This document shows positions 1 through 64,000 of a DNA stretch of 64,000 bases, piece by piece; the stretch's first letter is position 1; every line of letters starts with the position of its first letter. A program made the translations under genes and the position numbers. This stretch comes from Amycolatopsis aidingensis. Lineage in GTDB: Bacteria; Actinomycetota; Actinomycetes; Mycobacteriales; Pseudonocardiaceae. The stretch covers positions 310,001-374,000 of the forward strand of contig NZ_CP076538.1 in the NCBI RefSeq assembly GCF_018885265.1, given 5' to 3'. The notes below the pieces were generated by a model. That model had not been told where the DNA came from, made no database searches, and saw nothing but the letters and a program-made list of their open reading frames with translations.

Positions 1-483
1 ATGGTACTGGGTTCCGGTCCGCTACTTTCGGCATGTGGCTCTGAAGGTGAACAGTCGGCGTCGAACAAGCGGCTCACCGGTCAGGATTCGTGCGACCTCG
101 TAACCGCTCAGGATTTGCAGGAAGCTACCGGATCCGGTTTCGAGGCCGGCGAGCCCGAAGGGAAGCAGTGTTCGTTCTCCTCGTCCGAGGGACCGGTCCC
201 ACTGGTCATGGTTGGTGCCGGGGTACCGTCAACCGGTGGTGCGGGCGATAGCGGCGTGGCTCTCAACGCGGAACCCGAGGAGATCGAGGTCGACGGGGTG
301 CCGGCGCGCAGGGCGAGTACGCAGCCGGGTGGAACCATGTGTGCGGTTGATGTCCTGCTGGCGCCGGATGACGCCAGTCAGGTGTACAGCGTGGTGTTCA
401 GTGGCACGGGGTCCGGTGATCAGAATACCTGCGACGCGGCCACCCAGATAGCGTCGACGATCCTCGAGAAGCTCCCGGAGTAG
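1..483 (+). CDS. DUF3558-like lipoprotein, 5' end cut by the window edge
   Basis: The visible reading frame opens on a hydrophobic run that ends in a lipobox, LLSAC, near residues 8-12, so the mature protein would be lipid-anchored to the outer face of the membrane. The charged start of the signal peptide is missing, so the true start probably lies before base 1. After a Ser/Asn linker comes a domain with CDLVTAQDLQ, then CSF, and later CAVDV and TCDAATQIA. This spacing of cysteines is typical of actinobacterial DUF3558 proteins, whose biochemical role is unknown. The next gene starts 3 bases after the stop, so the two are probably co-transcribed. Confidence 0.6.
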   Translation: MVLGSGPLLSACGSEGEQSASNKRLTGQDSCDLVTAQDLQEATGSGFEAGEPEGKQCSFSSSEGPVPLVMVGAGVPSTGGAGDSGVALNAEPEEIEVDGVPARRASTQPGGTMCAVDVLLAPDDASQVYSVVFSGTGSGDQNTCDAATQIASTILEKLPE

Positions 484-486
484 GCC

Positions 487-1158
487 GTGCCGGACTGGAT
501 CTGGTGGATAGTTGCGCCGCTCGTGCTGGGCGGTTGGCTTTATTACCAATGGCAACAGAAGAAGGCACGCCGGGATGCGTATCGCGAACTTGCGCACCGG
601 CTGGGCTGGCAATACGTCGACAACGATCGAGGCCTTGCCAAGAAGTATTCGGGCCGGCCGTTCGACGACGCCGAGTGGCGTTCCGCGAAGCACGTGTTCC
701 GCGGCCAGTACCGAGGTCGAGGGCTCACCGCTTTCGAGTTCGGGTTCCGACTGGAAGAGACCGACCGGCATGGCGACGAGCGCACCGAGACCGTGTTGTA
801 CCAGGTGATTGCGGTGAAGTTGGCCGGTGAACGGCCTTGGCTGGAAGTCGGCGAACGCGGATTCTTCGGTGGGTTACTGCGCAAGGCCGGAGTACACGTC
901 AAGGACACCGGCGATCCTGCCTTCGATGAGGTGTTCGCGGTGTCGACCGACGACCCGGCGTTTGCCGAGGACGTTCTGGCCGAGGACGTTCGGGCCTGGC
1001 TTCGTGGCGATGGTCGAGCACAGGACAACCCGATCCGCGTGCACGGTGACGAGATCATCACCTGGCGGCGAGGTCCACTGGAACCTGCCGACCTCCAGCC
1101 TCGCGTGGACTTCCTGAATGACTTTCTCGACCGGGTTCCGGATGGCGCCCTAGTCTGA
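487..1158 (+). CDS. Membrane-anchored hypothetical protein
   Basis: This is a 223-residue protein of no recognised family. The GTG start lies 3 bases after the lipoprotein stop. Residues 4-20 (WIWWIVAPLVLGGWLYYQ) form one membrane segment, followed by a basic stretch QQKKARRDAYR, which predicts a cytoplasmic C-terminal domain. That domain is mixed alpha/beta with many charged residues and no catalytic motif that I recognise. It likely works with the lipoprotein before it, but this is inferred only from spacing. The stop overlaps by 9 bases the end of the convergent gene on the other strand. Confidence 0.6.
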   Translation: MPDWIWWIVAPLVLGGWLYYQWQQKKARRDAYRELAHRLGWQYVDNDRGLAKKYSGRPFDDAEWRSAKHVFRGQYRGRGLTAFEFGFRLEETDRHGDERTETVLYQVIAVKLAGERPWLEVGERGFFGGLLRKAGVHVKDTGDPAFDEVFAVSTDDPAFAEDVLAEDVRAWLRGDGRAQDNPIRVHGDEIITWRRGPLEPADLQPRVDFLNDFLDRVPDGALV

Positions 1159-1479
1159 TCGCAACGGCGGGAGCCAGAGTCCGCTGCGGGTGCGGGTTGG
1201 TGCGCCGTCCGTGCCGTGTGCGGGGAGGTCGAGCAGGGCCTCGATGACCTCGGTGGCCGGGCCGCCGAGTTGCCAGAGCGGGTGCCGGTCCTCGGCACGG
1301 AAACGGGCGGCGTAGGCGTCGGTCGGGGAGCGGACCACGTAGGTGTCCAGGGCGCCGCAGCGCCAGCGCTGGGCGTGGATCGCGGTCAGCTCACCGCCGT
1401 CGCGCAGGTGCGTGAAGCAGAATCCGGCTTCGCGACTGCGCATGATCGCGTCGATGGCCGCCTGTTCAGGGCTTGGCAT
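1150..1479 (-). CDS. Small hypothetical protein
   Basis: The gene encodes 109 residues and overlaps the 3' end of the preceding minus-strand gene (1466-1690) by 14 bases, so the pair is translationally linked. The sequence has an N-terminal helix (EQAAIDAIMRSREAGF), two tryptophans in the middle and a Pro/Arg-rich tail. No signal peptide, membrane segment or known motif is visible. Small gene pairs like this often sit beside XRE-DUF5753 regulators in actinomycetes, and the divergent gene at 1862 is of that type. Function unknown. Confidence 0.5.
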   Translation of the reverse strand: MPSPEQAAIDAIMRSREAGFCFTHLRDGGELTAIHAQRWRCGALDTYVVRSPTDAYAARFRAEDRHPLWQLGGPATEVIEALLDLPAHGTDGAPTRTRSGLWLPPLRSD

Positions 1480-1690
1480 CGCGCAGCACCAGATCCCGCA
1501 ACGCGGCCCGCAGCCGCCCGGCCTGAAGTGGGGACAGCCACCACTGGCCGCCGTCCGGTTCGCCGATCAGCACCCGGTCGCCGCACAGCGCGATGGTGAC
1601 CCTGGTCCGCCGCCCCCGGTCGTCCCGGCAGTACACCGCGCAGACCCGATCCGGCCGCACGTTCGGCCAGCGCCGCCACCGTGGCCACAT
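1466..1690 (-). CDS. Small hypothetical protein
   Basis: I chose the ATG at 1690 because GGGAGG lies 7 bases before it. The frame remains open upstream to 1804, but that extension is Arg/Pro-rich and lacks a ribosome site. The 74-residue product begins MWPRWRRW and continues with beta-strand-like segments (VTIALCGDRVLIGE, QWWLSPLQAGRLRAAL). No family is recognised. It precedes the 1150-1479 gene with a 14-base overlap and is divergent from the XRE regulator. Confidence 0.5.
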   Translation of the reverse strand: MWPRWRRWPNVRPDRVCAVYCRDDRGRRTRVTIALCGDRVLIGEPDGGQWWLSPLQAGRLRAALRDLVLRDAKP

Positions 1691-1786
1691 GGTTCTACCT
1701 CCCGCTCTGGGACCCGGCCCCGCAGACCTGGGCGGGTACGCGGAGCCGGGCCACCGGCCGCAGCCGGTTCGATTTACGGTAGGTCG

Positions 1787-1796
1787 CGTATATACG
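1787..1796. promoter_or_regulatory. Palindrome between divergent genes
   Basis: CGTATATACG is a perfect 10-base palindrome in the space between the minus-strand pair ending upstream at 1690 and the XRE regulator start at 1862. It is AT-rich in its centre and could be an operator for the XRE protein or part of a promoter. Only the symmetry is seen; the role is inferred. Confidence 0.3.
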
Positions 1797-1861
1797 TGAA
1801 GCAACGCGACGAGTGAAGTTCACCCGATAGGGGGCGCGGAGTGCGGCTAGTATCCGGCGGC

Positions 1862-2707
1862 ATGACCACTTCGCTCGGTCCCGGCGTGCGGCGCCGGGTG
1901 CTCGGTAAGCGCCTGCGCAAGCTCCGCGAGAAGCGCGGGATGACCACGACGACCGTGTCCAAGCGGATGAAGATGGCGCAGCCCTCGCTGAGCCGAATCG
2001 AGAACGGCCGCAACGCCATCCTCACCGAGCACGTCTACAAGCTCTGCGAGATCTACGGCGCCAGCAAGGCCGAGACCAACCGGCTGATCCGGTTGTCCGA
2101 GCAGTCCAAGGAACGCGGCTGGTGGGAGTCCTACTCGGACGTGATCAGCGACTGGTTCGAGATCTACGCCAGCCTGGAGAGCGACGCCGAGCGGATCCTG
2201 CTGTACGAGTCCGAGTTCGTGCCGGGCATGTTCCAGACGCCCGGCTACATCCGGGCGGTCTACCGCGCCGCGCACCCGGAGGCGGGTGACGAGGCCGCGA
2301 ACCGTGCCGTGGACCTGCGGGTGGCCCGGCAGCTGCGACTGGAGGACCGCAGCATCACCGCGCTGATCAACGAGGGCGCGGTGCGCAGGGTGGTCGGCGG
2401 CAGCTCGGTGATGCTGGACCAGGTGCGGCACCTGATCGAGGTGATCGAGCGGCAGCATGCGGACATCCGGATCGTGCCGTTTGCCGCCGGCGCGCATGCG
2501 GCGATGAGTGGCCCGTTCAACCTGCTGAAGTTCCCGGACGCGAACGAGATCGACCTGGTGTACGTGGAGAACGAGCGCGGCGGGATGTACTTCGAGCGGC
2601 CGGAGGACCTGGCCCGCTATACCGACATCTTCGACCGTGCCCTGGCCATCGCCCTCACGCCGGAGGAGAGCGTGGAGCTGCTGGGTAAAATCGGGGAGGA
2701 GTTCTAG
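1862..2707 (+). CDS. XRE-family regulator with DUF5753 domain
   Basis: The protein has an N-terminal helix-turn-helix at about residues 14-70 (RLRKLREKRGMTTTTVSKRM, then QPSLSRIENGR). It is followed by a DUF5753 domain that contains YESEFVPGMFQTPGYIRA and ends near VYVENERGGMYFE. The length of 281 residues is normal for this large actinobacterial family, which includes WhiJ-like regulators of development and antibiotic production. ATG 1862 is preferred over GTG 1841, which would only add seven residues. A DUF397 gene follows after 30 bases, the usual partner arrangement. Confidence 0.9.
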   Translation: MTTSLGPGVRRRVLGKRLRKLREKRGMTTTTVSKRMKMAQPSLSRIENGRNAILTEHVYKLCEIYGASKAETNRLIRLSEQSKERGWWESYSDVISDWFEIYASLESDAERILLYESEFVPGMFQTPGYIRAVYRAAHPEAGDEAANRAVDLRVARQLRLEDRSITALINEGAVRRVVGGSSVMLDQVRHLIEVIERQHADIRIVPFAAGAHAAMSGPFNLLKFPDANEIDLVYVENERGGMYFERPEDLARYTDIFDRALAIALTPEESVELLGKIGEEF

Positions 2708-2737
2708 GACCTGGGCGATCGAGAAAGGGGAGCCAGC

Positions 2738-2941
2738 ATGAGCGGCCTCCCGGAGCACCTGCACTGGCGGAAGAGCAGCTTCAGCAACGGCAACAACGGC
2801 GCCTGCGTGGAGGTGGCCGAGGCGCCCGGCGGTGGCCGCTACCTGCGGGACACCAAGGACCGCGGCAAGCCCGCGCACTACTTCACCGCCGCCGAGTGGG
2901 ACGCCTTCCTGCGCGGAGCCAAAGCAGGTGAGTTCGACTAG
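2738..2941 (+). CDS. DUF397 small protein
   Basis: This 67-residue protein has the DUF397 signature: WRKSSFSNGNNGACVEVAE in the first third, then RDTKDRG and FTAAEWDAFLRGAKAGEFD at the end. A ribosome site GGGGAG lies 9 bases before the ATG. DUF397 proteins are almost always encoded beside XRE-DUF5753 regulators, as here, and are thought to modulate their partner. The last 30 bases of the gene are repeated about 570 bases downstream at 3480-3509. Confidence 0.92.
   Translation: MSGLPEHLHWRKSSFSNGNNGACVEVAEAPGGGRYLRDTKDRGKPAHYFTAAEWDAFLRGAKAGEFD
2911..2940 (+). repeat. Direct repeat copy 1 (DUF397 tail)
   Basis: The last codons of the DUF397 gene match 3480-3509 with three mismatches in 30 bases; the first 15 bases (GCGCGGAGCCAAAGC) are identical. 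The two copies bracket the broken gene at 2957-3380. Confidence 0.85.
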
Positions 2942-2956
2942 GTTCCGCGTGAACGT

Positions 2957-3380
2957 TCAGGGACGCTGGTAGTAGCTGTCCCGGCGTTCCCCGCGCAGGG
3001 CCAGCGAACCCTCGTCGGCCAGCGCGCGCAGCAGCTTGCTTGCCTGGGCGGGCGATGGCGCACAACTCGGCCGCCTGTCCACGGGTGGTCTGCCCGTGCG
3101 CGTCCACGTAGGTGAGCACCATCTGCTTCTGCTGCAGCAGCTCCGACAGGACCCGAAGGTCCGGCAACGCGAGCGGCCGTTGGATCTGCTGCTCCTGTTC
3201 GAGTGCCCAGCGTGTCATCGAGAGGTTCGCCGGTCCGCCGGGTAGCACGGCCACCACCGTTGCCTCGGTGCTGCGCCCGTAGTCCGGCACCGGTCGGCCG
3301 ACCCGCAACTGCTCGGCGAACATGCGGTTGATGCCCCTGCCGGTTCGCTCGGCCAGCCCGTCCGCTTGAACGCGAAACAT
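2957..3380 (-). pseudogene. Fragment of an ATP-binding transcriptional regulator
   Basis: Reading on the minus strand from 3380, the frame gives ADGLAERTGRGINRMFAEQL, then a segment with PGGPANLSMTRWALEQE, LALPDLRVLSELL and QTTRGQAAELCAIARPG. This is the C-terminal part of the actinobacterial ATP-binding regulators with an AlbA_2-type head. Near 3045-3055 the homologous frame shifts by one base and continues as SKLLRALADEGSLALRGERR and DSYYQRP to a TGA at 2957. The N-terminal half is absent. It is therefore both truncated and frameshifted. It sits between two copies of the DUF397 tail. Confidence 0.75.
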
Positions 3381-3479
3381 CCAGTTATGCGTAAGTATGA
3401 ACCTGGCGCGAGGACAGCAGTCCAAGTTTTATAACTGTGCAATTGCGGGTCTGCGGGTGCCGTAGTCGTTACCGTGAGT

Positions 3480-3509
3480 GCGCGGAGCCAAAGCCGGCGA
3501 GTTCGACTG
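3480..3509 (+). repeat. Direct repeat copy 2 (orphan DUF397 tail)
   Basis: This stretch would encode GAKAGEFD plus a stop, matching the end of the intact DUF397 gene, but no DUF397 body precedes it. It is most simply a leftover of a second DUF397 gene or of a duplication at a rearrangement junction. Confidence 0.8.
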
Positions 3510-3534
3510 AGCCCGGCGGGTCTACGGTGGCAGC

Positions 3535-4491
3535 GTGAATCCGACATACGAGGAGATCGCGCGCGACTGCGAGCTGGCCGCGGAGCAGAACCCCGAGGAG
3601 CGGGCGCAGTGCCTGATCGAGGCGGCGGACTACTGGCACATCGCCGGGAACGACGAGCGCGCGCGGGAGCTGTACGAGCGACTGCTCGCCGAGCCGGACC
3701 GTGGTGGTGCCGAGGTCGACCCCAGGGTCTCGTACGCCTCCTTCCTTGTTGACATCGGTGACCGCGAACGCGCCAGGGAACTGCTCGACGACGCCTGGAA
3801 GGACGGCGAGCTCGACGCGGGCTCGCACGAGGTCGCGGGCGAGGTGGTGGAGCACGAGTTCGGTGATCTCGCGGAGGCGCTGCGCTGGTTCACCCGCGGG
3901 ATCGTCCACTCGCTCGAGCCCGGCGAGTCGCTGACGGCCGAGCACCTCGTCGGCGACCTGATCCTGCACTCGATGGTCGGTTCGCGGCGACGGGTTCGGG
4001 AGGCCATGGACCAGCCGCCGGACGACTGGGACAAGACCTGGGAAACCGCCCGCGAGGCCATGCCGCTGCTGCGGAACGCGCGGGACGACGATGACTCGTT
4101 CGGCGCGGCGTACTCCGGCCCGGTCGCGGTCCTGTACTGGCGGCCGGAGGAGTTCGCCGAGCAGCTCCGGCGCTGGCCGACCGCCTATGCCGACTTCCGC
4201 GATGAAGCTGATCCGCACCTCGAACACCGCAGGGGCCTGGAACGGTTCCTGCGGTCCGACACGTATGGCACCTCGTTCGTGATCGTCACCGGCACGGTGG
4301 CCGAGTTCGCCGAGCATGCCGCCGAGCGGGGAGAGGACCCGGCCGGGCCGGGCGCCAGGGCCTCCTACGGTGCCGAACTGGCCCGGCGGGGCGCGTTCCG
4401 CCCCTGGCCTCCTGGCCGGAACGAGCCGTGCTGGTGCGAATCCGGCCGCAAGTACAAGAAGTGCTGCGGCGCCCCGGGATCCACCGACTGA
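3535..4491 (+). CDS. SEC-C metal-binding motif protein with helical repeats
   Basis: The 318-residue protein ends in a SEC-C zinc motif, GRNEPCWCESGRKYKKCCG (about residues 293-311), with the CxCxSGxKYKxCC pattern first known from the SecA tail. The long N-terminal part is helical and acidic (YEEIARDCELAAEQNPEERA, ERARELYERLL) and looks like TPR-type helix pairs. SEC-C proteins outside SecA are generally soluble and often of unknown role; some bind ribosomes or chaperone substrates. The start is a GTG at 3535. It stands alone, just after the orphan DUF397 tail. Confidence 0.8.
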   Translation: MNPTYEEIARDCELAAEQNPEERAQCLIEAADYWHIAGNDERARELYERLLAEPDRGGAEVDPRVSYASFLVDIGDRERARELLDDAWKDGELDAGSHEVAGEVVEHEFGDLAEALRWFTRGIVHSLEPGESLTAEHLVGDLILHSMVGSRRRVREAMDQPPDDWDKTWETAREAMPLLRNARDDDDSFGAAYSGPVAVLYWRPEEFAEQLRRWPTAYADFRDEADPHLEHRRGLERFLRSDTYGTSFVIVTGTVAEFAEHAAERGEDPAGPGARASYGAELARRGAFRPWPPGRNEPCWCESGRKYKKCCGAPGSTD

Positions 4492-4540
4492 TCAGGAATC
4501 GAGAAGCGCTGGTCACCGGGTCGCACCTAGTGTTTCCGGC

Positions 4541-5167
4541 ATGACTTCAATCGACAACATCACCCTCGAGGTGGCCGACCTCGCGGCCGCCGAACGCTTC
4601 TACGCCGACGCCTTCGGGCTGGGCGCCGAGCTGCGCCTGCGGGCCTCGCAGGAACCGACCACCGGTTTTCGCGGGTTCACCCTGTCACTCATCGTGTCCC
4701 AGCCCGCCGATGTCCGCGCCCTGTTCGATTCCGCCATCGAAGCCGGGGCAACGACGCTCAAGCCGGTCGCGAAGTCGATGTGGGGCCACGGCGGGGTCGT
4801 CCAGGCCCCGGACGGGACGATCTGGAAGGTCGCGACCCCGGCGAAGAAGGACACCGGCCCGGCCACCCGGCGGATCGACAACATCGTGCTCCTCCTGGGA
4901 GCCACCGATGTGGCCGCGAGCAAGCGCTGCTACCTCGACCGGGGCTTCACGGTGGCGAAGAGCTTCGGCCGCATGTACGTCGAGTTCGACGGTGGGGAGG
5001 GCCCCATCAAGCTGGCGCTGTACCGGCGCCGAGCCCTCGCCAAGGATGCCGGCGTCTCACCCGATGGCTCCGGATCGCACCGGATCGCGATCGGCGGGGC
5101 TGCCGAGCCGTTCACCGACCCGGATGGGTTCGCCTGGGAAACCACCTCGACGGCGGACCTGCCCTGA
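4541..5167 (+). CDS. VOC-family (glyoxalase-fold) protein
   Basis: Two betaalphabetabetabeta modules are visible in 208 residues. The first starts MTSIDNITLEVADLAAAERF and ends APDGTIWKVAT; the second starts RRIDNIVLLLGATDVAASKR and ends TDPDGFAWE. This is the usual two-module vicinal-oxygen-chelate layout. Metal ligands are not obvious: the His/Glu positions expected at the start of each module are not all present, so it may be a binding protein or an atypical enzyme, not a glyoxalase. I place the start at ATG 4541; a longer open frame upstream overlaps the previous gene and has no homology. Confidence 0.8.
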   Translation: MTSIDNITLEVADLAAAERFYADAFGLGAELRLRASQEPTTGFRGFTLSLIVSQPADVRALFDSAIEAGATTLKPVAKSMWGHGGVVQAPDGTIWKVATPAKKDTGPATRRIDNIVLLLGATDVAASKRCYLDRGFTVAKSFGRMYVEFDGGEGPIKLALYRRRALAKDAGVSPDGSGSHRIAIGGAAEPFTDPDGFAWETTSTADLP

Positions 5168-5186
5168 TGCGCAGGCGGAGCGATGC

Positions 5187-6032
5187 TCAGCTGACGGCAT
5201 CGAGTTTGTCCGCCAGCCGCCCGATCCAGGCGGTGACCTCGTCGGCGGAGCGGTCCGGGAGGCCGAAGACGACCTCGCTCACCCCCAGCTCCGCCCAGTG
5301 CGCCAGCACCTCATGATCCGGTTTCCCGGCCAGGGCGATGATCTCCGGATCGCCTTCGCGGCCGTGCTCGCTCCAGGCCTTGCGCAGCAGCCGTACCTTC
5401 TCGTCCAGGTCCCGGTCGGTGGGGGTGGTGATCCAGCCGTCCGCGTGCCGGGCGATCCAGGAGAACGTGTTCTCGGTGCCGCCTGCCCCAATCAGGACCG
5501 GAATCCGACCGGTCGGTTTGGGCCAGGCCCAGCTCGGTCCGAAACGGACGAACTCGCCCTCGTAGCTCGCCTCGTCCTCGGTCCACAGCGTGCGCATGGC
5601 CGCCAGGTACTCGCGCAGTACGGTGCGCCGTCTGCCCGGCGGCACCCCGTGGTCCGATAGCTCGTCGGTGTTCCAGCCGAAGCCCGCGCCGAGGGTGACG
5701 CGGCCGCCGGAGAGGTGATCCAGCGACGCAATCGTTTTCGCCAGGGTGATCGGGTCGTGCTCGGCAGGCAGTGCCACGGCGGTCGAGAGGGTGATCCGGC
5801 TGGTCACCGAGGCCGCGCCGGCCAGCGCCACCCACGGATCGAGGGTGCGCAGGTAGCGGTCGTCCGGCAGGCTCTCGTCGCCGGTTCCCGGATGGGCCGC
5901 GGTCCGGCGCACCGGGATGTGCGTGTGCTCGGGCACCGAGAACGAGTCGAATCCGGCCTGCTCGGCCGCACGCGCGGCGTCGGCGGGGGTGATCCCGCGA
6001 TCACTGGTGAACAGCACGATGCCATGGCGCAT
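5187..6032 (-). CDS. LLM-class F420-dependent oxidoreductase
   Basis: This 281-residue luciferase-like protein shows FDSFSVPEHTHIP near residue 28, a central DHLSGGRVTLGAGFGWN, and a late VLIGAGGTENTFSWIARHADGW. These are the conserved blocks of actinobacterial LLM enzymes that use coenzyme F420 (a TIGR03619-like subgroup). The substrate is unknown. The ATG at 6032 has no clear ribosome site. TCTAAT lies 7 bases upstream, so the message may be leaderless. A perfect TAGAACATGTTCTA palindrome overlaps this promoter position and matches the KstR consensus, which would tie the gene to sterol or lipid metabolism. Confidence 0.88.
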   Translation of the reverse strand: MRHGIVLFTSDRGITPADAARAAEQAGFDSFSVPEHTHIPVRRTAAHPGTGDESLPDDRYLRTLDPWVALAGAASVTSRITLSTAVALPAEHDPITLAKTIASLDHLSGGRVTLGAGFGWNTDELSDHGVPPGRRRTVLREYLAAMRTLWTEDEASYEGEFVRFGPSWAWPKPTGRIPVLIGAGGTENTFSWIARHADGWITTPTDRDLDEKVRLLRKAWSEHGREGDPEIIALAGKPDHEVLAHWAELGVSEVVFGLPDRSADEVTAWIGRLADKLDAVS

Positions 6033-6041
6033 GGCATCGAT

Positions 6042-6055
6042 TAGAACATGTTCTA
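6042..6055 (-). promoter_or_regulatory. KstR-type palindromic operator
   Basis: TAGAACATGTTCTA is a perfect 14-base palindrome and fits the published KstR pattern TNNAACNNGTTNNA at every fixed position. It lies 10 bases before the LLM oxidoreductase start and overlaps the likely -10 element, as expected for TetR-family repression. Another TetR regulator with a similar motif cannot be excluded. Confidence 0.55.
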
Positions 6056-6065
6056 CCTTGGTTGG

Positions 6066-6341
6066 CTATGCCTGCGAGCGGGCGGCCATGCGGGCACGCA
6101 CCTCGGGGCGGCGCAGCGGCGGGTCGTTCTTCGGTGGCTGCTTGCGTTCCGGCAGCTCGGCGAGCAGCCGGGTGGTGATCGCGGTGATCTCCGCGACGGC
6201 CGCCTCGAAGGGCTCCCTGGTCTTGTCCGAGAGCGACTGCACCCCGGTTACCTTGCGTACATACTGCCGCGCCGCGGCCTCGATCTCCTCATCGGTCGCA
6301 TGCGGTTGCAGCCCGCGCAGCGTGGTGATGTTCCGGCACAT
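6066..6341 (-). CDS. DUF2277 protein
   Basis: The 91-residue protein begins MCRNITTLRGLQPHATDEEI and continues EAAARQYVRKVTGVQ, the hallmark of DUF2277, a small family widespread in actinobacteria. The N-terminal MCRNI and the acidic helix are the most conserved parts. No enzymatic motif is known. The C-terminal third is basic (RKQPPKNDPPLRRPEVRAR). The LLM oxidoreductase begins 33 bases downstream, but the KstR-like palindrome in the gap suggests a separate promoter. Confidence 0.88.
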   Translation of the reverse strand: MCRNITTLRGLQPHATDEEIEAAARQYVRKVTGVQSLSDKTREPFEAAVAEITAITTRLLAELPERKQPPKNDPPLRRPEVRARMAARSQA

Positions 6342-6367
6342 GATCCCAGCGTACGCCCCCGAAGGGC

Positions 6368-6446
6368 CCTGAACGTGGCGTTCGAGACGTCAGACGTCCC
6401 AATCGGTCCGTTCGCGACGGTAGACGTCCGGAAAGCCACGTTCAGG
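6368..6446. repeat. Long imperfect inverted repeat, probable terminator
   Basis: CCTGAACGTGGC at 6368-6379 pairs exactly with GCCACGTTCAGG at 6435-6446. Pairing continues inward with mismatches through two GACGTC-containing segments to a loop around 6400-6414. The predicted stem is about 30 base pairs. It includes the stop codon of amiB (6442-6444) and lies 26 bases before the DUF2277 start-side region, so it probably ends the amidase transcript. Confidence 0.65.
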
Positions 6447-7527
6447 ACGTTGCCGGGGACGTTTGGGTGGTGACCTCGCCGCCTGCGGCGGTGGCGTGCA
6501 CCCGGAGGGGGGTCGCGGTGCGGCCGCGGGCGCGCAGGATGGCGGTGGCGACCGGCTCGGCGAGGGTGGTGCGCAGGGCGCGGCGCAGGCCACGGGCGCC
6601 GTACACCGGATCGAAGCCGGTCTCGGTGAGCAGGGCGGCCACCGTGTCGTCCACTTCGAGGTCGACCGAGCGGCGGCGGAGGCGGGCCCGGAGCAGGTCG
6701 ATTTCCAGGCGGGTGATCCGTTCCGCGGTGGCGGTGTCCAGCTCGGTGAACACGACCGTCTCGTCGATCCGGTTGAGGAACTCGGGGTCGAAGAACTCGC
6801 GGATGGCGGTGTCCAGGGTGGTCTGGTTGCCGCGGGCGGCGAGGCGATCCCCCAGCGGCCCGGCGAGGCGGCGCCAGCGGGAGGCCCGGCGGCGGGCCAG
6901 TTCCGCCGAGCCGAGGTTCGAGGTGAGGAACACGAAGCTGTTCCGGAAGGAGATCGTCTGCTGGCCGTTAGCCAGCCGGAGCTTGCCGTTGTCCAGCACG
7001 TGCAGCAGGGCGCGCAACACGGTCGGGTGCGCCTTCTCGACCTCGTCGAAAAGCACGATCCCCGGCGTGTACGGATCTCCCTCTATTGTGGACCGATCGA
7101 AGACGCTGTAGGCCTCCTTGCTGCCGGCGTAGCCGGGCGGGGCGCCGGTGAACGAGGCCGCGTAGTGCTCCTGGGCAAGCGAGCTCATGTCCACCCGGCA
7201 CAGATCATCCGGCCCGGATCGCAGTTCCGCCGCGATCTGGCGGACCAGCTCCGTCTTCCCGACGCCGGTCGGCCCGACGAGCAGCAGGTTGGCCAGTGGG
7301 CGGCCGGGGTCGGTGACGCCCGCGGTGGCCAGGGTCAGGGCCCGAACCGCGCTGTGCACGGCGGGGGACTGCCCCAGGATCCGTGCGCCAAGACGCTCGG
7401 TCAGGGTGTCCGGGTCGAAGGTGGCCGGTGGCTGCCGGTCGGATTCGGCAGCCACCGGCGGAGAGCCGTCCTGACCAGCATGCCTGCGACGGTTCTGGTC
7501 GTGGTACATGTCGGTCAGGTACGGCAT
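6442..7527 (-). CDS. amiB: AmiB-like ClpA/B-type AAA+ ATPase
   Basis: This is a single-module AAA+ protein of 361 residues. Walker A is GPTGVGKT (85-92), Walker B IVLFDEVEKAHP (157-168), and sensor 2 lies in GARGLRRAL near the C-terminus. The module resembles the second ATPase domain of ClpA/ClpB. The N-terminal 40 residues are poorly ordered and no ClpP-binding loop is obvious. Its place directly after an aliphatic amidase matches amiB of the Pseudomonas aeruginosa ami operon, proposed to act as a chaperone or with the transporter. The start at 7527 follows GAAAGGA; a longer open frame upstream overlaps the amidase and is not used. Confidence 0.85.
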   Translation of the reverse strand: MPYLTDMYHDQNRRRHAGQDGSPPVAAESDRQPPATFDPDTLTERLGARILGQSPAVHSAVRALTLATAGVTDPGRPLANLLLVGPTGVGKTELVRQIAAELRSGPDDLCRVDMSSLAQEHYAASFTGAPPGYAGSKEAYSVFDRSTIEGDPYTPGIVLFDEVEKAHPTVLRALLHVLDNGKLRLANGQQTISFRNSFVFLTSNLGSAELARRRASRWRRLAGPLGDRLAARGNQTTLDTAIREFFDPEFLNRIDETVVFTELDTATAERITRLEIDLLRARLRRRSVDLEVDDTVAALLTETGFDPVYGARGLRRALRTTLAEPVATAILRARGRTATPLRVHATAAGGEVTTQTSPATS

Positions 7528-7555
7528 GGATATCCTTTCTTCGCCGGGGAAGTTG

Positions 7556-8593
7556 TCAGGCCTGCATCGTCTTTTCCACCGGAAGGTCACCGACCTGGCA
7601 GTCGACCACCCCGACGGTGCTGCGGGTGATCGCCTCCACGTTCTCCTGCGCCTTGGTGGCGTCGGTGACCCACTGCTTGTAGAACTCGAACGGGCAGTCG
7701 GCGACGCCCTTGTCCCCGTCACCCGCGGCATGCACCCCGGAGTAGCCACGGTGCAGCAGCTTGAACAGGTGGTTCTGGGACTGGTCGTTCTCCCGCGCGT
7801 CCCGGATCGCCGACAGCGAGATCTGCGCGTACTGGATGCCGTACTCCTCCTCGCCGGTCTCGCCGAGCGTGCGGCCGTCGAAACCGATGATCGCGGAGTG
7901 GCCGAAGTAGGAGTACACGCCGTCGAAGCCGGCCGCGTTCGCCACCGCCACGTAGCAGTTGTTCGCCCATGCCATCGACTTCGCCATGATCACCTGCTGC
8001 TCCTTCGCCGGGTACATGTAGCCCTGGCAACGGACGATCAGCTCGGCGCCCTTCATCGCGCAGTCGCGCCAGATCTCGGGGTAGTTGCCGTCATCGCAGA
8101 TGATCAGCGAGATCTTCATCCCCTTCGGGCCGTCGGTGACATAGGTGTTGTCACCCGGGTACCAGCCCTCGATCGGGCACCAGGGCAGGATCTTGCGGTA
8201 CTTCTGCACGATCTCGCCGTGGTTGTTGATCAGGATCAGCGTGTTGTACGGCGGCTTGTTCGGGTGGTCCTCGTGCTGCTCGCCGGTGATCGAGAAGACG
8301 CCCCAGGTGTCCGCCTCGCGGCAGGCAGCGCTGAAGATCTCGGTCTCCTCGCCGGGAACGGTGGCCGCGGTCGCGAACATCTCGTCCGGGTCGTACATGA
8401 TGCCCTGGGTGGAGTACTCCGGGAACACCACCAGGTCCATTCCGGGCAGCCCGGTCTTCATCCCGACCACCATGTCGGCGATCTTGCGCGCGTTCTCCAG
8501 CACCTCGGACTTGGTGTGCAGCCGCGGCATCTTGTAGTTGACCACCGCGACGCCGACGGTGTCGGGGCTGGCCGAGATATCACCGTGTCGCAT
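7556..8593 (-). CDS. amiE: Aliphatic amidase
   Basis: The enzyme hydrolyses short aliphatic amides such as acetamide and propionamide to the acid and ammonia in the cytoplasm. It is colinear with P. aeruginosa AmiE from [20 protein letters not shown] to the end (345 residues). The nitrilase-superfamily triad is visible: Glu59 in VVFPEYS, Lys134 in [10 protein letters not shown] and Cys166 in IICDDGN. The family forms hexamers. AGGAGAAACTG precedes the ATG. It lies between amiS (37-base gap) and amiB (28-base gap) in one minus-strand operon, so amide uptake, hydrolysis and the AAA+ protein are made together. Confidence 0.97.
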
Positions 8594-8630
8594 CAGTTTC
8601 TCCTTCGATTTACTTCAGTAGGACATTGCG

Positions 8631-9245
8631 TCACGCGGTCGCGGGAGCGGGCTGGGTCGCGCGCTCCCGGGAGAGCAGTGCCGCCGTGGCCACCAGCACG
8701 ACGCCGATACCGGCGGCGAGCAGCGCGGCTGGGCCGTCCGAGGTGTAGGCGCCGGTCATGGCAAGGAACGCGGGCACCGAGCAGGTCGGCTGGCTGAGCA
8801 GGACCACCGTCCAGCCGGTGAACTTGGTCAGCCCGGTCATCCCGAGGCCGAGCACCAGGAAGAACAACGACCACAGCAGGGCCCAGGCGAGCCAGATGAC
8901 GCCGAACACCGGGTCACCCTGGCGCCAGAACGAGATTCCCGCGTACACCACCGCGGCGGCGGCTACGAACAGCGAGAACCAGCCGACGCCCTCGGGTTCG
9001 AGGTTCGCCAGGTTGGCGATCCCGACGTAGAGATACGTGAAGCCGAACAGGTACAGGCCGGAGGCGGCGAGGATGGCGTCCGTGTCGTCACCGGCCTGAA
9101 TGATCAGCACGGTAGGGGTGACGCACTGCAGGGCGCCGACGAACAGGTTCAGCGGCCCTGCCGAGCGGGTGGGCACCTTGCCCAGCAGCATCAGGCCGTT
9201 CACCAGCAACACCGCGCCGACGTAGAGCAGACCCACGTTGTTCAT
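8631..9245 (-). CDS. amiS: AmiS/UreI-family amide channel
   Basis: The 204-residue protein has six hydrophobic segments, beginning with VGLLYVGAVLLVNGLMLLG and ending with AALLAAGIGVVLVATAALL. It matches the AmiS/UreI family of proton-independent or pH-gated urea and short-amide channels in the inner membrane. Conserved features include the LFVGALQ segment and the YLYVGIANL segment. Placement between amiC and amiE supports acetamide or similar amides as the substrate. The ATG at 9245 follows a modest purine stretch (GGAGGCGCCCG). Confidence 0.93.
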   Translation of the reverse strand: MNNVGLLYVGAVLLVNGLMLLGKVPTRSAGPLNLFVGALQCVTPTVLIIQAGDDTDAILAASGLYLFGFTYLYVGIANLANLEPEGVGWFSLFVAAAAVVYAGISFWRQGDPVFGVIWLAWALLWSLFFLVLGLGMTGLTKFTGWTVVLLSQPTCSVPAFLAMTGAYTSDGPAALLAAGIGVVLVATAALLSRERATQPAPATA

Positions 9246-9337
9246 CGGGCGCCTCCGATTAGGATCGGATGGAATAATTTCAGATGAAAATAAGTCGGCA
9301 AGGGGGTGCCGTCAAGGGGTACTGCCGGTACGGCCGC

Positions 9338-10414
9338 TCAGAGCCGGGTGATGACGTCGAAGTCGTAGCCGTCCGCGATGGCGAGGTGGACGTGCTGGCT
9401 GGCCTGCTGGCCGTGGAACTCCACGGTGCCGCGCGGCCCGTGGTAGGCGACGCCGTCGATGGCGGCGTTCAACTCGGGCAGGTCCGCGGTTCCTGCCCGG
9501 CGGGCGAGGCTTGCCAGGGTGTGTAATCCTTCGTAGCAGGACTCGGCCGCGTTGTTCAGCGCCGGCGCGCTCGGTCCGTGCAGGCCGACATACCTGCCGA
9601 GCAGATCCAGCGCGTCGGCGCTGACCAGAGAACGGAAGTACGCGGCCGAGACGAACAGGTTGCCCGTCGCCGCGTGCCCGCTGGCGAGCAGCATGTTCTC
9701 CTCCATCAGCGGGCTGAACCGCAGCAACCGCTCGGGCAGCCCGCGCCGGGCGAACTCGCGGTTGAACTCCACCGCGTCGTGCCCGACGAGCAGCATCAGC
9801 ACCCCGTCGCACGGGGTGGCCTCGACCCTGCGCACCAGCCGGGTCATATCGCCTGCGCCGAGACCGACGAAGGCCTCGCCCGCGATGTCCAGGTCGAGCT
9901 CGCGGGCGAACTGGCGCACCGCCGCGGTGGATACATGCGGCCACACGTAGTCGTCACCGACCACGAACCACCGCCGCGCGCCGAGGTTGTCCCGCAGCCA
10001 GCGCAGCGCGGGCGCGACCTGCATTCGCGGGGTCTCGCCCGAGCAGAAGATGCCCGGCCTGCGCTCGCCACCCTCGTAAAGGGACGAGTACACGTATGGG
10101 ACGCGATCGGCGAGTACCGGCGCGAGTGCGTTGCGTACCGAGGAGATGTGCCAGCCGCTCACCGCGTCCACCCGGCCGTGCTCGACGAGTTCGCGCAGCT
10201 CACTCGCGATGGCCTGCGGTGCGGCGCCACCGTCCAGTACCTCGAACCGGACCTCCCTGCCCAGGATGCCGCCCTCGGCGTTGATCTCGTGCGCGGCGAG
10301 TTCCGTGATCGCCTCGCAGGAGGGCCCGAACAGCCCTGCCGGCCCCTGCAAGGGAATCACCATCGCGACATTCCAGATGTCGCGGCGGCTTCCGGCGGCG
10401 ACACCGAATGCCAT
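9338..10414 (-). CDS. amiC: AmiC-like amide-binding sensor protein
   Basis: This is a periplasmic-binding-protein fold of 358 residues without a signal peptide, so it stays in the cytoplasm, as AmiC does. Motifs include VAMVIPLQGPAGLFGPSCE, AAHEINAEGGILGREV and the hinge segment DAVSGWHISSVRNALAPVL. In Pseudomonas AmiC binds amides and releases the antiterminator AmiR. No ANTAR-type AmiR is encoded in this window, so this AmiC must either act on a distant partner or work with the divergent MarR. A 92-base gap separates it from amiS. Confidence 0.88.
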   Translation of the reverse strand: MAFGVAAGSRRDIWNVAMVIPLQGPAGLFGPSCEAITELAAHEINAEGGILGREVRFEVLDGGAAPQAIASELRELVEHGRVDAVSGWHISSVRNALAPVLADRVPYVYSSLYEGGERRPGIFCSGETPRMQVAPALRWLRDNLGARRWFVVGDDYVWPHVSTAAVRQFARELDLDIAGEAFVGLGAGDMTRLVRRVEATPCDGVLMLLVGHDAVEFNREFARRGLPERLLRFSPLMEENMLLASGHAATGNLFVSAAYFRSLVSADALDLLGRYVGLHGPSAPALNNAAESCYEGLHTLASLARRAGTADLPELNAAIDGVAYHGPRGTVEFHGQQASQHVHLAIADGYDFDVITRL

Positions 10415-10449
10415 GGGGTCTCCGCGAGGTCCGTGCTACGGCAATGGTG

Positions 10450-10471
10450 GACTTACTTTCACCTGGAAGTC
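10450..10471. promoter_or_regulatory. Candidate MarR operator
   Basis: The arms GACTT and AAGTC, each with a further matching inner base, face each other across 12 bases between the divergent amiC and marR starts. The location suits a MarR dimer site that controls both directions. The symmetry is imperfect (12 of 22 positions). Confidence 0.35.
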
Positions 10472-10518
10472 TTACAATCGGCTGAGGTTTCCGCAAGAGG
10501 GAGGACGGGCGGCACGAG

Positions 10519-10947
10519 ATGCGTGAGGACAGCGCTACCGATAGTGAGATCGCCTCCGCCGAGCCACTGATCCGGGTGCTCACCAGGGCGGCACGGGTGG
10601 TCACTTTCCGGGTGGAGCAACTGCTCAAGCCGGAGGGCTTCAGCCTGGACCAGTGGCTGGTGGTCGAGGCGCTGGCCGAGCAACGCGGGTTGTCCATGGC
10701 CGACCTCGCCACCAGGACCATGGTCACCGGCCCGACCCTGACCAGGGTGGTGGACAAGCTGGTGTCGAACGCGGTGGTCTACCGCGAGGTGGACGCCGAG
10801 GACCGCCGCCGGGTGCGCGTGTACCTCAGCCCGCGTGGGCGTGCCGCCTACAAGCGGATCGCGGCGAAGATCGGCAAGGTGGAACGCGAACTGCTCGGCC
10901 AGGCCGACACCAGCAGCATTCTCGCCTTCCTCACCACGCTCAGCTGA
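10519..10947 (+). CDS. MarR-family regulator
   Basis: The 142-residue protein has a central winged helix: FSLDQWLVVEALAEQRGLSM, then MVTGPTLTRVVDKLVSNAVV and a wing DRRRVRVYLSPRGR. Both flanking helical regions for dimerisation are present, so it looks intact. It is divergent from the amidase operon, with 104 bases between starts that hold a candidate operator. I infer that it represses or senses for the amidase genes, taking the place of AmiR. Its TGA and the TGA of the convergent PucR-type gene interlock in the palindrome TCAGCTGA. Confidence 0.88.
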   Translation: MREDSATDSEIASAEPLIRVLTRAARVVTFRVEQLLKPEGFSLDQWLVVEALAEQRGLSMADLATRTMVTGPTLTRVVDKLVSNAVVYREVDAEDRRRVRVYLSPRGRAAYKRIAAKIGKVERELLGQADTSSILAFLTTLS

Positions 10948-12196
10948 GCAGCTGGAGGGCGCGCAGGGAGATCTCGAGCGCGAAGCGTTCGTCCGGGTCG
11001 CGCAGCCGGTCCCCGAACAGGTCCTCCAGCTGGTGCAGGCGGTACCGGACGGTCTGCGGGTGGATGTGCAGGCGGGTCGCGATCTCCGGCGCACTGCCCC
11101 TGGTCTCCAGCAGCGCGAGCAGGGTCTCGCTGAGCCGGGTGCGTTGCTTGACGGTCAGCGGGTCCAGCGGGGCGAGACAGGACCGGGCGAGCTCGCGGAC
11201 CAGGAACTCGTCGGTGGTCAGCAGCAGGGTGGGGAGGTGCTCCCCGCACCAGATCAGCTGCTGGTCGGCCAGTACCCCGCGGCGGGCGAGCTCGAGCGCG
11301 CGCCGGGCCCAGCGCAGCGAGATGTTCGCCTCGGAAAGCCGGACTTTCGGGCCGACCACGGCTCGCCAGCCGGACCGGCAGGCCAGTTCGGACTCCAGTT
11401 CGGACCGTCGTCGGTCCGGATCGGCCACGATAAGGTAGGGCTCGCTGTCGCCGAGATCGGCGAGCACCCCGTCGTCCAGCGCCAGCGCCGCCGGTTCGGC
11501 GAGCTCGTCCCGGCGTTCCAGCGCGACCGCCGCGATATGTTCGGGTAGCTCCCACCGCGCGGGCCCGGCCAGCTCGCCGAGCGCCTCGGTGGAAACCGGT
11601 GGGTCGGAAAGGATCAGCTCCAGCAGGCGTCTTCGGCGGCGTTCCAGCGCGCCCGCGTTGCGTACCTTCGCCGCGGCGTAGCCCTCCACCGACAACGCGG
11701 AGATCTCATCGATGTAGACGAACAGCGCGTCGGCGAGCTGGCAGATGGTGGCCGAGGACAGCTGGGCGGCCTGGCCGAACTCGGCGATCAACCGCCAGGC
11801 GACCCGCGCGCCGACGTGATATGCGGTCTGCAGGGTGTCCACCCCGCGGCCCTCGCTGACCTCCAGCTTGCCGAGCCAGCGAAACAGCTTCGCCGCCTCC
11901 TCCTTGGAGGCGTCCGGATCGGCCATCCGCTCGATGAACTGGTTGATCGCCTGCTCGATTCCCTCGGTGATCGCTTCCCCGAAGCGGCCTTCCAGCGGCC
12001 GGGCGTACTCCGGGATCGAGCGCTGGATCTCGTGCAGGATCGCCGCGGCGACATCGCCCGCCCGTGGCCGGAACATCGCGGCGAGGCTGCGCGGCAGGGC
12101 GGACCAGGGATCGTCCGTGCCGGTGCAGCCCGGTTCACCTTCGCCGTTGCGCGATACCGTTCGCCGGCTCGAATCCGGCCCGGCGACCCATTCCAC
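10940..12196 (-). CDS. PucR-type helix-turn-helix regulator
   Basis: The C-terminal 60 residues carry a PucR/CdaR helix-turn-helix: RLSETLLALLETRGSAPEIA, then RLHIHPQTVRYRLHQLEDLF. The middle holds a degenerate GGDEF-like region and the N-terminus a long helical sensor-like domain (DVAAAILHEIQRSIPEYARP). I place the start at the GTG 12196, 4 bases after GGGGAAGA; the open frame continues upstream but has no resemblance to the family. The predicted length is 418 residues. Ligand and targets are unknown; the neighbours are the amidase cluster and, divergently, the Mce operon 730 bases away. Confidence 0.8.
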   Translation of the reverse strand: MEWVAGPDSSRRTVSRNGEGEPGCTGTDDPWSALPRSLAAMFRPRAGDVAAAILHEIQRSIPEYARPLEGRFGEAITEGIEQAINQFIERMADPDASKEEAAKLFRWLGKLEVSEGRGVDTLQTAYHVGARVAWRLIAEFGQAAQLSSATICQLADALFVYIDEISALSVEGYAAAKVRNAGALERRRRRLLELILSDPPVSTEALGELAGPARWELPEHIAAVALERRDELAEPAALALDDGVLADLGDSEPYLIVADPDRRRSELESELACRSGWRAVVGPKVRLSEANISLRWARRALELARRGVLADQQLIWCGEHLPTLLLTTDEFLVRELARSCLAPLDPLTVKQRTRLSETLLALLETRGSAPEIATRLHIHPQTVRYRLHQLEDLFGDRLRDPDERFALEISLRALQLLS

Positions 12197-12926
12197 GGAT
12201 CTTCCCCTTGGTCTCAACAGATCACGCCACCCTTGTCCGACAGGTCCGCGAATCTTGTAACCTGCGTCACAATATCGATGGTCAGGGTGCTTGTCAACGG
12301 GTTCAATTCGCTCATGGTTAACACAAAACATGCGGGCGACCATTGATTGATCTTCCGGCGATCTTCCGGTGGCCGAAAACCCAGGTCGGCCGGGTTGTGT
12401 TCGGGGTGCACGTCCGCGTCCGGTCGGGGATTGTTTCAATCTTCGACGGTGCTGGATAATTGTCATGTGAAAACCGGGAATCCTGTCGTTTTTGGTGGCC
12501 TTTCGGGTATGTGGCCCGGGCATCTCACGGCGTGTCGGTGCAGGTCGGGTGACGTCCGTTCGGGTTAGCTCAGTCGGCCGCAACCTGCCTATACTGGGCT
12601 TGTTCGCCCACCTCGTTGCGCCGAACGAACCAGCAGGCGTGGTCTTCCCGGAAAACCTGGCTGGGACATCACAATGTTCAACAAGCCTTTTTGGCAGCTT
12701 GGTGACAAATTCCTGAAGCGGTTGATCTGGAACGATCCCGCGGCAAGTGGACACTTGTTTCCCGCGTCACACTGAAGTAACCTACTGGCTGGTAGATATC
12801 TGAAGGAAATTGGACTCGACTACCGCAATACGTCCCGTTGGGTCTATTGATGTGGGCCGCGGCCAGCCTCCGTTAATGGTGCTGCGCTCGCCCGGGGGGC
12901 CCGCATCCGGCCTTAGGAGAATTCGT
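12197..12926. other. Long intergenic region upstream of the Mce operon
   Basis: No gene is supported in these 730 bases, which are less GC-rich than their surroundings. Visible elements are a direct repeat GATCTTCCGG at 12349-12358 and 12360-12369, and a hairpin CAAGTG-GA-CACTTG at 12744-12757 with outer CGCGG/CCGCG arms. A CTAC...GTAG palindrome follows at 12781-12794. A weak KstR half-match GTCAACGGGTTCAA lies at 12293-12306. The Mce transcript most likely starts near 12800. Confidence 0.6.
12777..12799 (+). promoter_or_regulatory. Shared palindrome site 1, upstream of the Mce operon
   Basis: GTAACCTAC-TGGCT-GGTAG begins at 12777 and ends with TAGATA, which could be a -10 element. The same GTAACCTAC-n5-GGTAG arrangement occurs on the minus strand before the secreted protein at 26817-27461, and a related one before the FabH-like gene. 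Confidence 0.5.
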
Positions 12927-14123
12927 ATGATTGGTCGCGTATCTTCATCCAGACTGCGTACCGTGGCGTCGGTGACCACGGTAGGCATGGTCACCGCACT
13001 GGCCGGCGCGCTCGCCGCCGGACCCGCCACCGCGTACACCACGAGTCCGCTGGACGTGGTCAGCAAGGAACTCACCTACACCTGCACCTTCCCACTGGTC
13101 GGCCCGCAGCCGGTCACCGCGACGGTCAGTGTCGACCTGCCGGCCTCGGCTGCCGTCGGGGACCGGATCCAGCCCACCGGTCTCGCCATCGACTTCACGC
13201 TCAGCGAGAACATCGTGACCGCGTTCCGGTTGATCGGCGCCGCCACCATGGAGGCCGATGGGGTCGCCGATGTGGACGTCGCCTTCGGCGGCAGGGACCT
13301 CACCATCGGAGTGCCGAACCTGAAGGCGCCGAAGCAGGACATCCCGGCCAGCGGCCCGATGAGCAGCAGCATGACCGGTCCGATGCCCAGCTTCATCCTG
13401 TACGAACCGGGCTCGCTGGAGATCAGCGCGGGCCAGCAGTTCTTCGCCTCGGCCACCGCGCTGGACGCGAACGGCAACGACACCGCGCTGGGCAACCCGA
13501 TCGACATCCCGTGCACGCAGGATGCGGGCCAGGACCCGCACCTCGGCACGATCGACGTCACCGGCGCGGCCACGGCGGGCCCGGCGACCGGTGTGTCGGC
13601 CCAGGGCAGCGTGGACAAGGAACTCGCCTACACCTGCACCTTCCCCGAGGCCGGGCAGCAGGACGCCGTGGGCAGGGTGACGGCCACCTTCCCGGACCAG
13701 GCGCAGGTGGGCCAGCGCGCCGAGATCACCGACGCCGAGGTACAGGCGGATATCAACGAGGCGAGCGTGGATGTGCTGCGGGACAACGGAGCCGCCACGG
13801 TCGAGGGTTCCGGCCAGGCCGACCTGCACGCCAGCCTCACCGACGCCAGCGGCACGCTGGAGCTGACCCTTGGCCTGCCGGCCACCATCCCGCCGGTGGA
13901 CGTGCCCGCGGCGGGCGGGCTGACCGCGTCCCTGCCGATCAACACCCCGTCGTTGATCTTCCGTGCGGCCGGGGATCTCTCGGTGGCGGCCGGTGACCTG
14001 AACGGCACGCTCACCCCGCGGGACGCCGCGGGCAACGAAACCGCGCTCGGCACCTTCGACGTGCCCTGCCAGCCGCAGGCCGGTCAGGACACGCACCTGG
14101 CGACGGTCCCGATCGTCGCCTGA
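12927..14123 (+). CDS. Secreted protein with two DUF6801-like domains
   Basis: I chose ATG 12927 because AGGAGA lies 6 bases before it and the product then starts with a signal peptide (SSRLRTVASVTTVGMVTALA, cleavage after ATAY or similar). The 398-residue protein has two related domains, about residues 42-205 and 225-398. Each opens with KEL(T/A)YTCTFP, has a conserved late cysteine (IPC or VPC) and closes with GQDPHLGTI or GQDTHLATV. The pattern resembles the secreted actinobacterial DUF6801 family; function is unknown. As first gene of the Mce operon, it may bind or deliver the lipid substrate outside the cell. Confidence 0.75.
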   Translation: MIGRVSSSRLRTVASVTTVGMVTALAGALAAGPATAYTTSPLDVVSKELTYTCTFPLVGPQPVTATVSVDLPASAAVGDRIQPTGLAIDFTLSENIVTAFRLIGAATMEADGVADVDVAFGGRDLTIGVPNLKAPKQDIPASGPMSSSMTGPMPSFILYEPGSLEISAGQQFFASATALDANGNDTALGNPIDIPCTQDAGQDPHLGTIDVTGAATAGPATGVSAQGSVDKELAYTCTFPEAGQQDAVGRVTATFPDQAQVGQRAEITDAEVQADINEASVDVLRDNGAATVEGSGQADLHASLTDASGTLELTLGLPATIPPVDVPAAGGLTASLPINTPSLIFRAAGDLSVAAGDLNGTLTPRDAAGNETALGTFDVPCQPQAGQDTHLATVPIVA

Positions 14124-14192
14124 CCAGCGACCCGGTCCGTGCCCGCCGGCCCGGCGGGCACGGACCGGATCGTTCCAGTGGAAGGAGATCCG

Positions 14193-14807
14193 ATGCCGCG
14201 TGGCCTTTCGATGGTTGCCCTCGTGCCCGCGATGGCTGCCATGCTGACCGCGCCCACCTCGGCCGCGGCCGAGGTGGACGCCATCGAGGTGGACAAGGAA
14301 CTCACCTACACCTGCGAGTTCCCCTATCTCGTCCCGCAGGAGCTCAGCGGCACTGTCCGGGTGAGCCTGCCGGACTCGGTCGAGGTGGGCGAACGGTTCC
14401 AGGCGAACAGCGACGTGACCATCGCGCTCACCCTGAACGAGGACATCGTCACCGTGCTGAACCTGCTGGAAGCGGCCACGTTCGAAGGTACCGCACGGGC
14501 CGATGTGGACGCCGACATCAGCGGTCTCCGCACCACGCTGGGGATTCCGGGGCTGCGCATTCCGGTTACCGAGGTTCCGCCGGAAGGGGAACTGCCGGTC
14601 ACCATCACCGGGACCATGCCCTCACTGATCGCCTACCAGCCCGGCACGCTGACACTGGCCGCAGGCGAGGAGTTCACCGCGACCATCGACGCCCGGCGCG
14701 TGGACGGTTCCCCGATCGAGCTGGGGGAGTTCGACGTCACCTGCGCGATCACCACGACCGATCCGCCGCAGGATCCGCACCTGGCCACGATCCCGATCAC
14801 CGAGTGA
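14193..14807 (+). CDS. Secreted protein with one DUF6801-like domain
   Basis: The ATG at 14193 follows GAAGGAG with good spacing, and residues 1-25 form a signal peptide ending TSAAAE. The mature 180 residues are a single domain that starts DKELTYTCEFPYLVPQELSG and ends VTCAITTTDPPQDPHLATIP. They closely match each half of the preceding protein, including the two cysteines. It is separated from that gene by 69 bases and from the next by 23, in the same direction, and belongs to the Mce transcript. Confidence 0.75.
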   Translation: MPRGLSMVALVPAMAAMLTAPTSAAAEVDAIEVDKELTYTCEFPYLVPQELSGTVRVSLPDSVEVGERFQANSDVTIALTLNEDIVTVLNLLEAATFEGTARADVDADISGLRTTLGIPGLRIPVTEVPPEGELPVTITGTMPSLIAYQPGTLTLAAGEEFTATIDARRVDGSPIELGEFDVTCAITTTDPPQDPHLATIPITE

Positions 14808-14830
14808 GGACCGAGAGCTGAGGAGATTCC

Positions 14831-16303
14831 GTGCTGTCTGTTCGATCGGTACCGCGGCGACGGTCACGTGGTGCCGCGGTCGCGGCGGTGGCGGCGCTGA
14901 CCCTGGTGGCGGGCCCGGTGGCCGCGGGCAGCGCGCCGGACACCGGGGACGCCGTGCTCCAGCCGGTGACCACGAGCCTGCGCAACACCTGCGAGTTCCC
15001 TGGGGCAGGCAGCCAGCCGTTGACGGCGGGTCTCACCGCGAGTTTCCCCACGGTGGTCCGGGCACCGGAGGACCTGCGGGCCGCGGACGTCTCGGTGGGC
15101 CTGGTCCTGCCCGCAGGCACGGTCACCGCGTTGCGGGCCGCGGGGATGGACTCGTTGGCCGGCACCGTGCGGGTGAACGCCTTCGCCCAGCACGCGGGAA
15201 AGCGGGCCAAGGCGCAGGCGAAGGCGGAGCTGCCTGCCCAGCCGCTGCCCGACGATGGCGAGCTCGTCCTGCGGCTACCCGGCGAGCTGGAACCGATCGC
15301 GACCAACGCGGCCGGTGAGGTAGCGCTGACCCTGGACCGGCCCGAGCTGATCCTGCTCGGCGAGGCCGAGACCGGGACCGGGGCCGAGACCGGTGCGGCG
15401 GGCTCGCCCGCCGGGGTGTTCTGCACCGTGGAGGAGGGCCAGGACACCGCGCTGGCCACCGTGCGGGTGGCGGCGGCCGACCGGACTCCCACCCCCAGCA
15501 CCACAACGGACCCGAGCACACCCGGATCGACCGGGTCCAGCACGCGAAGCACGATCCCTTCGCAGTCCACAGTAGACACAACCGACGCTTCCTCCTCGGC
15601 GCACCGGGCCGGGGAAGGCCCACCGGGGGCGGCGGCCGACACCGCCAACCTGTGCGGTACCGAGATACCGCCGGACGCGATCCAGGTCCGGCGGGGCTAC
15701 TACAACGTGGTGGTGACCGCCGGGGTCCGGAAGCTGGACTCGGACATCGTGTTCGGACCACCCGGCTACCTCGGCGGGGACCTCTGGCTCTGGCTACGCC
15801 GCAACCCCGACACCGGCGGAATCCTGTACTGCAACGGGATCAGCGGCGACCTGTGGCTGCCCGAGACAAGGGACTCGTTCGTGATCTTCCGGTTCGTGCC
15901 GGCATCCGCGCTGGTCAAGGTCAGTCAGACCGCCCCGGCCGAGGGCTCGGTCGACCCGCTGGAGTTCGTGTTCGAGGGCACCGCGACCGCGATGATGACC
16001 ATGCGCGACGTCCGGGTGAACGGGACGCCGCTCGATGTCGGGCCGGACTGCGGCACCAGGGTGCCGATCGAGATCGAGCTCTCCTCCGAGCCGGGCGAGT
16101 GGGACCTGGCCAACGGCGGGGTCATGGAGTCGGAGTACACCATTCCGGAGTTCGCGAACTGCGGCGTCACCGAGCCGCTGGACTCGCTGTTCACCAACCT
16201 CGTCTCCGGCCCGGACAACCACATCCGGATCGAGTTCAGCCCGATCCGGGAGTGCTCGGTTCCCGACCCGCCACCGGTGTGCGCGCGGCCGGAGGAGGGA
16301 TAG
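14831..16303 (+). CDS. Two-domain secreted protein of the Mce operon
   Basis: GTG 14831 follows GAGGAGATTCC. After a signal peptide (RSRGAAVAAVAALTLVAGPV) comes a diverged DUF6801-like domain, from LRNTCEFPGAGSQPL to GQDTALATVRV. A Thr/Ser/Pro linker lies near residues 220-265. A second domain of about 215 residues starts NLCGTEIPPDAIQVRRGYYN. Its last part (DCGTRVPIEIELSSEP, YTIPEFANCGV, LVSGPDNHIRIEF) is plainly related to the C-terminal half of the secreted protein encoded at 26817-27461. The next gene, mceG, starts 3 bases after the stop. Function unknown; likely an extracytoplasmic partner of the importer. Confidence 0.75.
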   Translation: MLSVRSVPRRRSRGAAVAAVAALTLVAGPVAAGSAPDTGDAVLQPVTTSLRNTCEFPGAGSQPLTAGLTASFPTVVRAPEDLRAADVSVGLVLPAGTVTALRAAGMDSLAGTVRVNAFAQHAGKRAKAQAKAELPAQPLPDDGELVLRLPGELEPIATNAAGEVALTLDRPELILLGEAETGTGAETGAAGSPAGVFCTVEEGQDTALATVRVAAADRTPTPSTTTDPSTPGSTGSSTRSTIPSQSTVDTTDASSSAHRAGEGPPGAAADTANLCGTEIPPDAIQVRRGYYNVVVTAGVRKLDSDIVFGPPGYLGGDLWLWLRRNPDTGGILYCNGISGDLWLPETRDSFVIFRFVPASALVKVSQTAPAEGSVDPLEFVFEGTATAMMTMRDVRVNGTPLDVGPDCGTRVPIEIELSSEPGEWDLANGGVMESEYTIPEFANCGVTEPLDSLFTNLVSGPDNHIRIEFSPIRECSVPDPPPVCARPEEG

Positions 16304-16306
16304 CCG

Positions 16307-17326
16307 ATGGGTGCCGAAGTGGCCGTGGAGGGCCTGAGCAAGTCCTTCGGGAGCCAGAACATCTGGCGGGACGTCTCGTTGGTGCTGCCGGAGGGCGAGG
16401 TGAGCGTGCTGCTCGGGCCGTCCGGAACCGGCAAGTCCGTGTTCCTGAAATGCCTGATCGGTCTGCTCCGGCCGGAGCGGGGCAGTGTCCGGCTGGACGG
16501 GGTGGACCTGGTGCGCTGCTCGGAACACCAGCTGTACTCCGCCCGCAGGCAGTTCGGGGTGCTGTTCCAGGACGGTGCCCTGTTCGGCTCGATGAACCTC
16601 TACGACAACATCGCCTTCCCGCTGCGCGAGCACACGCGCAAGAGTGAGACGGAGATCCGGCAGCTCGTCGGGGCGAAAATGGAGCTGGTCGGGCTCACCG
16701 GCGCGGAACGGAAACTGCCCGGCGAGCTGTCCGGCGGGATGCGCAAGCGGGCCGGGCTGGCCAGGGCGCTGGTGCTGGAGCCGCGGATCATCCTGTGCGA
16801 CGAGCCGGACTCCGGACTCGACCCGGTCCGCACCGCCTATCTCGCCCAGCTGCTGATCGACCTGAACGCGCAGCTGGACACCACGATCCTGATCGTCACG
16901 CACAACATCGCCGTGGCGCGCACGGTTCCGGACAACGTCGGGATGCTGTTCCGCCGCAGGCTGGTCCTGTTCGGGCCGCGTGAGGTGCTGCTGACCAGCA
17001 CCGAACCCGCGGTGGCCCAGTTCCTGCGCGGCAGGCGGATCGGCCCGATCGGGATGAGCGAGGAGAAGGACAGCGCCACCATGGCCGCCGAGGCGGCCCA
17101 GGACCCCGGCGAGGAGCCCGAGGAGCAGGCGCGGGTGGTGCCGCAGCTCGAACCGACGCCGGGGCTGCCGCCGCGGCGGGCCGTCCAGCGGCGCAAGGAC
17201 CGGGTGATGCGGCTGCTGCCCCAGCTCCCGGAACAGGCACGGCAGGACATCCTGGCCTGCCTCACCGATGCCGAGCGACATCGTTACGGCGTGCCCGTCC
17301 CGCAGCCGAGGGGGTACCGGCCATGA
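16307..17326 (+). CDS. mceG: Mce transporter ATPase MceG/Mkl
   Basis: This cytoplasmic ATPase powers lipid import through the YrbE permeases. Walker A is GPSGTGKS (37-44), the Q-loop VLFQDGALF (86-94), the signature LSGGM (141-145) and Walker B IILCDEPD (161-168), with the switch His in VTHN. The protein is 339 residues. Beyond the 250-residue core lies the C-terminal extension typical of Mkl proteins, which ends in a basic helix (RRKDRVMRLLPQLPEQARQD). In mycobacteria mceG is unlinked; here it heads the transporter genes, as in Streptomyces. It overlaps yrbEA by ATGA. Confidence 0.93.
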   Translation: MGAEVAVEGLSKSFGSQNIWRDVSLVLPEGEVSVLLGPSGTGKSVFLKCLIGLLRPERGSVRLDGVDLVRCSEHQLYSARRQFGVLFQDGALFGSMNLYDNIAFPLREHTRKSETEIRQLVGAKMELVGLTGAERKLPGELSGGMRKRAGLARALVLEPRIILCDEPDSGLDPVRTAYLAQLLIDLNAQLDTTILIVTHNIAVARTVPDNVGMLFRRRLVLFGPREVLLTSTEPAVAQFLRGRRIGPIGMSEEKDSATMAAEAAQDPGEEPEEQARVVPQLEPTPGLPPRRAVQRRKDRVMRLLPQLPEQARQDILACLTDAERHRYGVPVPQPRGYRP

Positions 17327-18111
17327 GCGCCCCGCCGGTCGCGAGCATGGGCCTTGCCGCGCTGCGCCAGGTGGGAATGTTGTGCTCGCTGGGGCTGGAT
17401 GTGTTGCGGCTGAGCCTGAAGCCGCCGTACCAGTTCCGCGAGTTCATCCAGCAGTGCTGGTTCATCGTCCGGGTCAGCATCCTGCCCGCGGCGCTGGTTT
17501 CCATCCCGTTCGGCGCGGTGATCGCGCTGCAGCTGGGTTCGCTGACCCAGCAGATCGGCGCGCAGTCGTTCACCGGGTCGGCCAGCGTGCTGGCGGTGAT
17601 CCAGCAGGCCAGCCCGCTGATCACCGCGCTGCTGATCGCGGGCGCGGGCGGCAGCGCCGTCTGTGCCGATCTCGGCTCCCGCACCATCCGGGAGGAGATC
17701 GACGCGATGCGGGCGCTCGGGGTGTCCCCGATCCACCGGCTGGTGGTGCCGAGGGTGCATGCCGCGATCGTGATCGCGGTGCTGCTGAACGGCATGGTGA
17801 GCGTGGTCGGGGTGCTCGGCGGCTACTTCTTCAACGTGATCATGCAGGACGGAACCCCCGGGGCCTACCTGGCCTCGTTCTCCGCGCTGGCCCAGCTGCC
17901 GGACCTGTGGATCAGCGAGATCAAGGCAGTCCTCTTCGGATTCATCGCCGGGATGGTCGCGGCCTTCCGCGGGCTGAACCCGCCGCCGGGACCGAAGGGC
18001 GTCGGGGACGCGGTGAACCAGTCCGTGGTGATCACCTTCCTGCTGCTGTTCTTCCTCAACTTCATCCTCACGACGATCTACTTGCAGATCGTCCCGCCGA
18101 AGGCGTTGTGA
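17323..18111 (+). CDS. yrbEA: YrbE/MlaE-type Mce permease, first copy
   Basis: The 262-residue integral membrane protein belongs to the MlaE family. The cytoplasmic coupling segment DLGSRTIREEIDAMRALGVS (about 120-140) is the family hallmark that contacts MceG. About five membrane segments surround it, including ALVSIPFGAVIALQLGSL and IAVLLNGMVSVVGVLGGYFF. It overlaps mceG by 4 bases, and the second YrbE gene starts 4 bases after its stop, so the two permease halves should be made in equal amounts. Confidence 0.93.
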   Translation: MSAPPVASMGLAALRQVGMLCSLGLDVLRLSLKPPYQFREFIQQCWFIVRVSILPAALVSIPFGAVIALQLGSLTQQIGAQSFTGSASVLAVIQQASPLITALLIAGAGGSAVCADLGSRTIREEIDAMRALGVSPIHRLVVPRVHAAIVIAVLLNGMVSVVGVLGGYFFNVIMQDGTPGAYLASFSALAQLPDLWISEIKAVLFGFIAGMVAAFRGLNPPPGPKGVGDAVNQSVVITFLLLFFLNFILTTIYLQIVPPKAL

Positions 18112-18115
18112 TCCG

Positions 18116-18955
18116 ATGACAGATACGGGACTGAAGCGGCGCGGGCCCGTCGACCGGTCGCTGGACCCGCTGGGCAGGCTCGGCGACCAGCTTTCCTTCT
18201 ACCTGCGCGCCCTGCTGTGGGTGCCGCGCACCCTGCACCGGTACTTCAAGGAAGTGGTGCGGCTGCTGGCCGAGGTCAGTTTCGGCACCGGGGCGCTCGC
18301 CGTGATCGGCGGCACGATCGGCGTCATGGTGGGCCTTTCCGTGTTCACCGGCACGGTGGTCGGCCTACAGGGCTTCTCCGCACTGAACCAGGTGGGCACC
18401 TCGGCCTTCGCCGGGTTCCTCTCCGCCTACTTCAACACGCGCGAGATCGCCCCGCTGGTGGCCGGGCTCGCGCTGTCCGCGACCGTGGGCTCAGGGTTCA
18501 CCGCGCAGCTTGGCGCGATGCGCATCTCCGAGGAGATCGACGCGCTGGAGGTGATGGGGGTGCCCAGCCTCCCGTTCCTGGTCACCACCCGGATCATCGC
18601 CGGGTTCATCGCGATCATCCCGCTGTACGTGATCGGCCTGCTCACCTCCTACCTGGCCGCGCGCACCATCACCGTGGAGTTCTACGGGCAGTCGACCGGG
18701 ACCTACGACCACTACTTCACCTTGTTCCTACCCCCTGAGGACGTGGTCTGGTCCTTCGTCAAGGTGCTGGTGTTCAGCGTGGTGATCATCCTGGCGCACT
18801 GCTACTACGGCTACCGCGCCGCGGGTGGCCCGGCCGGGGTCGGGGTGGCCGTCGGGCGCGCCGTGCGCTCGGCGATCGTGACCATCGCGGTGCTCGACTT
18901 CTTCCTCAGCCTTGCCATCTGGGGAACCACCACGACGGTGAGGATCGCGGGATGA
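18116..18955 (+). CDS. yrbEB: YrbE/MlaE-type Mce permease, second copy
   Basis: This 279-residue partner of the previous permease carries the same coupling motif as GAMRISEEIDALEVMGVPSL (about 140-160) and similar membrane segments. An N-terminal cytoplasmic extension (DRSLDPLGRLGDQLSFYLR) distinguishes YrbEB from YrbEA. The two YrbE proteins form the heterodimeric channel base of Mce importers. Its stop overlaps the mceA start (ATGA). Confidence 0.93.
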   Translation: MTDTGLKRRGPVDRSLDPLGRLGDQLSFYLRALLWVPRTLHRYFKEVVRLLAEVSFGTGALAVIGGTIGVMVGLSVFTGTVVGLQGFSALNQVGTSAFAGFLSAYFNTREIAPLVAGLALSATVGSGFTAQLGAMRISEEIDALEVMGVPSLPFLVTTRIIAGFIAIIPLYVIGLLTSYLAARTITVEFYGQSTGTYDHYFTLFLPPEDVVWSFVKVLVFSVVIILAHCYYGYRAAGGPAGVGVAVGRAVRSAIVTIAVLDFFLSLAIWGTTTTVRIAG

Positions 18956-20214
18956 GGGGACACAGTCCGGAGGAACGGTTCCGCAGCCCTGGGCTGCGCG
19001 TGCTCGGCGTGGTCTACCTGGTGATCGTGGCGGTGTTCCTGTGGCTCACCATCGCCATCTACCGCGACGTGTTCAGCACCGAGGTCCCGGTGACCCTGCG
19101 CGCCGACCACGTCGGCAACCAGCTCCAGGCACAGGCGGATGTGAAGATGCGCGGGCTGATCGTGGGCACGGTGCGCGAAGTGGACAGTCACGGCGACGCC
19201 GCCGAGCTCGAGCTGGCCATGGACCCCGAGCTGATCGACAAGGTACCCAGCAACGTCTCCGCCCGGCTGCTGCCGAAAACCCTGTTCGGGGAGCGGTACG
19301 TGAGCCTGGTCGAACCCGCGGACCCGGCGCCGACCCCGCTTTCGGCCGGGGACGTGATCGGCCAGGACCGCTCCGCCGCATCGATCGAGCTGGAGCGGGT
19401 GCTGAACAACCTGCTGCCGCTGCTGCGTTCGGTGGAACCGGCCCAGCTGGCGAGCACCCTGAACGCACTCGCCCAGGCGCTGGAGGGGCGCGGCGAGCCG
19501 CTGGGTGACACGCTGGTCCGGGTCGGCAACTACCTCGGCGAGCTGAACCCGCAGCTACCCGAGATCAAGGACGACATCTCCGCCTTCGCCGACGTCTCCG
19601 ACACCTACGACGCCGCGGCTGGCGACTTCCTGCACGCGCTTTCCGATCTCACCGTGACCAGCAGGACGGTGGTGCAGCAGCGGGCGAACCTGGACGCGCT
19701 GTACCGCACACTCACCGCCGCGACCAGGGACGTCACCGGGTTCCTCGAACAGAACAAGGAAACCCTGATCCGGCTCTCCGCCTCCGCCCGGCCCACCCTG
19801 GACGTACTGGCCCGCTACGCCCCGCAGTACGCCTGCATGCTGGACTCGGTCACCGACCTGATCCCCCGGCTGGAGAAGACCTTCGGCAAGGGCACCGACA
19901 AACCCGGCCTGCACGTGAAACTCCGGTTCGTGCCGGACCGGGGGCAGTACTACCCGGGGACCGACGACCCGCGCTACGACGACACGCGCGGTCCCCGCTG
20001 CTACGGCTCGGACGGTGGCGAGGACTCCGCAGCCGCGATCCCCGCTTTGTCCACGATGGACTCCGAGCTGGGTCCGGCGAACTCCCCGCAGGAAAGGAAC
20101 TTTCTCGCCGCCGTGCTGGCGCCGACGCTGGGGGTGCGGCCCGCGGAGGTGCCGGAGTGGAGCAGCCTGCTGCTCGGCCCGTTGCTGCGTGGGACGGAGG
20201 TGGAGTTCGAATGA
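18952..20214 (+). CDS. mceA: Mce family protein A
   Basis: One N-terminal membrane anchor (LRVLGVVYLVIVAVFLWLTI, about 15-37) leads into an MCE domain at about 44-120 with VKMRGLIVGTVREV and LFGERYVSL. A long helical region follows, then an Asp/Gly-rich tail. Mce proteins form a hexameric tunnel that carries lipids from the outer layer to the YrbE permease. Letter names here follow gene order; this first one resembles MceA by position and by its tail YYPGTDDPRYDDTRGPRCYG. It has 420 residues and overlaps both neighbours by ATGA. Confidence 0.92.
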   Translation: MRGHSPEERFRSPGLRVLGVVYLVIVAVFLWLTIAIYRDVFSTEVPVTLRADHVGNQLQAQADVKMRGLIVGTVREVDSHGDAAELELAMDPELIDKVPSNVSARLLPKTLFGERYVSLVEPADPAPTPLSAGDVIGQDRSAASIELERVLNNLLPLLRSVEPAQLASTLNALAQALEGRGEPLGDTLVRVGNYLGELNPQLPEIKDDISAFADVSDTYDAAAGDFLHALSDLTVTSRTVVQQRANLDALYRTLTAATRDVTGFLEQNKETLIRLSASARPTLDVLARYAPQYACMLDSVTDLIPRLEKTFGKGTDKPGLHVKLRFVPDRGQYYPGTDDPRYDDTRGPRCYGSDGGEDSAAAIPALSTMDSELGPANSPQERNFLAAVLAPTLGVRPAEVPEWSSLLLGPLLRGTEVEFE

Positions 20215-21233
20215 GGGACATCCTTGCGCCGCTGGTGAAACTGATCGTGTTCGCCGTCGTCACGCTGCTCAGCACCGGTCTGCTGGCGATGTCCATCGCG
20301 AACACCGACCTGCGGGCATCGCATGAGTACTCCGCGCGGTTCACCGACGTCACCTCGCTGGTGGAGGGGGACGACGTGCGGGTCGGCGGGGTGCGGGTCG
20401 GCGAGGTGGAAAGCATCGAGCTGATCGACCGGCGGCTGGCCAGGGTGGAGTTCTCGGTTGACGCCGACCGGGTCCTTCCCGCCTCGGTGACCGCGGGCCT
20501 GAAGTACCGCAACATGCTCGGGCAGCGCTATATCGCGCTAGAGCGCGGCGTCGGCGAGGTGGACGGGGTGCTGCCGCCGGGCGGGGAGATCCCGCTGGAG
20601 CGCACCAGTCCCGCGCTGGACCTGACCCTGCTGTTCAACGGTTTCCGCCCGCTGTTCCAGGCGCTGTCCCCACAGGACGTGAACAAGCTGTCCTACGAGC
20701 TGATCCAGGTGTTCCAGGGCGAGGGCAGCACGGTGGACAGCCTGCTGCGGCACACCGCCTCGCTGACCTCCACCATCGCCGGCAAGGACGAGGTGATCGG
20801 CAAGGTGATCGGCAACCTGAACCAGGTGCTGGACACGGTGAACGCCCGCGGCTCCGAGCTGTCCTCCTTGCTGGACACCGTGCAGCGGTTCGTCTCCGGG
20901 CTGGCCGCGGACCGCGAACCGGTCGGCGAGGCGATCACCTCACTTGGTGATCTCGCCGACTCCACCGCCGGGCTGCTCGCGGACGGCCGCCCGGCGCTGC
21001 GGTCGAGCATCGGCGAGCTCGGCCGGTTGTCCGAGAACCTCGCCGACAACGAGGAGATCGTCGAATCCGCACTGCGGAACCTTCCAGTGAAGATGGAGTC
21101 GGTGACGCGGATGTCCTCCTACGGCTCCTGGATGAACTTCTTCCTGTGCGAGGCGACCACCTCGCCCGCGGCGGGAAGCTCGCCGCTGCCGCTGGCCGGG
21201 ATCCCGCGCACCGAGCCGAGGTGCTACCGATGA
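20211..21233 (+). CDS. mceB: Mce family protein B
   Basis: ATG 20211 overlaps the mceA stop, which fixes the start. The 340-residue protein has a single N-terminal anchor (LVKLIVFAVVTLLSTGLLAM), an MCE domain with FTDVTSLVEGDDVRVGGVRV and MLGQRYIALE, and a long helical stretch rich in Leu/Asp/Ser that forms the tunnel. It ends in FLCEATTSPAAGS and a Pro/Arg tail. Part of the coupled mceA-F run. Confidence 0.92.
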   Translation: MRDILAPLVKLIVFAVVTLLSTGLLAMSIANTDLRASHEYSARFTDVTSLVEGDDVRVGGVRVGEVESIELIDRRLARVEFSVDADRVLPASVTAGLKYRNMLGQRYIALERGVGEVDGVLPPGGEIPLERTSPALDLTLLFNGFRPLFQALSPQDVNKLSYELIQVFQGEGSTVDSLLRHTASLTSTIAGKDEVIGKVIGNLNQVLDTVNARGSELSSLLDTVQRFVSGLAADREPVGEAITSLGDLADSTAGLLADGRPALRSSIGELGRLSENLADNEEIVESALRNLPVKMESVTRMSSYGSWMNFFLCEATTSPAAGSSPLPLAGIPRTEPRCYR

Positions 21234-22234
21234 AAAGTTTCTCCGAACGCAACCAGGCAGGCATCGGCACGGTGAGCATCGTGCTGCTCAGCTTGATCGC
21301 GCTGGTCACCTTCTACTCCGAGGACCTGCCGATCATCGGCGGCGGCACCACCTACACCGCGCACTTCGCCGAGGCCGCGGGCCTCACCGCGAGTACCGAG
21401 GTGCGGGCCGCCGGGGTGAAGGTCGGCACGGTCACCGCCGTCGAGCTGGAGGGCGACCACGTGCGGGTCACCTTCCGGGTGGACGACGCCTGGGTCGGCG
21501 ACCGCACCACCGCGGAGATCGGGATCAAGACCCTGCTGGGCTCGAAGTACCTTGCGATCGACCCGCGGGGCAGCGCACGGCAGGACCCGGACGAGCCCAT
21601 CCCGCTGGAGCGCACCACCACTCCCTTCGACATCAACGAGGTGTTCGACCAGCTCTCCGCCACCGTCGGGGATATCGACACCGACCGGCTGGCCAGGTCG
21701 ATGCGGGTGCTCACCGAGACCTTCGCCGACTCGCCACCGCATGTGCGCTCGGCACTGGAAGGGCTTTCCGCGCTGTCCGAGACGATCGCCTCCAGGGATG
21801 CCGAGCTGGCCAAGCTGCTGGAGAACACCCGCAAGGTCTCCCGTACCTTCGCCGACCGCAAGGACGCGGTGCGGCAACTGCTTTCCGACGGCAACCTGCT
21901 GCTGGCGGAGCTGCGCGCGCGCAAGGAGTCGATCAGCGAGTTGCTTTCCGGGACCCGCGAGCTCTCCGCGCAGCTACGCGGGCTGGTCGCGGACAACTCG
22001 GGCCGGCTGCGCCCGGCGCTGGAGCAGCTGGACCGGGTGAACGCCGTGCTGCAACGCAACCAGGAGGAGCTGAACCGCAGCCTGGCGCTGGCAGGCCCGT
22101 ACTACCGGCTGATCGGCAACACCATGGGCAACGGCAGGTGGATCGAGACCTACCTGTGCGGGCTGATCGAACCGCCGGAGGGCGAGCCCTGCGCGCCACC
22201 GAAGGAACCCTTCCCGCAAGGAGGACCGCGATGA
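21230..22234 (+). CDS. mceC: Mce family protein C
   Basis: The ATG overlaps the mceB stop. The 334-residue protein has an anchor at GTVSIVLLSLIALVTFYSED and an MCE domain with FAEAAGLTASTEVRAAGVKV and LLGSKYLAIDPRG. A helical coiled region with repeated STR/ELS blocks follows. The end YLCGLIEPPEGEPCAPPK includes cysteines common in MceC proteins. It is subunit C of the lipid tunnel by position. Confidence 0.92.
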   Translation: MKSFSERNQAGIGTVSIVLLSLIALVTFYSEDLPIIGGGTTYTAHFAEAAGLTASTEVRAAGVKVGTVTAVELEGDHVRVTFRVDDAWVGDRTTAEIGIKTLLGSKYLAIDPRGSARQDPDEPIPLERTTTPFDINEVFDQLSATVGDIDTDRLARSMRVLTETFADSPPHVRSALEGLSALSETIASRDAELAKLLENTRKVSRTFADRKDAVRQLLSDGNLLLAELRARKESISELLSGTRELSAQLRGLVADNSGRLRPALEQLDRVNAVLQRNQEELNRSLALAGPYYRLIGNTMGNGRWIETYLCGLIEPPEGEPCAPPKEPFPQGGPR

Positions 22235-23289
22235 GCCCGGCCGGAACGCGCAAGGGCCTGCGTGCGGGCATCACCCTGACCATCCTCGCCGTGCTGCTGG
22301 CCGCGGCCACCGTGCTGATCATCCGGCCGGGCGGGCAGCAGCGGTTCACCGCGTACTTCACCGCGGCGGTGGGCCTCTACCCCGGCTCGACCGTGCGGGT
22401 GCTCGGCATCCCGGTGGGCACGGTGGCGGAGGTGGTCCCGGAGGGCGAGCGGGTGCGGGTGGAGCTCGCGGTGGACTCGGATGTGCCGATCCCGGAAGGC
22501 GCCTCCGCCGCCGTGGTGGCGCCCAGCCTGGTCAGCGACAGGTACGTGCAGTTCGTCCCGGTGTACACGCAGGGCCCGAAACTGGCCTCGGGCGCGGTGA
22601 TCCCGGTGCAGCGCACGGTCACCCCTGCGGAGCTGGACGAGCTGTTCGCCAGCCTGGACGAGCTGGCCGGTGCGCTCGGCCCGGACGGGGCGAACTCCGA
22701 TGGCGCGCTTTCGGACCTGCTGGACACCCTCGCGGAGAATGCGGACGGCAACGGGAAGCTGATCAATGACACGATCAGCAAACTGGCCGCGGCCAACCAG
22801 ACGCTGTCGGGCACCAGGGACGAGCTGTTCGGCACGGTGTCCAGCTTGCAGGAGTTCACCAGCATGCTGGCGGGCAACGACGACCAGGTGGTCGAGTTCG
22901 CCAGGCAGCTGGCCGACATCTCCGCCTTCCTCAGCGGGGAACGCACCGAGCTGGGCGCCGCGGTGAGCGAGCTTGCCACCGCTCTGGAGTCGGTGCGCGG
23001 GTTCATCAAGGACAACCGCGGGCACCTCAAGTCCAACGTGGACAAACTGGTGGAGATCACCAAGGTGCTTGTCGACCAGCGGGACTCGCTGGCCGAGGCG
23101 CTGGACACCGCGCCGAACGCGGTGGAGAACTTCTACCAGGGATACAACCCGCAGCGGCGCACCCTGGACTCCCGCACCCTGCTGCTGGAGTGGTGGCCGC
23201 AGTCCCAGCAGGACTCCGGTGCGCCGGAGGACGCGCCCGCACTGCCGCTGCCACCGGTCGGGCCCGCCTACAGCACGGGAGGTTCCTGA
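22231..23289 (+). CDS. mceD: Mce family protein D
   Basis: Start fixed by the ATGA overlap with mceC. The 352-residue protein has an anchor (AGITLTILAVLLAAATVLII), then YFTAAVGLYPGSTVRVLGIP and VSDRYVQFVPVY within the MCE domain. A helical region follows (SLDELAGALGPDG, LAADIS-like repeats), with a C-terminal Pro-rich tail after VENFYQGYNPQRRTLDSR, a feature of MceD proteins. The next gene begins 3 bases after the stop. Confidence 0.92.
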   Translation: MSPAGTRKGLRAGITLTILAVLLAAATVLIIRPGGQQRFTAYFTAAVGLYPGSTVRVLGIPVGTVAEVVPEGERVRVELAVDSDVPIPEGASAAVVAPSLVSDRYVQFVPVYTQGPKLASGAVIPVQRTVTPAELDELFASLDELAGALGPDGANSDGALSDLLDTLAENADGNGKLINDTISKLAAANQTLSGTRDELFGTVSSLQEFTSMLAGNDDQVVEFARQLADISAFLSGERTELGAAVSELATALESVRGFIKDNRGHLKSNVDKLVEITKVLVDQRDSLAEALDTAPNAVENFYQGYNPQRRTLDSRTLLLEWWPQSQQDSGAPEDAPALPLPPVGPAYSTGGS

Positions 23290-23292
23290 GAG

Positions 23293-24420
23293 ATGGCGCT
23301 TGAACGGGAGTTGACTGCTCGAGGTGACCGCGTTCGGGAACAAGCACTGATGCGCCGCCGGGTCATGCCCGTGGCCGTGCTGGCCGCGTTCTCGCTCACC
23401 GGCTGTGGTGCGGGCGGGTTCAACGGGATCTACGCGCTGCCGCTGCCCGGTGGGGCCGATCTCGGTGCGCATCCGTACCAGGTGACCATCGAGTTCGCCA
23501 ACGTGCTGGACCTTGTGCCGCAGGCCGGGGTCAAGGTGAACGACGTGCCGGTGGGCAGGGTGGACCGGATCGAGGTCGCGCCACAGGACTGGACGGCGCG
23601 GGTGACCGTCTCGGTGCACGGGTCGGTCGACCTGCCCGCGAACGCGCACGCGAGCGTGCGGCAGTCCAGCCTGCTCGGGGAGAAGTTCGTGCAGCTGAGC
23701 GAACCCGCGGGCGGCGGGACCGGGAAGCTCAACGACGGGGCGCTGATCCCGCTGGAGCGCAGCAATCGCAACGCCGAGGTGGAGGAGGTCTTCGGCGCGC
23801 TCTCGCTGCTGCTCAACGGTGGCGGTGTCGGGCAGATCCAGCAGATCACCAGCGAGCTGAACCAGGCGCTGGACGGCAACGAGGAAGGACTTCGTGCACT
23901 GCTGTCCAATATGGACACATTTGTCAGTCAGCTGGACGCGCACCGGCACGAGATCACCAGGGCGCTGGAGGGGGTGAACCGGCTTTCGGCCACCCTGGCC
24001 GGGCAGCGCGAGCGGATCGACGAGGTGCTGCGTGACCTCCAGCCTGGGGTGGAGATCCTGGCCCAGCAGCGGGAGTCGCTGGTGACGATGCTGCGCTCGC
24101 TGGATTCGCTCTCGGCCGTCGCGGTGGACACGATCGACAAGGCCGGCGCGGATATGGTGGCCGACCTGCGGCGGCTGGAGCCGATCCTGCGCAACCTCGC
24201 CGACGCGGGCAAGGATCTGCCCGAGGCTTTCGAACTGCTGCTGACCTTCCCGTTCCCGGACTCGGCGATGGAGATGTTCCGGGGCGACTACGGCAACGTG
24301 TTCGTCGATCTGGACACCCCGGTGCCGCCGGGTGAGCCCACCGAACCCGGTGCGCCGGGTGCCCCGGTCGTCCCGCTCCGTCCGATGGATTCACCCGCGT
24401 TACCAGGGGGCGAGAAATGA
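23293..24420 (+). CDS. mceE: Mce family lipoprotein E
   Basis: MceE subunits are usually lipoproteins, and here a lipobox LTGC follows the hydrophobic core VMPVAVLAAFSL. The annotated ATG 23293 has GGGAGG about 10 bases upstream. An internal ATG 23350 gives a more standard signal peptide (MRRRVMPVAVLAAFS) but has a weaker ribosome site. The MCE domain runs from YQVTIEFANVLDLVPQAGVK to LLGEKFVQLSEP. The rest is helical, with a Pro-rich end. The stop overlaps mceF by ATGA. Confidence 0.9.
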   Translation: MALERELTARGDRVREQALMRRRVMPVAVLAAFSLTGCGAGGFNGIYALPLPGGADLGAHPYQVTIEFANVLDLVPQAGVKVNDVPVGRVDRIEVAPQDWTARVTVSVHGSVDLPANAHASVRQSSLLGEKFVQLSEPAGGGTGKLNDGALIPLERSNRNAEVEEVFGALSLLLNGGGVGQIQQITSELNQALDGNEEGLRALLSNMDTFVSQLDAHRHEITRALEGVNRLSATLAGQRERIDEVLRDLQPGVEILAQQRESLVTMLRSLDSLSAVAVDTIDKAGADMVADLRRLEPILRNLADAGKDLPEAFELLLTFPFPDSAMEMFRGDYGNVFVDLDTPVPPGEPTEPGAPGAPVVPLRPMDSPALPGGEK

Positions 24421-25592
24421 TCACGCGCAAGGTGCAGCTCCAGGTGGCCGTGTTCGTGCTGGTCGCGCTGGTCGGCGTGAGCTACGTCGGGTACAGCTAC
24501 GCCGGGCTGGACCGGATGTTCGGCGGCAGCGGGATGGTGGTGCAGGTACGGCTGGCCTCGTCCGGCGGACTGTTCACCAATGGGGAGGTCACCTATCGCG
24601 GGGTGCAGGTCGGGCGGGTCGGCCCGATGCGGCTTGCAGGGGAGGGGATCGAGGCTGACCTCTACCTCGAGGACTCGGCCCCGCCCATCCCCGCGGACAC
24701 CGCGGCCGTGGTCACCAACCGGTCCGCCGTCGGGGAGCAGTACCTCGACCTGCGGCCGCGGTCGGCGGATGGCCCCTTCCTCACCGAGGGATCGGTGATC
24801 GAGCAGGACCGGACCAGTCTCCCGCCCCCGGTCGAACAAGTGATGTCTACATTGGACAGCATGGTCGCCTCGGTACCGTTGGACTCGCTGCGTACCGTGG
24901 TGCGCGAGGCCGGGGCGGCCTTCCAGGGTACCGGGCCGGAGCTTGGCAAGCTGATGGACAGCGCGGACGCGTTCACCCGCACCGCCGTGGAACACCTGCC
25001 GCAGACCAGCAAGTTGATCACCGACGCGCGTACCGTGCTGAACACGCAGGTGGAGCAGGCACCCGCGATCGACTCGTTCAGCCGGGACCTGCGGCTGCTC
25101 GCCGAGCAGTTCAAGCATTCCGATGGCGACCTGCGCAGGCTGATCGGTGCCACCCCGCCTGCCGCCGAGGAGACCAGCGCGCTGCTGGCCGAGTCCGGCA
25201 GGGGGCTCGGGCTGGTGCTGGCGAACCTGCTGACCCCTTCGATGATCTTCGAGAGCAGGACCGCGGCCACCGAGCAGTTGCTGGTCTACTACCCGCTCGC
25301 GCTCAGCGCCACCGAGGATGTGGTCGGCAGGGACGGGGAGGCCCGGTTCGCCTCGGTGCTGCGCTTCTTCGAGCCGGAGCCATGCATCCGGGGCTACCAG
25401 GACACGGTGTACCGGCCGGGCACCGACACCTCGCCCGCCCCGGAGCTGAACACGCGGGCGCGCTGCACCCTGCCGTACGGGCACCCGAGTTCGGTCCGGG
25501 GTTCGCAGCACGCACCGAAGGGCGCGCCCGCGCCCGATCCGGATGGCCTGAGCCAGTTGCTCGGGGTCGACCTGCTGCGAGGTGGACGGTGA
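24417..25592 (+). CDS. mceF: Mce family protein F
   Basis: The 391-residue last Mce subunit has an anchor VQLQVAVFVLVALVGVSYVG and an MCE domain with GGLFTNGEVTYRGVQVGRVG and AVGEQYLDLRPR. A long helical part follows, then a tail with CIRGYQDTVYRPGTDTSPAP that is typical of MceF. It overlaps mceE (ATGA) and the following Mce-associated gene (GTGA), so nine genes from mceG on are tightly coupled. Confidence 0.92.
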   Translation: MITRKVQLQVAVFVLVALVGVSYVGYSYAGLDRMFGGSGMVVQVRLASSGGLFTNGEVTYRGVQVGRVGPMRLAGEGIEADLYLEDSAPPIPADTAAVVTNRSAVGEQYLDLRPRSADGPFLTEGSVIEQDRTSLPPPVEQVMSTLDSMVASVPLDSLRTVVREAGAAFQGTGPELGKLMDSADAFTRTAVEHLPQTSKLITDARTVLNTQVEQAPAIDSFSRDLRLLAEQFKHSDGDLRRLIGATPPAAEETSALLAESGRGLGLVLANLLTPSMIFESRTAATEQLLVYYPLALSATEDVVGRDGEARFASVLRFFEPEPCIRGYQDTVYRPGTDTSPAPELNTRARCTLPYGHPSSVRGSQHAPKGAPAPDPDGLSQLLGVDLLRGGR

Positions 25593-26158
25593 CAAGTACC
25601 GCGGAACCGACGGAGGTGGCGGAGCCGACGGAGCCGGAACCGGTCCGGCCGCGCCGTCCGCGGGCGAGCATGATCCTGGCCCTGGTGCTGGTGGTCGCCG
25701 CGCTCGGCTATGCGGGGTGGGCCGGGTTCTCCTGGTGGCGGGCCGCCGACCAGGCAGGCGGCTACGCGCAGGCGAGGGACGAGGTGCTGCGGGTAGGCGA
25801 GCAGGGCGTCACCAACCTCACCACCATGGACCACACCCGGTTCGATGAGGGGATGAGCCGGTGGCGCGATTCGGCGACCGGGGCGCTGCGGGACAGCCTG
25901 GTGCAGGACGCCCAGCGAACCAGGGAGCGGATCACCGGCGCGCGGACCTCCACCCGCGGGAAGGTGGTGGACGCCGCGGTGACCGAGCTGGATCAGCGCG
26001 CCGGGTCCGCCACCGTGATCACCGCCGTGGAGATCACCGTGACCAAGGAGGGTGCCGAGCCCGCGGTACGGCGCAACCGGTTCCAGGTGGAACTGCGCCG
26101 TACCGATGACGGCTGGAAGCTGAGCGCGTTGAGCGCGGTCGGTGTCGGCGGCGAGTGA
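25589..26158 (+). CDS. Mce-associated membrane protein
   Basis: GTG 25589 overlaps the mceF stop (GTGA). The 189-residue protein has an acidic/Pro N-terminus (TEVAEPTEPEPVRPRRPR), one membrane segment (MILALVLVVAALGYAGWAGF) and an extracytoplasmic alpha/beta domain that ends FQVELRRTDDGWKLSALSAV. This is the Mam fold, related to nuclear-transport-factor-like domains, found behind Mce operons where it stabilises the transporter (as OmamA/LucA-type proteins do in mycobacteria). A longer frame upstream lies inside mceF and is not real. Confidence 0.85.
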   Translation: MTSTAEPTEVAEPTEPEPVRPRRPRASMILALVLVVAALGYAGWAGFSWWRAADQAGGYAQARDEVLRVGEQGVTNLTTMDHTRFDEGMSRWRDSATGALRDSLVQDAQRTRERITGARTSTRGKVVDAAVTELDQRAGSATVITAVEITVTKEGAEPAVRRNRFQVELRRTDDGWKLSALSAVGVGGE

Positions 26159-26715
26159 GGAGAGTGGCGGTGTCGAGACTGGCGAGACTGTGGCGACTGC
26201 CGCGCCCGCGGCGCGGGCCCGGAACCCCGGTGCTGCTGGTGCTGACCGCGGCGGTGCTGGTGGGGCTCGGGTCCTGGTTCCTTGCCGAGGCACGGGCCGC
26301 GGCCTCCGGTGGGGCGGACGGCAACGCCGCCCTGGTGGACACCGGCCTGACCACCGAGGTGAGCGGGCAGGTCGGCGAGGCGCTGGAACGGGTCTTTTCC
26401 TATTCCTACGACGATATGGCGGCCACCGAGCGGGCGGCCGAGCAGGTGCTGGCCGGTTCCGCGGTGCAGGACTACGACCTGCTGTTCGGTCAGGTGCGGG
26501 ACAAGGCGCCGGAGCAGAAGCTGGTGCTGTCCACCACGGTTTCGGTCAGCGGGGTGCGGACCGTGGACTCGTCCAGTGCGCATCTGCTGGTGTTCCTTGA
26601 CCAGACGGCCACCAGAGTGGACACCGGCAAGAGCAACGCCACCGCGGCCGTGCTGAGCGTGGACGCCGAGCGGATGGACGGCCGCTGGAAGATCACCGGA
26701 CTGGTGCCGCGCTAA
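26155..26715 (+). CDS. Mce-associated membrane protein, second copy
   Basis: GTG 26155 overlaps the previous stop (GTGA). The N-terminus is strongly basic (RLARLWRLPRPRRGPG), followed by a membrane segment (PVLLVLTAAVLVGLGSWFLA). The external domain has FSYSYDDMAATERAAEQVLA and ends ERMDGRWKITGLVPR, the same pattern as the preceding protein. It is the last gene of the operon; two strong inverted repeats follow. Confidence 0.85.
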   Translation: MRRVAVSRLARLWRLPRPRRGPGTPVLLVLTAAVLVGLGSWFLAEARAAASGGADGNAALVDTGLTTEVSGQVGEALERVFSYSYDDMAATERAAEQVLAGSAVQDYDLLFGQVRDKAPEQKLVLSTTVSVSGVRTVDSSSAHLLVFLDQTATRVDTGKSNATAAVLSVDAERMDGRWKITGLVPR

Positions 26716-26810
26716 GGCCGTGTTTAAGAAGGCGCGCGCCCGCGCATCACCTCAGGCAGCCACCTTCTTAAACAGCGCCTAAGGCCGGGGCGCGGGTTGC
26801 GCGCCCCGGC
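26713..26810. terminator. Twin inverted repeats ending the Mce operon
   Basis: GTTTAAGAAGG at 26722-26732 pairs with CCTTCTTAAAC at 26763-26773, with outer bases extending the arms to 20 with three mismatches (26713-26732 and 26763-26782). Directly after it, GCCGGGGCGCG (26784-26794) pairs perfectly with CGCGCCCCGGC (26800-26810). The pair lies between convergent genes and should stop transcription from both sides. Confidence 0.8.
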
Positions 26811-26816
26811 GGCCGA

Positions 26817-27461
26817 TCAGTTCGCCCAGGCGAGGGTGAGTTTCAGGTCGTTGTCCGGGCCTGCGATCAGGGCGTCCAGCGCGAGGTCGGCTACCCAGGG
26901 GATGACGGTGAGTACCTTGCAGCCACTGAACTTCGGGATGGTGAACGTGCTGAGCAGGTCACCGCCGACCAGCGGGTTGAAGCCGGGGGCCGAGGCCAGC
27001 GAAACGGTGGCTGGGGTCTTGGTCCGGCAGTTGTCCCCGATGAACGCGGGCACACCCGCCACCTTCACATTACTCAGTTTCAGGGTGACATTGGCCTCCG
27101 CTGTCACCGAGCCGCCGTCAATTTTTCCGGTCGTCTGACCCTGTGGGATCAAATCGAGGTCGGCGCTCACCGGAACGAAACCGAATACGGTGAACTCGCC
27201 ATGTGCCGTGTCCATGTCGAGGTCGGCGACGAATTCACCGGACGCCACGTCGATGTGCGCGGACAGGCTGCCCTGGCCCAGTTCCAGGGTGGAGCCGAGT
27301 TTCTCGACCGTAGCCGTGCCACCGGTGACGTCGTAGTTGAAGGTGACCGGTGCGGCGGCGGCCGTTCCGGCACTCAGCAGGCCACTGACCAGTACCGCGG
27401 CCCCGCAGGTCGCCGCGAGCCGGTGCCAGGGTCTTGATCTCTTGCGTGAACCATTCAGCAT
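26817..27461 (-). CDS. Secreted protein related to the Mce-operon third gene
   Basis: ATG 27461 follows AGGAGA; the open frame upstream lacks homology. A signal peptide (LAATCGAAVLVSGLLSAGTA) precedes a mature domain of about 180 residues starting PVTFNYDVTGGTATVEKLGS. The last 75 residues contain DNCRTKTPATVSLASAPGF, STFTIPKFSGC and LIAGPDNDLKLTL. They align with the C-terminal domain of the 14831-16303 protein, including two conserved cysteines and the GPDN motif. It converges on the Mce operon and carries the same palindrome in its promoter, so a joint role is likely. Function unknown. Confidence 0.75.
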   Translation of the reverse strand: MLNGSRKRSRPWHRLAATCGAAVLVSGLLSAGTAAAAPVTFNYDVTGGTATVEKLGSTLELGQGSLSAHIDVASGEFVADLDMDTAHGEFTVFGFVPVSADLDLIPQGQTTGKIDGGSVTAEANVTLKLSNVKVAGVPAFIGDNCRTKTPATVSLASAPGFNPLVGGDLLSTFTIPKFSGCKVLTVIPWVADLALDALIAGPDNDLKLTLAWAN

Positions 27462-27524
27462 GGAAATCTCCTGCATGACGAGCAGACGCGAATACAGACT
27501 TTGGTCACAGAGTTTTCGCAGGGT

Positions 27525-27547
27525 GTACCTACCAATGGGTAGGTTAC
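27525..27547 (-). promoter_or_regulatory. Shared palindrome site 2
   Basis: On the minus strand the site reads GTAACCTACCCATTGGTAGG. The core ACCTACC-n4-GGTAGGT (27527-27544) is symmetrical at 16 of 18 positions. It lies 66 bases before the secreted-protein start and matches the Mce-operon site in GTAACCTAC and GGTAG. Confidence 0.55.
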
Positions 27548-27809
27548 AGTTGTGTGTTGCCCGCCACAAGGCCGATTCGGGCGCATTGTTCGTTCCGGGT
27601 TATCGTTCCGTTTTATTTGTACCCCGCATGACTAATTCCGATCCCGGGTTTTGTCGCCGAGGTGAGCGCATCCCCCGTCCGGGGGGTGTGGTGTGAACGT
27701 GCGTGCGGTGGGAACGGGCGCCGACTTTCGTCTGGTGACCGGGCGCGTCGGCTCGCTCACTCTTTCGTGGGGACGCCGGTGATCGTCGCCGGTGGGAAGG
27801 AGAAGCTCG

Positions 27810-28616
27810 ATGAGGAAGCGCGCACTCGCCGCGGCCCTGCTGGCAGGCTCGGCCATAACGCTCGGCCTGGTGGCGCCCGCCACCGGCGCCGAGCGGGACT
27901 CCGGGGCGCAGCCGTTCATCGTGGGCGGCGTGGACGCGACCGAGACCTACGGCTTCATGGCGGGTATGCAGACCACGGACGGCAGGCACAACTGCGGCGC
28001 CTCGCTGATCAGTGCGCGGTGGCTGGTGACCGCCGCACACTGCGTGACCGACCCGAGCACCGACCGGGCCGTGGACCCTGCCCGGTGGCAGTACCGGATC
28101 GGCAGCACCGACCGCACCAGCGGCGGCGAGGTCGCGGCGGTGGCCGAGTTCATCCCGCACGAGAACTGGTCCTGGCGCGGGCCGGGCCAGTACGACATCG
28201 CGCTGGCGCGGCTGGCCGCGCCGGTGGCCGCGGAGCCGATCGAGATCGGCAGCTCTCCCGCGCCGGGTGCCGAGGTCAGGGAACTCGGCTGGGGGCTGAC
28301 CTGCCCCACCCGTGGCTGCGGGCCCGCGCCGGTCACGCTGCAACAGCTGGACACCACGATCGCCGCCGACAGCCGCTGCGGCAGCGGGTTCGACCCGGAC
28401 AGCGAGCTGTGCATGGACAACAAGGGCGGCGAAGGCAGCTCCTGCTACGGCGACTCCGGTGGTCCCGCCGTGGTCCGCAGCGGCGGCAGGTGGGTGCTGG
28501 TCGGTGCCACCAGCCGGGGGCAGACCGCCAGCTGCCCGGAACTGCCCGGCATCTACACCGATGTGACCTCCTACACCGGCTGGATCGCCGAGCGGACCGG
28601 CGGCCAGGCGGGCTGA
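27810..28616 (+). CDS. Secreted trypsin-like serine protease
   Basis: This 268-residue S1-family protease has a signal peptide (RALAAALLAGSAITLGLVAP) and a short propeptide, with the mature enzyme expected to begin at IVGG (37-40). The catalytic triad is His77 in VTAAHC, Asp129 in YDIALARL and Ser216 in CYGDSGGP. Cysteines at 62/78, 165/170, 190/201 and 212 plus one near the end would form disulfides. An acidic residue before the serine loop (MDNKGGEGSSC) suggests trypsin-like preference. ATG 27810 follows AAGGAG. A perfect 36-base palindrome follows the gene. Confidence 0.93.
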   Translation: MRKRALAAALLAGSAITLGLVAPATGAERDSGAQPFIVGGVDATETYGFMAGMQTTDGRHNCGASLISARWLVTAAHCVTDPSTDRAVDPARWQYRIGSTDRTSGGEVAAVAEFIPHENWSWRGPGQYDIALARLAAPVAAEPIEIGSSPAPGAEVRELGWGLTCPTRGCGPAPVTLQQLDTTIAADSRCGSGFDPDSELCMDNKGGEGSSCYGDSGGPAVVRSGGRWVLVGATSRGQTASCPELPGIYTDVTSYTGWIAERTGGQAG

Positions 28617-28624
28617 CCAGGTAC

Positions 28625-28660
28625 GACGCCCGCGGTGGTGGATCCACCACCGCGGGCGTC
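28625..28660. terminator. Perfect 36-base palindromic terminator
   Basis: An 18-base arm starting GACGCCCGCGG pairs perfectly with its complement, centred on GGATCC. It begins 8 bases after the protease stop and will fold into a very stable GC hairpin. There is no U-tract, as is common in actinomycetes. Confidence 0.8.
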
Positions 28661-28675
28661 GCCGCGTTCGCCGAG

Positions 28676-28703
28676 TTGCCAACATACCCTGTAGGGGTAT
28701 TGT
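28676..28703 (+). promoter_or_regulatory. Promoter with CsoR-like operator
   Basis: TTGCCA (28676-28681) and TATTGT (28698-28703) have the form of -35 and -10 boxes with a 16-base spacer. The spacer is filled by ATACCCTGTAGGGGTAT (28684-28700), a palindrome of the ACCC/GGGGT type bound by copper-sensing CsoR repressors. Transcription would begin close to the ATG at 28714. Confidence 0.65.
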
Positions 28704-28713
28704 GTCCGGCGTG

Positions 28714-30723
28714 ATGGACACGCATGCCGGACACGAAACCGGACAGCACGAACACGAGCACGGGCACGGTGACCACGCCGCGGTCTTCCGGGACCGGTTC
28801 TGGCTGAGCCTCGGCCTTGCCGTCCCGGTGGTCGCCGGCAGTCATATGGTCGCCGACCTGCTCGGCTACCAGATCCCCTCCTGGGCGGGCTGGATCGCGC
28901 CGGTACTGGGCACGGTCGTCTTCCTCTACGGTGGCTGGCCGTTCCTTTCCGGCGCGGTCGGCGAGCTGCGCCAGCGGCAGCCGGGGATGATGACCCTGGT
29001 CGCGCTGGCGATCAGCGTGGCCTTCATCGCCAGCGGCCTCACCTCGCTCGGGGTCGGCGGGCTCCAGCTGGACTTCTGGTGGGAGCTCGCGCTGCTGGTC
29101 GTGATCATGCTGCTCGGGCACTGGGTGGAGATGCGTGCCCTCGGCCAGGCGTCCGGCGCACTGGAGGCGCTGGCCGAACTGCTGCCGGACGAGGCGGAAC
29201 GGGTGCGGGACGACGGCGAGGTGCAGCCGGTCGCGCTGACCGAGCTGCGGGTCGGGGACCTGGTGCTGGTCCGTTCCGGGGGCCGGGTGCCTGCCGACGG
29301 CACCGTGGTCGAAGGCGCTGCCGAGCTGGACGAGTCCATGGTCACCGGCGAGTCGGGCACCGTGCGCAGGGCCGATGGCGACCAGGTCGTCGCCGGAACC
29401 GTGGCCACCGACTCGGCGATCAGGGTCCGGGTGGACGCGGTCGGCGAGGACACCGCGCTGGCCGGGATCCGGCGGCTGGTCGCCGACGCCCAGGGCTCCC
29501 GTTCGCGCGCACAGGCCCTGGCCGACCGCGCGGCCGCGCTGCTGTTCTGGTTCGCCCTGCTGGCGGGGGTGCTCACCTACCTGGTCTGGTCCCTGCTCGG
29601 GGCGGCCTCGGATGCCGTCGAGCGCACCGTCACCGTGCTGGTGATCGCCTGCCCGCATGCCCTCGGCCTTGCGATTCCGCTGGTGATCGCGATCTCCACC
29701 GGAATGTCGGCCCGCGCGGGCATCCTGGTCACCGATCGGCTGGCGCTGGAACGGATGCGTTCCGTGGACGCGGTGCTGTTCGACAAGACCGGCACCCTCA
29801 CCAAGGGACGCCCTGCGGTGACCGAGGTGCTGGCGGGCGACAAGGCCGACGAGGACACCGTGCTGGGACTGGCCGCAGCTGCCGAGTACGACTCGGAGCA
29901 TCCACTGGCGACGGCCATTGTGGACGCCGCCAGGGAGCGTGCGAATCCGCCCAGGGCAACGGATTTCCGCTCGCTGACCGGTCGTGGCGTGGTAGCCACA
30001 GTGGACGGAAAGGAGATCGCCGTCGGCGGGCCCTCGTTGCTGCGGCACTACGGGGCCGAGCCGCCCGCGCGGCTCGAGCAGCGTACCCGGGCGCTCGCGG
30101 ACCGGGGCGCGACCGTGCTGCACGTGCTGCGGGACGGGGTGGTGATCGGTGCGCTGGCGCTGGCCGACGAGATCCGCCCGGAGTCGAGGCAGGCCGTGGA
30201 CGCGCTGCATGCCGAGGGGGTCCGGGTCGTGCTGATCACCGGGGATGCCCGCAACGTCGCCGAGTCGGTGGCCGCCGACCTCGGCGTGGACGAGGTGTTC
30301 GCCGAGGTGTTGCCGCAGGACAAGGATTCCGCCGTGGCGCGGCTGCAGGAGCGTGGCCACCGGGTGGCCATGGTCGGCGACGGGGTGAACGACGCACCCG
30401 CGCTCGCCAGGGCCGATGTCGGCATCGCGATCGGGGCGGGCACCGATGTGGCGATCGAGTCGGCCGGGGTGGTGCTGGTCTCCGACGACCCGCGCGGGGT
30501 GCTCGCGGTGCGCAGGCTTTCCGTTGCCAGCTACCGGAAGATGTGGCAGAACCTCGGCTGGGCTGCGGGGTACAACGTGGTGGCCGTGCCACTGGCTGCC
30601 GGTGTGCTCGCCTCGGTCGGGTTCGTGCTGCCGCCTGCGGTGGGCGCCGTGGTGATGAGCCTGTCCACGATCGTGGTGGCGCTCAACGCCCAGTTACTCC
30701 GCCGGGTAAGTCTGTCGGGCTGA
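28714..30723 (+). CDS. copB: Heavy-metal P-type ATPase, CopB type
   Basis: The 669-residue pump begins with a His-rich tail (THAGHETGQHEHEHGHGDH), which replaces the usual CxxC domain. The intramembrane motif is CPH (313-315), as in P1B-3 CopB-type pumps. The phosphorylation site is DKTGT with Asp357; SEHPLATA holds the nucleotide-binding His-Pro, and GDGVNDAPAL the hinge. These pumps export copper or silver. I prefer ATG 28714 to GTG 28702 because the likely -10 element overlaps the earlier codon; the message may be leaderless. Copper control is inferred from the operator. Confidence 0.9.
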   Translation: MDTHAGHETGQHEHEHGHGDHAAVFRDRFWLSLGLAVPVVAGSHMVADLLGYQIPSWAGWIAPVLGTVVFLYGGWPFLSGAVGELRQRQPGMMTLVALAISVAFIASGLTSLGVGGLQLDFWWELALLVVIMLLGHWVEMRALGQASGALEALAELLPDEAERVRDDGEVQPVALTELRVGDLVLVRSGGRVPADGTVVEGAAELDESMVTGESGTVRRADGDQVVAGTVATDSAIRVRVDAVGEDTALAGIRRLVADAQGSRSRAQALADRAAALLFWFALLAGVLTYLVWSLLGAASDAVERTVTVLVIACPHALGLAIPLVIAISTGMSARAGILVTDRLALERMRSVDAVLFDKTGTLTKGRPAVTEVLAGDKADEDTVLGLAAAAEYDSEHPLATAIVDAARERANPPRATDFRSLTGRGVVATVDGKEIAVGGPSLLRHYGAEPPARLEQRTRALADRGATVLHVLRDGVVIGALALADEIRPESRQAVDALHAEGVRVVLITGDARNVAESVAADLGVDEVFAEVLPQDKDSAVARLQERGHRVAMVGDGVNDAPALARADVGIAIGAGTDVAIESAGVVLVSDDPRGVLAVRRLSVASYRKMWQNLGWAAGYNVVAVPLAAGVLASVGFVLPPAVGAVVMSLSTIVVALNAQLLRRVSLSG

Positions 30724-30983
30724 CGGCCCGCTCCCCGAGGCCGCCCACTCCGACCGAAAGTTGACCGGGCGCGCGGATATTCACTCTATCGAGTCGTTTA
30801 TTGTCTCGGCTCGGCCGCGCGGTAGTGACAAGCGCTCCGGTAGCCGGTAAACAGCATTTAGTAACCGGTCGCTGGTCGCGATGTCAAGGGCGATCACGTT
30901 CGGTGGTATGGGGACGCTCGAAACGGCTCGGTCGGCCAGTTTGTCTGCCGGCGGTCGGCGGCGCACGTCGATGGAGGTAGCTG

Positions 30984-31730
30984 ATGGCGCGCACGGTCCT
31001 GCCGAACAGGCCGGGCAGTGGGGGGCAGGACACCGATTCCGTCGCCGAACTGCGCGACCGCACCGGCATCCTGGCGGCCAGCCTGCCGGGCAGGCGCAGG
31101 CAGCCTTCCGCGGCCGAACCGGAGGATTCGCTGCTGGCGCAGCCGTATCCCGCGGACCACCCGCCCGCCGACTGGTTCGAGCCGGTGTCCCGGCCCCGCG
31201 AGATCGGCCGTGCCGGGGTGGTCGCATGGGCCGCGGGCGCGCTCATGTTCGTGGTGCTGGTCAGCGGCGTCTACGGAACCGGTTACCAGCGCAACACCCC
31301 TGCCGACGCCTCGGACGGGCGGGCGCAGCCGACCACCAGCACACCGGCACCGGTGGCCGAGATCCCGCCGAAGCCCGCACCGGACTCGCCGGAGCCGAGG
31401 ACCAGCGCCCGCACCGAGTCCACCCCGCGACCCGTCGAGCCGGAGCCTGCGCCACGCCGCGAACCGGCCGTCGCCCCGGAGACCGAGGCCGAGGCCGAAC
31501 GCCCGGTCCTCCGCAGCGACGCGCGGCCGCCATCGACGCAACCCGCCGAGGAACCGCGCGAGGAGGTCCGGATCCGGATCCCGAGCCTGCAGGACTTCAT
31601 CGAATCGCACGACCTGTCGGAGTTCACCGACTTCACCGAGTTCGGCGACACCGGTTCCCCGCAGACCACCCAGCTGCGCACCGACCAGGCGGAGTTGCGG
31701 ATCTTCCCGGAGGCGTTCCTGCCCCGCTGA
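30984..31730 (+). CDS. Proline-rich single-pass membrane protein
   Basis: ATG 30984 follows GGAGGTAGCTG. The 248-residue protein has a cytoplasmic N-terminal 75 residues, one membrane segment (GVVAWAAGALMFVVLVSGVY, about 78-98) and a Pro/Glu/Thr-rich external stretch (PAPVAEIPPKPAPDSPEPR). It ends in a short acidic domain, IPSLQDFIESHDLSEFTDFT. No family is recognised. A symmetrical stretch CCGGT...ACCGG near 30844-30868 lies upstream and may be regulatory. The 31732-31868 palindromic array begins 2 bases after the stop. Confidence 0.7.
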   Translation: MARTVLPNRPGSGGQDTDSVAELRDRTGILAASLPGRRRQPSAAEPEDSLLAQPYPADHPPADWFEPVSRPREIGRAGVVAWAAGALMFVVLVSGVYGTGYQRNTPADASDGRAQPTTSTPAPVAEIPPKPAPDSPEPRTSARTESTPRPVEPEPAPRREPAVAPETEAEAERPVLRSDARPPSTQPAEEPREEVRIRIPSLQDFIESHDLSEFTDFTEFGDTGSPQTTQLRTDQAELRIFPEAFLPR

Positions 31731-31731
31731 C

Positions 31732-31868
31732 CCGGATGTGGACGGCCAAAGCACGCATGTGGCCGGCAAACACGCGGATGTGGGCGGCAAACACACCGGA
31801 TGCGCGTGTTTGCCGCCTACGCGCACGCGTTTGCCGTCCACGCGCACGCGTTGGCCGTCCACATCCGG
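31732..31868. repeat. Six-unit palindromic array between convergent genes
   Basis: The outer arms CCGGATGTGGACGGCCAA (31732-31749) and TTGGCCGTCCACATCCGG (31851-31868) are perfectly complementary. Between them are two more forward units built on GGCAAACACG and three reverse units built on CGTGTTTGCCG, so three units face three inverted ones. GGCGGCAAACAC and GTGTTTGCCGCC form the inner hairpin. It fills the gap between the stops at 31730 and 31879 and probably acts as a bidirectional terminator. Confidence 0.85.
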
Positions 31869-31878
31869 CCCGGGCGGG

Positions 31879-34740
31879 TCAGCTGGCCTTCTGCGGGGCC
31901 TGCTTGCCGACCTCGGTACGGGAACGCAGACCGAGCTTGCGCAGCACGCGGGTGACGTGCTGCTCCACCGTGCGCGGGGAGAGGAACAGGCCCTCGGCGA
32001 TCTCCCGGTTGGTACGGCCACAGGCCAGCATCGCGGCCACCTCGCGTTCCCTCGGCGAGAGCTGGTCACCGTAGCCGCGCCGGCCCCGGCGGGAAGGGCG
32101 CCAGGCGCCGAGTTCGCGCAGCGCGTACCGGCAGCGGCCGGCGTCCCTGGTCGCGCCGAGGCGGGAGTAGGCCTCCGCGGCCGAGCGCAGCCCGTCCACG
32201 CCGCCCTGCGCACCGGCGGCCAGCAGGCAGCAGGCCGCCTCCTCGGTGGATACCGCGGCGGGGTATGGCATGGGCAACGCCAGGTAGCCGCTGGCCGCCT
32301 CCTCGAAGGCCGCCGCCGCCCGCTTGTGCTCGGCCCTTGCCTCCAGTAACACCGCCCGCGCGGCCACCAGGCTGGTGTGCGCCAGTGGCGCGTCCCGGCC
32401 GGTGATGCCCGCGGCGAACTCCGCAACGGCGGCCTCGGCCTCGGGCAACCGCCCGGCGAGCGCATAGGCCCGTGCGGCTGGCGGGAGCAGTTCGGCCGCC
32501 CACACCCAGACCCCCTTGCGCCGGGCGAGGCGCAGGCCGTGCCCGGCGACCTCGGCCGCGCCACGGACGTCCTCACCCGCCAGCAGCACCCTGGTGAGCA
32601 TGCCCGCAGCGGAAAGCACCACCGGCAGCACGGCACCCTGCGGTTTGGTCAGCCCGCTGGCCCGCAACAGCCGCCGTGCCGCTTCGAACTCGCCCCGCAC
32701 CGCGGCGAGCGCCCCGCGCACCAGCTGGGCCTCCGCCACCACCGGCCCGACATCGGCACAACGTTGCTGGATCGACTCCGCGCGTTCGGCCAGGCCGGTC
32801 CACTCGCCGGTGAGCCAGTCCAGCCGCAGCCGCGAGCCGCCCGCGACGCTGCCTGCGAACAGCGCGCCCGCCTCCTCGGCCATCCGCACCCCACCGGCCA
32901 GCAGCTCGGCGGCCCGGTCCAGCCTGCCGATCCAGGACTGCGCGTCGGCGAGGTTGCACCACAGCCGCGCCAGCTGCACCCGCTCGCCCGCGGTGGGGGC
33001 GGTGTCCGGCATGCCCTCGAACTCCCGCCAGGCCGCGCCGTCGCCGACATGCGCCCGGCAGGCGATCCGGTCGGCCCGCAGCGCGAGCCGCAGCTCGGGG
33101 TCCGCCAGCTCCGGGAACACCGCGTCCACTTCGGACATCCAGTGTTCGTGCCAGACCAGCGGGGCCAGCCCCTCCAGCGGGATGGCGAGCAGGTTGTACC
33201 CGCGCACGGCCAGGTCCGGCCGGTCGGCCAGCTCGGCGACCGCCTGCTCCACCTCTGCCCGCGCGCGTAGCAGCCGCCCCGGCAGCCGCACCAGCAGCAG
33301 CCCGAGGTTGAGCCGGATCCGGCCCCTGGCGAGCCCGCCGAGCTCACCCCGGTCGACCACCCTGCGCAACGTCCCGATCAGCTCCGGCCGGTGCGCGCGC
33401 AGCGCGATCTCGCTGAGCCGCACCGCGAACCGTTCCACGTCCCCGGCGCCGAGCGGGCCCGCCAGCAGCTCCTGCAACACGTCCAGTGCCGCCGAGGTCT
33501 GCCCGGCCTCGATCGCTCGCTCCACCGCGGCCTCGGCGTAGTGCAGCCATTGCGGTAGGTGCCCTGCTGCCCGCGCGTGCCGGGCCAGCTGCGCCAGCGG
33601 TGGATCCGCACCCGCGCCGAGCACCTCGATCGCCTTGTTATGCAACAGCTCCCGTTCCGGCGGACTGATCGACTCGTACACCGCGGTGTGCGCGAAGTCG
33701 TGCCGGAAGCCGTAGCGGTCCTGGGTTACCTGGTGCAGCACCCCGCCGCGCACCGCGGCGGTCAGTGCGGCGCCCAGCCTGCCGGTGCGCAGTCCGCACA
33801 GGGCACCGATCGTGCCGGCGTCCGTCGGCGTGCCGAGCACCGCGGCCGCCCTGGCCAGCGTGGCCGCCGGGCCGGGCAGCGCGGCCATCCGGGCCTGCAC
33901 GGCCTCGCGCAGCGGCGCAGGCACGGGCAGTTCGGCCACCGCCCGGCCGCCCGTGCCCTCGGCCACCAGCGCTCCGGAAGCGCTCAGCGCCCGCAGGGTC
34001 TCCTCGACCACGAAAGGGATTCCTGCGGTGCGGTCGTGCAGCTTCCCGGTGAACTCTTTATCCACTGTGGATTCATTGAGGACGGTAGCGGCCAGGGCGT
34101 GCACCTCGCGCGGGTCCAGCGGGCGCAGTCGCATCCGGACGGTCGGCACGCCGACGGCGATCCGCGCCGGTGCCTCCAGCGGCCCGCCAGGGGGCAGTTC
34201 GGTGTCGGTGTAGGCCAGCAGGATGCCGAGCCGGTCCGGCGGATCGGCGAGCAGGAACCGCAGCACCTCGCGGGTGAGCGGGTCGGCCCACTGCAGGTCG
34301 TCGATGACCAGCAGGGCGCGGCCGCAGGCCGCCAGCACCTCGCGGATCGCGCGGAACTGCCGGTGTCGCTCGGCGGCGCGGTCCGGTAACGGCTCCGGGC
34401 GCGCGGGCAGCGCCTCGGCGATCTCCGGCAGTAGCGGGCGCAGGACCCCGGCCACCGAGCTCAGCGGGCCCAGTGGGTCCAGCCCGCCCGCCCGGCGCAG
34501 CGCGTCCAGCACCGGGCCGTAGGGGAAGGGGTCCCGTGCGGGCTGGCAGGCACCGAGCAGCAGGTTGTCGGCACGGAACTCGCTCAGCCGCACCAGTTCC
34601 CGTACCAGCCTGGTCTTGCCGATCCCGGCCTCACCGGCCACCAGCGCGACCGAGGGGCGCTTGCCGAGCACATCGCGGAGTATCCCCAAGTCCCGCGCGC
34701 GTCCGACGAGCGCGGCCGAGCCGTCGAGCAGGGCGACCAT
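31879..34740 (-). CDS. Large ATP-binding LuxR-family (LAL-type) regulator
   Basis: The 953-residue protein has a P-loop near its start (GEAGIGKT, 36-43), a Walker B in LLVIDDLQWAD, and a long TPR-like helical middle. A C-terminal LuxR helix-turn-helix (LSPREREVAAMLACGRTNRE, then IAEGLFLSPRTVEQHVTRVL) completes the LAL layout. LAL regulators switch on secondary-metabolite or sugar genes after binding a ligand. ATG 34740 follows AAGGAGAGCC. No biosynthetic cluster is adjacent, so its target is unknown. Confidence 0.9.
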   Translation of the reverse strand: MVALLDGSAALVGRARDLGILRDVLGKRPSVALVAGEAGIGKTRLVRELVRLSEFRADNLLLGACQPARDPFPYGPVLDALRRAGGLDPLGPLSSVAGVLRPLLPEIAEALPARPEPLPDRAAERHRQFRAIREVLAACGRALLVIDDLQWADPLTREVLRFLLADPPDRLGILLAYTDTELPPGGPLEAPARIAVGVPTVRMRLRPLDPREVHALAATVLNESTVDKEFTGKLHDRTAGIPFVVEETLRALSASGALVAEGTGGRAVAELPVPAPLREAVQARMAALPGPAATLARAAAVLGTPTDAGTIGALCGLRTGRLGAALTAAVRGGVLHQVTQDRYGFRHDFAHTAVYESISPPERELLHNKAIEVLGAGADPPLAQLARHARAAGHLPQWLHYAEAAVERAIEAGQTSAALDVLQELLAGPLGAGDVERFAVRLSEIALRAHRPELIGTLRRVVDRGELGGLARGRIRLNLGLLLVRLPGRLLRARAEVEQAVAELADRPDLAVRGYNLLAIPLEGLAPLVWHEHWMSEVDAVFPELADPELRLALRADRIACRAHVGDGAAWREFEGMPDTAPTAGERVQLARLWCNLADAQSWIGRLDRAAELLAGGVRMAEEAGALFAGSVAGGSRLRLDWLTGEWTGLAERAESIQQRCADVGPVVAEAQLVRGALAAVRGEFEAARRLLRASGLTKPQGAVLPVVLSAAGMLTRVLLAGEDVRGAAEVAGHGLRLARRKGVWVWAAELLPPAARAYALAGRLPEAEAAVAEFAAGITGRDAPLAHTSLVAARAVLLEARAEHKRAAAAFEEAASGYLALPMPYPAAVSTEEAACCLLAAGAQGGVDGLRSAAEAYSRLGATRDAGRCRYALRELGAWRPSRRGRRGYGDQLSPREREVAAMLACGRTNREIAEGLFLSPRTVEQHVTRVLRKLGLRSRTEVGKQAPQKAS

Positions 34741-34826
34741 GATGGCTCTCCTTCGGGCGCCGCGGCAGGGTACGCGGCGCTGAAGGAAGCGTAGGCAGCA
34801 GGTTAACGGGGGTAAACCGGCTGATG

Positions 34827-35951
34827 CTACTTAGGTGCTGACCCATTGGGGTGATGCCAGCGAATCCGCGGCCGCTCCGTGCCCGGCGACACCATGGCCA
34901 GCAGCCTCCGGCCTTCCCGTTCCAGTGCCCTGATGTCCTTTATGGACACTTCGCGGAACAGTTCGATCTCCAGCGTCGTCTCCCCGCGGGCGGTGCTGGT
35001 CTTCCACATGCCACAGACGAATCCGTCGACCAGGGCCGTGCCCCTGATCAGGCCGTTCTTGGTGAACACCCGGGCCCGGTCCGGCTCGCTGATGATCCGG
35101 CCGCGGTCGGCATGGGAGAGCAGCACGTTGTCGAACGGGGCGAGCAGCCGGGGCGGGGCCGGGGTCGCCGGATCCGGCCGGGGTGCGTCCGGCAGGTCCC
35201 ACAGCCGGGTTCCGCCAGGGCCGGTGAACTCGCGCAGCAGGGGGCGCAGCCGCCGCACCACCTCGCCGAGGCCGGTCAGTCCGCACCACGCCTGGATGTC
35301 CCGCACGCTCGCCGGTCCGAACGCGCCGAGGTAGCGCAGCACCATCCGCTCGATGTCGGGGCTTTCGTGCGCGCCGCGGCCGAGCCAGGCCTCGACCGTG
35401 GTGTTCACCGGACGTCCGGAGCTGCCCCACAGGCCCCGCGGTGGGAGCTGGACCAGCGGGGTGAGCGCCTGCACGGCGTTGGCCATGGCCCGCCCGTCCC
35501 GGTCCGGCCAGCGCTCCCGCAGACGCTCGCCGAGTTCGGCAGGCGTGCTGGGCTGCCGGGCCAGCACCGCGCGGCCGGCCTCGGCCAGTTCGTTCAGGTC
35601 CATGCCGCGGATCGCCGCACCCCACTGGCTGCCGCGCAGCATGCGCTCCAGCACCGGCCGCAGCAGTGGGCGTAACTCGAGGCAGTCCCGCGCGGAAACC
35701 AGATGGATGGTCCCGCGCAGCACCGTCGTGCGGACCACCTCGCGTTCGGTGACCAGGGCGTTCACCTCCGCGGGGTCGAACTCTTCGATCCGGCTGCACA
35801 GCCCGTAGAACGGCGGGTCCGGGTTCTGGGCCTGCATACCGACCAGGTGCTCGATCACCTCGATGGCGGTGTGCCGCTCCCGGCGCAGCAGCAGCTGGCG
35901 GGCGAGCAGCGCGCGGTTCAGCGCGCGCGGGCTGAGTTCCTCCGTGCTCAT
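34827..35951 (-). CDS. Winged-helix DNA-binding domain protein (HTH_42/AlkZ-like)
   Basis: The 374-residue protein starts LSPRALNRALLARQLLLRR and has HLVGMQAQNPDPPFYGLCSR, the hallmark of the HTH_42 family. The family includes the AlkZ/YcaQ crosslink-repair glycosylases. The AlkZ catalytic QxQ motif would sit in the MQAQN segment, and Q-A-Q is present here. A late LLAPFDNVLLSHADRGRI is also conserved. It could be a DNA glycosylase or a regulator. ATG 35951 is favoured over 35981; TAATGT a few bases upstream could serve as a -10 for a nearly leaderless message. Confidence 0.8.
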   Translation of the reverse strand: MSTEELSPRALNRALLARQLLLRRERHTAIEVIEHLVGMQAQNPDPPFYGLCSRIEEFDPAEVNALVTEREVVRTTVLRGTIHLVSARDCLELRPLLRPVLERMLRGSQWGAAIRGMDLNELAEAGRAVLARQPSTPAELGERLRERWPDRDGRAMANAVQALTPLVQLPPRGLWGSSGRPVNTTVEAWLGRGAHESPDIERMVLRYLGAFGPASVRDIQAWCGLTGLGEVVRRLRPLLREFTGPGGTRLWDLPDAPRPDPATPAPPRLLAPFDNVLLSHADRGRIISEPDRARVFTKNGLIRGTALVDGFVCGMWKTSTARGETTLEIELFREVSIKDIRALEREGRRLLAMVSPGTERPRIRWHHPNGSAPK

Positions 35952-36081
35952 GACCTGCACATTAGAGTGAATTCCGGTCACTTTCCGGCCTGCTGAACAG
36001 GAAGTGTCCCTCGCCCATTACCGCACTCCACTGTGAAGTGAAAGGTGCTCATGTTGAGACTTGGGTCACACGGGCGAGGGT

Positions 36082-36096
36082 TTACCGATTGGTAGG
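36082..36096 (+). promoter_or_regulatory. Shared palindrome site 3, upstream of the FabH-like gene
   Basis: TTACCGATTGGTAGG agrees at 13 of 15 positions with CTACCCATTGGTAGG of site 2. It lies 74 bases before the ketosynthase start, between it and the divergent winged-helix gene. Confidence 0.5.
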
Positions 36097-36169
36097 CCGT
36101 AGAAATACCAAGGGGGCTGGTATCGAGAGAGTTCCCCTTTCCACTCGCCGACTTGGAGGGACAATCCCG

Positions 36170-37198
36170 GTGCCGATGCAGGACGCGCGTCGCGCGGCGG
36201 TGGTGACTGGACTCGGCGGCTGGCTGCCGCCCCGGGTAGTGGACAACGCCGAACTCGAGCAGCGGTTGGACACCTCGGACGAGTGGATCCGCAACCGGAC
36301 CGGCATCCGCGAGCGGCACGTGGTCGAACCCGGACTGTCCACAGTCGACATGGCCGTGGAGGCGGGTAAGTGTGCCCTGCGGTCGGCGGGCTCCGATGTC
36401 GTGGACGCACTGGTGCTGGCCACCGCGACCCCGGACTACCTGTGCCCGGCCAGTGCCCCCGAGGTGGCCAGCAAGCTGGGGCTGGGCGGGGTGGCCGCCT
36501 TCGACGTCAACGCGGTGTGCAGTGGCTTCGTCTACGCCCTCGCCACCGCAGCCGGTCTGATCGCGGGCGGGGTGGCAGGCCGCGTGCTGGTGATCGGCTC
36601 GGACGCGTTCACCACCCTGCTGGACCCCGACGACCGCAGCACGGTGCCGATTTTCGGGGACGGAGCGGGAGCGGTGGTGCTGCGTGCGGGCACCGCCGAG
36701 GAACTCGGCGCGCTCGGCCCGTTCGACCTGCACAGCGACGGGGAGCTGACCGACCTGCTGGTGGTCCCCGCAGGCGGGGCGAAGCAACGCCGGTCGGCGG
36801 ACCCGCGGGAGCACTTCCTTGCCATGCAGGGCACCGCGGTGTTCCGCCAGGCCAGCGCCAGGATGGCGGAGTCGTCCCGCGCGGTGCTGGACCGGATGGG
36901 CTGGTCGGTCGGTGAGGTGGACCGGTTCGTCGGGCACCAGGCCAACATCCGGATCCTGAACGCGGTCGCCAAGCAGCTCGGGCTGTCCGCCGACGGTCTG
37001 GTGGTCAATGTGGACCGTACCGGCAACACCAGCGCAGCCTCGATCCCGCTGGCGCTGACCGACGCCTGCGTTGCCGGCTCGTTGCGAGCCGGAGACCGGG
37101 TGCTGGTCAGCGCGTTCGGCGCGGGCCTCACCTGGGGTTCCACCGCGCTGCACTGGCCGGACCTGCCGAAGGTGGAGTCACCCCGCGGCGGGGAGTGA
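36170..37198 (+). CDS. 3-oxoacyl-ACP synthase III (FabH-like)
   Basis: This ketosynthase III joins an acyl-CoA starter to malonyl-ACP. The catalytic residues, numbered from GTG 36170, are Cys117 in NAVCSGF, His256 in GHQANIRI and Asn286 in RTGNTSAASIP. The DEWIRNRTGIRERH block and the GDGAGAVVL turn are typical. Length (342 residues) is normal. GTG 36170 has GGAGGG at a 9-base spacing; ATG 36176 is the alternative. No acyl-carrier protein or other fatty-acid gene is nearby, so it may start a special lipid. The operator upstream is shared with the Mce locus. Confidence 0.9.
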   Translation: MPMQDARRAAVVTGLGGWLPPRVVDNAELEQRLDTSDEWIRNRTGIRERHVVEPGLSTVDMAVEAGKCALRSAGSDVVDALVLATATPDYLCPASAPEVASKLGLGGVAAFDVNAVCSGFVYALATAAGLIAGGVAGRVLVIGSDAFTTLLDPDDRSTVPIFGDGAGAVVLRAGTAEELGALGPFDLHSDGELTDLLVVPAGGAKQRRSADPREHFLAMQGTAVFRQASARMAESSRAVLDRMGWSVGEVDRFVGHQANIRILNAVAKQLGLSADGLVVNVDRTGNTSAASIPLALTDACVAGSLRAGDRVLVSAFGAGLTWGSTALHWPDLPKVESPRGGE

Positions 37199-37304
37199 CC
37201 GCCAGGACGGGTAGCCGCGGTGCCGAGGCTCGTCACGCTGCGCGGCGCGGGTCACCGGGTCGGCGGCTGTCGGGGCGGTCGGCGTGCCCGGCAGGCTGAG
37301 TCGG

Positions 37305-38849
37305 ATGAAGCCGGCTCGCCAGACGCACCTCAACCAGGCACTGATGCGGATTCCGCGGCGGGCGGAGAGCGTGGACCGCAGCACGCTCGCCGCAACGTAC
37401 GTCGCGGCCGGATCGTTCGCGGCAATGCTGCACTCCGCCGACCATCAGATCCTCTACGGGCGGCGCGGGACCGGGAAGACGCACGCCCTGCTCTACCTGA
37501 GCGATCTCGTCGAACGGGCAGGGGACGTGGCGGTATACGTCGATCTCCGTACGATCGGCGCGGCGAGCGGGCTCTATGCCGACAGCACCCAGAGCCTCTC
37601 CGTTCGTGGCACCCAGCTGCTTGTCGACACCCTCGAAGCCATCCACGAGCAGCTGCTGACCGTGCTGTTCGAGCGCGAGGTCGGTGACCAGGATCGGTTG
37701 CTCAGGGCGCTGGACGACCTGGCAGCAGCAGCCACCGCCGTCGAGGTCGTCGGCGAGGTGGAACGGGAAACCACCCGCAACGACTCGGCGGAAACCAGCG
37801 CTGGTATGACCCTGGGCACGGCCACGGGTGGCTCGGTACAGATCGAACGGCGAGCCGCGGCGAGCGCCCAGCGCAGGCTGCGCCGTACCGGTATCGAGCG
37901 CCATCACGTCGTGTTCGGCCCGCTGAGCCGCGCGCTGCACCGCGTGGCCGCCTCGCTTGGCCGAGCCCGGATATGGCTGCTGCTCGACGAATGGAGCAGC
38001 GTTCCGGTGGACTTGCAACCCCTGCTGGCCGATCTGCTGCGGCGGTGTGTGCTGCCGGCAACAGGCCTCACCGTCAAGATCGCCGCGATCGAGCGCCGCT
38101 CGACGTTCTCCGTGCGTTCCGGACCGGGGTCCTACCTCGGCATCGAGGTCGGCGCCGACGCCGCCTCCGCGGTCAGTCTCGACGACGTGCTGCTCTTCGA
38201 CCAGAAACGCACCGCGGCACGGGAGTTCTTCGGGCGGCTCTTCTTCAATCACGTCGCCGCGCTGCTGACCACCATGATCAGCGACCCACCCGCGGACGCC
38301 GATCGCCTGCTGGCCGAGGTGTTCCGCCGGGATGCCTTCGCTGAACTGGTCAGGGCGGCCGAGGGCCTGCCTCGCGACGCGATCAACATCGCGGCGCTGG
38401 CCGCGCAGCACGCCCACGACGCACCGGTAGGTGTGCCGGACGTCCGGCTCGCCGCCAGGGACTGGTACCTGCGGGACAAGCAGACCGCGTTGACCGCCAA
38501 CCATGCCGCAGGCCGGATGCTGCGGCTGCTCGTCGACGAGGTCGTCGGCCGTCGCCGCTCCCGCACGTTCCTGCTCGCCCAATCGCCGGATCTCCGCAAC
38601 GAGGTGATCGACGAGCTGCACGACGCGCGACTGCTGCATCTGCTCCGCCGCGGCATCGTCGACCGGCACCAACCGGGTGCGCTCTACGACGGTTTCGCCA
38701 TCGACTACGGCTGCTACGTGGCCCTTCTGCTGGAGGATCGAGCCGTCCGCCCCAAAGACCGGGGAACCTGGCTGAGCTCAACCGCCGGGATTCCGCCCGA
38801 GGGGTTCAACCCCGCGAAGGAGGCCGTCGACCTGACCAAACTCGGGTAG
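37305..38849 (+). CDS. ORC/CDC6-type AAA ATPase, orphan
   Basis: The 514-residue protein has a Walker A GRRGTGKTH within HQILYGRRGTGKTHALLYL and a Walker B IWLLLDEWSSVP. The sensor and helical regions continue to a C-terminal winged-helix-like part (LRNEVIDELHDARLLHLLRR). The layout resembles the ORC-CDC6 family AAA ATPases seen singly in actinobacteria. Their role is unknown; related P-loop proteins take part in DNA maintenance or phage defence. I start at ATG 37305; 37284 would add seven residues. No partner gene is adjacent. Confidence 0.7.
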   Translation: MKPARQTHLNQALMRIPRRAESVDRSTLAATYVAAGSFAAMLHSADHQILYGRRGTGKTHALLYLSDLVERAGDVAVYVDLRTIGAASGLYADSTQSLSVRGTQLLVDTLEAIHEQLLTVLFEREVGDQDRLLRALDDLAAAATAVEVVGEVERETTRNDSAETSAGMTLGTATGGSVQIERRAAASAQRRLRRTGIERHHVVFGPLSRALHRVAASLGRARIWLLLDEWSSVPVDLQPLLADLLRRCVLPATGLTVKIAAIERRSTFSVRSGPGSYLGIEVGADAASAVSLDDVLLFDQKRTAAREFFGRLFFNHVAALLTTMISDPPADADRLLAEVFRRDAFAELVRAAEGLPRDAINIAALAAQHAHDAPVGVPDVRLAARDWYLRDKQTALTANHAAGRMLRLLVDEVVGRRRSRTFLLAQSPDLRNEVIDELHDARLLHLLRRGIVDRHQPGALYDGFAIDYGCYVALLLEDRAVRPKDRGTWLSSTAGIPPEGFNPAKEAVDLTKLG

Positions 38850-38887
38850 CGTCCCGGCGCGGACCCGCTTCGCGCCGTCGCATCGGG

Positions 38888-40375
38888 TCAGGGTTCGTCG
38901 GCCCAGGTCCCGGTGGCGGACTGCCTGCCGCGCAGCTGGACGGTGGCGTGCCAGCTCCAGTGCGCACGCTCGCCCCCACCACAGGCGTCCAGTACCGCGT
39001 CGCTGGCAAGGATCCGTCCCGGCACCCGCTTGGCGTGCTCGGTGAGCCGGGCGGCCTCGTTCACCGCGTCGCCGATCACCGTGTACTCCAGCCTGCTGCT
39101 GGTGCCGAGCTGCCCGGCGAACGCGGGCCCGCAGGCCACCCCGATACCGAGGTCCAGCTCCCCGGCCGCGCGCACCGCGTCCCGGATGGCGCGGGCGGCC
39201 CGCAGCGCCGAGGTGGCCGGGTCGGACAGCCGGGTGGGCGCCCCGAAGACGCACAGCGCGGCGTCGCCCTGGAACTTGTTCACCAGGCCGCCGTGGGTGT
39301 TCACCGCGTCCACCACGCAGGAGAACAGCTGGTTCAGCTTGCGGACCAGCTCCGGCGGTGGCAGCCGGTAGGCCAGCGCGGTGGAGTCCACCACGTCCAC
39401 GAACAGCGCGGTCACCTCGCGCACGTCCCCGGACAGCGAGGCACCGTGCTCCAGCGCGTGCCGGGCCACCTCCGCGCCGACGTGCCTGCCGAACAGGTCC
39501 CGCATCCGTTCCTGCTCGCGCAGCCCGGCGACCAGTTCGTTGACCGAGTTCTGCAGCATGCCGATCTCGCTGGCGTCGTCCACCGGCACCGAGACGTCCA
39601 TCCGCCCGCGTGCGATCTCGTCCAGCGCGGTGCGCAGCCGGTGCAGCGGTGCGGCCACCGCCTTGGCCAGCAGTCCGGTGGCCATCGCGCCCACCACCAG
39701 CCCGATCGCGCCGAGCAGCAGCAGGCTGGTGGTCGGGTCGTCCGTGCCGAGATAGGGCGGGGCGGCCAGCAACAGCACGCCCAGCAGCGGCACCCCGCTG
39801 GCCAGCATCCAGGTCAGCACCAGCCGGGTGAGCACCGTGGTGGGCAGGTTCCCGGTGGGCGGCGCGACGTCCAGCGCCAAGGTCATCACCGGCCGGGCCA
39901 CCCATTCGGCGGCAAGGTAGGTGAGCCCCACGGTGGTCAGCCCGCCGAGCGCGATAGTGAGGGTGACCCCGCCTGCGTCCCAGCCACTGCCGAGCACGGC
40001 GGTGAGGATCCCCAGCCCGGCGGCGCCGATGGACCACAGGGTCCCGCTGACCAGCGCGAGATCCACCGGTAACCGCAGCGCCCTGCGTGCCTCCTCCGGC
40101 GAGGGCGGGCGGCCGAACAGGAACCAGATGGCGGTGCGGCGCTGCAGCACCCCCGTCCACACCGTGCCTGCCAGCAGGGACAGTGCTACATAGCCCGCCG
40201 AGCAGACGACCAGGGTCCAGTCGTTGCCGCCGACCCCGCTGGGGATGCCCTGCAGGGCCAGCAGCAGGAACACCACCCCGGCACCGCAGATGCTCGCGCC
40301 GAAGCCCAGCGCGGCGAAGCCCAGGCTGGTGCGCAGTACGGTCCGGAACCGCCCGGAAAGCCGTGCCCTGGTCAC
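38888..40375 (-). CDS. Membrane adenylate cyclase with HAMP domain
   Basis: Six membrane segments in the first 250 residues lead to a HAMP domain (KAVAAPLHRLRTALDEIARG) and a class III cyclase domain with LFVDVVDSTALA, NKFQGDAALCVFGAP and LEYTVIGDAVNEAARL. The two metal-binding Asp residues and the transition-state Asn/Arg pair are present, so it should make cAMP. This layout matches mycobacterial Rv1318c/Rv3645-type enzymes. GTG 40375 starts a 495-residue product; the open frame upstream overlaps the ligase and is not counted. It lies 29 bases after the ligase gene. Confidence 0.88.
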   Translation of the reverse strand: MTRARLSGRFRTVLRTSLGFAALGFGASICGAGVVFLLLALQGIPSGVGGNDWTLVVCSAGYVALSLLAGTVWTGVLQRRTAIWFLFGRPPSPEEARRALRLPVDLALVSGTLWSIGAAGLGILTAVLGSGWDAGGVTLTIALGGLTTVGLTYLAAEWVARPVMTLALDVAPPTGNLPTTVLTRLVLTWMLASGVPLLGVLLLAAPPYLGTDDPTTSLLLLGAIGLVVGAMATGLLAKAVAAPLHRLRTALDEIARGRMDVSVPVDDASEIGMLQNSVNELVAGLREQERMRDLFGRHVGAEVARHALEHGASLSGDVREVTALFVDVVDSTALAYRLPPPELVRKLNQLFSCVVDAVNTHGGLVNKFQGDAALCVFGAPTRLSDPATSALRAARAIRDAVRAAGELDLGIGVACGPAFAGQLGTSSRLEYTVIGDAVNEAARLTEHAKRVPGRILASDAVLDACGGGERAHWSWHATVQLRGRQSATGTWADEP

Positions 40376-40404
40376 GTCATGATCGTAGGGCCCGTAAGCC
40401 CCGC

Positions 40405-41343
40405 TCAGGCCTCGCGGACCACCTCGGTCGCGCGCTTGTCCTCGCGCAGCCCGGTGTAGCGGGGGTGCCGCAGCCTGCCGTCCTCGGTCCACTCGGTGAA
40501 CCCCACCTGCACCACCAGCTCCGGTCGCACCCAGTGGCCGCGTTCGCCGACCGGCTCGCCGAACGGCGACTCCTGCTGCCGCAGGTCCTCCAGCCGGGCC
40601 CGCAGGCTGCGCAGGGTGCTGGTGTCGTAGCCGGTGCCCACCTTGCCCGCGTAGCGCAGCCGGTCGCCCTCGTAGTAGCCGAGCAGCAAGGCGCCGAAAC
40701 CCACCCGCGAGCCTGCCGGTTCGGTGAACCCGCCGACCACGAACTCCTGGTCGGCCACGCATTTGAACTTCAGCCAGTCGCGGGAACGGCCGCCCTGGTA
40801 CGGCGAGTCCGCCCGCTTGGCGATCACACCCTCCCAGCCGGAGGCGCAGGCCTTCCGGTAGTAGGCCTCGCCGTCGCCGTTGCGGTGCTCGGAAAGGCGC
40901 AGCGGGTCGGTGAACTCGAAGGCGTCCCGCAGCAGTTGCTTGCGCTGGCGCAGCGGCAGCGGGGAGGCGTCGTGCCCGTCGAAGGCCAGCAGGTCGAACA
41001 GGTAGTAGTACACCCGCACCCCGGTGGCCTCGATGCGCACCGGTTCGGTGAGGTGGATCCGCTGCTGTAGCCGGGCGAAGCTGGTCTGCTCCCCTTCGAA
41101 GGCGACGATCTCCCCGTCGGCGATGAACCGGGGGCCACCATGCGCGGCCAGCGCGTCCACGATCTCCGGGTAGCTCGCCTCGATCGGCTTGTGGTTGCGG
41201 GACCACAGCCGCGGGGTTCCGCCGTCCCGCGCGCAGATCGCCCGCACCCCGTCCAGCTTGCGCTCGAAGATCCAGTTCTCGTCGGAGAAGCGATCACCGG
41301 TCAGCGTCGCCAGCATCGGCTGCCGCCAACCGGGATCGCTCAT
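40405..41343 (-). CDS. ATP-dependent DNA ligase (LigD-ligase-domain type)
   Basis: The enzyme seals nicks, joining DNA ends through a lysine-AMP step. Motif I is ERKLDGVRA with Lys29, motif III/IIIa YYYLFDLLAFDG, motif IV WEGVIAKR and motif V RDWLKFKC. An OB-fold domain follows (FVVGGFTEPAGSRVGFGALL). At 312 residues it is a stand-alone version of the LigD ligase module, as used in bacterial end joining. No Ku or LigD polymerase gene is in this window. ATG 41343 is chosen; GAGGAG lies 9 bases upstream. Confidence 0.9.
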   Translation of the reverse strand: MSDPGWRQPMLATLTGDRFSDENWIFERKLDGVRAICARDGGTPRLWSRNHKPIEASYPEIVDALAAHGGPRFIADGEIVAFEGEQTSFARLQQRIHLTEPVRIEATGVRVYYYLFDLLAFDGHDASPLPLRQRKQLLRDAFEFTDPLRLSEHRNGDGEAYYRKACASGWEGVIAKRADSPYQGGRSRDWLKFKCVADQEFVVGGFTEPAGSRVGFGALLLGYYEGDRLRYAGKVGTGYDTSTLRSLRARLEDLRQQESPFGEPVGERGHWVRPELVVQVGFTEWTEDGRLRHPRYTGLREDKRATEVVREA

Positions 41344-41425
41344 GCTCCAGCTCCTCACTCGTTCTACCAGCAAGTATGTACCCGCTGATGATCGAGGCGA
41401 AACGATCTCTTTCCGCGTGCCCGGC

Positions 41426-41713
41426 TCAGCCGGGGCTGTTCGCGCTGTCCGGCCCGTCCGGGCTGTCGGCCGTGTTCGCGCTGTCGGCCGGGTCGGCGGG
41501 CGAGGTCGCGGAACCGGCGGTGTCGGCGCCGTCCGCGGTGTCCGCGTGCGCGGCTGGGGCCGGCTGCGGCTGGACCTGCTGCACGAGGGGGGCGTCCCGC
41601 TGGTCCCGCAGGGTGGTCTCGCCGGAGCCGTCGGCCGCCAGTGCCACGGTGGTGCCGAACCCGGCGATGGCCAGGGTGGCGCCCGCGACGACCCAGGTGC
41701 GCTTGCCGTTCAT
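41426..41713 (-). CDS. Small secreted low-complexity protein
   Basis: The 95-residue protein has a clear signal peptide (KRTWVVAGATLAIAGFGTTV, cleavage after ALAA). The remainder is dominated by Ala, Asp, Ser, Pro and Gly in short repeats of the type ADTADGADTAGSA. AGGAGGAAGCACC precedes the ATG. No family is recognised. Such acidic repeats could bind calcium or be a cell-wall spacer; both are guesses. Confidence 0.6.
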   Translation of the reverse strand: MNGKRTWVVAGATLAIAGFGTTVALAADGSGETTLRDQRDAPLVQQVQPQPAPAAHADTADGADTAGSATSPADPADSANTADSPDGPDSANSPG

Positions 41714-41806
41714 GGTGCTTCCTCCTTCTCGGGGAACCGCTTGGCTGTCCCTTTCACGATCGCGAGCGTTGATGAAACGAGATCCCCACTGCTGATGAAG
41801 GCCTCC

Positions 41807-42964
41807 TCACCAACCGCCCCGGTCCAGCCAGCGCTGTGCCAGGGCGAGCCGGTCCGCAGCCTTGCGGGCGCGGTCCGGCTCCCGCACCCGGTGCGGGCCG
41901 GTGGCCAGGGACAGCAGCACCGCGGCCACCCGCCTGGCCAGCGCCGCCGGACCCAGTTCGCGGCCGAGCCGGGTGGCCAGCTCGCGGCCGAAGCCCTCGA
42001 TCCGGGTCGCGGCCCGCGGGTGCAGCCTTGCCAGCAGCGCGAGGTGCGCCAGCAGGCACCCGGCGTCGTCCAGGCGCTCGCCGGTGCCGAGGGTGTCCAG
42101 ATCGAGCAGGCCGCTGACCCGGCCGTCCGCGACCAGCAGCTGGTTCTCGTAGAAGTCCCCGTGCACGGCCACGGGGGGACCCTCCGGCCGCTCGTGCCGC
42201 ACCATCGCCGCGATCGCCCTGGCCTGCCCGGCCAGCTCGGGGGCGGTACCGGCCAGCACCTCCGCGTAGTACGGCGCCCGCTGCCCCCAGGTCGGCCGCA
42301 AGCGCGTGCCGAGTTCCGGCAGCGTGTCCAGCACCGCCACGATCGTCGCAGGCCTTGGCAGGGCGGCGCGCCCCTCGACCAGCTCGGCGCGCAGGCCGCG
42401 GCCGGGGAGTCCGGGCAGCAGCACCAACCCGCGCTCGCTCCAGCCAAGCGAGTCGGGCACCGGGCAGCCCGCGGCCACCGCGCGCCGGTGCCGTTCGTGC
42501 AGCCCGCGTGCCCGGTCCGGGCGGAGGACCTTGACGAACACCGTGCGCCCGCCGGGCAGCCCCGCCTCCACCACGGCCCGCCTGCGCGGCCGGTAGGCCC
42601 GTACCCGCAGCCGCTCCGGCCTGCTGCCCAGCAGGCCCGCCAGCCCGTCCGGATCGCAGGCAAGGGGCAGCGCGGGCAGTTCGGGGTCGCACGGGAACCG
42701 CCACATGCCGATCTCGGTCCGGCCGTCACCGAGCCGGGCCACCCCCGCGGGCAGAGTGCCGGAGCAGGCGCCGAGGGTCTCCGTGCTGACCGAGCCGTCC
42801 GCCCAGCGCACCCGCACCGTGTAGCTCACCGTGGTGCGGCTGCCCGGTTGGTGCTCGACCTGGACCGCCGCCCAGTGCTGCGGCCGCCCGCCTGCCGCGC
42901 CGAGCACGGCCTCGATCAGCTCACCCGCCGGATCGCCGGTGAGCAGGGAGAGTGCGGTATCCAT
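41807..42964 (-). CDS. Aminoglycoside-phosphotransferase-fold protein
   Basis: The C-terminal half of this 385-residue protein has the kinase-like Brenner motif VHGDFYENQLLV (His268, Asp270) and the metal-binding LLDLDTLG. The N-lobe lysine is in VFVKVLRP. These support a phosphotransferase of the APH/choline-kinase fold. The first 100 residues are a separate domain (QHWAAVQVEHQPGSRTTVSY), which suggests that the substrate is not an antibiotic. Trehalose- or maltose-kinase-like roles are possible, but nothing here decides it. ATG 42964 is preferred over 42973. Confidence 0.75.
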   Translation of the reverse strand: MDTALSLLTGDPAGELIEAVLGAAGGRPQHWAAVQVEHQPGSRTTVSYTVRVRWADGSVSTETLGACSGTLPAGVARLGDGRTEIGMWRFPCDPELPALPLACDPDGLAGLLGSRPERLRVRAYRPRRRAVVEAGLPGGRTVFVKVLRPDRARGLHERHRRAVAAGCPVPDSLGWSERGLVLLPGLPGRGLRAELVEGRAALPRPATIVAVLDTLPELGTRLRPTWGQRAPYYAEVLAGTAPELAGQARAIAAMVRHERPEGPPVAVHGDFYENQLLVADGRVSGLLDLDTLGTGERLDDAGCLLAHLALLARLHPRAATRIEGFGRELATRLGRELGPAALARRVAAVLLSLATGPHRVREPDRARKAADRLALAQRWLDRGGW

Positions 42965-43065
42965 GGGGGCCACCCTCGGCGCGGCGGATGATGACCCGCT
43001 GAGCAGTGGATGAAACCTTCTTCATGCGGGGTGTTCGTCCGCCGTTCACCTTCTAGGGTGACCCG

Positions 43066-43827
43066 ATGGCAACGCTGACCGACCCGGTGGACCTCCGCAC
43101 CCCGGCCCGGCAGGAGCTGCGCTTCCGGCGGCTCGGTTGGGTGGTGCTGGGGGTCACCCTCGCGCTGAACCTGGCGAGCATGGCCGTGCCCGCCCTGATC
43201 GACCACCCGCTGACCCGCAACCGCGGCGAGATCCAGCTCTACCTGGACGTGTTCGTGGAGGGCAACCTGCCGACCTGGTGGAGTACCGGGCTGCTGGTGG
43301 TCGCGGCGGTGGTGTTCGCGGTGGTCGGTGGCCTGGCCAGGAGCGCGCGGGCCGGCGAGGCATGGGCCTGGTTCGTCAGCGCCGGGGTGCTCGGCCTGTT
43401 GTCCCTTGACGACCACACCCAGCTGCACGAGCGGCTGGACCGGATCGGCAGGCAGCTGGTGTCCTTCGACGGCTTCCCGTTCTACTGGCTGCTGCCCGGG
43501 CTGGTGGCAGGCGCCGCGGTGGCCACCGCCTTCCTGCTGCTGGCCTTCCGGCTGCCGAGGGCGGGCACCCTGGGTGTCGCCGGTGGCTGTGCCCTGCTGC
43601 TGGCCGGTGCGCTCGGTGGCGAGCTGGCACAGGGTCTGCTGATCGCCGAGGGCGAGAGCGGACCGATCTACGTGCTCACCTACCACGCCGAGGAGCTCGC
43701 CGAGAACCTCGGTGTGTTGCTCCTGCTGGCCGCGGCGGTGCGCTCGGTGGTGGTGCTGCGGCAGGAGGGTGACCTGCGGTTGCGGTACCGGGTTTTGCCA
43801 CCCGGCGAGCGGGTAAGCCGGGAGTAG
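43066..43827 (+). CDS. Multi-pass membrane protein with acidic/His motifs
   Basis: The 253-residue protein has about six membrane segments (LGWVVLGVTLALNLASM, LLVVAAVVFAVVGGLA, AWFVSAGVLGLLSL, FYWLLPGLVAGAAVATAFLL, TLGVAGGCALLLAGALG, NLGVLLLLAAAV). After the third lies SLDDHTQLHERLDR, and before the last YHAEELAEN. These His/Asp/Glu clusters face each other in many bacterial membrane proteins and recall the metal sites of ceramidase-like (CREST) hydrolases. The family is unnamed to me and activity is speculative. Divergent from the phosphotransferase gene. Confidence 0.65.
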   Translation: MATLTDPVDLRTPARQELRFRRLGWVVLGVTLALNLASMAVPALIDHPLTRNRGEIQLYLDVFVEGNLPTWWSTGLLVVAAVVFAVVGGLARSARAGEAWAWFVSAGVLGLLSLDDHTQLHERLDRIGRQLVSFDGFPFYWLLPGLVAGAAVATAFLLLAFRLPRAGTLGVAGGCALLLAGALGGELAQGLLIAEGESGPIYVLTYHAEELAENLGVLLLLAAAVRSVVVLRQEGDLRLRYRVLPPGERVSRE

Positions 43828-43851
43828 ACCCGCGCAACGGAGGGAGTCCAG

Positions 43852-44271
43852 ATGACCAAGGCACGGGACATCATGACCCCGGACGCGCAGTGCATGCGGA
43901 CCAGCGACACCGTGCTGGACGCCGCCAGGCGGATGGCCGAGCTGGACGTGGGCGCGCTGCCGATCTGCGGGGAGGACGACCGGCTGAAGGGCATGGTCAC
44001 CGACCGGGACATCGTGACCAAGGTGCTGGCCGGTGGAAAGGACCCGCGCGCGATGCATGTCGGCGAGCTGGCCCAGGGCGAGGCGGTGACCGTCGGTGCC
44101 GATGACGAGGTCGGCGAGGTGCTGCGCACCATGTCCGAGCACCAGGTACGCAGGCTGCCGGTGATCGACGGGCAGGACCTGGTCGGCATGGTCGCGCAGG
44201 CCGACGTCGCCAGGGTGCTGGACCAGACCCGGGTCGGTGATGTGGTGGAGGACATCTCTGTTCCAGGCTGA
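43852..44271 (+). CDS. Hrp1-like twin CBS-domain protein
   Basis: The 139-residue protein has two CBS modules: ARDIMTPDAQCMRTSDTVLD with MAELDVGALPICG, then GEAVTVGADDEVGEV with EHQVRRLPVI. The segment GALPICGEDDRLKGMVTDRD is almost the same as in mycobacterial hypoxic response protein 1 (Rv2626c). Hrp1 is induced in dormancy and its ligand is unsettled. GGAGGGAGTCC precedes the ATG, and the gene lies 24 bases after the membrane-protein gene. Its neighbours on the other strand are stress genes. Confidence 0.88.
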   Translation: MTKARDIMTPDAQCMRTSDTVLDAARRMAELDVGALPICGEDDRLKGMVTDRDIVTKVLAGGKDPRAMHVGELAQGEAVTVGADDEVGEVLRTMSEHQVRRLPVIDGQDLVGMVAQADVARVLDQTRVGDVVEDISVPG

Positions 44272-44300
44272 TCCCGTTCCCGGTCGGGGAGTGGCCGGGA

Positions 44301-45104
44301 TTACTCCGCGTCCTCCTCGGCTGCCGGGGGCTCGGCCAGCCCGTCGCGGAGCTGGCTGAGCGTCCTGGCCAGCAGCCGGGAGACATGCATCTGGGAGATC
44401 CCGACCCGCTCGGCGATCTGGGTCTGGGTCAGGTTGTGCACGAACCGCAACGCGAGGATGCGCCGCTCCCGTTCCGGCAGCTCACGGACCAGCGGCTGGA
44501 GGGCCTCGTGATTCTCCACCCCCTCCAGCGCGCTGTCGTCCGCGCCGAGCGTGTCGCCCAGCGCCAGGTTGTCGGTCTCCCCGGACAGCACCTCGTCCAG
44601 GGACATGGAGTTGTAGGCGTTGCCTGCCTCGAGGCCCTCGTACACCTCGTTCGGGGTGAGACCGAGGTGGTTGGCCAGCTCGCTGGGGGTCGGCGCGCGG
44701 CCCAGCCGCTGGGACAGCTTCGTGCTGGCATTGCTGATGGAAAGGTGTAACTCCTTCAGCCTGCGCGGCACCCGTACCGTCCACCCGGTGTCCCGGAAGT
44801 ACCGGCGGACCTCGCCCATCACGGTCGGCACCGCGAAGGAGAGGAAGTCCGAGCCGTGCGCGGGGTCGAACCGGTCCACCGCGTTGATCAAGCCGAGGGT
44901 GGCGACCTGCACCAGGTCCTCCTTGGCCGCGCCGCGCCCGCTGAACCGCTGTGCCACATGCTCGGCGAGCGGTAGATAGCCGGTGACCAGTTCGTCGCGC
45001 AGTTCGGCGTACCGCGGGTCGTCCTGGTCGAGTTCGGCGAGCTGGTCGAACAGGGGCGCGAGATGGCCGTAGTCGTCCGGCTCAGGGCCGGAGTGGCTCC
45101 TCAC
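44301..45104 (-). CDS. SigB/SigF-family RNA polymerase sigma factor
   Basis: The 267-residue protein has regions 2 to 4 of a group 3 sigma factor. Region 2 contains DLVQVATLGLINAVDRFDPA and FLSFAVPTVMGEVRRYFRD, region 3 ELANHLGLTPNEVYEGLEAG, and region 4 HNLTQTQIAERVGISQMHVS. GTG 45104 overlaps the anti-sigma stop as GTGA, which sets the start; the longer open frame is not used. The gene order anti-sigma then sigma matches stress and sporulation sigma operons of actinomycetes. Confidence 0.92.
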   Translation of the reverse strand: MRSHSGPEPDDYGHLAPLFDQLAELDQDDPRYAELRDELVTGYLPLAEHVAQRFSGRGAAKEDLVQVATLGLINAVDRFDPAHGSDFLSFAVPTVMGEVRRYFRDTGWTVRVPRRLKELHLSISNASTKLSQRLGRAPTPSELANHLGLTPNEVYEGLEAGNAYNSMSLDEVLSGETDNLALGDTLGADDSALEGVENHEALQPLVRELPERERRILALRFVHNLTQTQIAERVGISQMHVSRLLARTLSQLRDGLAEPPAAEEDAE

Positions 45105-45607
45105 CCCTGAATCACTGGCCGCCGTTTGGCCAGCTCCACGTGCACCCAGTGCGCAGGTGCGCCGTCTGTGCCGTCGCCATCGCTCTCCACCCAGGAAGCG
45201 GCCGAGTCGGCCAGGGTGGTCAGCACCCGCCAGCCGAACGAGCCGGTACTGGGGGTGTGCTGGTCCGCACTGCTCACCGCGCCGGTGAAGCGCAGCTCGT
45301 CCTGCTTGATGGTGAACCGGCACACCATGATGGTGGCCGGGAGTGCCCTGGTGATCAGGGTGGAACATGCCTCATCCACGGCGAGTCGCAGATCCGCGAT
45401 GGTGTCCAGGTCGAAGTCGGCGCGCATCGCAATACTCGCCGCGACCGAGCGGATCAGCGGAAGGTGCACCAGATCAGCACCCAGCCGTAGCTCGATATCA
45501 TCTTGTCCGCCGACACGTTGCGACGGCGGCTCGGTCTCGCTCACGTTCACCTCATCGTGTCGCCCGGCAGGGGGTCGGTCGATCGGTACCAGTCTAGGCC
45601 GGGTCAC
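45101..45607 (-). CDS. RsbW-type anti-sigma factor (ATP-binding)
   Basis: The GHKL-fold kinase domain runs from VHLPLIRSVAASIAMRADFD, through the N-box DLRLAVDEACSTLI, to SFGWRVLTTLADSAASW. It should hold the sigma factor encoded next until an anti-antagonist releases it. GTG 45607 overlaps the stop of the upstream gene (GTGA). An internal GTG 45544, giving VSETEPPSQ, is also possible because the first 21 residues have no homology. The stop overlaps the sigma start by GTGA, so the three genes are translationally chained. Confidence 0.88.
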   Translation of the reverse strand: MTRPRLVPIDRPPAGRHDEVNVSETEPPSQRVGGQDDIELRLGADLVHLPLIRSVAASIAMRADFDLDTIADLRLAVDEACSTLITRALPATIMVCRFTIKQDELRFTGAVSSADQHTPSTGSFGWRVLTTLADSAASWVESDGDGTDGAPAHWVHVELAKRRPVIQG

Positions 45608-45933
45608 TTACCGAGGGCCTCGCGTAGTTCCTGCTTGGTCATCTTCGATCGTCCCTCGATCCCACGTTGCCTTGCCTCGTTGTAGAGCTGGTCCCTGGTG
45701 GGCCCACCGGGCCCGAGCCGCTGCCCCGAGCGCTTGCCGCCCCGCCGCTCCGGCGAGACGTCCTTTGTAGACGTCTTGCTGGCCCGCGCGGACTCACCGG
45801 TGCGGGCGCGTTCCTTGTTCACCACCCTGGCGGCGATCTCCTCGGCGCGTTCCTCGCTCGCACCGTACTTGCGCTGGGATTGTTTGATGTACTCGTATTG
45901 CCGTTCGCGCTTGGCGTTCCACGCTCGTGGCAT
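45604..45933 (-). CDS. DUF7218/Rho-N-like small basic protein
   Basis: The 109-residue protein starts AWNAKRERQYEYIKQSQRKY and has a second conserved block EERAEEIAARVVNKERARTG. It ends in a SAP/Rho-N-like helix pair, TRDQLYNEARQRGIEGRSKM, then TKQELREALG. Streptomyces relatives are often called plasmid-stabilisation proteins without proof. It is very basic and probably binds nucleic acid. GGAGGGG precedes the ATG. Coupling to the anti-sigma gene suggests that it is part of the stress regulon. Confidence 0.75.
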   Translation of the reverse strand: MPRAWNAKRERQYEYIKQSQRKYGASEERAEEIAARVVNKERARTGESARASKTSTKDVSPERRGGKRSGQRLGPGGPTRDQLYNEARQRGIEGRSKMTKQELREALGK

Positions 45934-45975
45934 CCAGGCCCCTCCGATCCTTGGGTATCGCCCGGCAGCCGACGC

Positions 45976-47082
45976 TCAGTCGTGCCGGAGCACGGCACCG
46001 AAGCCGTCCATCAGCTCCAGCCGGTCACCGGTGTGCACGATCCCGGCTCCGGTCGCGATCGCCGCGGCCGCGATGGCCTCGTCGGCACGCCTGCGCACCG
46101 GCTCCTCGGCGCCGATCGCGGTCAGCTCCTCCGCCTGCAGGGCCACCTGTTCTGGGCCGGAACCGGCGAAGACCGTGGCCGCGCTGTCCTGCGCGGCCGG
46201 GCTGACCAGCAGGGTGGCCACATTGGCCTCGCGCAGCGCGGTGGTTGTCGCCTGCAGGCCCTGCACGGACAGCCCACCCGCGCGGCCGCTCTCCGCGTTG
46301 AACCGCTGCACGGTGTCGTCCAGCCGGTCCTGCCGGGCGTGCTCGAGCAGTTCGTGCACGTGCTTGCGCAGTTCACTGTCCGCGACGCCCTCGGCGCGGC
46401 TGCCGGAGCTGACCTCGACGGCGAGCCTGCGGGTCTGTTCCGGCAGCTCGTCGTGCAGTGCCGAGCGCCCCTGCACCTCGCCCGCCAGTACCACCAGCTC
46501 GGCTCCGACCCGCTGGGCCAGCTTGCTGAGGTCCTCGGCCACCAGCTGGAGGTTCTGCTTGACCGTTTCCTCGACCCGTTCCTCCATATGCCTGCGGATC
46601 TCCCCGGCGTGGGTGACCACATGCACCGGGTGCTCCTGGCCCTGGGTGGTCTCACTGCTCAGCACGTTGCCATCGGCGTCGAAGGCGGTCAGGTCGGCGC
46701 CCGTGCTGTCCACCACGGCGATCACGTGCACCGGCGCCGGTTCGCCGTACTCGACCAGAGGCAGCAGGTAGGGCAGGTCGGAATGCCTGCTCACGGTGCC
46801 TGCCGGCGGGGTCGGCAGGTGCCGGTCCAGCAGCACCTCGCCGTTCGCGGCGATCAGCGCGCGGCCGCTGCGCCCCACCGGCGGGCTACCCCGCTGGACG
46901 GCCTCGGCCATCGCGTCCAGCGTCGGCACCGATGCGCCCTGTTCGGCGAGGTTCGCACGCAGGTCACGCCAGGTGAGCTCGAGCCGCTTGGCCGCGTCCT
47001 CGGTGTCGTGCGAGTCCTCGAAGTACACCGAGTCATAGGGACCATCGGCAGTGAGCAGCTCACGCAACCTGGTCGTCTGCAC
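45976..47082 (-). CDS. Rv2629-like protein (bacterial eRF1-family, BaeRF2)
   Basis: The 368-residue protein has the three-part layout of archaeal-type release-factor relatives. It begins LRELLTADGPYDSVYFEDSH, has a middle HVIAVVDSTGADLTAFDADG and a last part FAGSGPEQVALQAEELTAIG. It resembles mycobacterial Rv2629, a dormancy-linked protein, and Vms1-type peptidyl-tRNA hydrolases. The GGQ motif of true release factors is not visible. Because Hrp1 (Rv2626c-like) is also near, the cluster recalls the mycobacterial DosR region. Confidence 0.8.
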   Translation of the reverse strand: MQTTRLRELLTADGPYDSVYFEDSHDTEDAAKRLELTWRDLRANLAEQGASVPTLDAMAEAVQRGSPPVGRSGRALIAANGEVLLDRHLPTPPAGTVSRHSDLPYLLPLVEYGEPAPVHVIAVVDSTGADLTAFDADGNVLSSETTQGQEHPVHVVTHAGEIRRHMEERVEETVKQNLQLVAEDLSKLAQRVGAELVVLAGEVQGRSALHDELPEQTRRLAVEVSSGSRAEGVADSELRKHVHELLEHARQDRLDDTVQRFNAESGRAGGLSVQGLQATTTALREANVATLLVSPAAQDSAATVFAGSGPEQVALQAEELTAIGAEEPVRRRADEAIAAAAIATGAGIVHTGDRLELMDGFGAVLRHD

Positions 47083-47199
47083 GTCATCCTCCTCGGCCGC
47101 GGGTAGGTTCTCCCGGCCGGAGTACCCCGTGCGGTGACCGCGAAACGTGCCGACCGATTACCGCCAGCGGCACGGCCGGTGCCGGATGAGGATCAAGGC

Positions 47200-47661
47200 A
47201 TGGCTTATCGCATTGCGGCGCTGGACGAGTCGGTCGCCAAGGAGGTACGCAGCACCCTGCGCGCCCCCGGCTACGGTCATCCGGCGTGGTCGGAGGTACC
47301 GGAGACTCCGCAGCCCTGCAGGCTGTGCCTGGAGAAGATCACCGCGCCGGAGCGGCTGATCGCGTTCACCTACGACGCCTTCCACGGCCTGGAGGACTTG
47401 CCGCTGCCGGGGCCGATCTTCGTGCACGAGCGGGCCTGCCTGCCGTACCAGCGGGTGGCGGAGTTCCCCGCCCAGCTCGGCAACAGCGGGGTGGTACTGG
47501 ACGCGTACCGCAGCGGGCGCGGGCTGCTGACCGAGTGGCGGGTGGCCAAGCCGGAGATCGACGCGGCGCTGACCGAGTTGCTCGCCCGCCCGGAGGTCGA
47601 CTACGTGCACGTGCGCAGCGCCACGGCGGGGTGCTACGTGTGCACCGCGCTCCCGGCCTGA
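47200..47661 (+). CDS. DUF1203 protein
   Basis: The 153-residue protein has the DUF1203 pattern: CRLCLEKITAPERLIAFTYD in the middle, then PLPGPIFVHERACLPYQR and a late SATAGCYVC. Several cysteines and a histidine could bind a metal. Role unknown. I choose ATG 47200, with GAGGATCAAGG before it, because the family begins close to this Met; GTG 47134 would add an unrelated extension. Confidence 0.8.
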   Translation: MAYRIAALDESVAKEVRSTLRAPGYGHPAWSEVPETPQPCRLCLEKITAPERLIAFTYDAFHGLEDLPLPGPIFVHERACLPYQRVAEFPAQLGNSGVVLDAYRSGRGLLTEWRVAKPEIDAALTELLARPEVDYVHVRSATAGCYVCTALPA

Positions 47662-47753
47662 GGGCCGGGGCTCCGGCGCGCGGTTGTCGGGAGAGCCACA
47701 ACCACTTCGCGAACATCGGACGGGTTGCTTAGGGTCCATCAAGTGATCGCGTC

Positions 47754-48518
47754 ATGACCTGGTGGCACGCCGTGCTGATCGCGTTGGCCGGCGTGTGGGC
47801 TGGCACCATCAACACCGTCGTCGGCTCCGGCACCCTGGTGACCTTCCCGGTGCTGGTCGCCCTCGGTTACCCCCCGGTCACCGCGACCACCTCGAACGCC
47901 ATCGGGCTCGCGCCCGGCACGATCAGCGGGGCGGTGGGCTACCGCAAGGAGCTGACCGGGCAGCTGCGCAGACTGCTCGGCTTCGGGGTGGCCTCGCTGC
48001 TAGGCGCGATCGGCGGCACGATCCTGCTGCTGTCCCTGCCCAGCGACGCCTTCGAGACCGTGGTGCCGGTGCTGGTGGGCCTGGCCGTGGTGCTGGTGAT
48101 CGTGCAGCCGCGGGTGGCCGCCTGGATCGCCACCCGCAACGGCGGGAAGCCGCGGCATCGCGCGGGCCCGTTGCTGGTGTTCCTGATCTTCCTGGTCGGT
48201 ATCTACGGCGGGTACTTCACCGCGGCCCAGGGCGTGATGCTGATGGCGATCATGGGCATGCTGCTTTCCGAGCCGATCCAGCGGCTGAACGGCATCAAGA
48301 ACGTGCTGGCCGCGGTGGTCAACGTGGTCGCCGGTACGGTGTACGCCTTCGTTGCCCCGATCAGCTGGCCGGTGGTCGGGCTGCTGGCCGCGGGCTCGGT
48401 GGTCGGCGGCCTGCTCGGCGCCAAGATCGGCAGGCGGCTCTCGCCAACGGTGTTGCGCATCGTGATCGTGGTGATCGGCCTCGCCGCCGTGGTCCAGCTC
48501 GTCCTCCGACAGCTGTAG
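47754..48518 (+). CDS. TSUP-family (TauE/SafE) membrane transporter
   Basis: Eight or so membrane segments in 254 residues start with WHAVLIALAGVWAGTINTVVG. The repeated family motif appears as GSGTLVTFPVLVALGYPPVT and again as IYGGYFTAAQGVMLMAIMG. TSUP proteins export sulfite, sulfonates or other small acids. A 9-base-arm hairpin follows the stop. No sulfur gene is adjacent, so the substrate is open. Confidence 0.88.
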   Translation: MTWWHAVLIALAGVWAGTINTVVGSGTLVTFPVLVALGYPPVTATTSNAIGLAPGTISGAVGYRKELTGQLRRLLGFGVASLLGAIGGTILLLSLPSDAFETVVPVLVGLAVVLVIVQPRVAAWIATRNGGKPRHRAGPLLVFLIFLVGIYGGYFTAAQGVMLMAIMGMLLSEPIQRLNGIKNVLAAVVNVVAGTVYAFVAPISWPVVGLLAAGSVVGGLLGAKIGRRLSPTVLRIVIVVIGLAAVVQLVLRQL

Positions 48519-48521
48519 GTT

Positions 48522-48541
48522 CCTGCCCGAAATCGGGCAGG
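48522..48541 (+). terminator. Hairpin after the TSUP gene
   Basis: CCTGCCCGA (48522-48530) pairs with TCGGGCAGG (48533-48541) around a two-base loop, 3 bases after the stop codon. Confidence 0.6.
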
Positions 48542-48581
48542 AAATTTGCCCTGGACGGCCCGTCCTGCCAGGGTCGAGTGA

Positions 48582-48842
48582 ATGGACCACGCCGAGCTGG
48601 TTCGCCATATCGCCGGATCCACCGGGCTCCCGCCGCCCATCGCGGCCCGCGTGGTGGCGGACGTGATCGCCTACTTCGGCGAGACCACCGAGCAGTTCGT
48701 CCGGCGCAGGCACGCGGCGCTGCACCGGCGTGGGCACAAGAACGCGGAGATCTGGCCGATGCTGCTGGCCGAGCTGGCCGCCCGCCCGGTTGGCGCGGGC
48801 GAGCTCACCGAGCGGCAGCTACGCCGCATCGTCTACGGGTGA
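48582..48842 (+). CDS. Small conserved hypothetical protein
   Basis: The 86-residue protein has two helical parts: DHAELVRHIAGSTGLPPPIA, and RRRHAALHRRGHKNAEIW with LTERQLRRIVYG at the end. The HxRGxxNxEIW pattern is shared by many small actinobacterial proteins of unknown function. It starts 40 bases after the TSUP hairpin, and glmS begins 12 bases after its stop, so the two are probably one transcript. Confidence 0.65.
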   Translation: MDHAELVRHIAGSTGLPPPIAARVVADVIAYFGETTEQFVRRRHAALHRRGHKNAEIWPMLLAELAARPVGAGELTERQLRRIVYG

Positions 48843-48854
48843 AGGGCTGGACAC

Positions 48855-50678
48855 ATGTGTGGAATCGTCGGCTACCTCGGTGGCCGCGCGGCGGAACCGA
48901 TCCTGCTGGAGGGACTGCACCGGCTGGAGTACCGGGGGTACGACTCGGCAGGCATCGCGGTGGCCCATCGCGGCAGGGCGCGGGTGACCAAGGCCGCGGT
49001 GCGGGTCGGTGAGCTGCGTGAGCTGGTCGGCAAGGGCACCGGCGCCCAGGTCGGCATCGCGCACACCCGGTGGGCGACGCACGGCGAGCCCACCGACGCC
49101 AACGCCCACCCGCATCTGGACGCCGAGGGCCGGATCGCGGTGGTACACAACGGGATCATCGAGAACGCCGAGTACCTGCGGACCAAGCTGGCCGCCGACG
49201 GGGTGGAGTTCGCCTCGGACACCGACACCGAGGCACTGGCGCACCTGATCGCCGCGGCCCTGCCGACCAGCGCGGGCCTCGAGGAGGCGGTGCGCTCGGC
49301 GCTGCGCGGGGTCGAGGGCGCCTACGGGCTGGTGGTGCTGGACGTGCGCAATCCAGGGGAGCTGGTGGTCGCCCGCAACGGCAGCCCGATCGTGCTCGGG
49401 ATCGGTGACGGGGAGATGTTCGTGGCCTCCGATGTTGCGGCACTGGTGCGCTACACCCAGCGCGTGGTGTACCTGGACGACGGCGAGCTGGCCACCATCG
49501 CCGCGGATGACTACCGCACCAGCACCCTGCAGGCGCGCCGTACGGCCAAGGAACCGACCATTGTGGACGTCGCAGAGGACGACTACCAGCTCGGCGAGTT
49601 CACCGACTTCATGCGCAAGGAGATGCACGAGCAGGCCGAGGCGGTACGGCGCGCGCTGCTCGGCAGGCTGGAGGAGCGGTTCGCCACCGCGCACCTCGGC
49701 GGGATCGGCCTGGACGCGCACGCGCTGCGCTCGGTGCGGCGGGTGAAGTTCCTCGGCTGCGGCTCGGCCTACTACGCGGGCCAGCTCGGCGCGAACCTGG
49801 TCGAGGAGCTGGCCAGGCTGCCGGCGGACGCCGAGCCCGCCTCGGAGTTCCGCTACCGCAACCCGGTGGTCGATCCGGACACCCTGTACGTCGCGGTCAG
49901 CCAGTCCGGGGAGACCGCGGACACCCTGGCCGCGGTGCAGGAACTGGGCCGCAAGGGCGGCCGGGTGATCGGCGTGGTCAACGTGGTCGGCAGCGCGATC
50001 GCCAGGGAATGCGGCAGCGGGGTGTTCCTGCACGCCGGCCCCGAGGTCTCGGTGGCCTCCACCAAGGCCGTCACGAACATGAGCGTGTGCTTCGCGATGC
50101 TCGCCCTGCTACTGGGCCGGATGCGGGACCTTTCGGTGGCGAACGGCCGCCGGATCGTCACCGCGCTGGCCGACCTGCCCGCGCGGATCGCCGAGATCCT
50201 CGCGGCCGAGGAGGAGATCGCCGAGGTGGCCCGCCGGTTCGGCGAGGCTCGGCATATGTTCTTCATCGGCAGGGTGCGCGGCTGGCCGGTGGCCAGGGAG
50301 GGCGCGCAGAAGCTCAAGGAGATCTCCTACGTGCACGCCGAGGCATACCAGGCGGCCGAGCTCAAGCACGGCCCGCTGGCGCTGATCGACGAGCGGATGC
50401 CCTCGGTGGTGCTGGTGCCCGACGACGATCTGCGCACCAAGAACATCGGCACGATCGAGCAGATCAGGGCGCGCGGCGGCCCGGTGATCGCGGTGAGCAA
50501 CGCCGAGCTGCCGGACGGCCTCGCCGACGCGGTGCTGCCGGTGCCGCGCAGCGAACCGGAACTGGACCCGATCCTGTTCACCATCCCGCTACAGCTGTTC
50601 GCCTACCACCTGGCGACGCATCTCGGCCGGGATATCGACAAGCCGCGCAACCTGGCCAAGAGCGTCACCGTGGAGTAG
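48855..50678 (+). CDS. glmS: Glutamine-fructose-6-phosphate aminotransferase (isomerising)
   Basis: The enzyme makes glucosamine-6-phosphate for cell-wall and glycan synthesis. The N-terminal nucleophile is Cys2 in MCGIVGYLGGR, with RLEYRGYDSAGIA and TRWATHGEPTDANAHP in the glutaminase domain. Two SIS domains follow, with SQSGETADTLAA in the first and the terminal LAKSVTVE. Length 607 residues is normal. The start is unambiguous because Cys2 must be exposed. It converges on the aminotransferase gene with 3 bases between stops. Actinomycetes often have two glmS copies; this may be either. Confidence 0.96.
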   Translation: MCGIVGYLGGRAAEPILLEGLHRLEYRGYDSAGIAVAHRGRARVTKAAVRVGELRELVGKGTGAQVGIAHTRWATHGEPTDANAHPHLDAEGRIAVVHNGIIENAEYLRTKLAADGVEFASDTDTEALAHLIAAALPTSAGLEEAVRSALRGVEGAYGLVVLDVRNPGELVVARNGSPIVLGIGDGEMFVASDVAALVRYTQRVVYLDDGELATIAADDYRTSTLQARRTAKEPTIVDVAEDDYQLGEFTDFMRKEMHEQAEAVRRALLGRLEERFATAHLGGIGLDAHALRSVRRVKFLGCGSAYYAGQLGANLVEELARLPADAEPASEFRYRNPVVDPDTLYVAVSQSGETADTLAAVQELGRKGGRVIGVVNVVGSAIARECGSGVFLHAGPEVSVASTKAVTNMSVCFAMLALLLGRMRDLSVANGRRIVTALADLPARIAEILAAEEEIAEVARRFGEARHMFFIGRVRGWPVAREGAQKLKEISYVHAEAYQAAELKHGPLALIDERMPSVVLVPDDDLRTKNIGTIEQIRARGGPVIAVSNAELPDGLADAVLPVPRSEPELDPILFTIPLQLFAYHLATHLGRDIDKPRNLAKSVTVE

Positions 50679-50681
50679 CCG

Positions 50682-51746
50682 TCAGGAACTACGCTGGAAG
50701 CCGCGGGCCGCGTCCAGGAAGGTGTCGTTCTCCTCCGGGGTGCCGATGGTGACCCGCGCACCATCGCCTGCGAACGGCCGCACCACCACCTTGCTGGCCA
50801 GCGCGTGCTCGGCGAACTCCTCGGTGCGCTCGCCCAGCGGCAGCCAGACGAAGTTGGCTTGGCTCTCCGGCACCACGTAGCCCGCGGCCAGCAGTTCCCC
50901 GCGCACCCGGTCCCGCTCGGCGGTGATCTCCGTGCACCTGGCCAGCAGCTCGGCCTTTGCGTCCAGGGAGGCGATGGCCGCGGCCTGCGCGAGGGCGTTC
51001 ACGCTGAACGGCACGTACACCTTGCGCAGCGCCGTGGTGACGTGCGCCGGGGCGACCGCGTAGCCGACCCGCAGCCCGGCCAGCCCGTAGGCCTTGGAGA
51101 AGGTGCGCAGCACGGCGACGTTCTCCCGTTCGCCTGCGAGTTCGATACCGTCCGGCACCTCGGGGTCGGTGACGAACTCGCGGTAGGCCTCGTCCAGCAC
51201 CACCAGCACGTCCGCGGGCACCTGGTCCAGGAACCGTTCCAGTGCCGCGCGGCGTACCGCGGTGCCGGTGGGGTTGTTCGGGTTGCACACGAACACCAGC
51301 CGGGTCTTCGGGGTGATCGCCGCGAGCATCGCGTCCAGGTCGTGCGTGTGGGTGGCATCCAGCGGGACGGTGACCTGGTCCGCCCCGGCCACCTGGGTGA
51401 CGATCGGGTACGCCTCGAACGACCGCCAGGCGAACAGGGCCTGCTCGCCTGGCACGCACAGCGCCTGCACCAGCTGCTGGCACAGGGAGACCGAACCGCA
51501 GCCGACGGCGATCCGCTCGGCAGGCACCGCCAGTTCCTCGGCCAGCCGGTCCACCAGCGCCCAGGCCCCCATGTCCGGGTACCGGTTCACCTCGCTCGCG
51601 GCCCGCGCGATCGCCTCCGCGACGCTCGGCAGCGGGCCACCGGGAACCTCGTTGCTCGCCAGCTTGATCGCTCCGGTCACCGTGCGCCCGGGAACGTACT
51701 TCGGCAGGGACTCCAGGTCGGCGCGGGTGGGGACGGTCGGCGGCAT
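50682..51746 (-). CDS. HisC/Pat-type histidinol-phosphate or aromatic aminotransferase
   Basis: This fold-type I PLP enzyme of 354 residues shows [15 protein letters not shown] near the start, [10 protein letters not shown] (153-162), DEAYREF and the PLP lysine Lys218 in [15 protein letters not shown] late Arg in [12 protein letters not shown] binds the substrate acid group. It resembles the actinobacterial Pat subgroup (aromatic aminotransferase) that lies outside the his operon, and no his genes are near. Both activities are possible. Confidence 0.88.
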
Positions 51747-51872
51747 GATCGCGGCTCCTTGCTGTTTCGCTGGACAACTCGCCAGGTCATGGCGTGTGTG
51801 GACACGTTATCTCGCCCCGGGTCGTGCTCGTCATGTTGACTTGGGTTCACACCGAGGTGGTTGAGTGGGCAC

Positions 51873-52535
51873 ATGACGCAGACGCACACCGACAACCACC
51901 AGCGGGACGACGGCCGGGCGGTACGCCTCACCTATGCCGAACCCGAGGGGGTGGTGCGGGGTGGCCTGGTCGTCCTGCACGAAGCCGAAGGGGTCACCGA
52001 CGGCGTGCGGCTGCTGGTTTCCAGCCTGGCGGAGGAGGGCTGGCTCGCGGTGGCTCCGCACCTGTACGAGACCGGTCCCGCGGATGTGGACACGCTCACC
52101 TGCGACGGGGTACTCGCGGCCACCGACGTGACCCTGGCGTGGCTGGTGGACCGGGGGATCAGCGCGGACCTGCTCGGGGTGGTCGGCTTCGACATCGGCG
52201 GCACCGCGGCGCTGGTGGTGGCGACCCGCAGGGAGCTGGGCGCGGCGGTGACCGTCGGTGGGCCCGGCATCAGCAAGCCGGTTTCCAGCGATATCCCGCC
52301 ACTGGTGGAGGTGGCAGGCACACTGGTGTCGCCATGGCTCGGCATCTACGGGGACACCGGCGAGGAGATCGACGTGGCCGAGGTAGAACTGCTGCGTGAG
52401 GCGGCCTCGGCGGCGTCGGTGGCCACCAACGTGGTCCGCTATCCAGGGGCCAACCACCGCTTCGATGCCGACCCTGAGGCCGCGGCCGAGGCATGGGAAC
52501 GGACCCTGGCCTGGTTCGACGCGCATCTGCGCTGA
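51873..52535 (+). CDS. Dienelactone-hydrolase-family protein with Asp at the nucleophile site
   Basis: The alpha/beta-hydrolase fold is seen in VLHEAEGVTDGVRLLVSSLA (Glu37) and VAPHLYE, with a late NHRFDADPEAAAEAW (His195). The nucleophile elbow that reads GFCxGG in true dienelactone hydrolases is GFDIGG here (Asp107). Without the cysteine, the classical reaction is unlikely; an Asp nucleophile would make it more like a dehalogenase or epoxide hydrolase. ATG 51873 is preferred over TTG 51861. Length 220 residues fits the family. Confidence 0.8.
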   Translation: MTQTHTDNHQRDDGRAVRLTYAEPEGVVRGGLVVLHEAEGVTDGVRLLVSSLAEEGWLAVAPHLYETGPADVDTLTCDGVLAATDVTLAWLVDRGISADLLGVVGFDIGGTAALVVATRRELGAAVTVGGPGISKPVSSDIPPLVEVAGTLVSPWLGIYGDTGEEIDVAEVELLREAASAASVATNVVRYPGANHRFDADPEAAAEAWERTLAWFDAHLR

Positions 52536-52668
52536 GTTGAAACCCTTCGGCCCGCTGCTCCGTCTCAGCGATGACCGGAACCGATAATGGCGTTTCGCCC
52601 ACCTCGGGCGGCTCGCACCGGTACGGTTTCGGTCACCCGCAGAGTCCAGCCAAGATGGGGATGACATC

Positions 52669-53112
52669 GTGGCCGAACCCAAGGAATTCCAGGTCAACGC
52701 GCCGTTGGGCGGCGGAATCGCGCCGGTCGCGCGTCAGGCCAAGGCGGTACGCACGCAGGCCAAGGCGGGGCATCTCACCCTGGACGAGGAAGTGGCCAGC
52801 CAGCTGCTGCGTGAACTGAACGAGGTCCAGTCCGAGGTATACGACCTGATCGCGAAGTCGGTGGACGGGCTGGACGCGCAGTTGCGTTTCGGCGACAGCT
52901 TCGTGGGCCAGGTGATGAGCGAGCGGCTACGGCAGGCAGCGGATGGCCCGGACACCGCGGCGCTACCGGTCCTCAGGCTGTTCAGCGAGGCGCTGATGGA
53001 CCTGGAGAACACCGTGCACGATGCGGTCAAGAGCTACCGGAACCAGGACGAGGATGCCGCGGACGCGGCCGCGGCGGTGGAACGGAAGCTGTCTCCGGAA
53101 GGGGGCTATTGA
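52669..53112 (+). CDS. PE-like helical protein
   Basis: The 147-residue protein is almost all helix: ARQAKAVRTQAKAGHLTLDE, SQLLRELNEVQSEVYDLIAK and RLFSEALMDLENTVHDAVKS. The N-terminus VNAPLGGG is the only non-helical stretch. By size, helix pattern and position before a PPE-like and an EspG gene, it is the probable PE-type partner. No YxxxD/E secretion motif is certain. GTG start at 52669; the stop overlaps the next ATG by one base. Confidence 0.6.
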   Translation: MAEPKEFQVNAPLGGGIAPVARQAKAVRTQAKAGHLTLDEEVASQLLRELNEVQSEVYDLIAKSVDGLDAQLRFGDSFVGQVMSERLRQAADGPDTAALPVLRLFSEALMDLENTVHDAVKSYRNQDEDAADAAAAVERKLSPEGGY

Positions 53113-54275
53113 TGCAGCCGCATGGATATCCGGCGGACCAACCGCCATCCCCCCGTTGTCTGCCGTTCCCGCCGCCCGACTGGGGTGAATCGGAGGAACC
53201 CGAGCCGGACGCGGATGACCTCGGCAAGCCGTACGACTGGATGGCCGTCGAGCATCAGGAACTCTACCGGATGGTGCACGACAACGTGAACCTCGCTGGT
53301 GCCGAGGAGGTCTCCCAGAAGTGGCTCGACTTCGGCAGCGATCTGCATGGCATCTCCGAGGGGCTGCGCCGGATCGTGAGCGCCTTCCACGCAGCCTGGA
53401 CCGGTGCGGCCGCGGACCAGGCCAGGCAGGTGTTCGTGAACCTGATGAACTGGTCGCACGACACGGCGAACCAGGGCTGGTCGCTGCACCGCCTGGTCGA
53501 GGAGCAAGCCGAACACGTCAAGGTCGCCAAGGAGACCATGCCGCAGCCGATCAGGGTGATGCCGCTACAACCGGACCGGCCGCTGGAACCGGCGTCCGCG
53601 GACGACGGCACCACCCCGATGTCGGCCAGCCCGTTCACCTCGGGTGGATTCGGCGGGGCCACCGGGCTGGTGGCCGACACCGGGCAGCAGCGGCAGCTGT
53701 TCCTCGACCGGCACCGGCAGGCGGCCGAGGTGATGGAGAAGCTGCAGCGCGACTCGCACGGGGTTTACCGGGAAGTCCCGGAGTTCACCCCGCCGCCGCC
53801 GAGGATCGCCAGGGTTCCGGACGACCCGCCGAAGGAGCCGCCGCGGCCGGACCCGGAGCGGCCGCAGCCGGAGCCGGATGACGGAACCGAAGCCAGCAAC
53901 GTCGGCGGCGGCTCGACCCCGCCGGTCGGCGTGGGCGGCCCCGCGCCGGGTGGCGCGCCCGCACCGGGTGCCTCGTTGCCGCCGAACGCCACGCCCACGG
54001 CCGAGCAGCACGGTGTCGGCGCGCGGGCGGGCACCGGGGCGCCAGGGACGGGCGGAACCACCGCCGCGGCCGCCGGCGCGGGCGGCGGCCAGCGTGCCGG
54101 CATGGGCCCGATGGGGATGCCGATGGGGGCCGGGGGCGCGCGGTCCGGTGGCGGCGAGGACTCCGAGCACCAGCGGCCGTCCTACCTGGAGGAGGACAGC
54201 GACTTCTGGAGCGCGGACGTACCCGTGGTTCCCCCGGTCATCGGTGCGGACCGGCCCGGACAGCGCGAGCAGTAG
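53112..54275 (+). CDS. PPE-like type VII substrate candidate
   Basis: Residues 40-150 form a helical domain with AFHAAWTGAAADQARQVFVN, where WTG takes the place of the WxG turn found in WXG100 and PPE proteins. The C-terminal half is Pro/Gly-rich with low complexity (GTGGTTAAAAGAGGGQRAG), ending in an acidic LEEDSDFWSADVPVV. This is the usual shape of ESX substrates in Pseudonocardiaceae. The EspG gene follows 9 bases after the stop. ATG 53112 is chosen; the TTG before it adds one residue only. Confidence 0.65.
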   Translation: MQPHGYPADQPPSPRCLPFPPPDWGESEEPEPDADDLGKPYDWMAVEHQELYRMVHDNVNLAGAEEVSQKWLDFGSDLHGISEGLRRIVSAFHAAWTGAAADQARQVFVNLMNWSHDTANQGWSLHRLVEEQAEHVKVAKETMPQPIRVMPLQPDRPLEPASADDGTTPMSASPFTSGGFGGATGLVADTGQQRQLFLDRHRQAAEVMEKLQRDSHGVYREVPEFTPPPPRIARVPDDPPKEPPRPDPERPQPEPDDGTEASNVGGGSTPPVGVGGPAPGGAPAPGASLPPNATPTAEQHGVGARAGTGAPGTGGTTAAAAGAGGGQRAGMGPMGMPMGAGGARSGGGEDSEHQRPSYLEEDSDFWSADVPVVPPVIGADRPGQREQ

Positions 54276-54284
54276 GGAGTATCG

Positions 54285-55058
54285 GTGCGCGACCCCGACT
54301 CGGGCTGGATCCAGCTGTACCCTGGGGAGTTCGCCCTGCTCTGGTCCGAGCTCGGCCTCGGCGACCTGCCGCCGACACTCGAGATCCGCCCGCGCGGCCG
54401 GACGGCCACGGCGCGGGAGCGGCTGATCGAGGGTGCCAGCGCCACGCTGGCCGAGCGGGACCTGGGCACGGTGAGCAGGCCGGCACGGGACCTCGCCGGG
54501 CTGCTACGCCAGCTCGCCGAAGCCGAGTTGCGGGTCGACCTGGAGGTGGAGCGCGCGGACTTCGCCTTCCGCGCGGTCGCCGGGAGCGGCCGGGGCGGCG
54601 CGGTGACCGCGGGTTTCGCCGGGGCCGAGCTGCGCATCGGGCCGGTACGGCCGACGAACCTGGTGCCCACCATGCTGGAGGTGCTCACCCCGTTGGACGC
54701 GGGTGTCGGCAGCCCGGCCAACGTGCGCGTCGGCGACTACACCCGTGCCTGCGAGCAGGGCGAGCAGGGCGGCACGGACGGGTTCATCGGCGTGCTGCGG
54801 GATGCCGGGTTGCGGCCGCCGGAGGTGAACACGCTGGTGCGTGCGGTGACCAAGCGGGCAGGCGGCGGGCAGCTCGGCGGCAGCGTGCGTACCAGGGCGG
54901 GCCGCTGGGCACGGGCCCAGAGTCCTGTCGGCTGGGTTGACACCGAGGAAGGCCGGTTTGCCTTGCGGCGCAACGGTGATTGGGTCACGGTCACCCCGGT
55001 GGACCTGCCGAGGTTGCACGCGATGGCCGAGGAACTGGTCGCCGACCTGGCGGGCTGA
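54285..55058 (+). CDS. EspG-family ESX chaperone
   Basis: The 257-residue protein has the EspG outline: LYPGEFALLWSELGLGDLPP at the start, an RLIEGASATLAERDL block, a beta-rich centre and a terminal GWVDTEEGRFALRRNGDWVT. EspG proteins bind PE-PPE pairs in the cytoplasm and deliver them to a type VII secretion system. The two genes before it fit such a pair. No EccB/C/D or MycP genes are in the window. GTG start at 54285. Confidence 0.8.
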   Translation: MRDPDSGWIQLYPGEFALLWSELGLGDLPPTLEIRPRGRTATARERLIEGASATLAERDLGTVSRPARDLAGLLRQLAEAELRVDLEVERADFAFRAVAGSGRGGAVTAGFAGAELRIGPVRPTNLVPTMLEVLTPLDAGVGSPANVRVGDYTRACEQGEQGGTDGFIGVLRDAGLRPPEVNTLVRAVTKRAGGGQLGGSVRTRAGRWARAQSPVGWVDTEEGRFALRRNGDWVTVTPVDLPRLHAMAEELVADLAG

Positions 55059-55090
55059 CCGGGGGCCGCGCGCTCGTTACGCTGGCCGTC

Positions 55091-57064
55091 ATGACCAATG
55101 ACGCTCCTGAGGTGCTCTGGCGGCCGGACCCCAACCGGGTCGAACACACCAAGATCGAGGCATTCCGTTCCTGGCTACGCGCCGAGCGGGGAGTGGCGGT
55201 CACCGACTACCACGAGCTGTGGGAGTTCTCCACCAGCTCGCCAGCCGAGTTCTGGGGTGCGGCCGCCGAGTTCCTCGGGGTGCGCTGGCACGACCAGCCG
55301 GGCGAGGTGCTGACCGGGAACGAGTTGCCGGGGGCGCGCTGGTTCAGCGGCGGCACCCTGAACTACGCCGAGCACGCGCTGGCCGGTGGGGTGGCAGGCG
55401 CGGCCAAGGAGGACGACGAGCTGGCGGTGATCTTCCACCGCGAGGACGGCCGTTCCGAGCGGCTGACCTACGGCGAACTGCGTTCCCGGGTGGGCGCGGC
55501 CAGGGCCGGGCTGCGCGCGCTCGGTGTTGGCAAGGGGGACCGGGTGGTCGCGCTGGCCCCGAACTGCCCGCAGACGCTGATCGCCTTCCTCGCCGCCGCG
55601 AGTATCGGCGCGGTCTGGTCGTCCTGTTCGCCGGACTTCGGCGTGCGCGCCACCGCCGACCGGTTCACCCAGATCGAGCCGAAGGTGCTGCTGGCCGTCA
55701 ACGGGTACGTCTACAATGGACGAAAGTTCGATACCAGGTCCACAGTGGAGGAACTACGCGGGCAGTTGCCGTCGCTGGCTGCCACCGTGCTGGTCGACTA
55801 CCTGGACGGCGGCTCGATGCCGGAGGTTCGGGACTGGGACGCGCTGCTGGCCGAGCACGATGGGGCGCCGCTCGAGTTCGACCCGGTGGAGTTCGACCAC
55901 CCGCTGTGGGTGTTGTACTCCTCGGGCACCACCGGGCTGCCGAAGGGGATCGTGCACGGCCACGGCGGAATCGTGGTGGAGCATCTGAAGGCGCTGGCGC
56001 TGCAGAGCGATCTCGGGCCGGGTGAGCGGTTCTTCTGGTTCACCACGACCGGCTGGATGATGTGGAACTTCCTCGTCTCCGGCCTGCTGGTTGGCTCGAC
56101 GGTCGTGCTGTACGACGGCAGCCCCGGTCATCCGGACCTGAACGTGCTGTGGCAGCTCGCCGAGCAGCACCGGGTCACCTACTTCGGTACCTCGGCGCCG
56201 TTCGTGCAAAGCTGCCTGAAGGCGCAGCTGAAGCCTGCGCAGCGGTACGACCTTTCCGCGCTGCGGGCCATCGGGTCCACCGGGGCTCCGCTGAGCCAGG
56301 AGGGCTTCCGCTGGATCGCCGATGAGATCGGCAGGGGCGTGCAGATCTGCTCGGTCTCCGGTGGCACGGACCTGTGCACCGCGTTCGTCGGCTCGGCGCC
56401 GGACGTCCCGGTCTGGCTGGGCGAGCTGTCCTGCCGGTCGCTGGGTGCCGCCGTCGCGGCCTTCGACGAGCAGGGCAACTCGCTGATCGAGGAGGTCGGT
56501 GAGCTGATGATCACCGCGCCGATGCCATCGATGCCGGTGTTCTTCTGGAACGATCCGGATGGCTCCCGGCTGCGTGCCGCCTACTTCGAGGACTACCCGG
56601 GCAACTGGCGGCACGGCGACTGGATCCGGATCACCAACCGCGGCTCCGCGGTCATCTACGGGCGCAGTGACTCGACGCTGAACCGCGGCGGCGTGCGGAT
56701 GGGCACGGCCGAGTTCTACCGCGTGGTCGAGAGCCTCGACGCGGTCACCGACTCGCTGGTGATCGACACCTCGGCAGGCGGCGAGGGCGAGCTGTTGTGC
56801 TTCCTGGTCCTCGCGCCCGGAGCCGAGCTGGCCGAGCTCGAGCCCACCCTGCGCAAGGAGCTGCGCTCGGCGCTGTCCCCCCGGCACGTCCCGGACCGGT
56901 TCGTGGTGGTCGAGGAGGTGCCGCGCACCCTGAACGGCAAGAAGTGCGAGGTCCCGGTGAAGAAGATCCTCTCCGGGGTCGCCCCGGAACGCGCGGTGAG
57001 CGAGGACGCGCTGGCCAACCCCGAGTCGCTTACCCCGTTCGTGGAGCTCGCGGGCAAGGACTGA
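55091..57064 (+). CDS. Acetoacetyl-CoA synthetase
   Basis: The enzyme activates acetoacetate to its CoA ester with ATP. The N-terminal segment LWEFSTSSPAEFWGAAAEFL is typical of the acetoacetate-CoA ligases. The AMP-binding P-loop YSSGTTGLPKGIVH lies near residues 275-288, and the acylation lysine in RTLNGKKCEVPVKKI near the end. At 657 residues the length is normal. Start ATG 55091; the longer frame overlaps the EspG gene. In actinomycetes it feeds lipid or polyketide synthesis from ketone bodies. Confidence 0.9.
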   Translation: MTNDAPEVLWRPDPNRVEHTKIEAFRSWLRAERGVAVTDYHELWEFSTSSPAEFWGAAAEFLGVRWHDQPGEVLTGNELPGARWFSGGTLNYAEHALAGGVAGAAKEDDELAVIFHREDGRSERLTYGELRSRVGAARAGLRALGVGKGDRVVALAPNCPQTLIAFLAAASIGAVWSSCSPDFGVRATADRFTQIEPKVLLAVNGYVYNGRKFDTRSTVEELRGQLPSLAATVLVDYLDGGSMPEVRDWDALLAEHDGAPLEFDPVEFDHPLWVLYSSGTTGLPKGIVHGHGGIVVEHLKALALQSDLGPGERFFWFTTTGWMMWNFLVSGLLVGSTVVLYDGSPGHPDLNVLWQLAEQHRVTYFGTSAPFVQSCLKAQLKPAQRYDLSALRAIGSTGAPLSQEGFRWIADEIGRGVQICSVSGGTDLCTAFVGSAPDVPVWLGELSCRSLGAAVAAFDEQGNSLIEEVGELMITAPMPSMPVFFWNDPDGSRLRAAYFEDYPGNWRHGDWIRITNRGSAVIYGRSDSTLNRGGVRMGTAEFYRVVESLDAVTDSLVIDTSAGGEGELLCFLVLAPGAELAELEPTLRKELRSALSPRHVPDRFVVVEEVPRTLNGKKCEVPVKKILSGVAPERAVSEDALANPESLTPFVELAGKD

Positions 57065-57105
57065 GCGTGACGGCGGTCACCGGCCGTGTCCGGGGAGGGG
57101 GTGCT

Positions 57106-57135
57106 TTGCCGCGGCCCGAGGCGGATGTGTACTCT
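57106..57135 (+). promoter_or_regulatory. Probable tRNA promoter
   Basis: TTGCCG (57106-57111) and TACTCT (57130-57135) have an 18-base spacer and lie 24 bases before tRNA-Ser. They fit an actinobacterial sigma-70 promoter. Confidence 0.45.
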
Positions 57136-57159
57136 ATCCCGGCAGTGGTCGTTGACCTG

Positions 57160-57249
57160 GGAGGCTTCGCCTAGTCTGGTCTATGGCGCCGCACTGCTAA
57201 TGCGGTTGGGGGTAACCCCCCCTCCCGGGTTCAAATCCCGGAGCCTCCG
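57160..57249 (+). tRNA. tRNA-Ser (GCT)
   Basis: The acceptor stem GGAGGCT (57160-57166) pairs with AGCCTCC (57242-57248), with discriminator G57249. The anticodon loop CACTGCTAATG holds GCT, reading AGC/AGU serine codons. The extra arm GGGGGTAACCCCCC is long, as in serine tRNAs, and the T arm is CCGGG-TTCAAAT-CCCGG. No CCA is encoded. Confidence 0.96.
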
Positions 57250-57312
57250 CCGGGTTCTCGGTCCCACCCCGAGAACCGGATTGCTAGCACTGCTAGCCTG
57301 ACAACTGAACAT

Positions 57313-57385
57313 GCGCCCGTAGCTCAACGGATAGAGCATCTGACTACGGATCAGAAGGTTAGGGGTTCGAATCCCTTCGGGCGCG
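57313..57385 (+). tRNA. tRNA-Arg (ACG)
   Basis: GCGCCCG (57313-57319) pairs with CGGGCGC (57378-57384), with discriminator G57385. The anticodon loop CTACGGA has ACG, which reads CGN arginine codons after deamination. The T arm contains GGGGTTCGAATCCC. Its 3' part is imperfectly repeated at 60461-60540, the far end of the island. Confidence 0.96.
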
Positions 57386-57437
57386 CGTCTGGTTGAGACA
57401 GCAAGAACCCCCAGCCGAGCTGGGGGTTTCTTCTTGT
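57355..57437 (+). repeat. Putative attL: tRNA-Arg 3' end and trailer
   Basis: The stretch from AAGGTTAGGGGTTCGAATC in the T arm through TCTGGTTGAG and the terminator is recognisable again at 60461-60540. It is the probable left end of the island. Confidence 0.55.
57406..57429 (+). terminator. tRNA operon terminator
   Basis: AACCCCCAGC (57406-57415) pairs with GCTGGGGGTT (57419-57428) around CGA, followed by TTCTTCTT. This is a standard rho-independent terminator after tRNA-Arg. Confidence 0.9.
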
Positions 57438-57630
57438 CGGAGACCGTGAGGGCGGCCTTGCTGGTCTCAGTTGTTGACCTTTGGCCCGGGTCTAAGGCCC
57501 GCCCCCTGCTTGTCGTATCCGTGGTGGGACATCCGGTGCGTGCGACCTCAAGAGTTGACCCCGGTGCAGTGAACCGTCTCCGCCATGGTGTGCCGTTCGT
57601 GGGTCTTGAGCCGTCGGCGATGATGGCGGC

Positions 57631-58452
57631 ATGAGCAAGAGACCGTTGCCACCTCCGGGCTCATCGGAGCTCGACGTGTTGCCGACCGAGGCGCACAGGT
57701 TGCTGTATGCGTACTTGTACGAGCGACGTGACGAGCCGCCGACGATGCGGGAGATTCGAGCTTACCTGGCTACGAAGTTGGGAGAAGCGCCAGCACAGAC
57801 GGACCGTCGCGTGCGGGACTTGAGGGATCACTTCGACGTGCCGACAGTTCGGTCAGGGACCGATCACCGGTACAAACTGGTTGGATGGTCCAAGGTCGAT
57901 AAGGATGGGTCGAGGAAACGGGTTAGCAACCGGGTGCGCGCCGAGGTGCTCGCACCGCAGCGGTGCGCGCAGTGTGGACGTCAGCCATTACAACATGGCG
58001 TAGTGCTAGCCGTTGACCACAAGGTCCCGCGCGAATGGGGCGGTACCGATGATATCGACAACCTTCAGCCGCTGTGCGAGGAGTGTAATGCCGGCAAGAA
58101 GGACTTCTACGCCACATACAATGAGTACGCTGATGAGATTGCTGCGGCTTCGGTCCACCCCGAGCCGCATGGCCGGATCGGGGAACTTCTGAAAGCCTTC
58201 CGCGGGAACTGGGCACCTTCCAGCCTCATTGGCGTCGTTGCATCGATGCAACAATACCAGGAAGACTGGCACAAACGCATGCGGGAACTTCGTCTGCTGG
58301 GGTGGAAAATTAGGTCAAAACGAGCAAAAGACCCAATAACGGGACGTACCAATACCTGGTATCGAGCCGAGCGCTGGGAGCCGTGGCCCGAAGGTTCGAT
58401 TCGTGCAGAGGTGGCGCGCCGAGACCCGTCGAATAAGCGTAACAAGCGCTGA
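57631..58452 (+). CDS. HNH restriction endonuclease candidate
   Basis: The 273-residue protein has a C-terminal HNH/zinc domain: CAQCGRQPLQHGVVLAVDHK, then NLQPLCEECNAGKKDF (about 112-160). The two CxxC pairs bind zinc, and the VDHK histidine is catalytic. Residues 20-86 are a helical domain ending TVRSGTDHRYKLVGW, similar to the tail of the methyltransferase encoded on the other strand. Next to a C5 methyltransferase and a Vsr nuclease, this is the likely restriction enzyme of a type II system. The codon usage is less GC-biased than in the surrounding chromosome. Confidence 0.8.
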   Translation: MSKRPLPPPGSSELDVLPTEAHRLLYAYLYERRDEPPTMREIRAYLATKLGEAPAQTDRRVRDLRDHFDVPTVRSGTDHRYKLVGWSKVDKDGSRKRVSNRVRAEVLAPQRCAQCGRQPLQHGVVLAVDHKVPREWGGTDDIDNLQPLCEECNAGKKDFYATYNEYADEIAAASVHPEPHGRIGELLKAFRGNWAPSSLIGVVASMQQYQEDWHKRMRELRLLGWKIRSKRAKDPITGRTNTWYRAERWEPWPEGSIRAEVARRDPSNKRNKR

Positions 58453-58508
58453 CGGTCGCCGGGTTACCCATTCATCCCAACGGAGTGGAAGCGGCAACTA
58501 ACGACGTC

Positions 58509-59747
58509 CTAGCTGATACGGGCCCTGTGTCGCAGGAATAAATCGTGGCGTGCATGATTATCCTGGCCGGTAAAGGCCTTGAAGCTACCGAGTCTGTACC
58601 TCGTCTTCGTCCCCTCAGTTCGAATCTCGACCTCAAAATCCCGGCTGAGAAGGCCGATACGGCGTTCAAGTTCAGCTGGGTCATCGAGGTTCGCGGACTT
58701 CATCAGGCGTTCAGGGGTGACGAAGCCGAGCGATGATCGAAGCGTTTTGTAAATCGGGTCATGCTCGGTGTTGTCGAGCGTCCGTGGGCTTCCTTCATGC
58801 TGGAACGAACGCATGATCGCGGCACCCACCGCATGCGCTACCGGCGGTGGGAATGCGTTTCCAATCTGCCGATAACGGGAGGTCTTGCGACCTGTGAAAT
58901 CCCACTTGTAGTCACCCGACCATCCTTGGATCCGGGCAACCATCTCGCAAGTCAGCTTGGGCATGAAATCGGAAGGTGTTCCCGCCGGGGGTGGCGCATC
59001 GGCGAGACCGAGGGCATCGACACCCATATCGGCCCAGGCTCGTTTCGCCCGGGTCGGACCGAGGTCGGCGCCCCCATGTTTCTTCGAACCTCCAACGATG
59101 GTAGGCGCGATACCATCCGCCTTGTTTGCCCACGCCTTAGCTCCATGCCAGCCGCCAGCCGCCATCAGATCTACCAGCGTTTCGCCGACGGTCGGCGGCG
59201 GTGGCGCTGGCTCGGGCCAATGGAAGTACGGAGCGTCGTCGGGTTTGAGCGCGACGAGGATGAACCGTGGTCTCAGCTGTGGAACGCCAAAGTTCGATGC
59301 CTGCAGGAGACGCCACTCGGCGATGTAGCCAAGCTGAGCTAGGTGGTCGAGGACGTGTTGCCGGTATCCGGCAAACCGGGGCATACTCAACCCGCGTACG
59401 TTCTCTAGCAGCAGGGCGCGAGGTTTCATTACAGTGACCTGTTCGACGGCCCATGCAAACAGGTCTCGCTCATCGCTTGCCCCGAGTTGCTTGCCGGCGA
59501 TGGAGAACGGTGGACATGGTACGCCGCCAGCCAGCAGTGAAACCTGAGCGTAGTCGGCTGGGCGCCAGACCGATTGGTCGGCTACGTCGCCCTCTGCAAT
59601 CTTCCAGCTGGGTCTGTTGGCCCTCAGGGTGTGGCAGGCGTTGCTGTCGAGTTCTACGGCTAGCGCGTGCTCGAACCCGGCCTTCTCAAGCCCTAGCGCC
59701 TGGCCTCCTGCGCCGGCGCAGATCTCGACCACTTCGAACGTGTCCAT
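58509..59747 (-). CDS. DNA C5-cytosine methyltransferase
   Basis: The 412-residue enzyme shows motif I EICAGAGGQALGLEKAGF, motif IV GGVPCPPFS with catalytic Cys78, motif VI ENVRG (115-119), motif VIII QLRPRFILV and motif X RQIGNAFPPPVAHAVG. The target-recognition region between VIII and IX is short. A tail of about 80 residues beyond motif X ends GTKTRYRLGSFKAF and resembles the N-terminal domain of the HNH protein. ATG 59747 follows GAGAGGAG; the longer open frame upstream is not used. It converges on the HNH gene and is divergent from the Vsr-type gene. Confidence 0.93.
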   Translation of the reverse strand: MDTFEVVEICAGAGGQALGLEKAGFEHALAVELDSNACHTLRANRPSWKIAEGDVADQSVWRPADYAQVSLLAGGVPCPPFSIAGKQLGASDERDLFAWAVEQVTVMKPRALLLENVRGLSMPRFAGYRQHVLDHLAQLGYIAEWRLLQASNFGVPQLRPRFILVALKPDDAPYFHWPEPAPPPPTVGETLVDLMAAGGWHGAKAWANKADGIAPTIVGGSKKHGGADLGPTRAKRAWADMGVDALGLADAPPPAGTPSDFMPKLTCEMVARIQGWSGDYKWDFTGRKTSRYRQIGNAFPPPVAHAVGAAIMRSFQHEGSPRTLDNTEHDPIYKTLRSSLGFVTPERLMKSANLDDPAELERRIGLLSRDFEVEIRTEGTKTRYRLGSFKAFTGQDNHARHDLFLRHRARIS

Positions 59748-59840
59748 CGATGCTCCTCTCTGTCTGCGCCGTGCGAGGTGATGCAGGTATCTTGCCTCAC
59801 GCATGGCGCCAAGGTCCGGAAGGTGGGGTGGTTGGCGAAC

Positions 59841-60329
59841 GTGTCGGCGGATCAACGCGAGCAGCCGCGGCCGGAAGGCCGCAAGCAGGTACGACACCCC
59901 GCGGCCCTCAACGAGGGCCGCTCGCGGAACATGCGAGCGAACCGGCGGTCAAACACCAAACCTGAGGTGGCCCTGCGTAGCGAGCTGCACCGTCTGGGAT
60001 ATAGGTATCGCAAAGATCACAGGCTGGACTTGCCCGCTGGCGTGCGTGTCCGGCCAGACATCGTTTTCACGCGTCGCAAGATCGCCGTTTTCGTGGACGG
60101 ATGCTTCTGGCATGTGTGTCCTCAGCATGGCCGGGAGCCGACACGGAACGAGTGGTACTGGAGTCCAAAGCTACGGCGGAACGTGGAACGGGACCGTCGC
60201 GCAGACTCGGCCCTCACGGATGCTGGCTGGAGGGTCGTGCGCATCTGGGAGCACGAGGATGTGCAAGATGCGGTAGACCGTGTGCGTAGTATGATCGAAC
60301 ACGGGTTCGATCATACGGAGGGGGGCTGA
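59841..60329 (+). CDS. vsr: Very short patch repair (Vsr) endonuclease
   Basis: Vsr nicks beside T:G mismatches that arise when 5-methylcytosine deaminates, so it belongs with the cytosine methyltransferase. The 162-residue protein has PEVALRSELHRLGYRYRKDH, the catalytic-Asp segment VRPDIVFTRRK (Asp73), the zinc/His segment FVDGCFWHVCPQHG (84-97) and a late GWRVVRIWEHE. GTG 59841 is the best-supported start because of the preceding GGTGGGGTGG; earlier ATG/GTG codons at 59778-59781 are possible. Confidence 0.85.
   Translation: MSADQREQPRPEGRKQVRHPAALNEGRSRNMRANRRSNTKPEVALRSELHRLGYRYRKDHRLDLPAGVRVRPDIVFTRRKIAVFVDGCFWHVCPQHGREPTRNEWYWSPKLRRNVERDRRADSALTDAGWRVVRIWEHEDVQDAVDRVRSMIEHGFDHTEGG
60291..60314 (+). 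repeat. Hairpin inside the end of vsr
   Basis: ATGATCGAAC (60291-60300) pairs perfectly with GTTCGATCAT (60305-60314) around ACGG. It lies within the last codons of vsr and may serve as a terminator-like structure. Confidence 0.5.
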
Positions 60330-60460
60330 CATTTCCGCTGCGTCGAGGGGAGTTCGACAGTCCCGCCGGGATGATCCATCCTTTTGGGTGGTCGGACCAG
60401 TGGGGATGGCAGCGACGAGCGGTCTGCGGACATCAGCTACTGCCGGATCGGGAGCCGCTA

Positions 60461-60540
60461 AAGGTTAGGTTCGAATCTCTCCCGGCACCTCTGGTTGAGC
60501 CAGCGAGAAACCCGGTATGGCTGGGGTTCTTTCCTGCCGA
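60461..60540 (+). repeat. Putative attR: degenerate tRNA-Arg tail copy
   Basis: AAGGTTAG-GTTCGAATC, then TCTGGTTGAG, CAGC-AGAA-CCC and GGCTGGGG match 57355-57437 in order, with scattered changes and small gaps. It does not fold as a full tRNA. It lies 23 bases before the end of the lectin pseudogene. Confidence 0.55.
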
Positions 60541-60562
60541 AACGGGTCGTGTCGGCGCCGGA

Positions 60563-61190
60563 TCAGCTGGGCCGCCAGGTGCGGTATTCCAGTGAGTCCA
60601 CCCCGGCGCCGGGGAAGAGGACCGTCATGTGGCCGGGGGTGGCCGATACCGCTGCCGGTGCACCTTCGCCGGCGCGGCTCACCCGATCCCAGCCCGTCCA
60701 GTGATTACCCAGCCACTGCTTGCAGTAGATATAGGGATCCTGTTGTGGCCCCAGGATACCGCGGTCGGTGCGCGGTAGATTTGACCACGAATATCGTGCC
60801 ACTCGTGCCAGCGACCGTCGTACCATTTGTGCCATATCGCTCTGTTCTGGCCGGGTGCGAAAACGTCAAGGCGCCCTGCGCCCCAGGAACTCAGGGCAGC
60901 GCCATCGCCTACCCATCCATCCAATTGTTCCCAGGTGAAATGCTGGCCGGCATTATCCGACCACCCGTGCCAAAACCGAGGCTGGTCCACGTACGCGACG
61001 ATGTCGATACGACGGTGTTCCCAGGCGGCCGCGGCGAGTGCCGTGGCGCCTGCCGGAGACCACGCCAACCTCCGTGCGTGGCCGCCGGGGCCGCCTTCGG
61101 AGACCGGCGAGTGCCAGATGAGGCCGTCGAGGCCTTGGTAGAACACATCGATCGAGCCTGGTTCCCGGGAGCACACTCCAACCGGGAATG
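60563..61190 (-). pseudogene. Broken PLL/DUF346-type beta-propeller lectin
   Basis: On the minus strand from about 61180, the frame gives SIDVFYQGLDGLIWHSP, RRIDIVAYVDQPRFWHGW and RLDVFAPGQNRAIWHKWYDG. These are blades of a PLL-like propeller lectin. After TAVSWGHNRI (near 60737) the homologous frame moves to PYIYCKQWLGNHWTGWDRV and continues to LEYRTWRPS and a stop at 60563. The beginning lacks a signal peptide or start. It is thus frameshifted and shortened at the front. It may have been damaged when the neighbouring island inserted. Confidence 0.7.
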
Positions 61191-61317
61191 ATCGAACATT
61201 ACTGATGTAGTTACTGCCACCCCATGAACCCGCCACAGCCCTACCCCTTCCGCTTCGTTGGCGGCTCAATCGGAGGTGGACCACGGGTCGTTACGTTGAT
61301 CTTTTTACCGCGGAATG

Positions 61318-61348
61318 CCGAAAGCCCCCGGAATCCGGGGGCTTTCGG
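61318..61348. terminator. Strong terminator after the esterase
   Basis: CCGAAAGCCCCCGGA (61318-61332) pairs perfectly with TCCGGGGGCTTTCGG (61334-61348) around a single A. It lies 24 bases past the esterase stop on the minus strand. Confidence 0.85.
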
Positions 61349-61372
61349 TGTGCTTCGGAACGGTTCTGTGGC

Positions 61373-62380
61373 TCAGCGGGGACCCCAGAGGACGTCCCGC
61401 ATCACCGGAAGCTCCCGGCGCAGGCCCTGCCAGCCTGCGCAGTGGATGTTGTGCGCGCAGTCGTACTCGACGAACCAGCTGTTGGTGATCCCGTTCGCCA
61501 GCAGGTGCTGGTGGAACTCGTAGCTCAGCCGGTGCGCCTGCGCCTCCAGCGGGTCACCGTGCTGCGTGCCGCCGTAGAGCACCGTGTGTATCCCGCTGAG
61601 CGCCCCGACCCGGTGCTGCGGGTTGTTGAAAGCCCAGGAGCCGTCGCCGGGTGCGCCGAACGGGCCGTCCAGCGGGAAGCCCTCGATCTCCATCGAACCG
61701 GTGACCGCGGTGCGCATGCGGAGGTCCTCCAGGTTGTAACCCCCGGAGAGGCCCAGGGCGAACCGGAACAGCCAGGGCCGGTGGGTGGCGTGCCGGATCG
61801 CGGCGAAGGCACCCATGGAGAACCCGGCGATCGCGCGGCCCTCCCGCTCACGGATGGTGCTCAGGTTCTGGTCGATCCACGGGATGAGCTGGTCGAGGTG
61901 GAAGGTGTCCCACTGCTGAACGCCCGCGGACTGGTTCACCCAGTTCGTCGCCCACCCGGCCTTGCCGGCCTCGGCGGTCACCGTGATGAACGGGAACCCG
62001 CGGGTGATCCCCTCCACATCGGCCTCGTGGTGCCAGGCGCCCGGCCCCTGCCCGCGGCCGTGGAACAGGTAGAGCACGGGATAGCGCAACGCCGGGTTGT
62101 AGCCCTCGGGCAGGGTGACGATCACGTCGTGGTAGTCCCAGGCGATAGCGCGGGTGTCCACCGCGTCGGTGTGGATGTTCACCACGTACGAGCGCGGGGT
62201 GCTTTGCAGGACGTTGCGCACCTCGATGCCGTGACCGGAGGTGAAGGTCGGCTGCGGCGCGGCACCCGCGGGCGCCGGCGCGACGGTCAGGGTCGCCAGC
62301 AAGGCGACCACGATCGACAGGGCACGGCCCCAGCGCGCTCGCCGCCGGGCGGCAGGGCGTTCGTTCGACCTGGAAACCAC
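61373..62380 (-). CDS. Secreted esterase of the antigen-85/esterase-D fold
   Basis: A signal peptide (RALSIVVALLATLTVAPAPA) precedes an alpha/beta hydrolase with VLYLFHGRGQGPGAWHHEAD for the oxyanion region. The nucleophile elbow is GFSMGAFAA (Ser about 188), with a C-terminal DCAHNIHCAGW providing the histidine. Related secreted esterases include the mycolyltransferases, but these signatures do not prove mycolate specificity. GTG 62380 follows GAGGAGATGGCGA. The much longer frame upstream crosses other genes and is not real. Length 335 residues. Confidence 0.85.
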   Translation of the reverse strand: MVSRSNERPAARRRARWGRALSIVVALLATLTVAPAPAGAAPQPTFTSGHGIEVRNVLQSTPRSYVVNIHTDAVDTRAIAWDYHDVIVTLPEGYNPALRYPVLYLFHGRGQGPGAWHHEADVEGITRGFPFITVTAEAGKAGWATNWVNQSAGVQQWDTFHLDQLIPWIDQNLSTIREREGRAIAGFSMGAFAAIRHATHRPWLFRFALGLSGGYNLEDLRMRTAVTGSMEIEGFPLDGPFGAPGDGSWAFNNPQHRVGALSGIHTVLYGGTQHGDPLEAQAHRLSYEFHQHLLANGITNSWFVEYDCAHNIHCAGWQGLRRELPVMRDVLWGPR

Positions 62381-62466
62381 TCGCCATCTCCTCTGTGCTG
62401 GTCCGTTGTCTGCGCGGGTCACGCTAAGTGGGTCCGTTGAAATTCCGATGAAACGGTGGTCGCCGC

Positions 62467-62485
62467 TATGGCAAGTTGCTATAAT
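62467..62485 (+). promoter_or_regulatory. PadR promoter with autoregulatory palindrome
   Basis: TATGGCAAGTTGCTATA (62467-62483) is a near-perfect 17-base palindrome. A consensus -10 box TATAAT occupies 62480-62485, inside its right arm. Binding of the PadR dimer here would block its own promoter, 25 bases before the start. Confidence 0.6.
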
Positions 62486-62509
62486 GCATGGCGGACGAAG
62501 GGTGTGCTG

Positions 62510-63136
62510 ATGACAGGGCTGCGACGTGCGGACCGGGATCTGGCCGCGGTGACCGTGCTCGCCCTGCTGCTCCAGGGGCCGCGGCACACCTACGAGATGC
62601 ACCGGCTGATCGTCGATACGCACAAGGACTTCGTGACCGGCCTGCCGCGGCGGCTCTACCACGCGGTGGAGCGGCTGGAGCGGGACGGCCTGATCGGGGT
62701 GGCCGAGCACAGCCGCGCGGGCAGCCGCCCGGAGCGCACCGTCTACCAGCTCACCGCGCGCGGCAGGTCGGCCCTCACCGATCGGGTGTACCGGCTGCTG
62801 GCCACCCCGGACCGGGACGCGACACCGCTGGTCGCCGGGCTGTCCCTGATCGGCTGCCTGCCGGTGGCCCGGGCCCGGCAGGCGCTGGCCGAGCGCGCCG
62901 AGGCCCTGGCCGGAGCCGTGCGGCAGACCGAGGAGCAACTGGCGTCCGTGGCGGCGCGGCTGCCCAGGGTGCTGCTGCTGGAGGCCGAGTACGAACGGAC
63001 CCGCCGGACGGCCGAACTCGACTGGGTGCGGGCGCGGCTGGCCGAACTGGATGCGGGCGAGTTGTCCTGGCCCGCCGATCCGCGGCAGTTGCTGCCGATC
63101 GAGGAGGCATTCGATGAGCTGACCGACCAGACCTGA
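62510..63136 (+). CDS. PadR-family transcriptional regulator
   Basis: The N-terminal winged helix has LLQGPRHTYEMHRLIVDTHK, a TGLPRRLYHAVERLERDGLI recognition block and the wing SRPERTVYQLTARGR. The C-terminal part (about 100-205) is a long coiled-coil dimer domain (VLLLEAEYERTRRTAELDWV), as in group PadR-s2 proteins. ATG 62510 is preferred, with GAAGGG nearby. The following VOC gene, 141 bases downstream, is a possible target. Confidence 0.88.
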   Translation: MTGLRRADRDLAAVTVLALLLQGPRHTYEMHRLIVDTHKDFVTGLPRRLYHAVERLERDGLIGVAEHSRAGSRPERTVYQLTARGRSALTDRVYRLLATPDRDATPLVAGLSLIGCLPVARARQALAERAEALAGAVRQTEEQLASVAARLPRVLLLEAEYERTRRTAELDWVRARLAELDAGELSWPADPRQLLPIEEAFDELTDQT

Positions 63137-63277
63137 CACAAAAAGGCCATCGGCGCGGTGCGGCAACACCACGCCGATGGCGAGGCAACCCGAACCGGTC
63201 CACCGGAGCGGATCGATATCCAGGCCGCGACACCTCCAGGGTATCCGATCGCGCTCCATGAAATAAAAGGAGCGAAA

Positions 63278-63988
63278 ATGTCCGAGGGAAATTTCGTCGC
63301 GCATGAACTGCGCGTTCCGGACGTGGCGGCGGGCGCTGCGTTCTACGGCGACCTCTTCGGTTGGACGGCAACCGATTCGCCGACCGGCAGGCAACTGCGA
63401 GCCGGACACCTGACCATCGGCGGGGTGAGCCGGGTGAAAGACGGTATTCCGGCGCACTGGAGCGGTTGCGTGGCGGTGACCGACGTACTCGCCGCGGTGG
63501 ACACCGCCGTGCAAAGGGGCGCCACCGTCACCACGCCGACCGGCGCGCCGGTCGACCTCCCCGGCCAGGGCAAGCTGGCACCGATGCTGGATCCGGCACG
63601 GGGGTTCTTCCTCCTCGCCGAGCCTGCCGCCGAGGTCGCCACCGGCACCGACGGAACCTTCGCCTGGCACCGGCTGTACGCCACCGATCCCGCCGCGGCC
63701 ATCGCCTTCTACCAGGCGGTCCTGCCATGGCGGGCGCCGGTCGCGGGCTCGCACCGGTTCCTGCTGCCGGAAGGGAAGCCGGTGGCCGAGGTCGTCCGCG
63801 CGACCGGGACCGCGCAGCACTGGCTCCCGTACGTGCTGGTGAACGACCTGGAAGCGGCCTGCTCCCTGGCGGCCGAACTCGGCGCCACGGTGCACGCGGA
63901 CCGGCACGCCCTGACCACCGGCGGCCGCTCGCGGGTGATCGTCGATCCGCAGGGTGCCGAACTCGGCCTTTGCGCAAACACCGGGTAG
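63278..63988 (+). CDS. Two-domain VOC/glyoxalase protein
   Basis: The first module begins FVAHELRVPDVAAGAAFYGD and ends LDPARGFFLLAEP. The second begins FAWHRLYATDPAAAIAFYQA and ends IVDPQGAELGLC. The His in AHELR and the His in AWHRL could be metal ligands. This matches the CFP-30B-like two-domain VOC proteins of actinomycetes, whose substrate is unknown. AAAGGAG precedes ATG 63278; the longer open frame has no homology. The stop lies 12 bases before the window end. Confidence 0.85.
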   Translation: MSEGNFVAHELRVPDVAAGAAFYGDLFGWTATDSPTGRQLRAGHLTIGGVSRVKDGIPAHWSGCVAVTDVLAAVDTAVQRGATVTTPTGAPVDLPGQGKLAPMLDPARGFFLLAEPAAEVATGTDGTFAWHRLYATDPAAAIAFYQAVLPWRAPVAGSHRFLLPEGKPVAEVVRATGTAQHWLPYVLVNDLEAACSLAAELGATVHADRHALTTGGRSRVIVDPQGAELGLCANTG

Positions 63989-64000
63989 TGAATATGTAAC

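Follow-up and report, generated by a model that had tools for sequence, protein, structure and literature searches.

The window, a stretch of 64,000 nucleotides from the 7.66 Mb single-contig genome of Amycolatopsis aidingensis, holds an mce operon headed by three genes for proteins with signal-like N-termini and DUF6801 domains, and proteins of this kind recur with one class of mce loci. We see about an even chance that these proteins are the exported half of a distinct Mce subclass, in which proteins joining DUF6801 (D) to a second, C-terminal domain (here called c) would capture lipid and hand it to the Mce portal. The preliminary description of this DNA had treated the exported proteins as part of the mce unit, and their recurrence with mce genes across several actinobacterial families bears this out.

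Genes and domains of the window

The three exported-protein genes are followed in the same direction by mkl, yrbEA, yrbEB and mceA to mceF. The first (12927..14123, + strand) encodes a protein of 398 aa with two DUF6801 domains (PF20611; E 1.2e-73, 246.9 bits in Pfam) behind a hydrophobic, signal-like N-terminal segment. The second (14193..14807, +) encodes a predicted exported protein of 204 aa with one such domain (E 7.9e-46, 156.5 bits), whose closest named relative is from Amycolatopsis cihanbeyliensis at 85% identity. The third (14831..16303, +) encodes a predicted exported D-c protein of 490 aa, in which Pfam (E 1.4e-14, 54.9 bits) and the predicted structure (model m4239b872795a) together give a DUF6801 domain, a disordered linker and a C-terminal barrel domain. 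All three proteins exceed the curated DUF6801 cut-off of 26 bits. A gap of 3 bases separates the D-c gene from that of an Mkl/MceG-like ABC ATPase (16307..17326, +; ABC_tran, E 2.3e-29), which overlaps the gene of the YrbEA permease (17323..18111, +; MlaE, E 6.2e-67). The YrbEB permease (18116..18955, +; MlaE, E 3.5e-63) and the six MCE proteins MceA to MceF (18952..25592, +; Mce4_CUP1/MlaD matches in the first three, TIGR00996 in the last three) come next. With its pair of MlaE permeases, the six MCE proteins after them and a linked ABC ATPase, this is an actinobacterial Mce importer operon, and by its family it is a putative lipid importer.

Two small open frames occupy the Mce-associated (Mas) position (25382..26715, +; the first probably starts later); they are assigned by position, and Pfam gives them weak SnoaL-like and DUF1206 matches below the cut-offs. 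A c-only exported protein lies on the opposite strand (26817..27569, -; c domain at 26829-27446, domain match 166 bits), and a gene for a trypsin-like secreted protease is found 3' of the operon at 27792-28616 (PF00089, E 9.8e-41). Directly before the first DUF6801 gene, and divergent from it, is the open frame of a PucR-type regulator (R4; 10940..12754, -; PF13556, E 1.3e-19), with an uncertain start and a conserved part from about 12103.

Between the first and second genes the DNA encodes a near-perfect hairpin (14126..14174, +; -48.6 kcal/mol, z -6.6 from 200 shuffles) with a 17-pair core, at which no T-run terminator was found. In three other loci (L145, L019 and L146) D/c genes are likewise followed by stems, of 17-25 pairs. 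A reasonable reading is that expression steps down at the hairpin, from a secreted protein made in quantity to the transporter. ABC solute-binding proteins are likewise exported and encoded first in their operons, and a strong hairpin behind the opening gene is shared too, malE being the familiar comparison. The D/c proteins differ from them in that no solute-binding-protein family matches in Pfam up to E 10, no lipobox is present and the predicted folds are almost all strand.

The preliminary description had reported four copies of one cysteine-bearing domain in three consecutive exported proteins, and Pfam confirms this arrangement just 5' of the transporter genes, with copies at 13074-13547, 13626-14102, 14304-14786 and 14987-15457. 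Its opening motif TCxFP begins all four copies, but its closing motif QDxHLATI is not fixed, the residues being QDPHLGTI, QDTHLATV, QDPHLATI and QDTALATV. Two cysteines stand at equivalent positions in every copy of the window and are often, not always, kept in relatives, so that a disulphide is likely and not required. D is confidently predicted to be almost all strand with a single helix of 8-9 residues, an apparent immunoglobulin/arrestin-like sandwich in the model, for which Foldseek returned no PDB match at E <= 0.001.

What the preliminary description overlooked is the c domain, both in the third protein (15680..16237, +) and in the copy at 26829-27446 on the minus strand. Pfam finds DUF6801 and one chance-level family in the third protein and has no model for c. 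The linker before c is predicted to be disordered (pLDDT below 50 at residues 218-271), and c itself is modelled from 55 sequences with a mean pLDDT of 94.2, strands making up nearly the whole of it apart from a single helix of 8-9 residues. We take c to be a beta-barrel domain missing from Pfam, with a confident predicted fold. The model resembles OmpW, DynF and, more weakly, YceI, with no PDB match at E <= 0.001 in Foldseek and about 6-11% identity to the named YceI/lipocalin-like and OmpW/PagP barrels, which differ from D-c proteins in linker and partner domain. The preliminary description had held that an unrelated enzyme in the structures would speak against a transporter role; no enzyme is prominent among the matches of the D and c models, but none of these matches is significant in Foldseek. 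It is very improbable, in our judgement, that the ligand of the barrel is something other than a lipid, for example haem, or that the barrel is enzymatic, with the importer carrying a modified product. The structural matches of that kind rank below OmpW, DynF and PagP and fall within the tool's range of common arrangements, and a Pfam search with c gave no enzyme family beyond chance, the best E of any family being 0.067.

A profile grown from c found 118 copies in 98 stretches. D, linker and c in that order is the commonest architecture (75 of 178 open frames with D or c), and both c-only and D-only proteins occur. The spacer between D and c is variable, and two of four long proteins tested contain fibronectin type III repeats at this place. 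The D/c proteins are predicted from sequence to be exported with no recognisable membrane anchor: by a simple script applied to stop-to-stop frames of the best 80 named loci, a hydrophobic segment precedes the first domain in 97 of 99 D/c open frames, and a lipobox-like motif or a C-terminal anchor is found in 0/99 each.

Occurrence with and away from mce genes

A search with the third protein found yrbE or mce genes, by local profiles, in 72 of the 80 best named-species loci, which span Streptomyces, Actinomadura, Thermomonospora, Saccharomonospora, Kutzneria, Amycolatopsis and others. The remaining eight are all shortened by a contig end and thus may not be counter-examples. Because the query was itself an mce-linked protein, this result describes the nearest family as mce-linked and not DUF6801 as a whole; these loci are also biased for c, since they were picked via the third protein and the others via DUF6801. 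Both same-sense and divergent arrangements of D and mce genes occur among them.

In a sample of 121 genomes from one genus, that of G400 and presumably Streptomyces, 41 have a DUF6801 match (40 above the cut-off) and 53 have MlaE. The sample contains 54 mce loci in two classes, separated by where the second YrbE match begins in the Pfam profile: 34 of class B and 20 of class A. Counting a locus as paired when DUF6801 lies within 8 kb, 32/34 class B loci are paired, at distances of 2.6-5.1 kb, as are 0/20 of class A. One of the two unpaired class B loci (G599) is without D or c in an entire 15 kb contig, 8 kb of which precedes yrbE, and the other (G632) comes from a very fragmented assembly with a DUF6801 match at a contig end. 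Taking the matches instead, with 9 kb as the limit, 34 of 54 are near mce and 20 are not; the match of G621, below the Pfam cut-off, is kept among these 54 and excluded from the genome table. Seven genomes have DUF6801 above the cut-off and no MlaE.

Two wider samples were counted by genome. In the phylum sample DUF6801 exceeds the cut-off in 5/296 genomes, all five with MlaE, which is present in 48/296; the match in G414 is not close to any MlaE position listed, and two more genomes with sub-cut-off DUF6801 are not among the MlaE-positive ones. In the order sample DUF6801 is found in 35/298 genomes, MlaE in 183/298 and both in 34 of the 35. Within this sample DUF6801 occurs in 30 of 53 mce-bearing genomes of the organism's own family, and in none of 50 of family f8, which is probably the mycolate-bearing Mycobacteriaceae.

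At the level of individual loci the picture is more mixed. Among the listed matches of the order sample and the own genome, mce genes are present in 29/94 DUF6801 stretches of about 20 kb and absent from 65, some stretches ending at contig ends. The 94 comprise 90 from the order sample and four from the own genome; 90 of 92 computed order-sample stretches were read, and the two omitted overlap others. They rest on 144 listed rows outside the own genome, of 188 matches (8 of them its own), with no listed row for G033 and G227; in the large genome searches only part of the candidates were scored in some genomes. Two stretches from one genus (L054 and L070, from G001 and G030) each encode five D-c proteins in tandem, and neither yrbE nor mce genes are present there. 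In ten near-closed genomes, picked for carrying DUF6801 and with mce positions taken from the stretches read, 25/43 DUF6801 and 24/34 c domains lie within 10 kb of yrbE or mce. Of the surveys made, this one comes closest to being unbiased for c. For yrbE alone the counts are 12 DUF6801 and 15 c domains, in the roughly 0.6% of the genome that lies so close. In the same genomes D or c stands within 10 kb of 9/24 yrbE loci; the remaining 15 are over 500 kb from the nearest copy. The preliminary description had proposed that a domain found mostly away from mce loci would be an unlikely transporter part; on this the outcome is mixed, with 25/43 domains near yrbE or mce in the ten genomes and mce genes in only 29/94 of the DUF6801 stretches. 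As DUF6801 is also found away from mce, the domain itself is not by definition a part of a transporter.

Another reading is that D and c are general surface modules, for adhesion or wall architecture, recruited beside one mce lineage and passed on with it, with no direct role in transport. The tandem arrays, the fibronectin-type repeats in long D-containing proteins and the 65 order-sample stretches lacking mce genes are what this would lead one to expect. We nevertheless consider it unlikely, given that D is kept in 32/34 class B loci of Streptomyces, persists in the named loci whether its genes run with or against the mce genes, and is in company with MlaE in 34 of the 35 order-sample genomes. 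The c-only proteins are also mce-linked in 31 of 33 classifiable rows, though these loci were chosen via D or c.

Class B loci as a lineage

In a quick tree the 19 class A loci read apart from the G599 stretch form one clade (SH-aLRT 100). For the concatenated YrbEA-YrbEB of 127 loci, the presence of D or c requires 4 changes on that tree against a shuffled mean of 35.6, with 0/500 shuffles as low, a test that near-copies favour; the inner branches near the window have moderate support. One locus that falls in the class B part (L244) lacks both D and c throughout its contig of 15 kb. A tree of 207 c domains likewise splits mce-linked from unlinked copies, with 9 changes against a shuffled mean of 54. 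The classes differ in companion genes as well, as judged from these 19 of the 20 class A loci: a PucR-type regulator accompanies 71/80 class B and 0/19 class A loci. Two exported families with no clear Pfam match accompany class B, one of about 225 aa in 40/80 loci (for example L146:5685-6371) and one of about 338 aa in 44/80 (for example L150:11545-12480). Class A has companions of its own, an exported-looking protein of about 389 aa in 12/19 loci (L226:6429-7598) and a sigma-factor-like protein of about 362 aa in 18/19 (L225:11608-12744), both named from sequence only. A further mce stretch (L248) carries c-like domains without DUF6801; it comes from a genome of the same taxonomic class but another order, and these domains sit on long branches. 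That the D/c-linked operons form a distinct subclass of actinobacterial Mce importer is a view we hold jointly with the lipid-capture reading, at the same even odds.

The own genome has 8 DUF6801 matches, and 10 MlaE matches that correspond to five mce loci. Six of the eight DUF6801 matches lie upstream of two of these loci; at the second of the two, a seventh lies 7 kb past the mce genes, and the eighth is isolated. Around the remaining three mce loci (L022, L023 and L024), which lie close in the tree, neither D nor c occurs within 500 kb.

Four loci (L083, L091, L099 and L138, from G083, G111, G150 and G290) combine five to six mce genes with D/c and have no yrbE in the stretch, the sole yrbE pair of each of these genomes being more than 2 Mb away. 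Such a permease-less Mce cassette would need to borrow a permease. What D/c are tied to in these loci are the genes of the MCE proteins, which make up the extramembrane part of the importer. The persistence of this tie favours a role for the D/c proteins as structural parts on the wall side, which would cap, anchor or extend the portal and carry no lipid, and the variable D-c spacer with its occasional fibronectin-type repeats would suit a length-adjusting tether. We regard this as quite unlikely, since a fixed tether needs neither c-only nor D-only proteins, and since the structural likeness of the barrel extends to ligand-binding barrels and not only to pores.

Known systems and a possible function

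The Mce1-4 systems of Mycobacterium (YrbEAB, MceA-F, MceG/Mkl, Mas and LucA/LucB) have the same core as the window, an ABC ATPase with two MlaE and six MCE proteins, and in mce6 a Mkl-like gene is reported to lie 5' of yrbEA as it does here (PMC1810536). In the window, unlike in those systems, the genes of three exported proteins with DUF6801 or c domains and, divergently, that of a PucR-type regulator come before this core. Mas proteins are likewise extracellular accessories encoded with mce operons (Casali and Riley 2007). That study (PMC1810536) predicts for them an N-terminal membrane segment or signal and a domain of four helices and four strands; the models of D and c show no domain of four helices followed by four strands, both being predicted as almost all strand. 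Two genomes of Streptomyces are included in this phylogenomic study, which gives Mkl and Mas as genes linked to mce operons; DUF6801-type proteins did not turn up in the parts consulted. A literature search for 'DUF6801' found nothing, and a paper elsewhere may exist. Among the top matches listed for mce with Streptomyces, Amycolatopsis, Actinomadura or accessory proteins, the parts available gave no description of such proteins.

In the Mce1 preprint, the portal is built from six MCE C-termini and substrates may enter directly or via additional unknown factors (PMC9882608). The D-c loci may carry the gene for such a factor beside their mce genes. In the lipid-capture reading, the D-c protein and its D-only companions would be secreted with no recognisable anchor, and the c barrel would load a hydrophobic ligand on the outer side of the membrane. 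DUF6801 would fasten the protein either to the wall or to the portal that the C-termini of the Mce hexamer form; at the portal the ligand would enter the needle, to be pumped inward by YrbEAB-Mkl. Control of the unit would fall to the divergent PucR-type protein. We infer lipid binding, docking, the direction of transport and regulation, and the first two are the weakest links. Substrate capture, as the preliminary description had suggested, fits the predicted barrel of c and the lack of a recognisable anchor, and to this extent holds up. Counting against it, small beta-barrels are a common arrangement, class A importers manage without D-c proteins, and D is often away from mce (in 65/94 listed-match stretches and 20/54 Streptomyces matches). 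The D-less own loci close in the tree, and the class B locus lacking D and c, count in the same direction. A further-reaching version, which we offer only tentatively and think doubtful, is that D-c proteins are a new class of secreted lipid carriers that replace the outer-membrane entry step in actinobacteria lacking a mycolate outer membrane, the barrel collecting lipid beyond the wall and DUF6801 serving to dock it on the Mce portal.

The route by which lipids reach the tip of a Mce importer is an open question, and a D-c protein in Streptomyces makes it testable outside pathogens. For DUF6801 there is now an initial functional hypothesis that can be put to the test, and a barrel domain absent from Pfam has been delimited. 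If the further-reaching version is true, D-c proteins would be the 'additional unknown factors' left open by the Mce1 structure paper.
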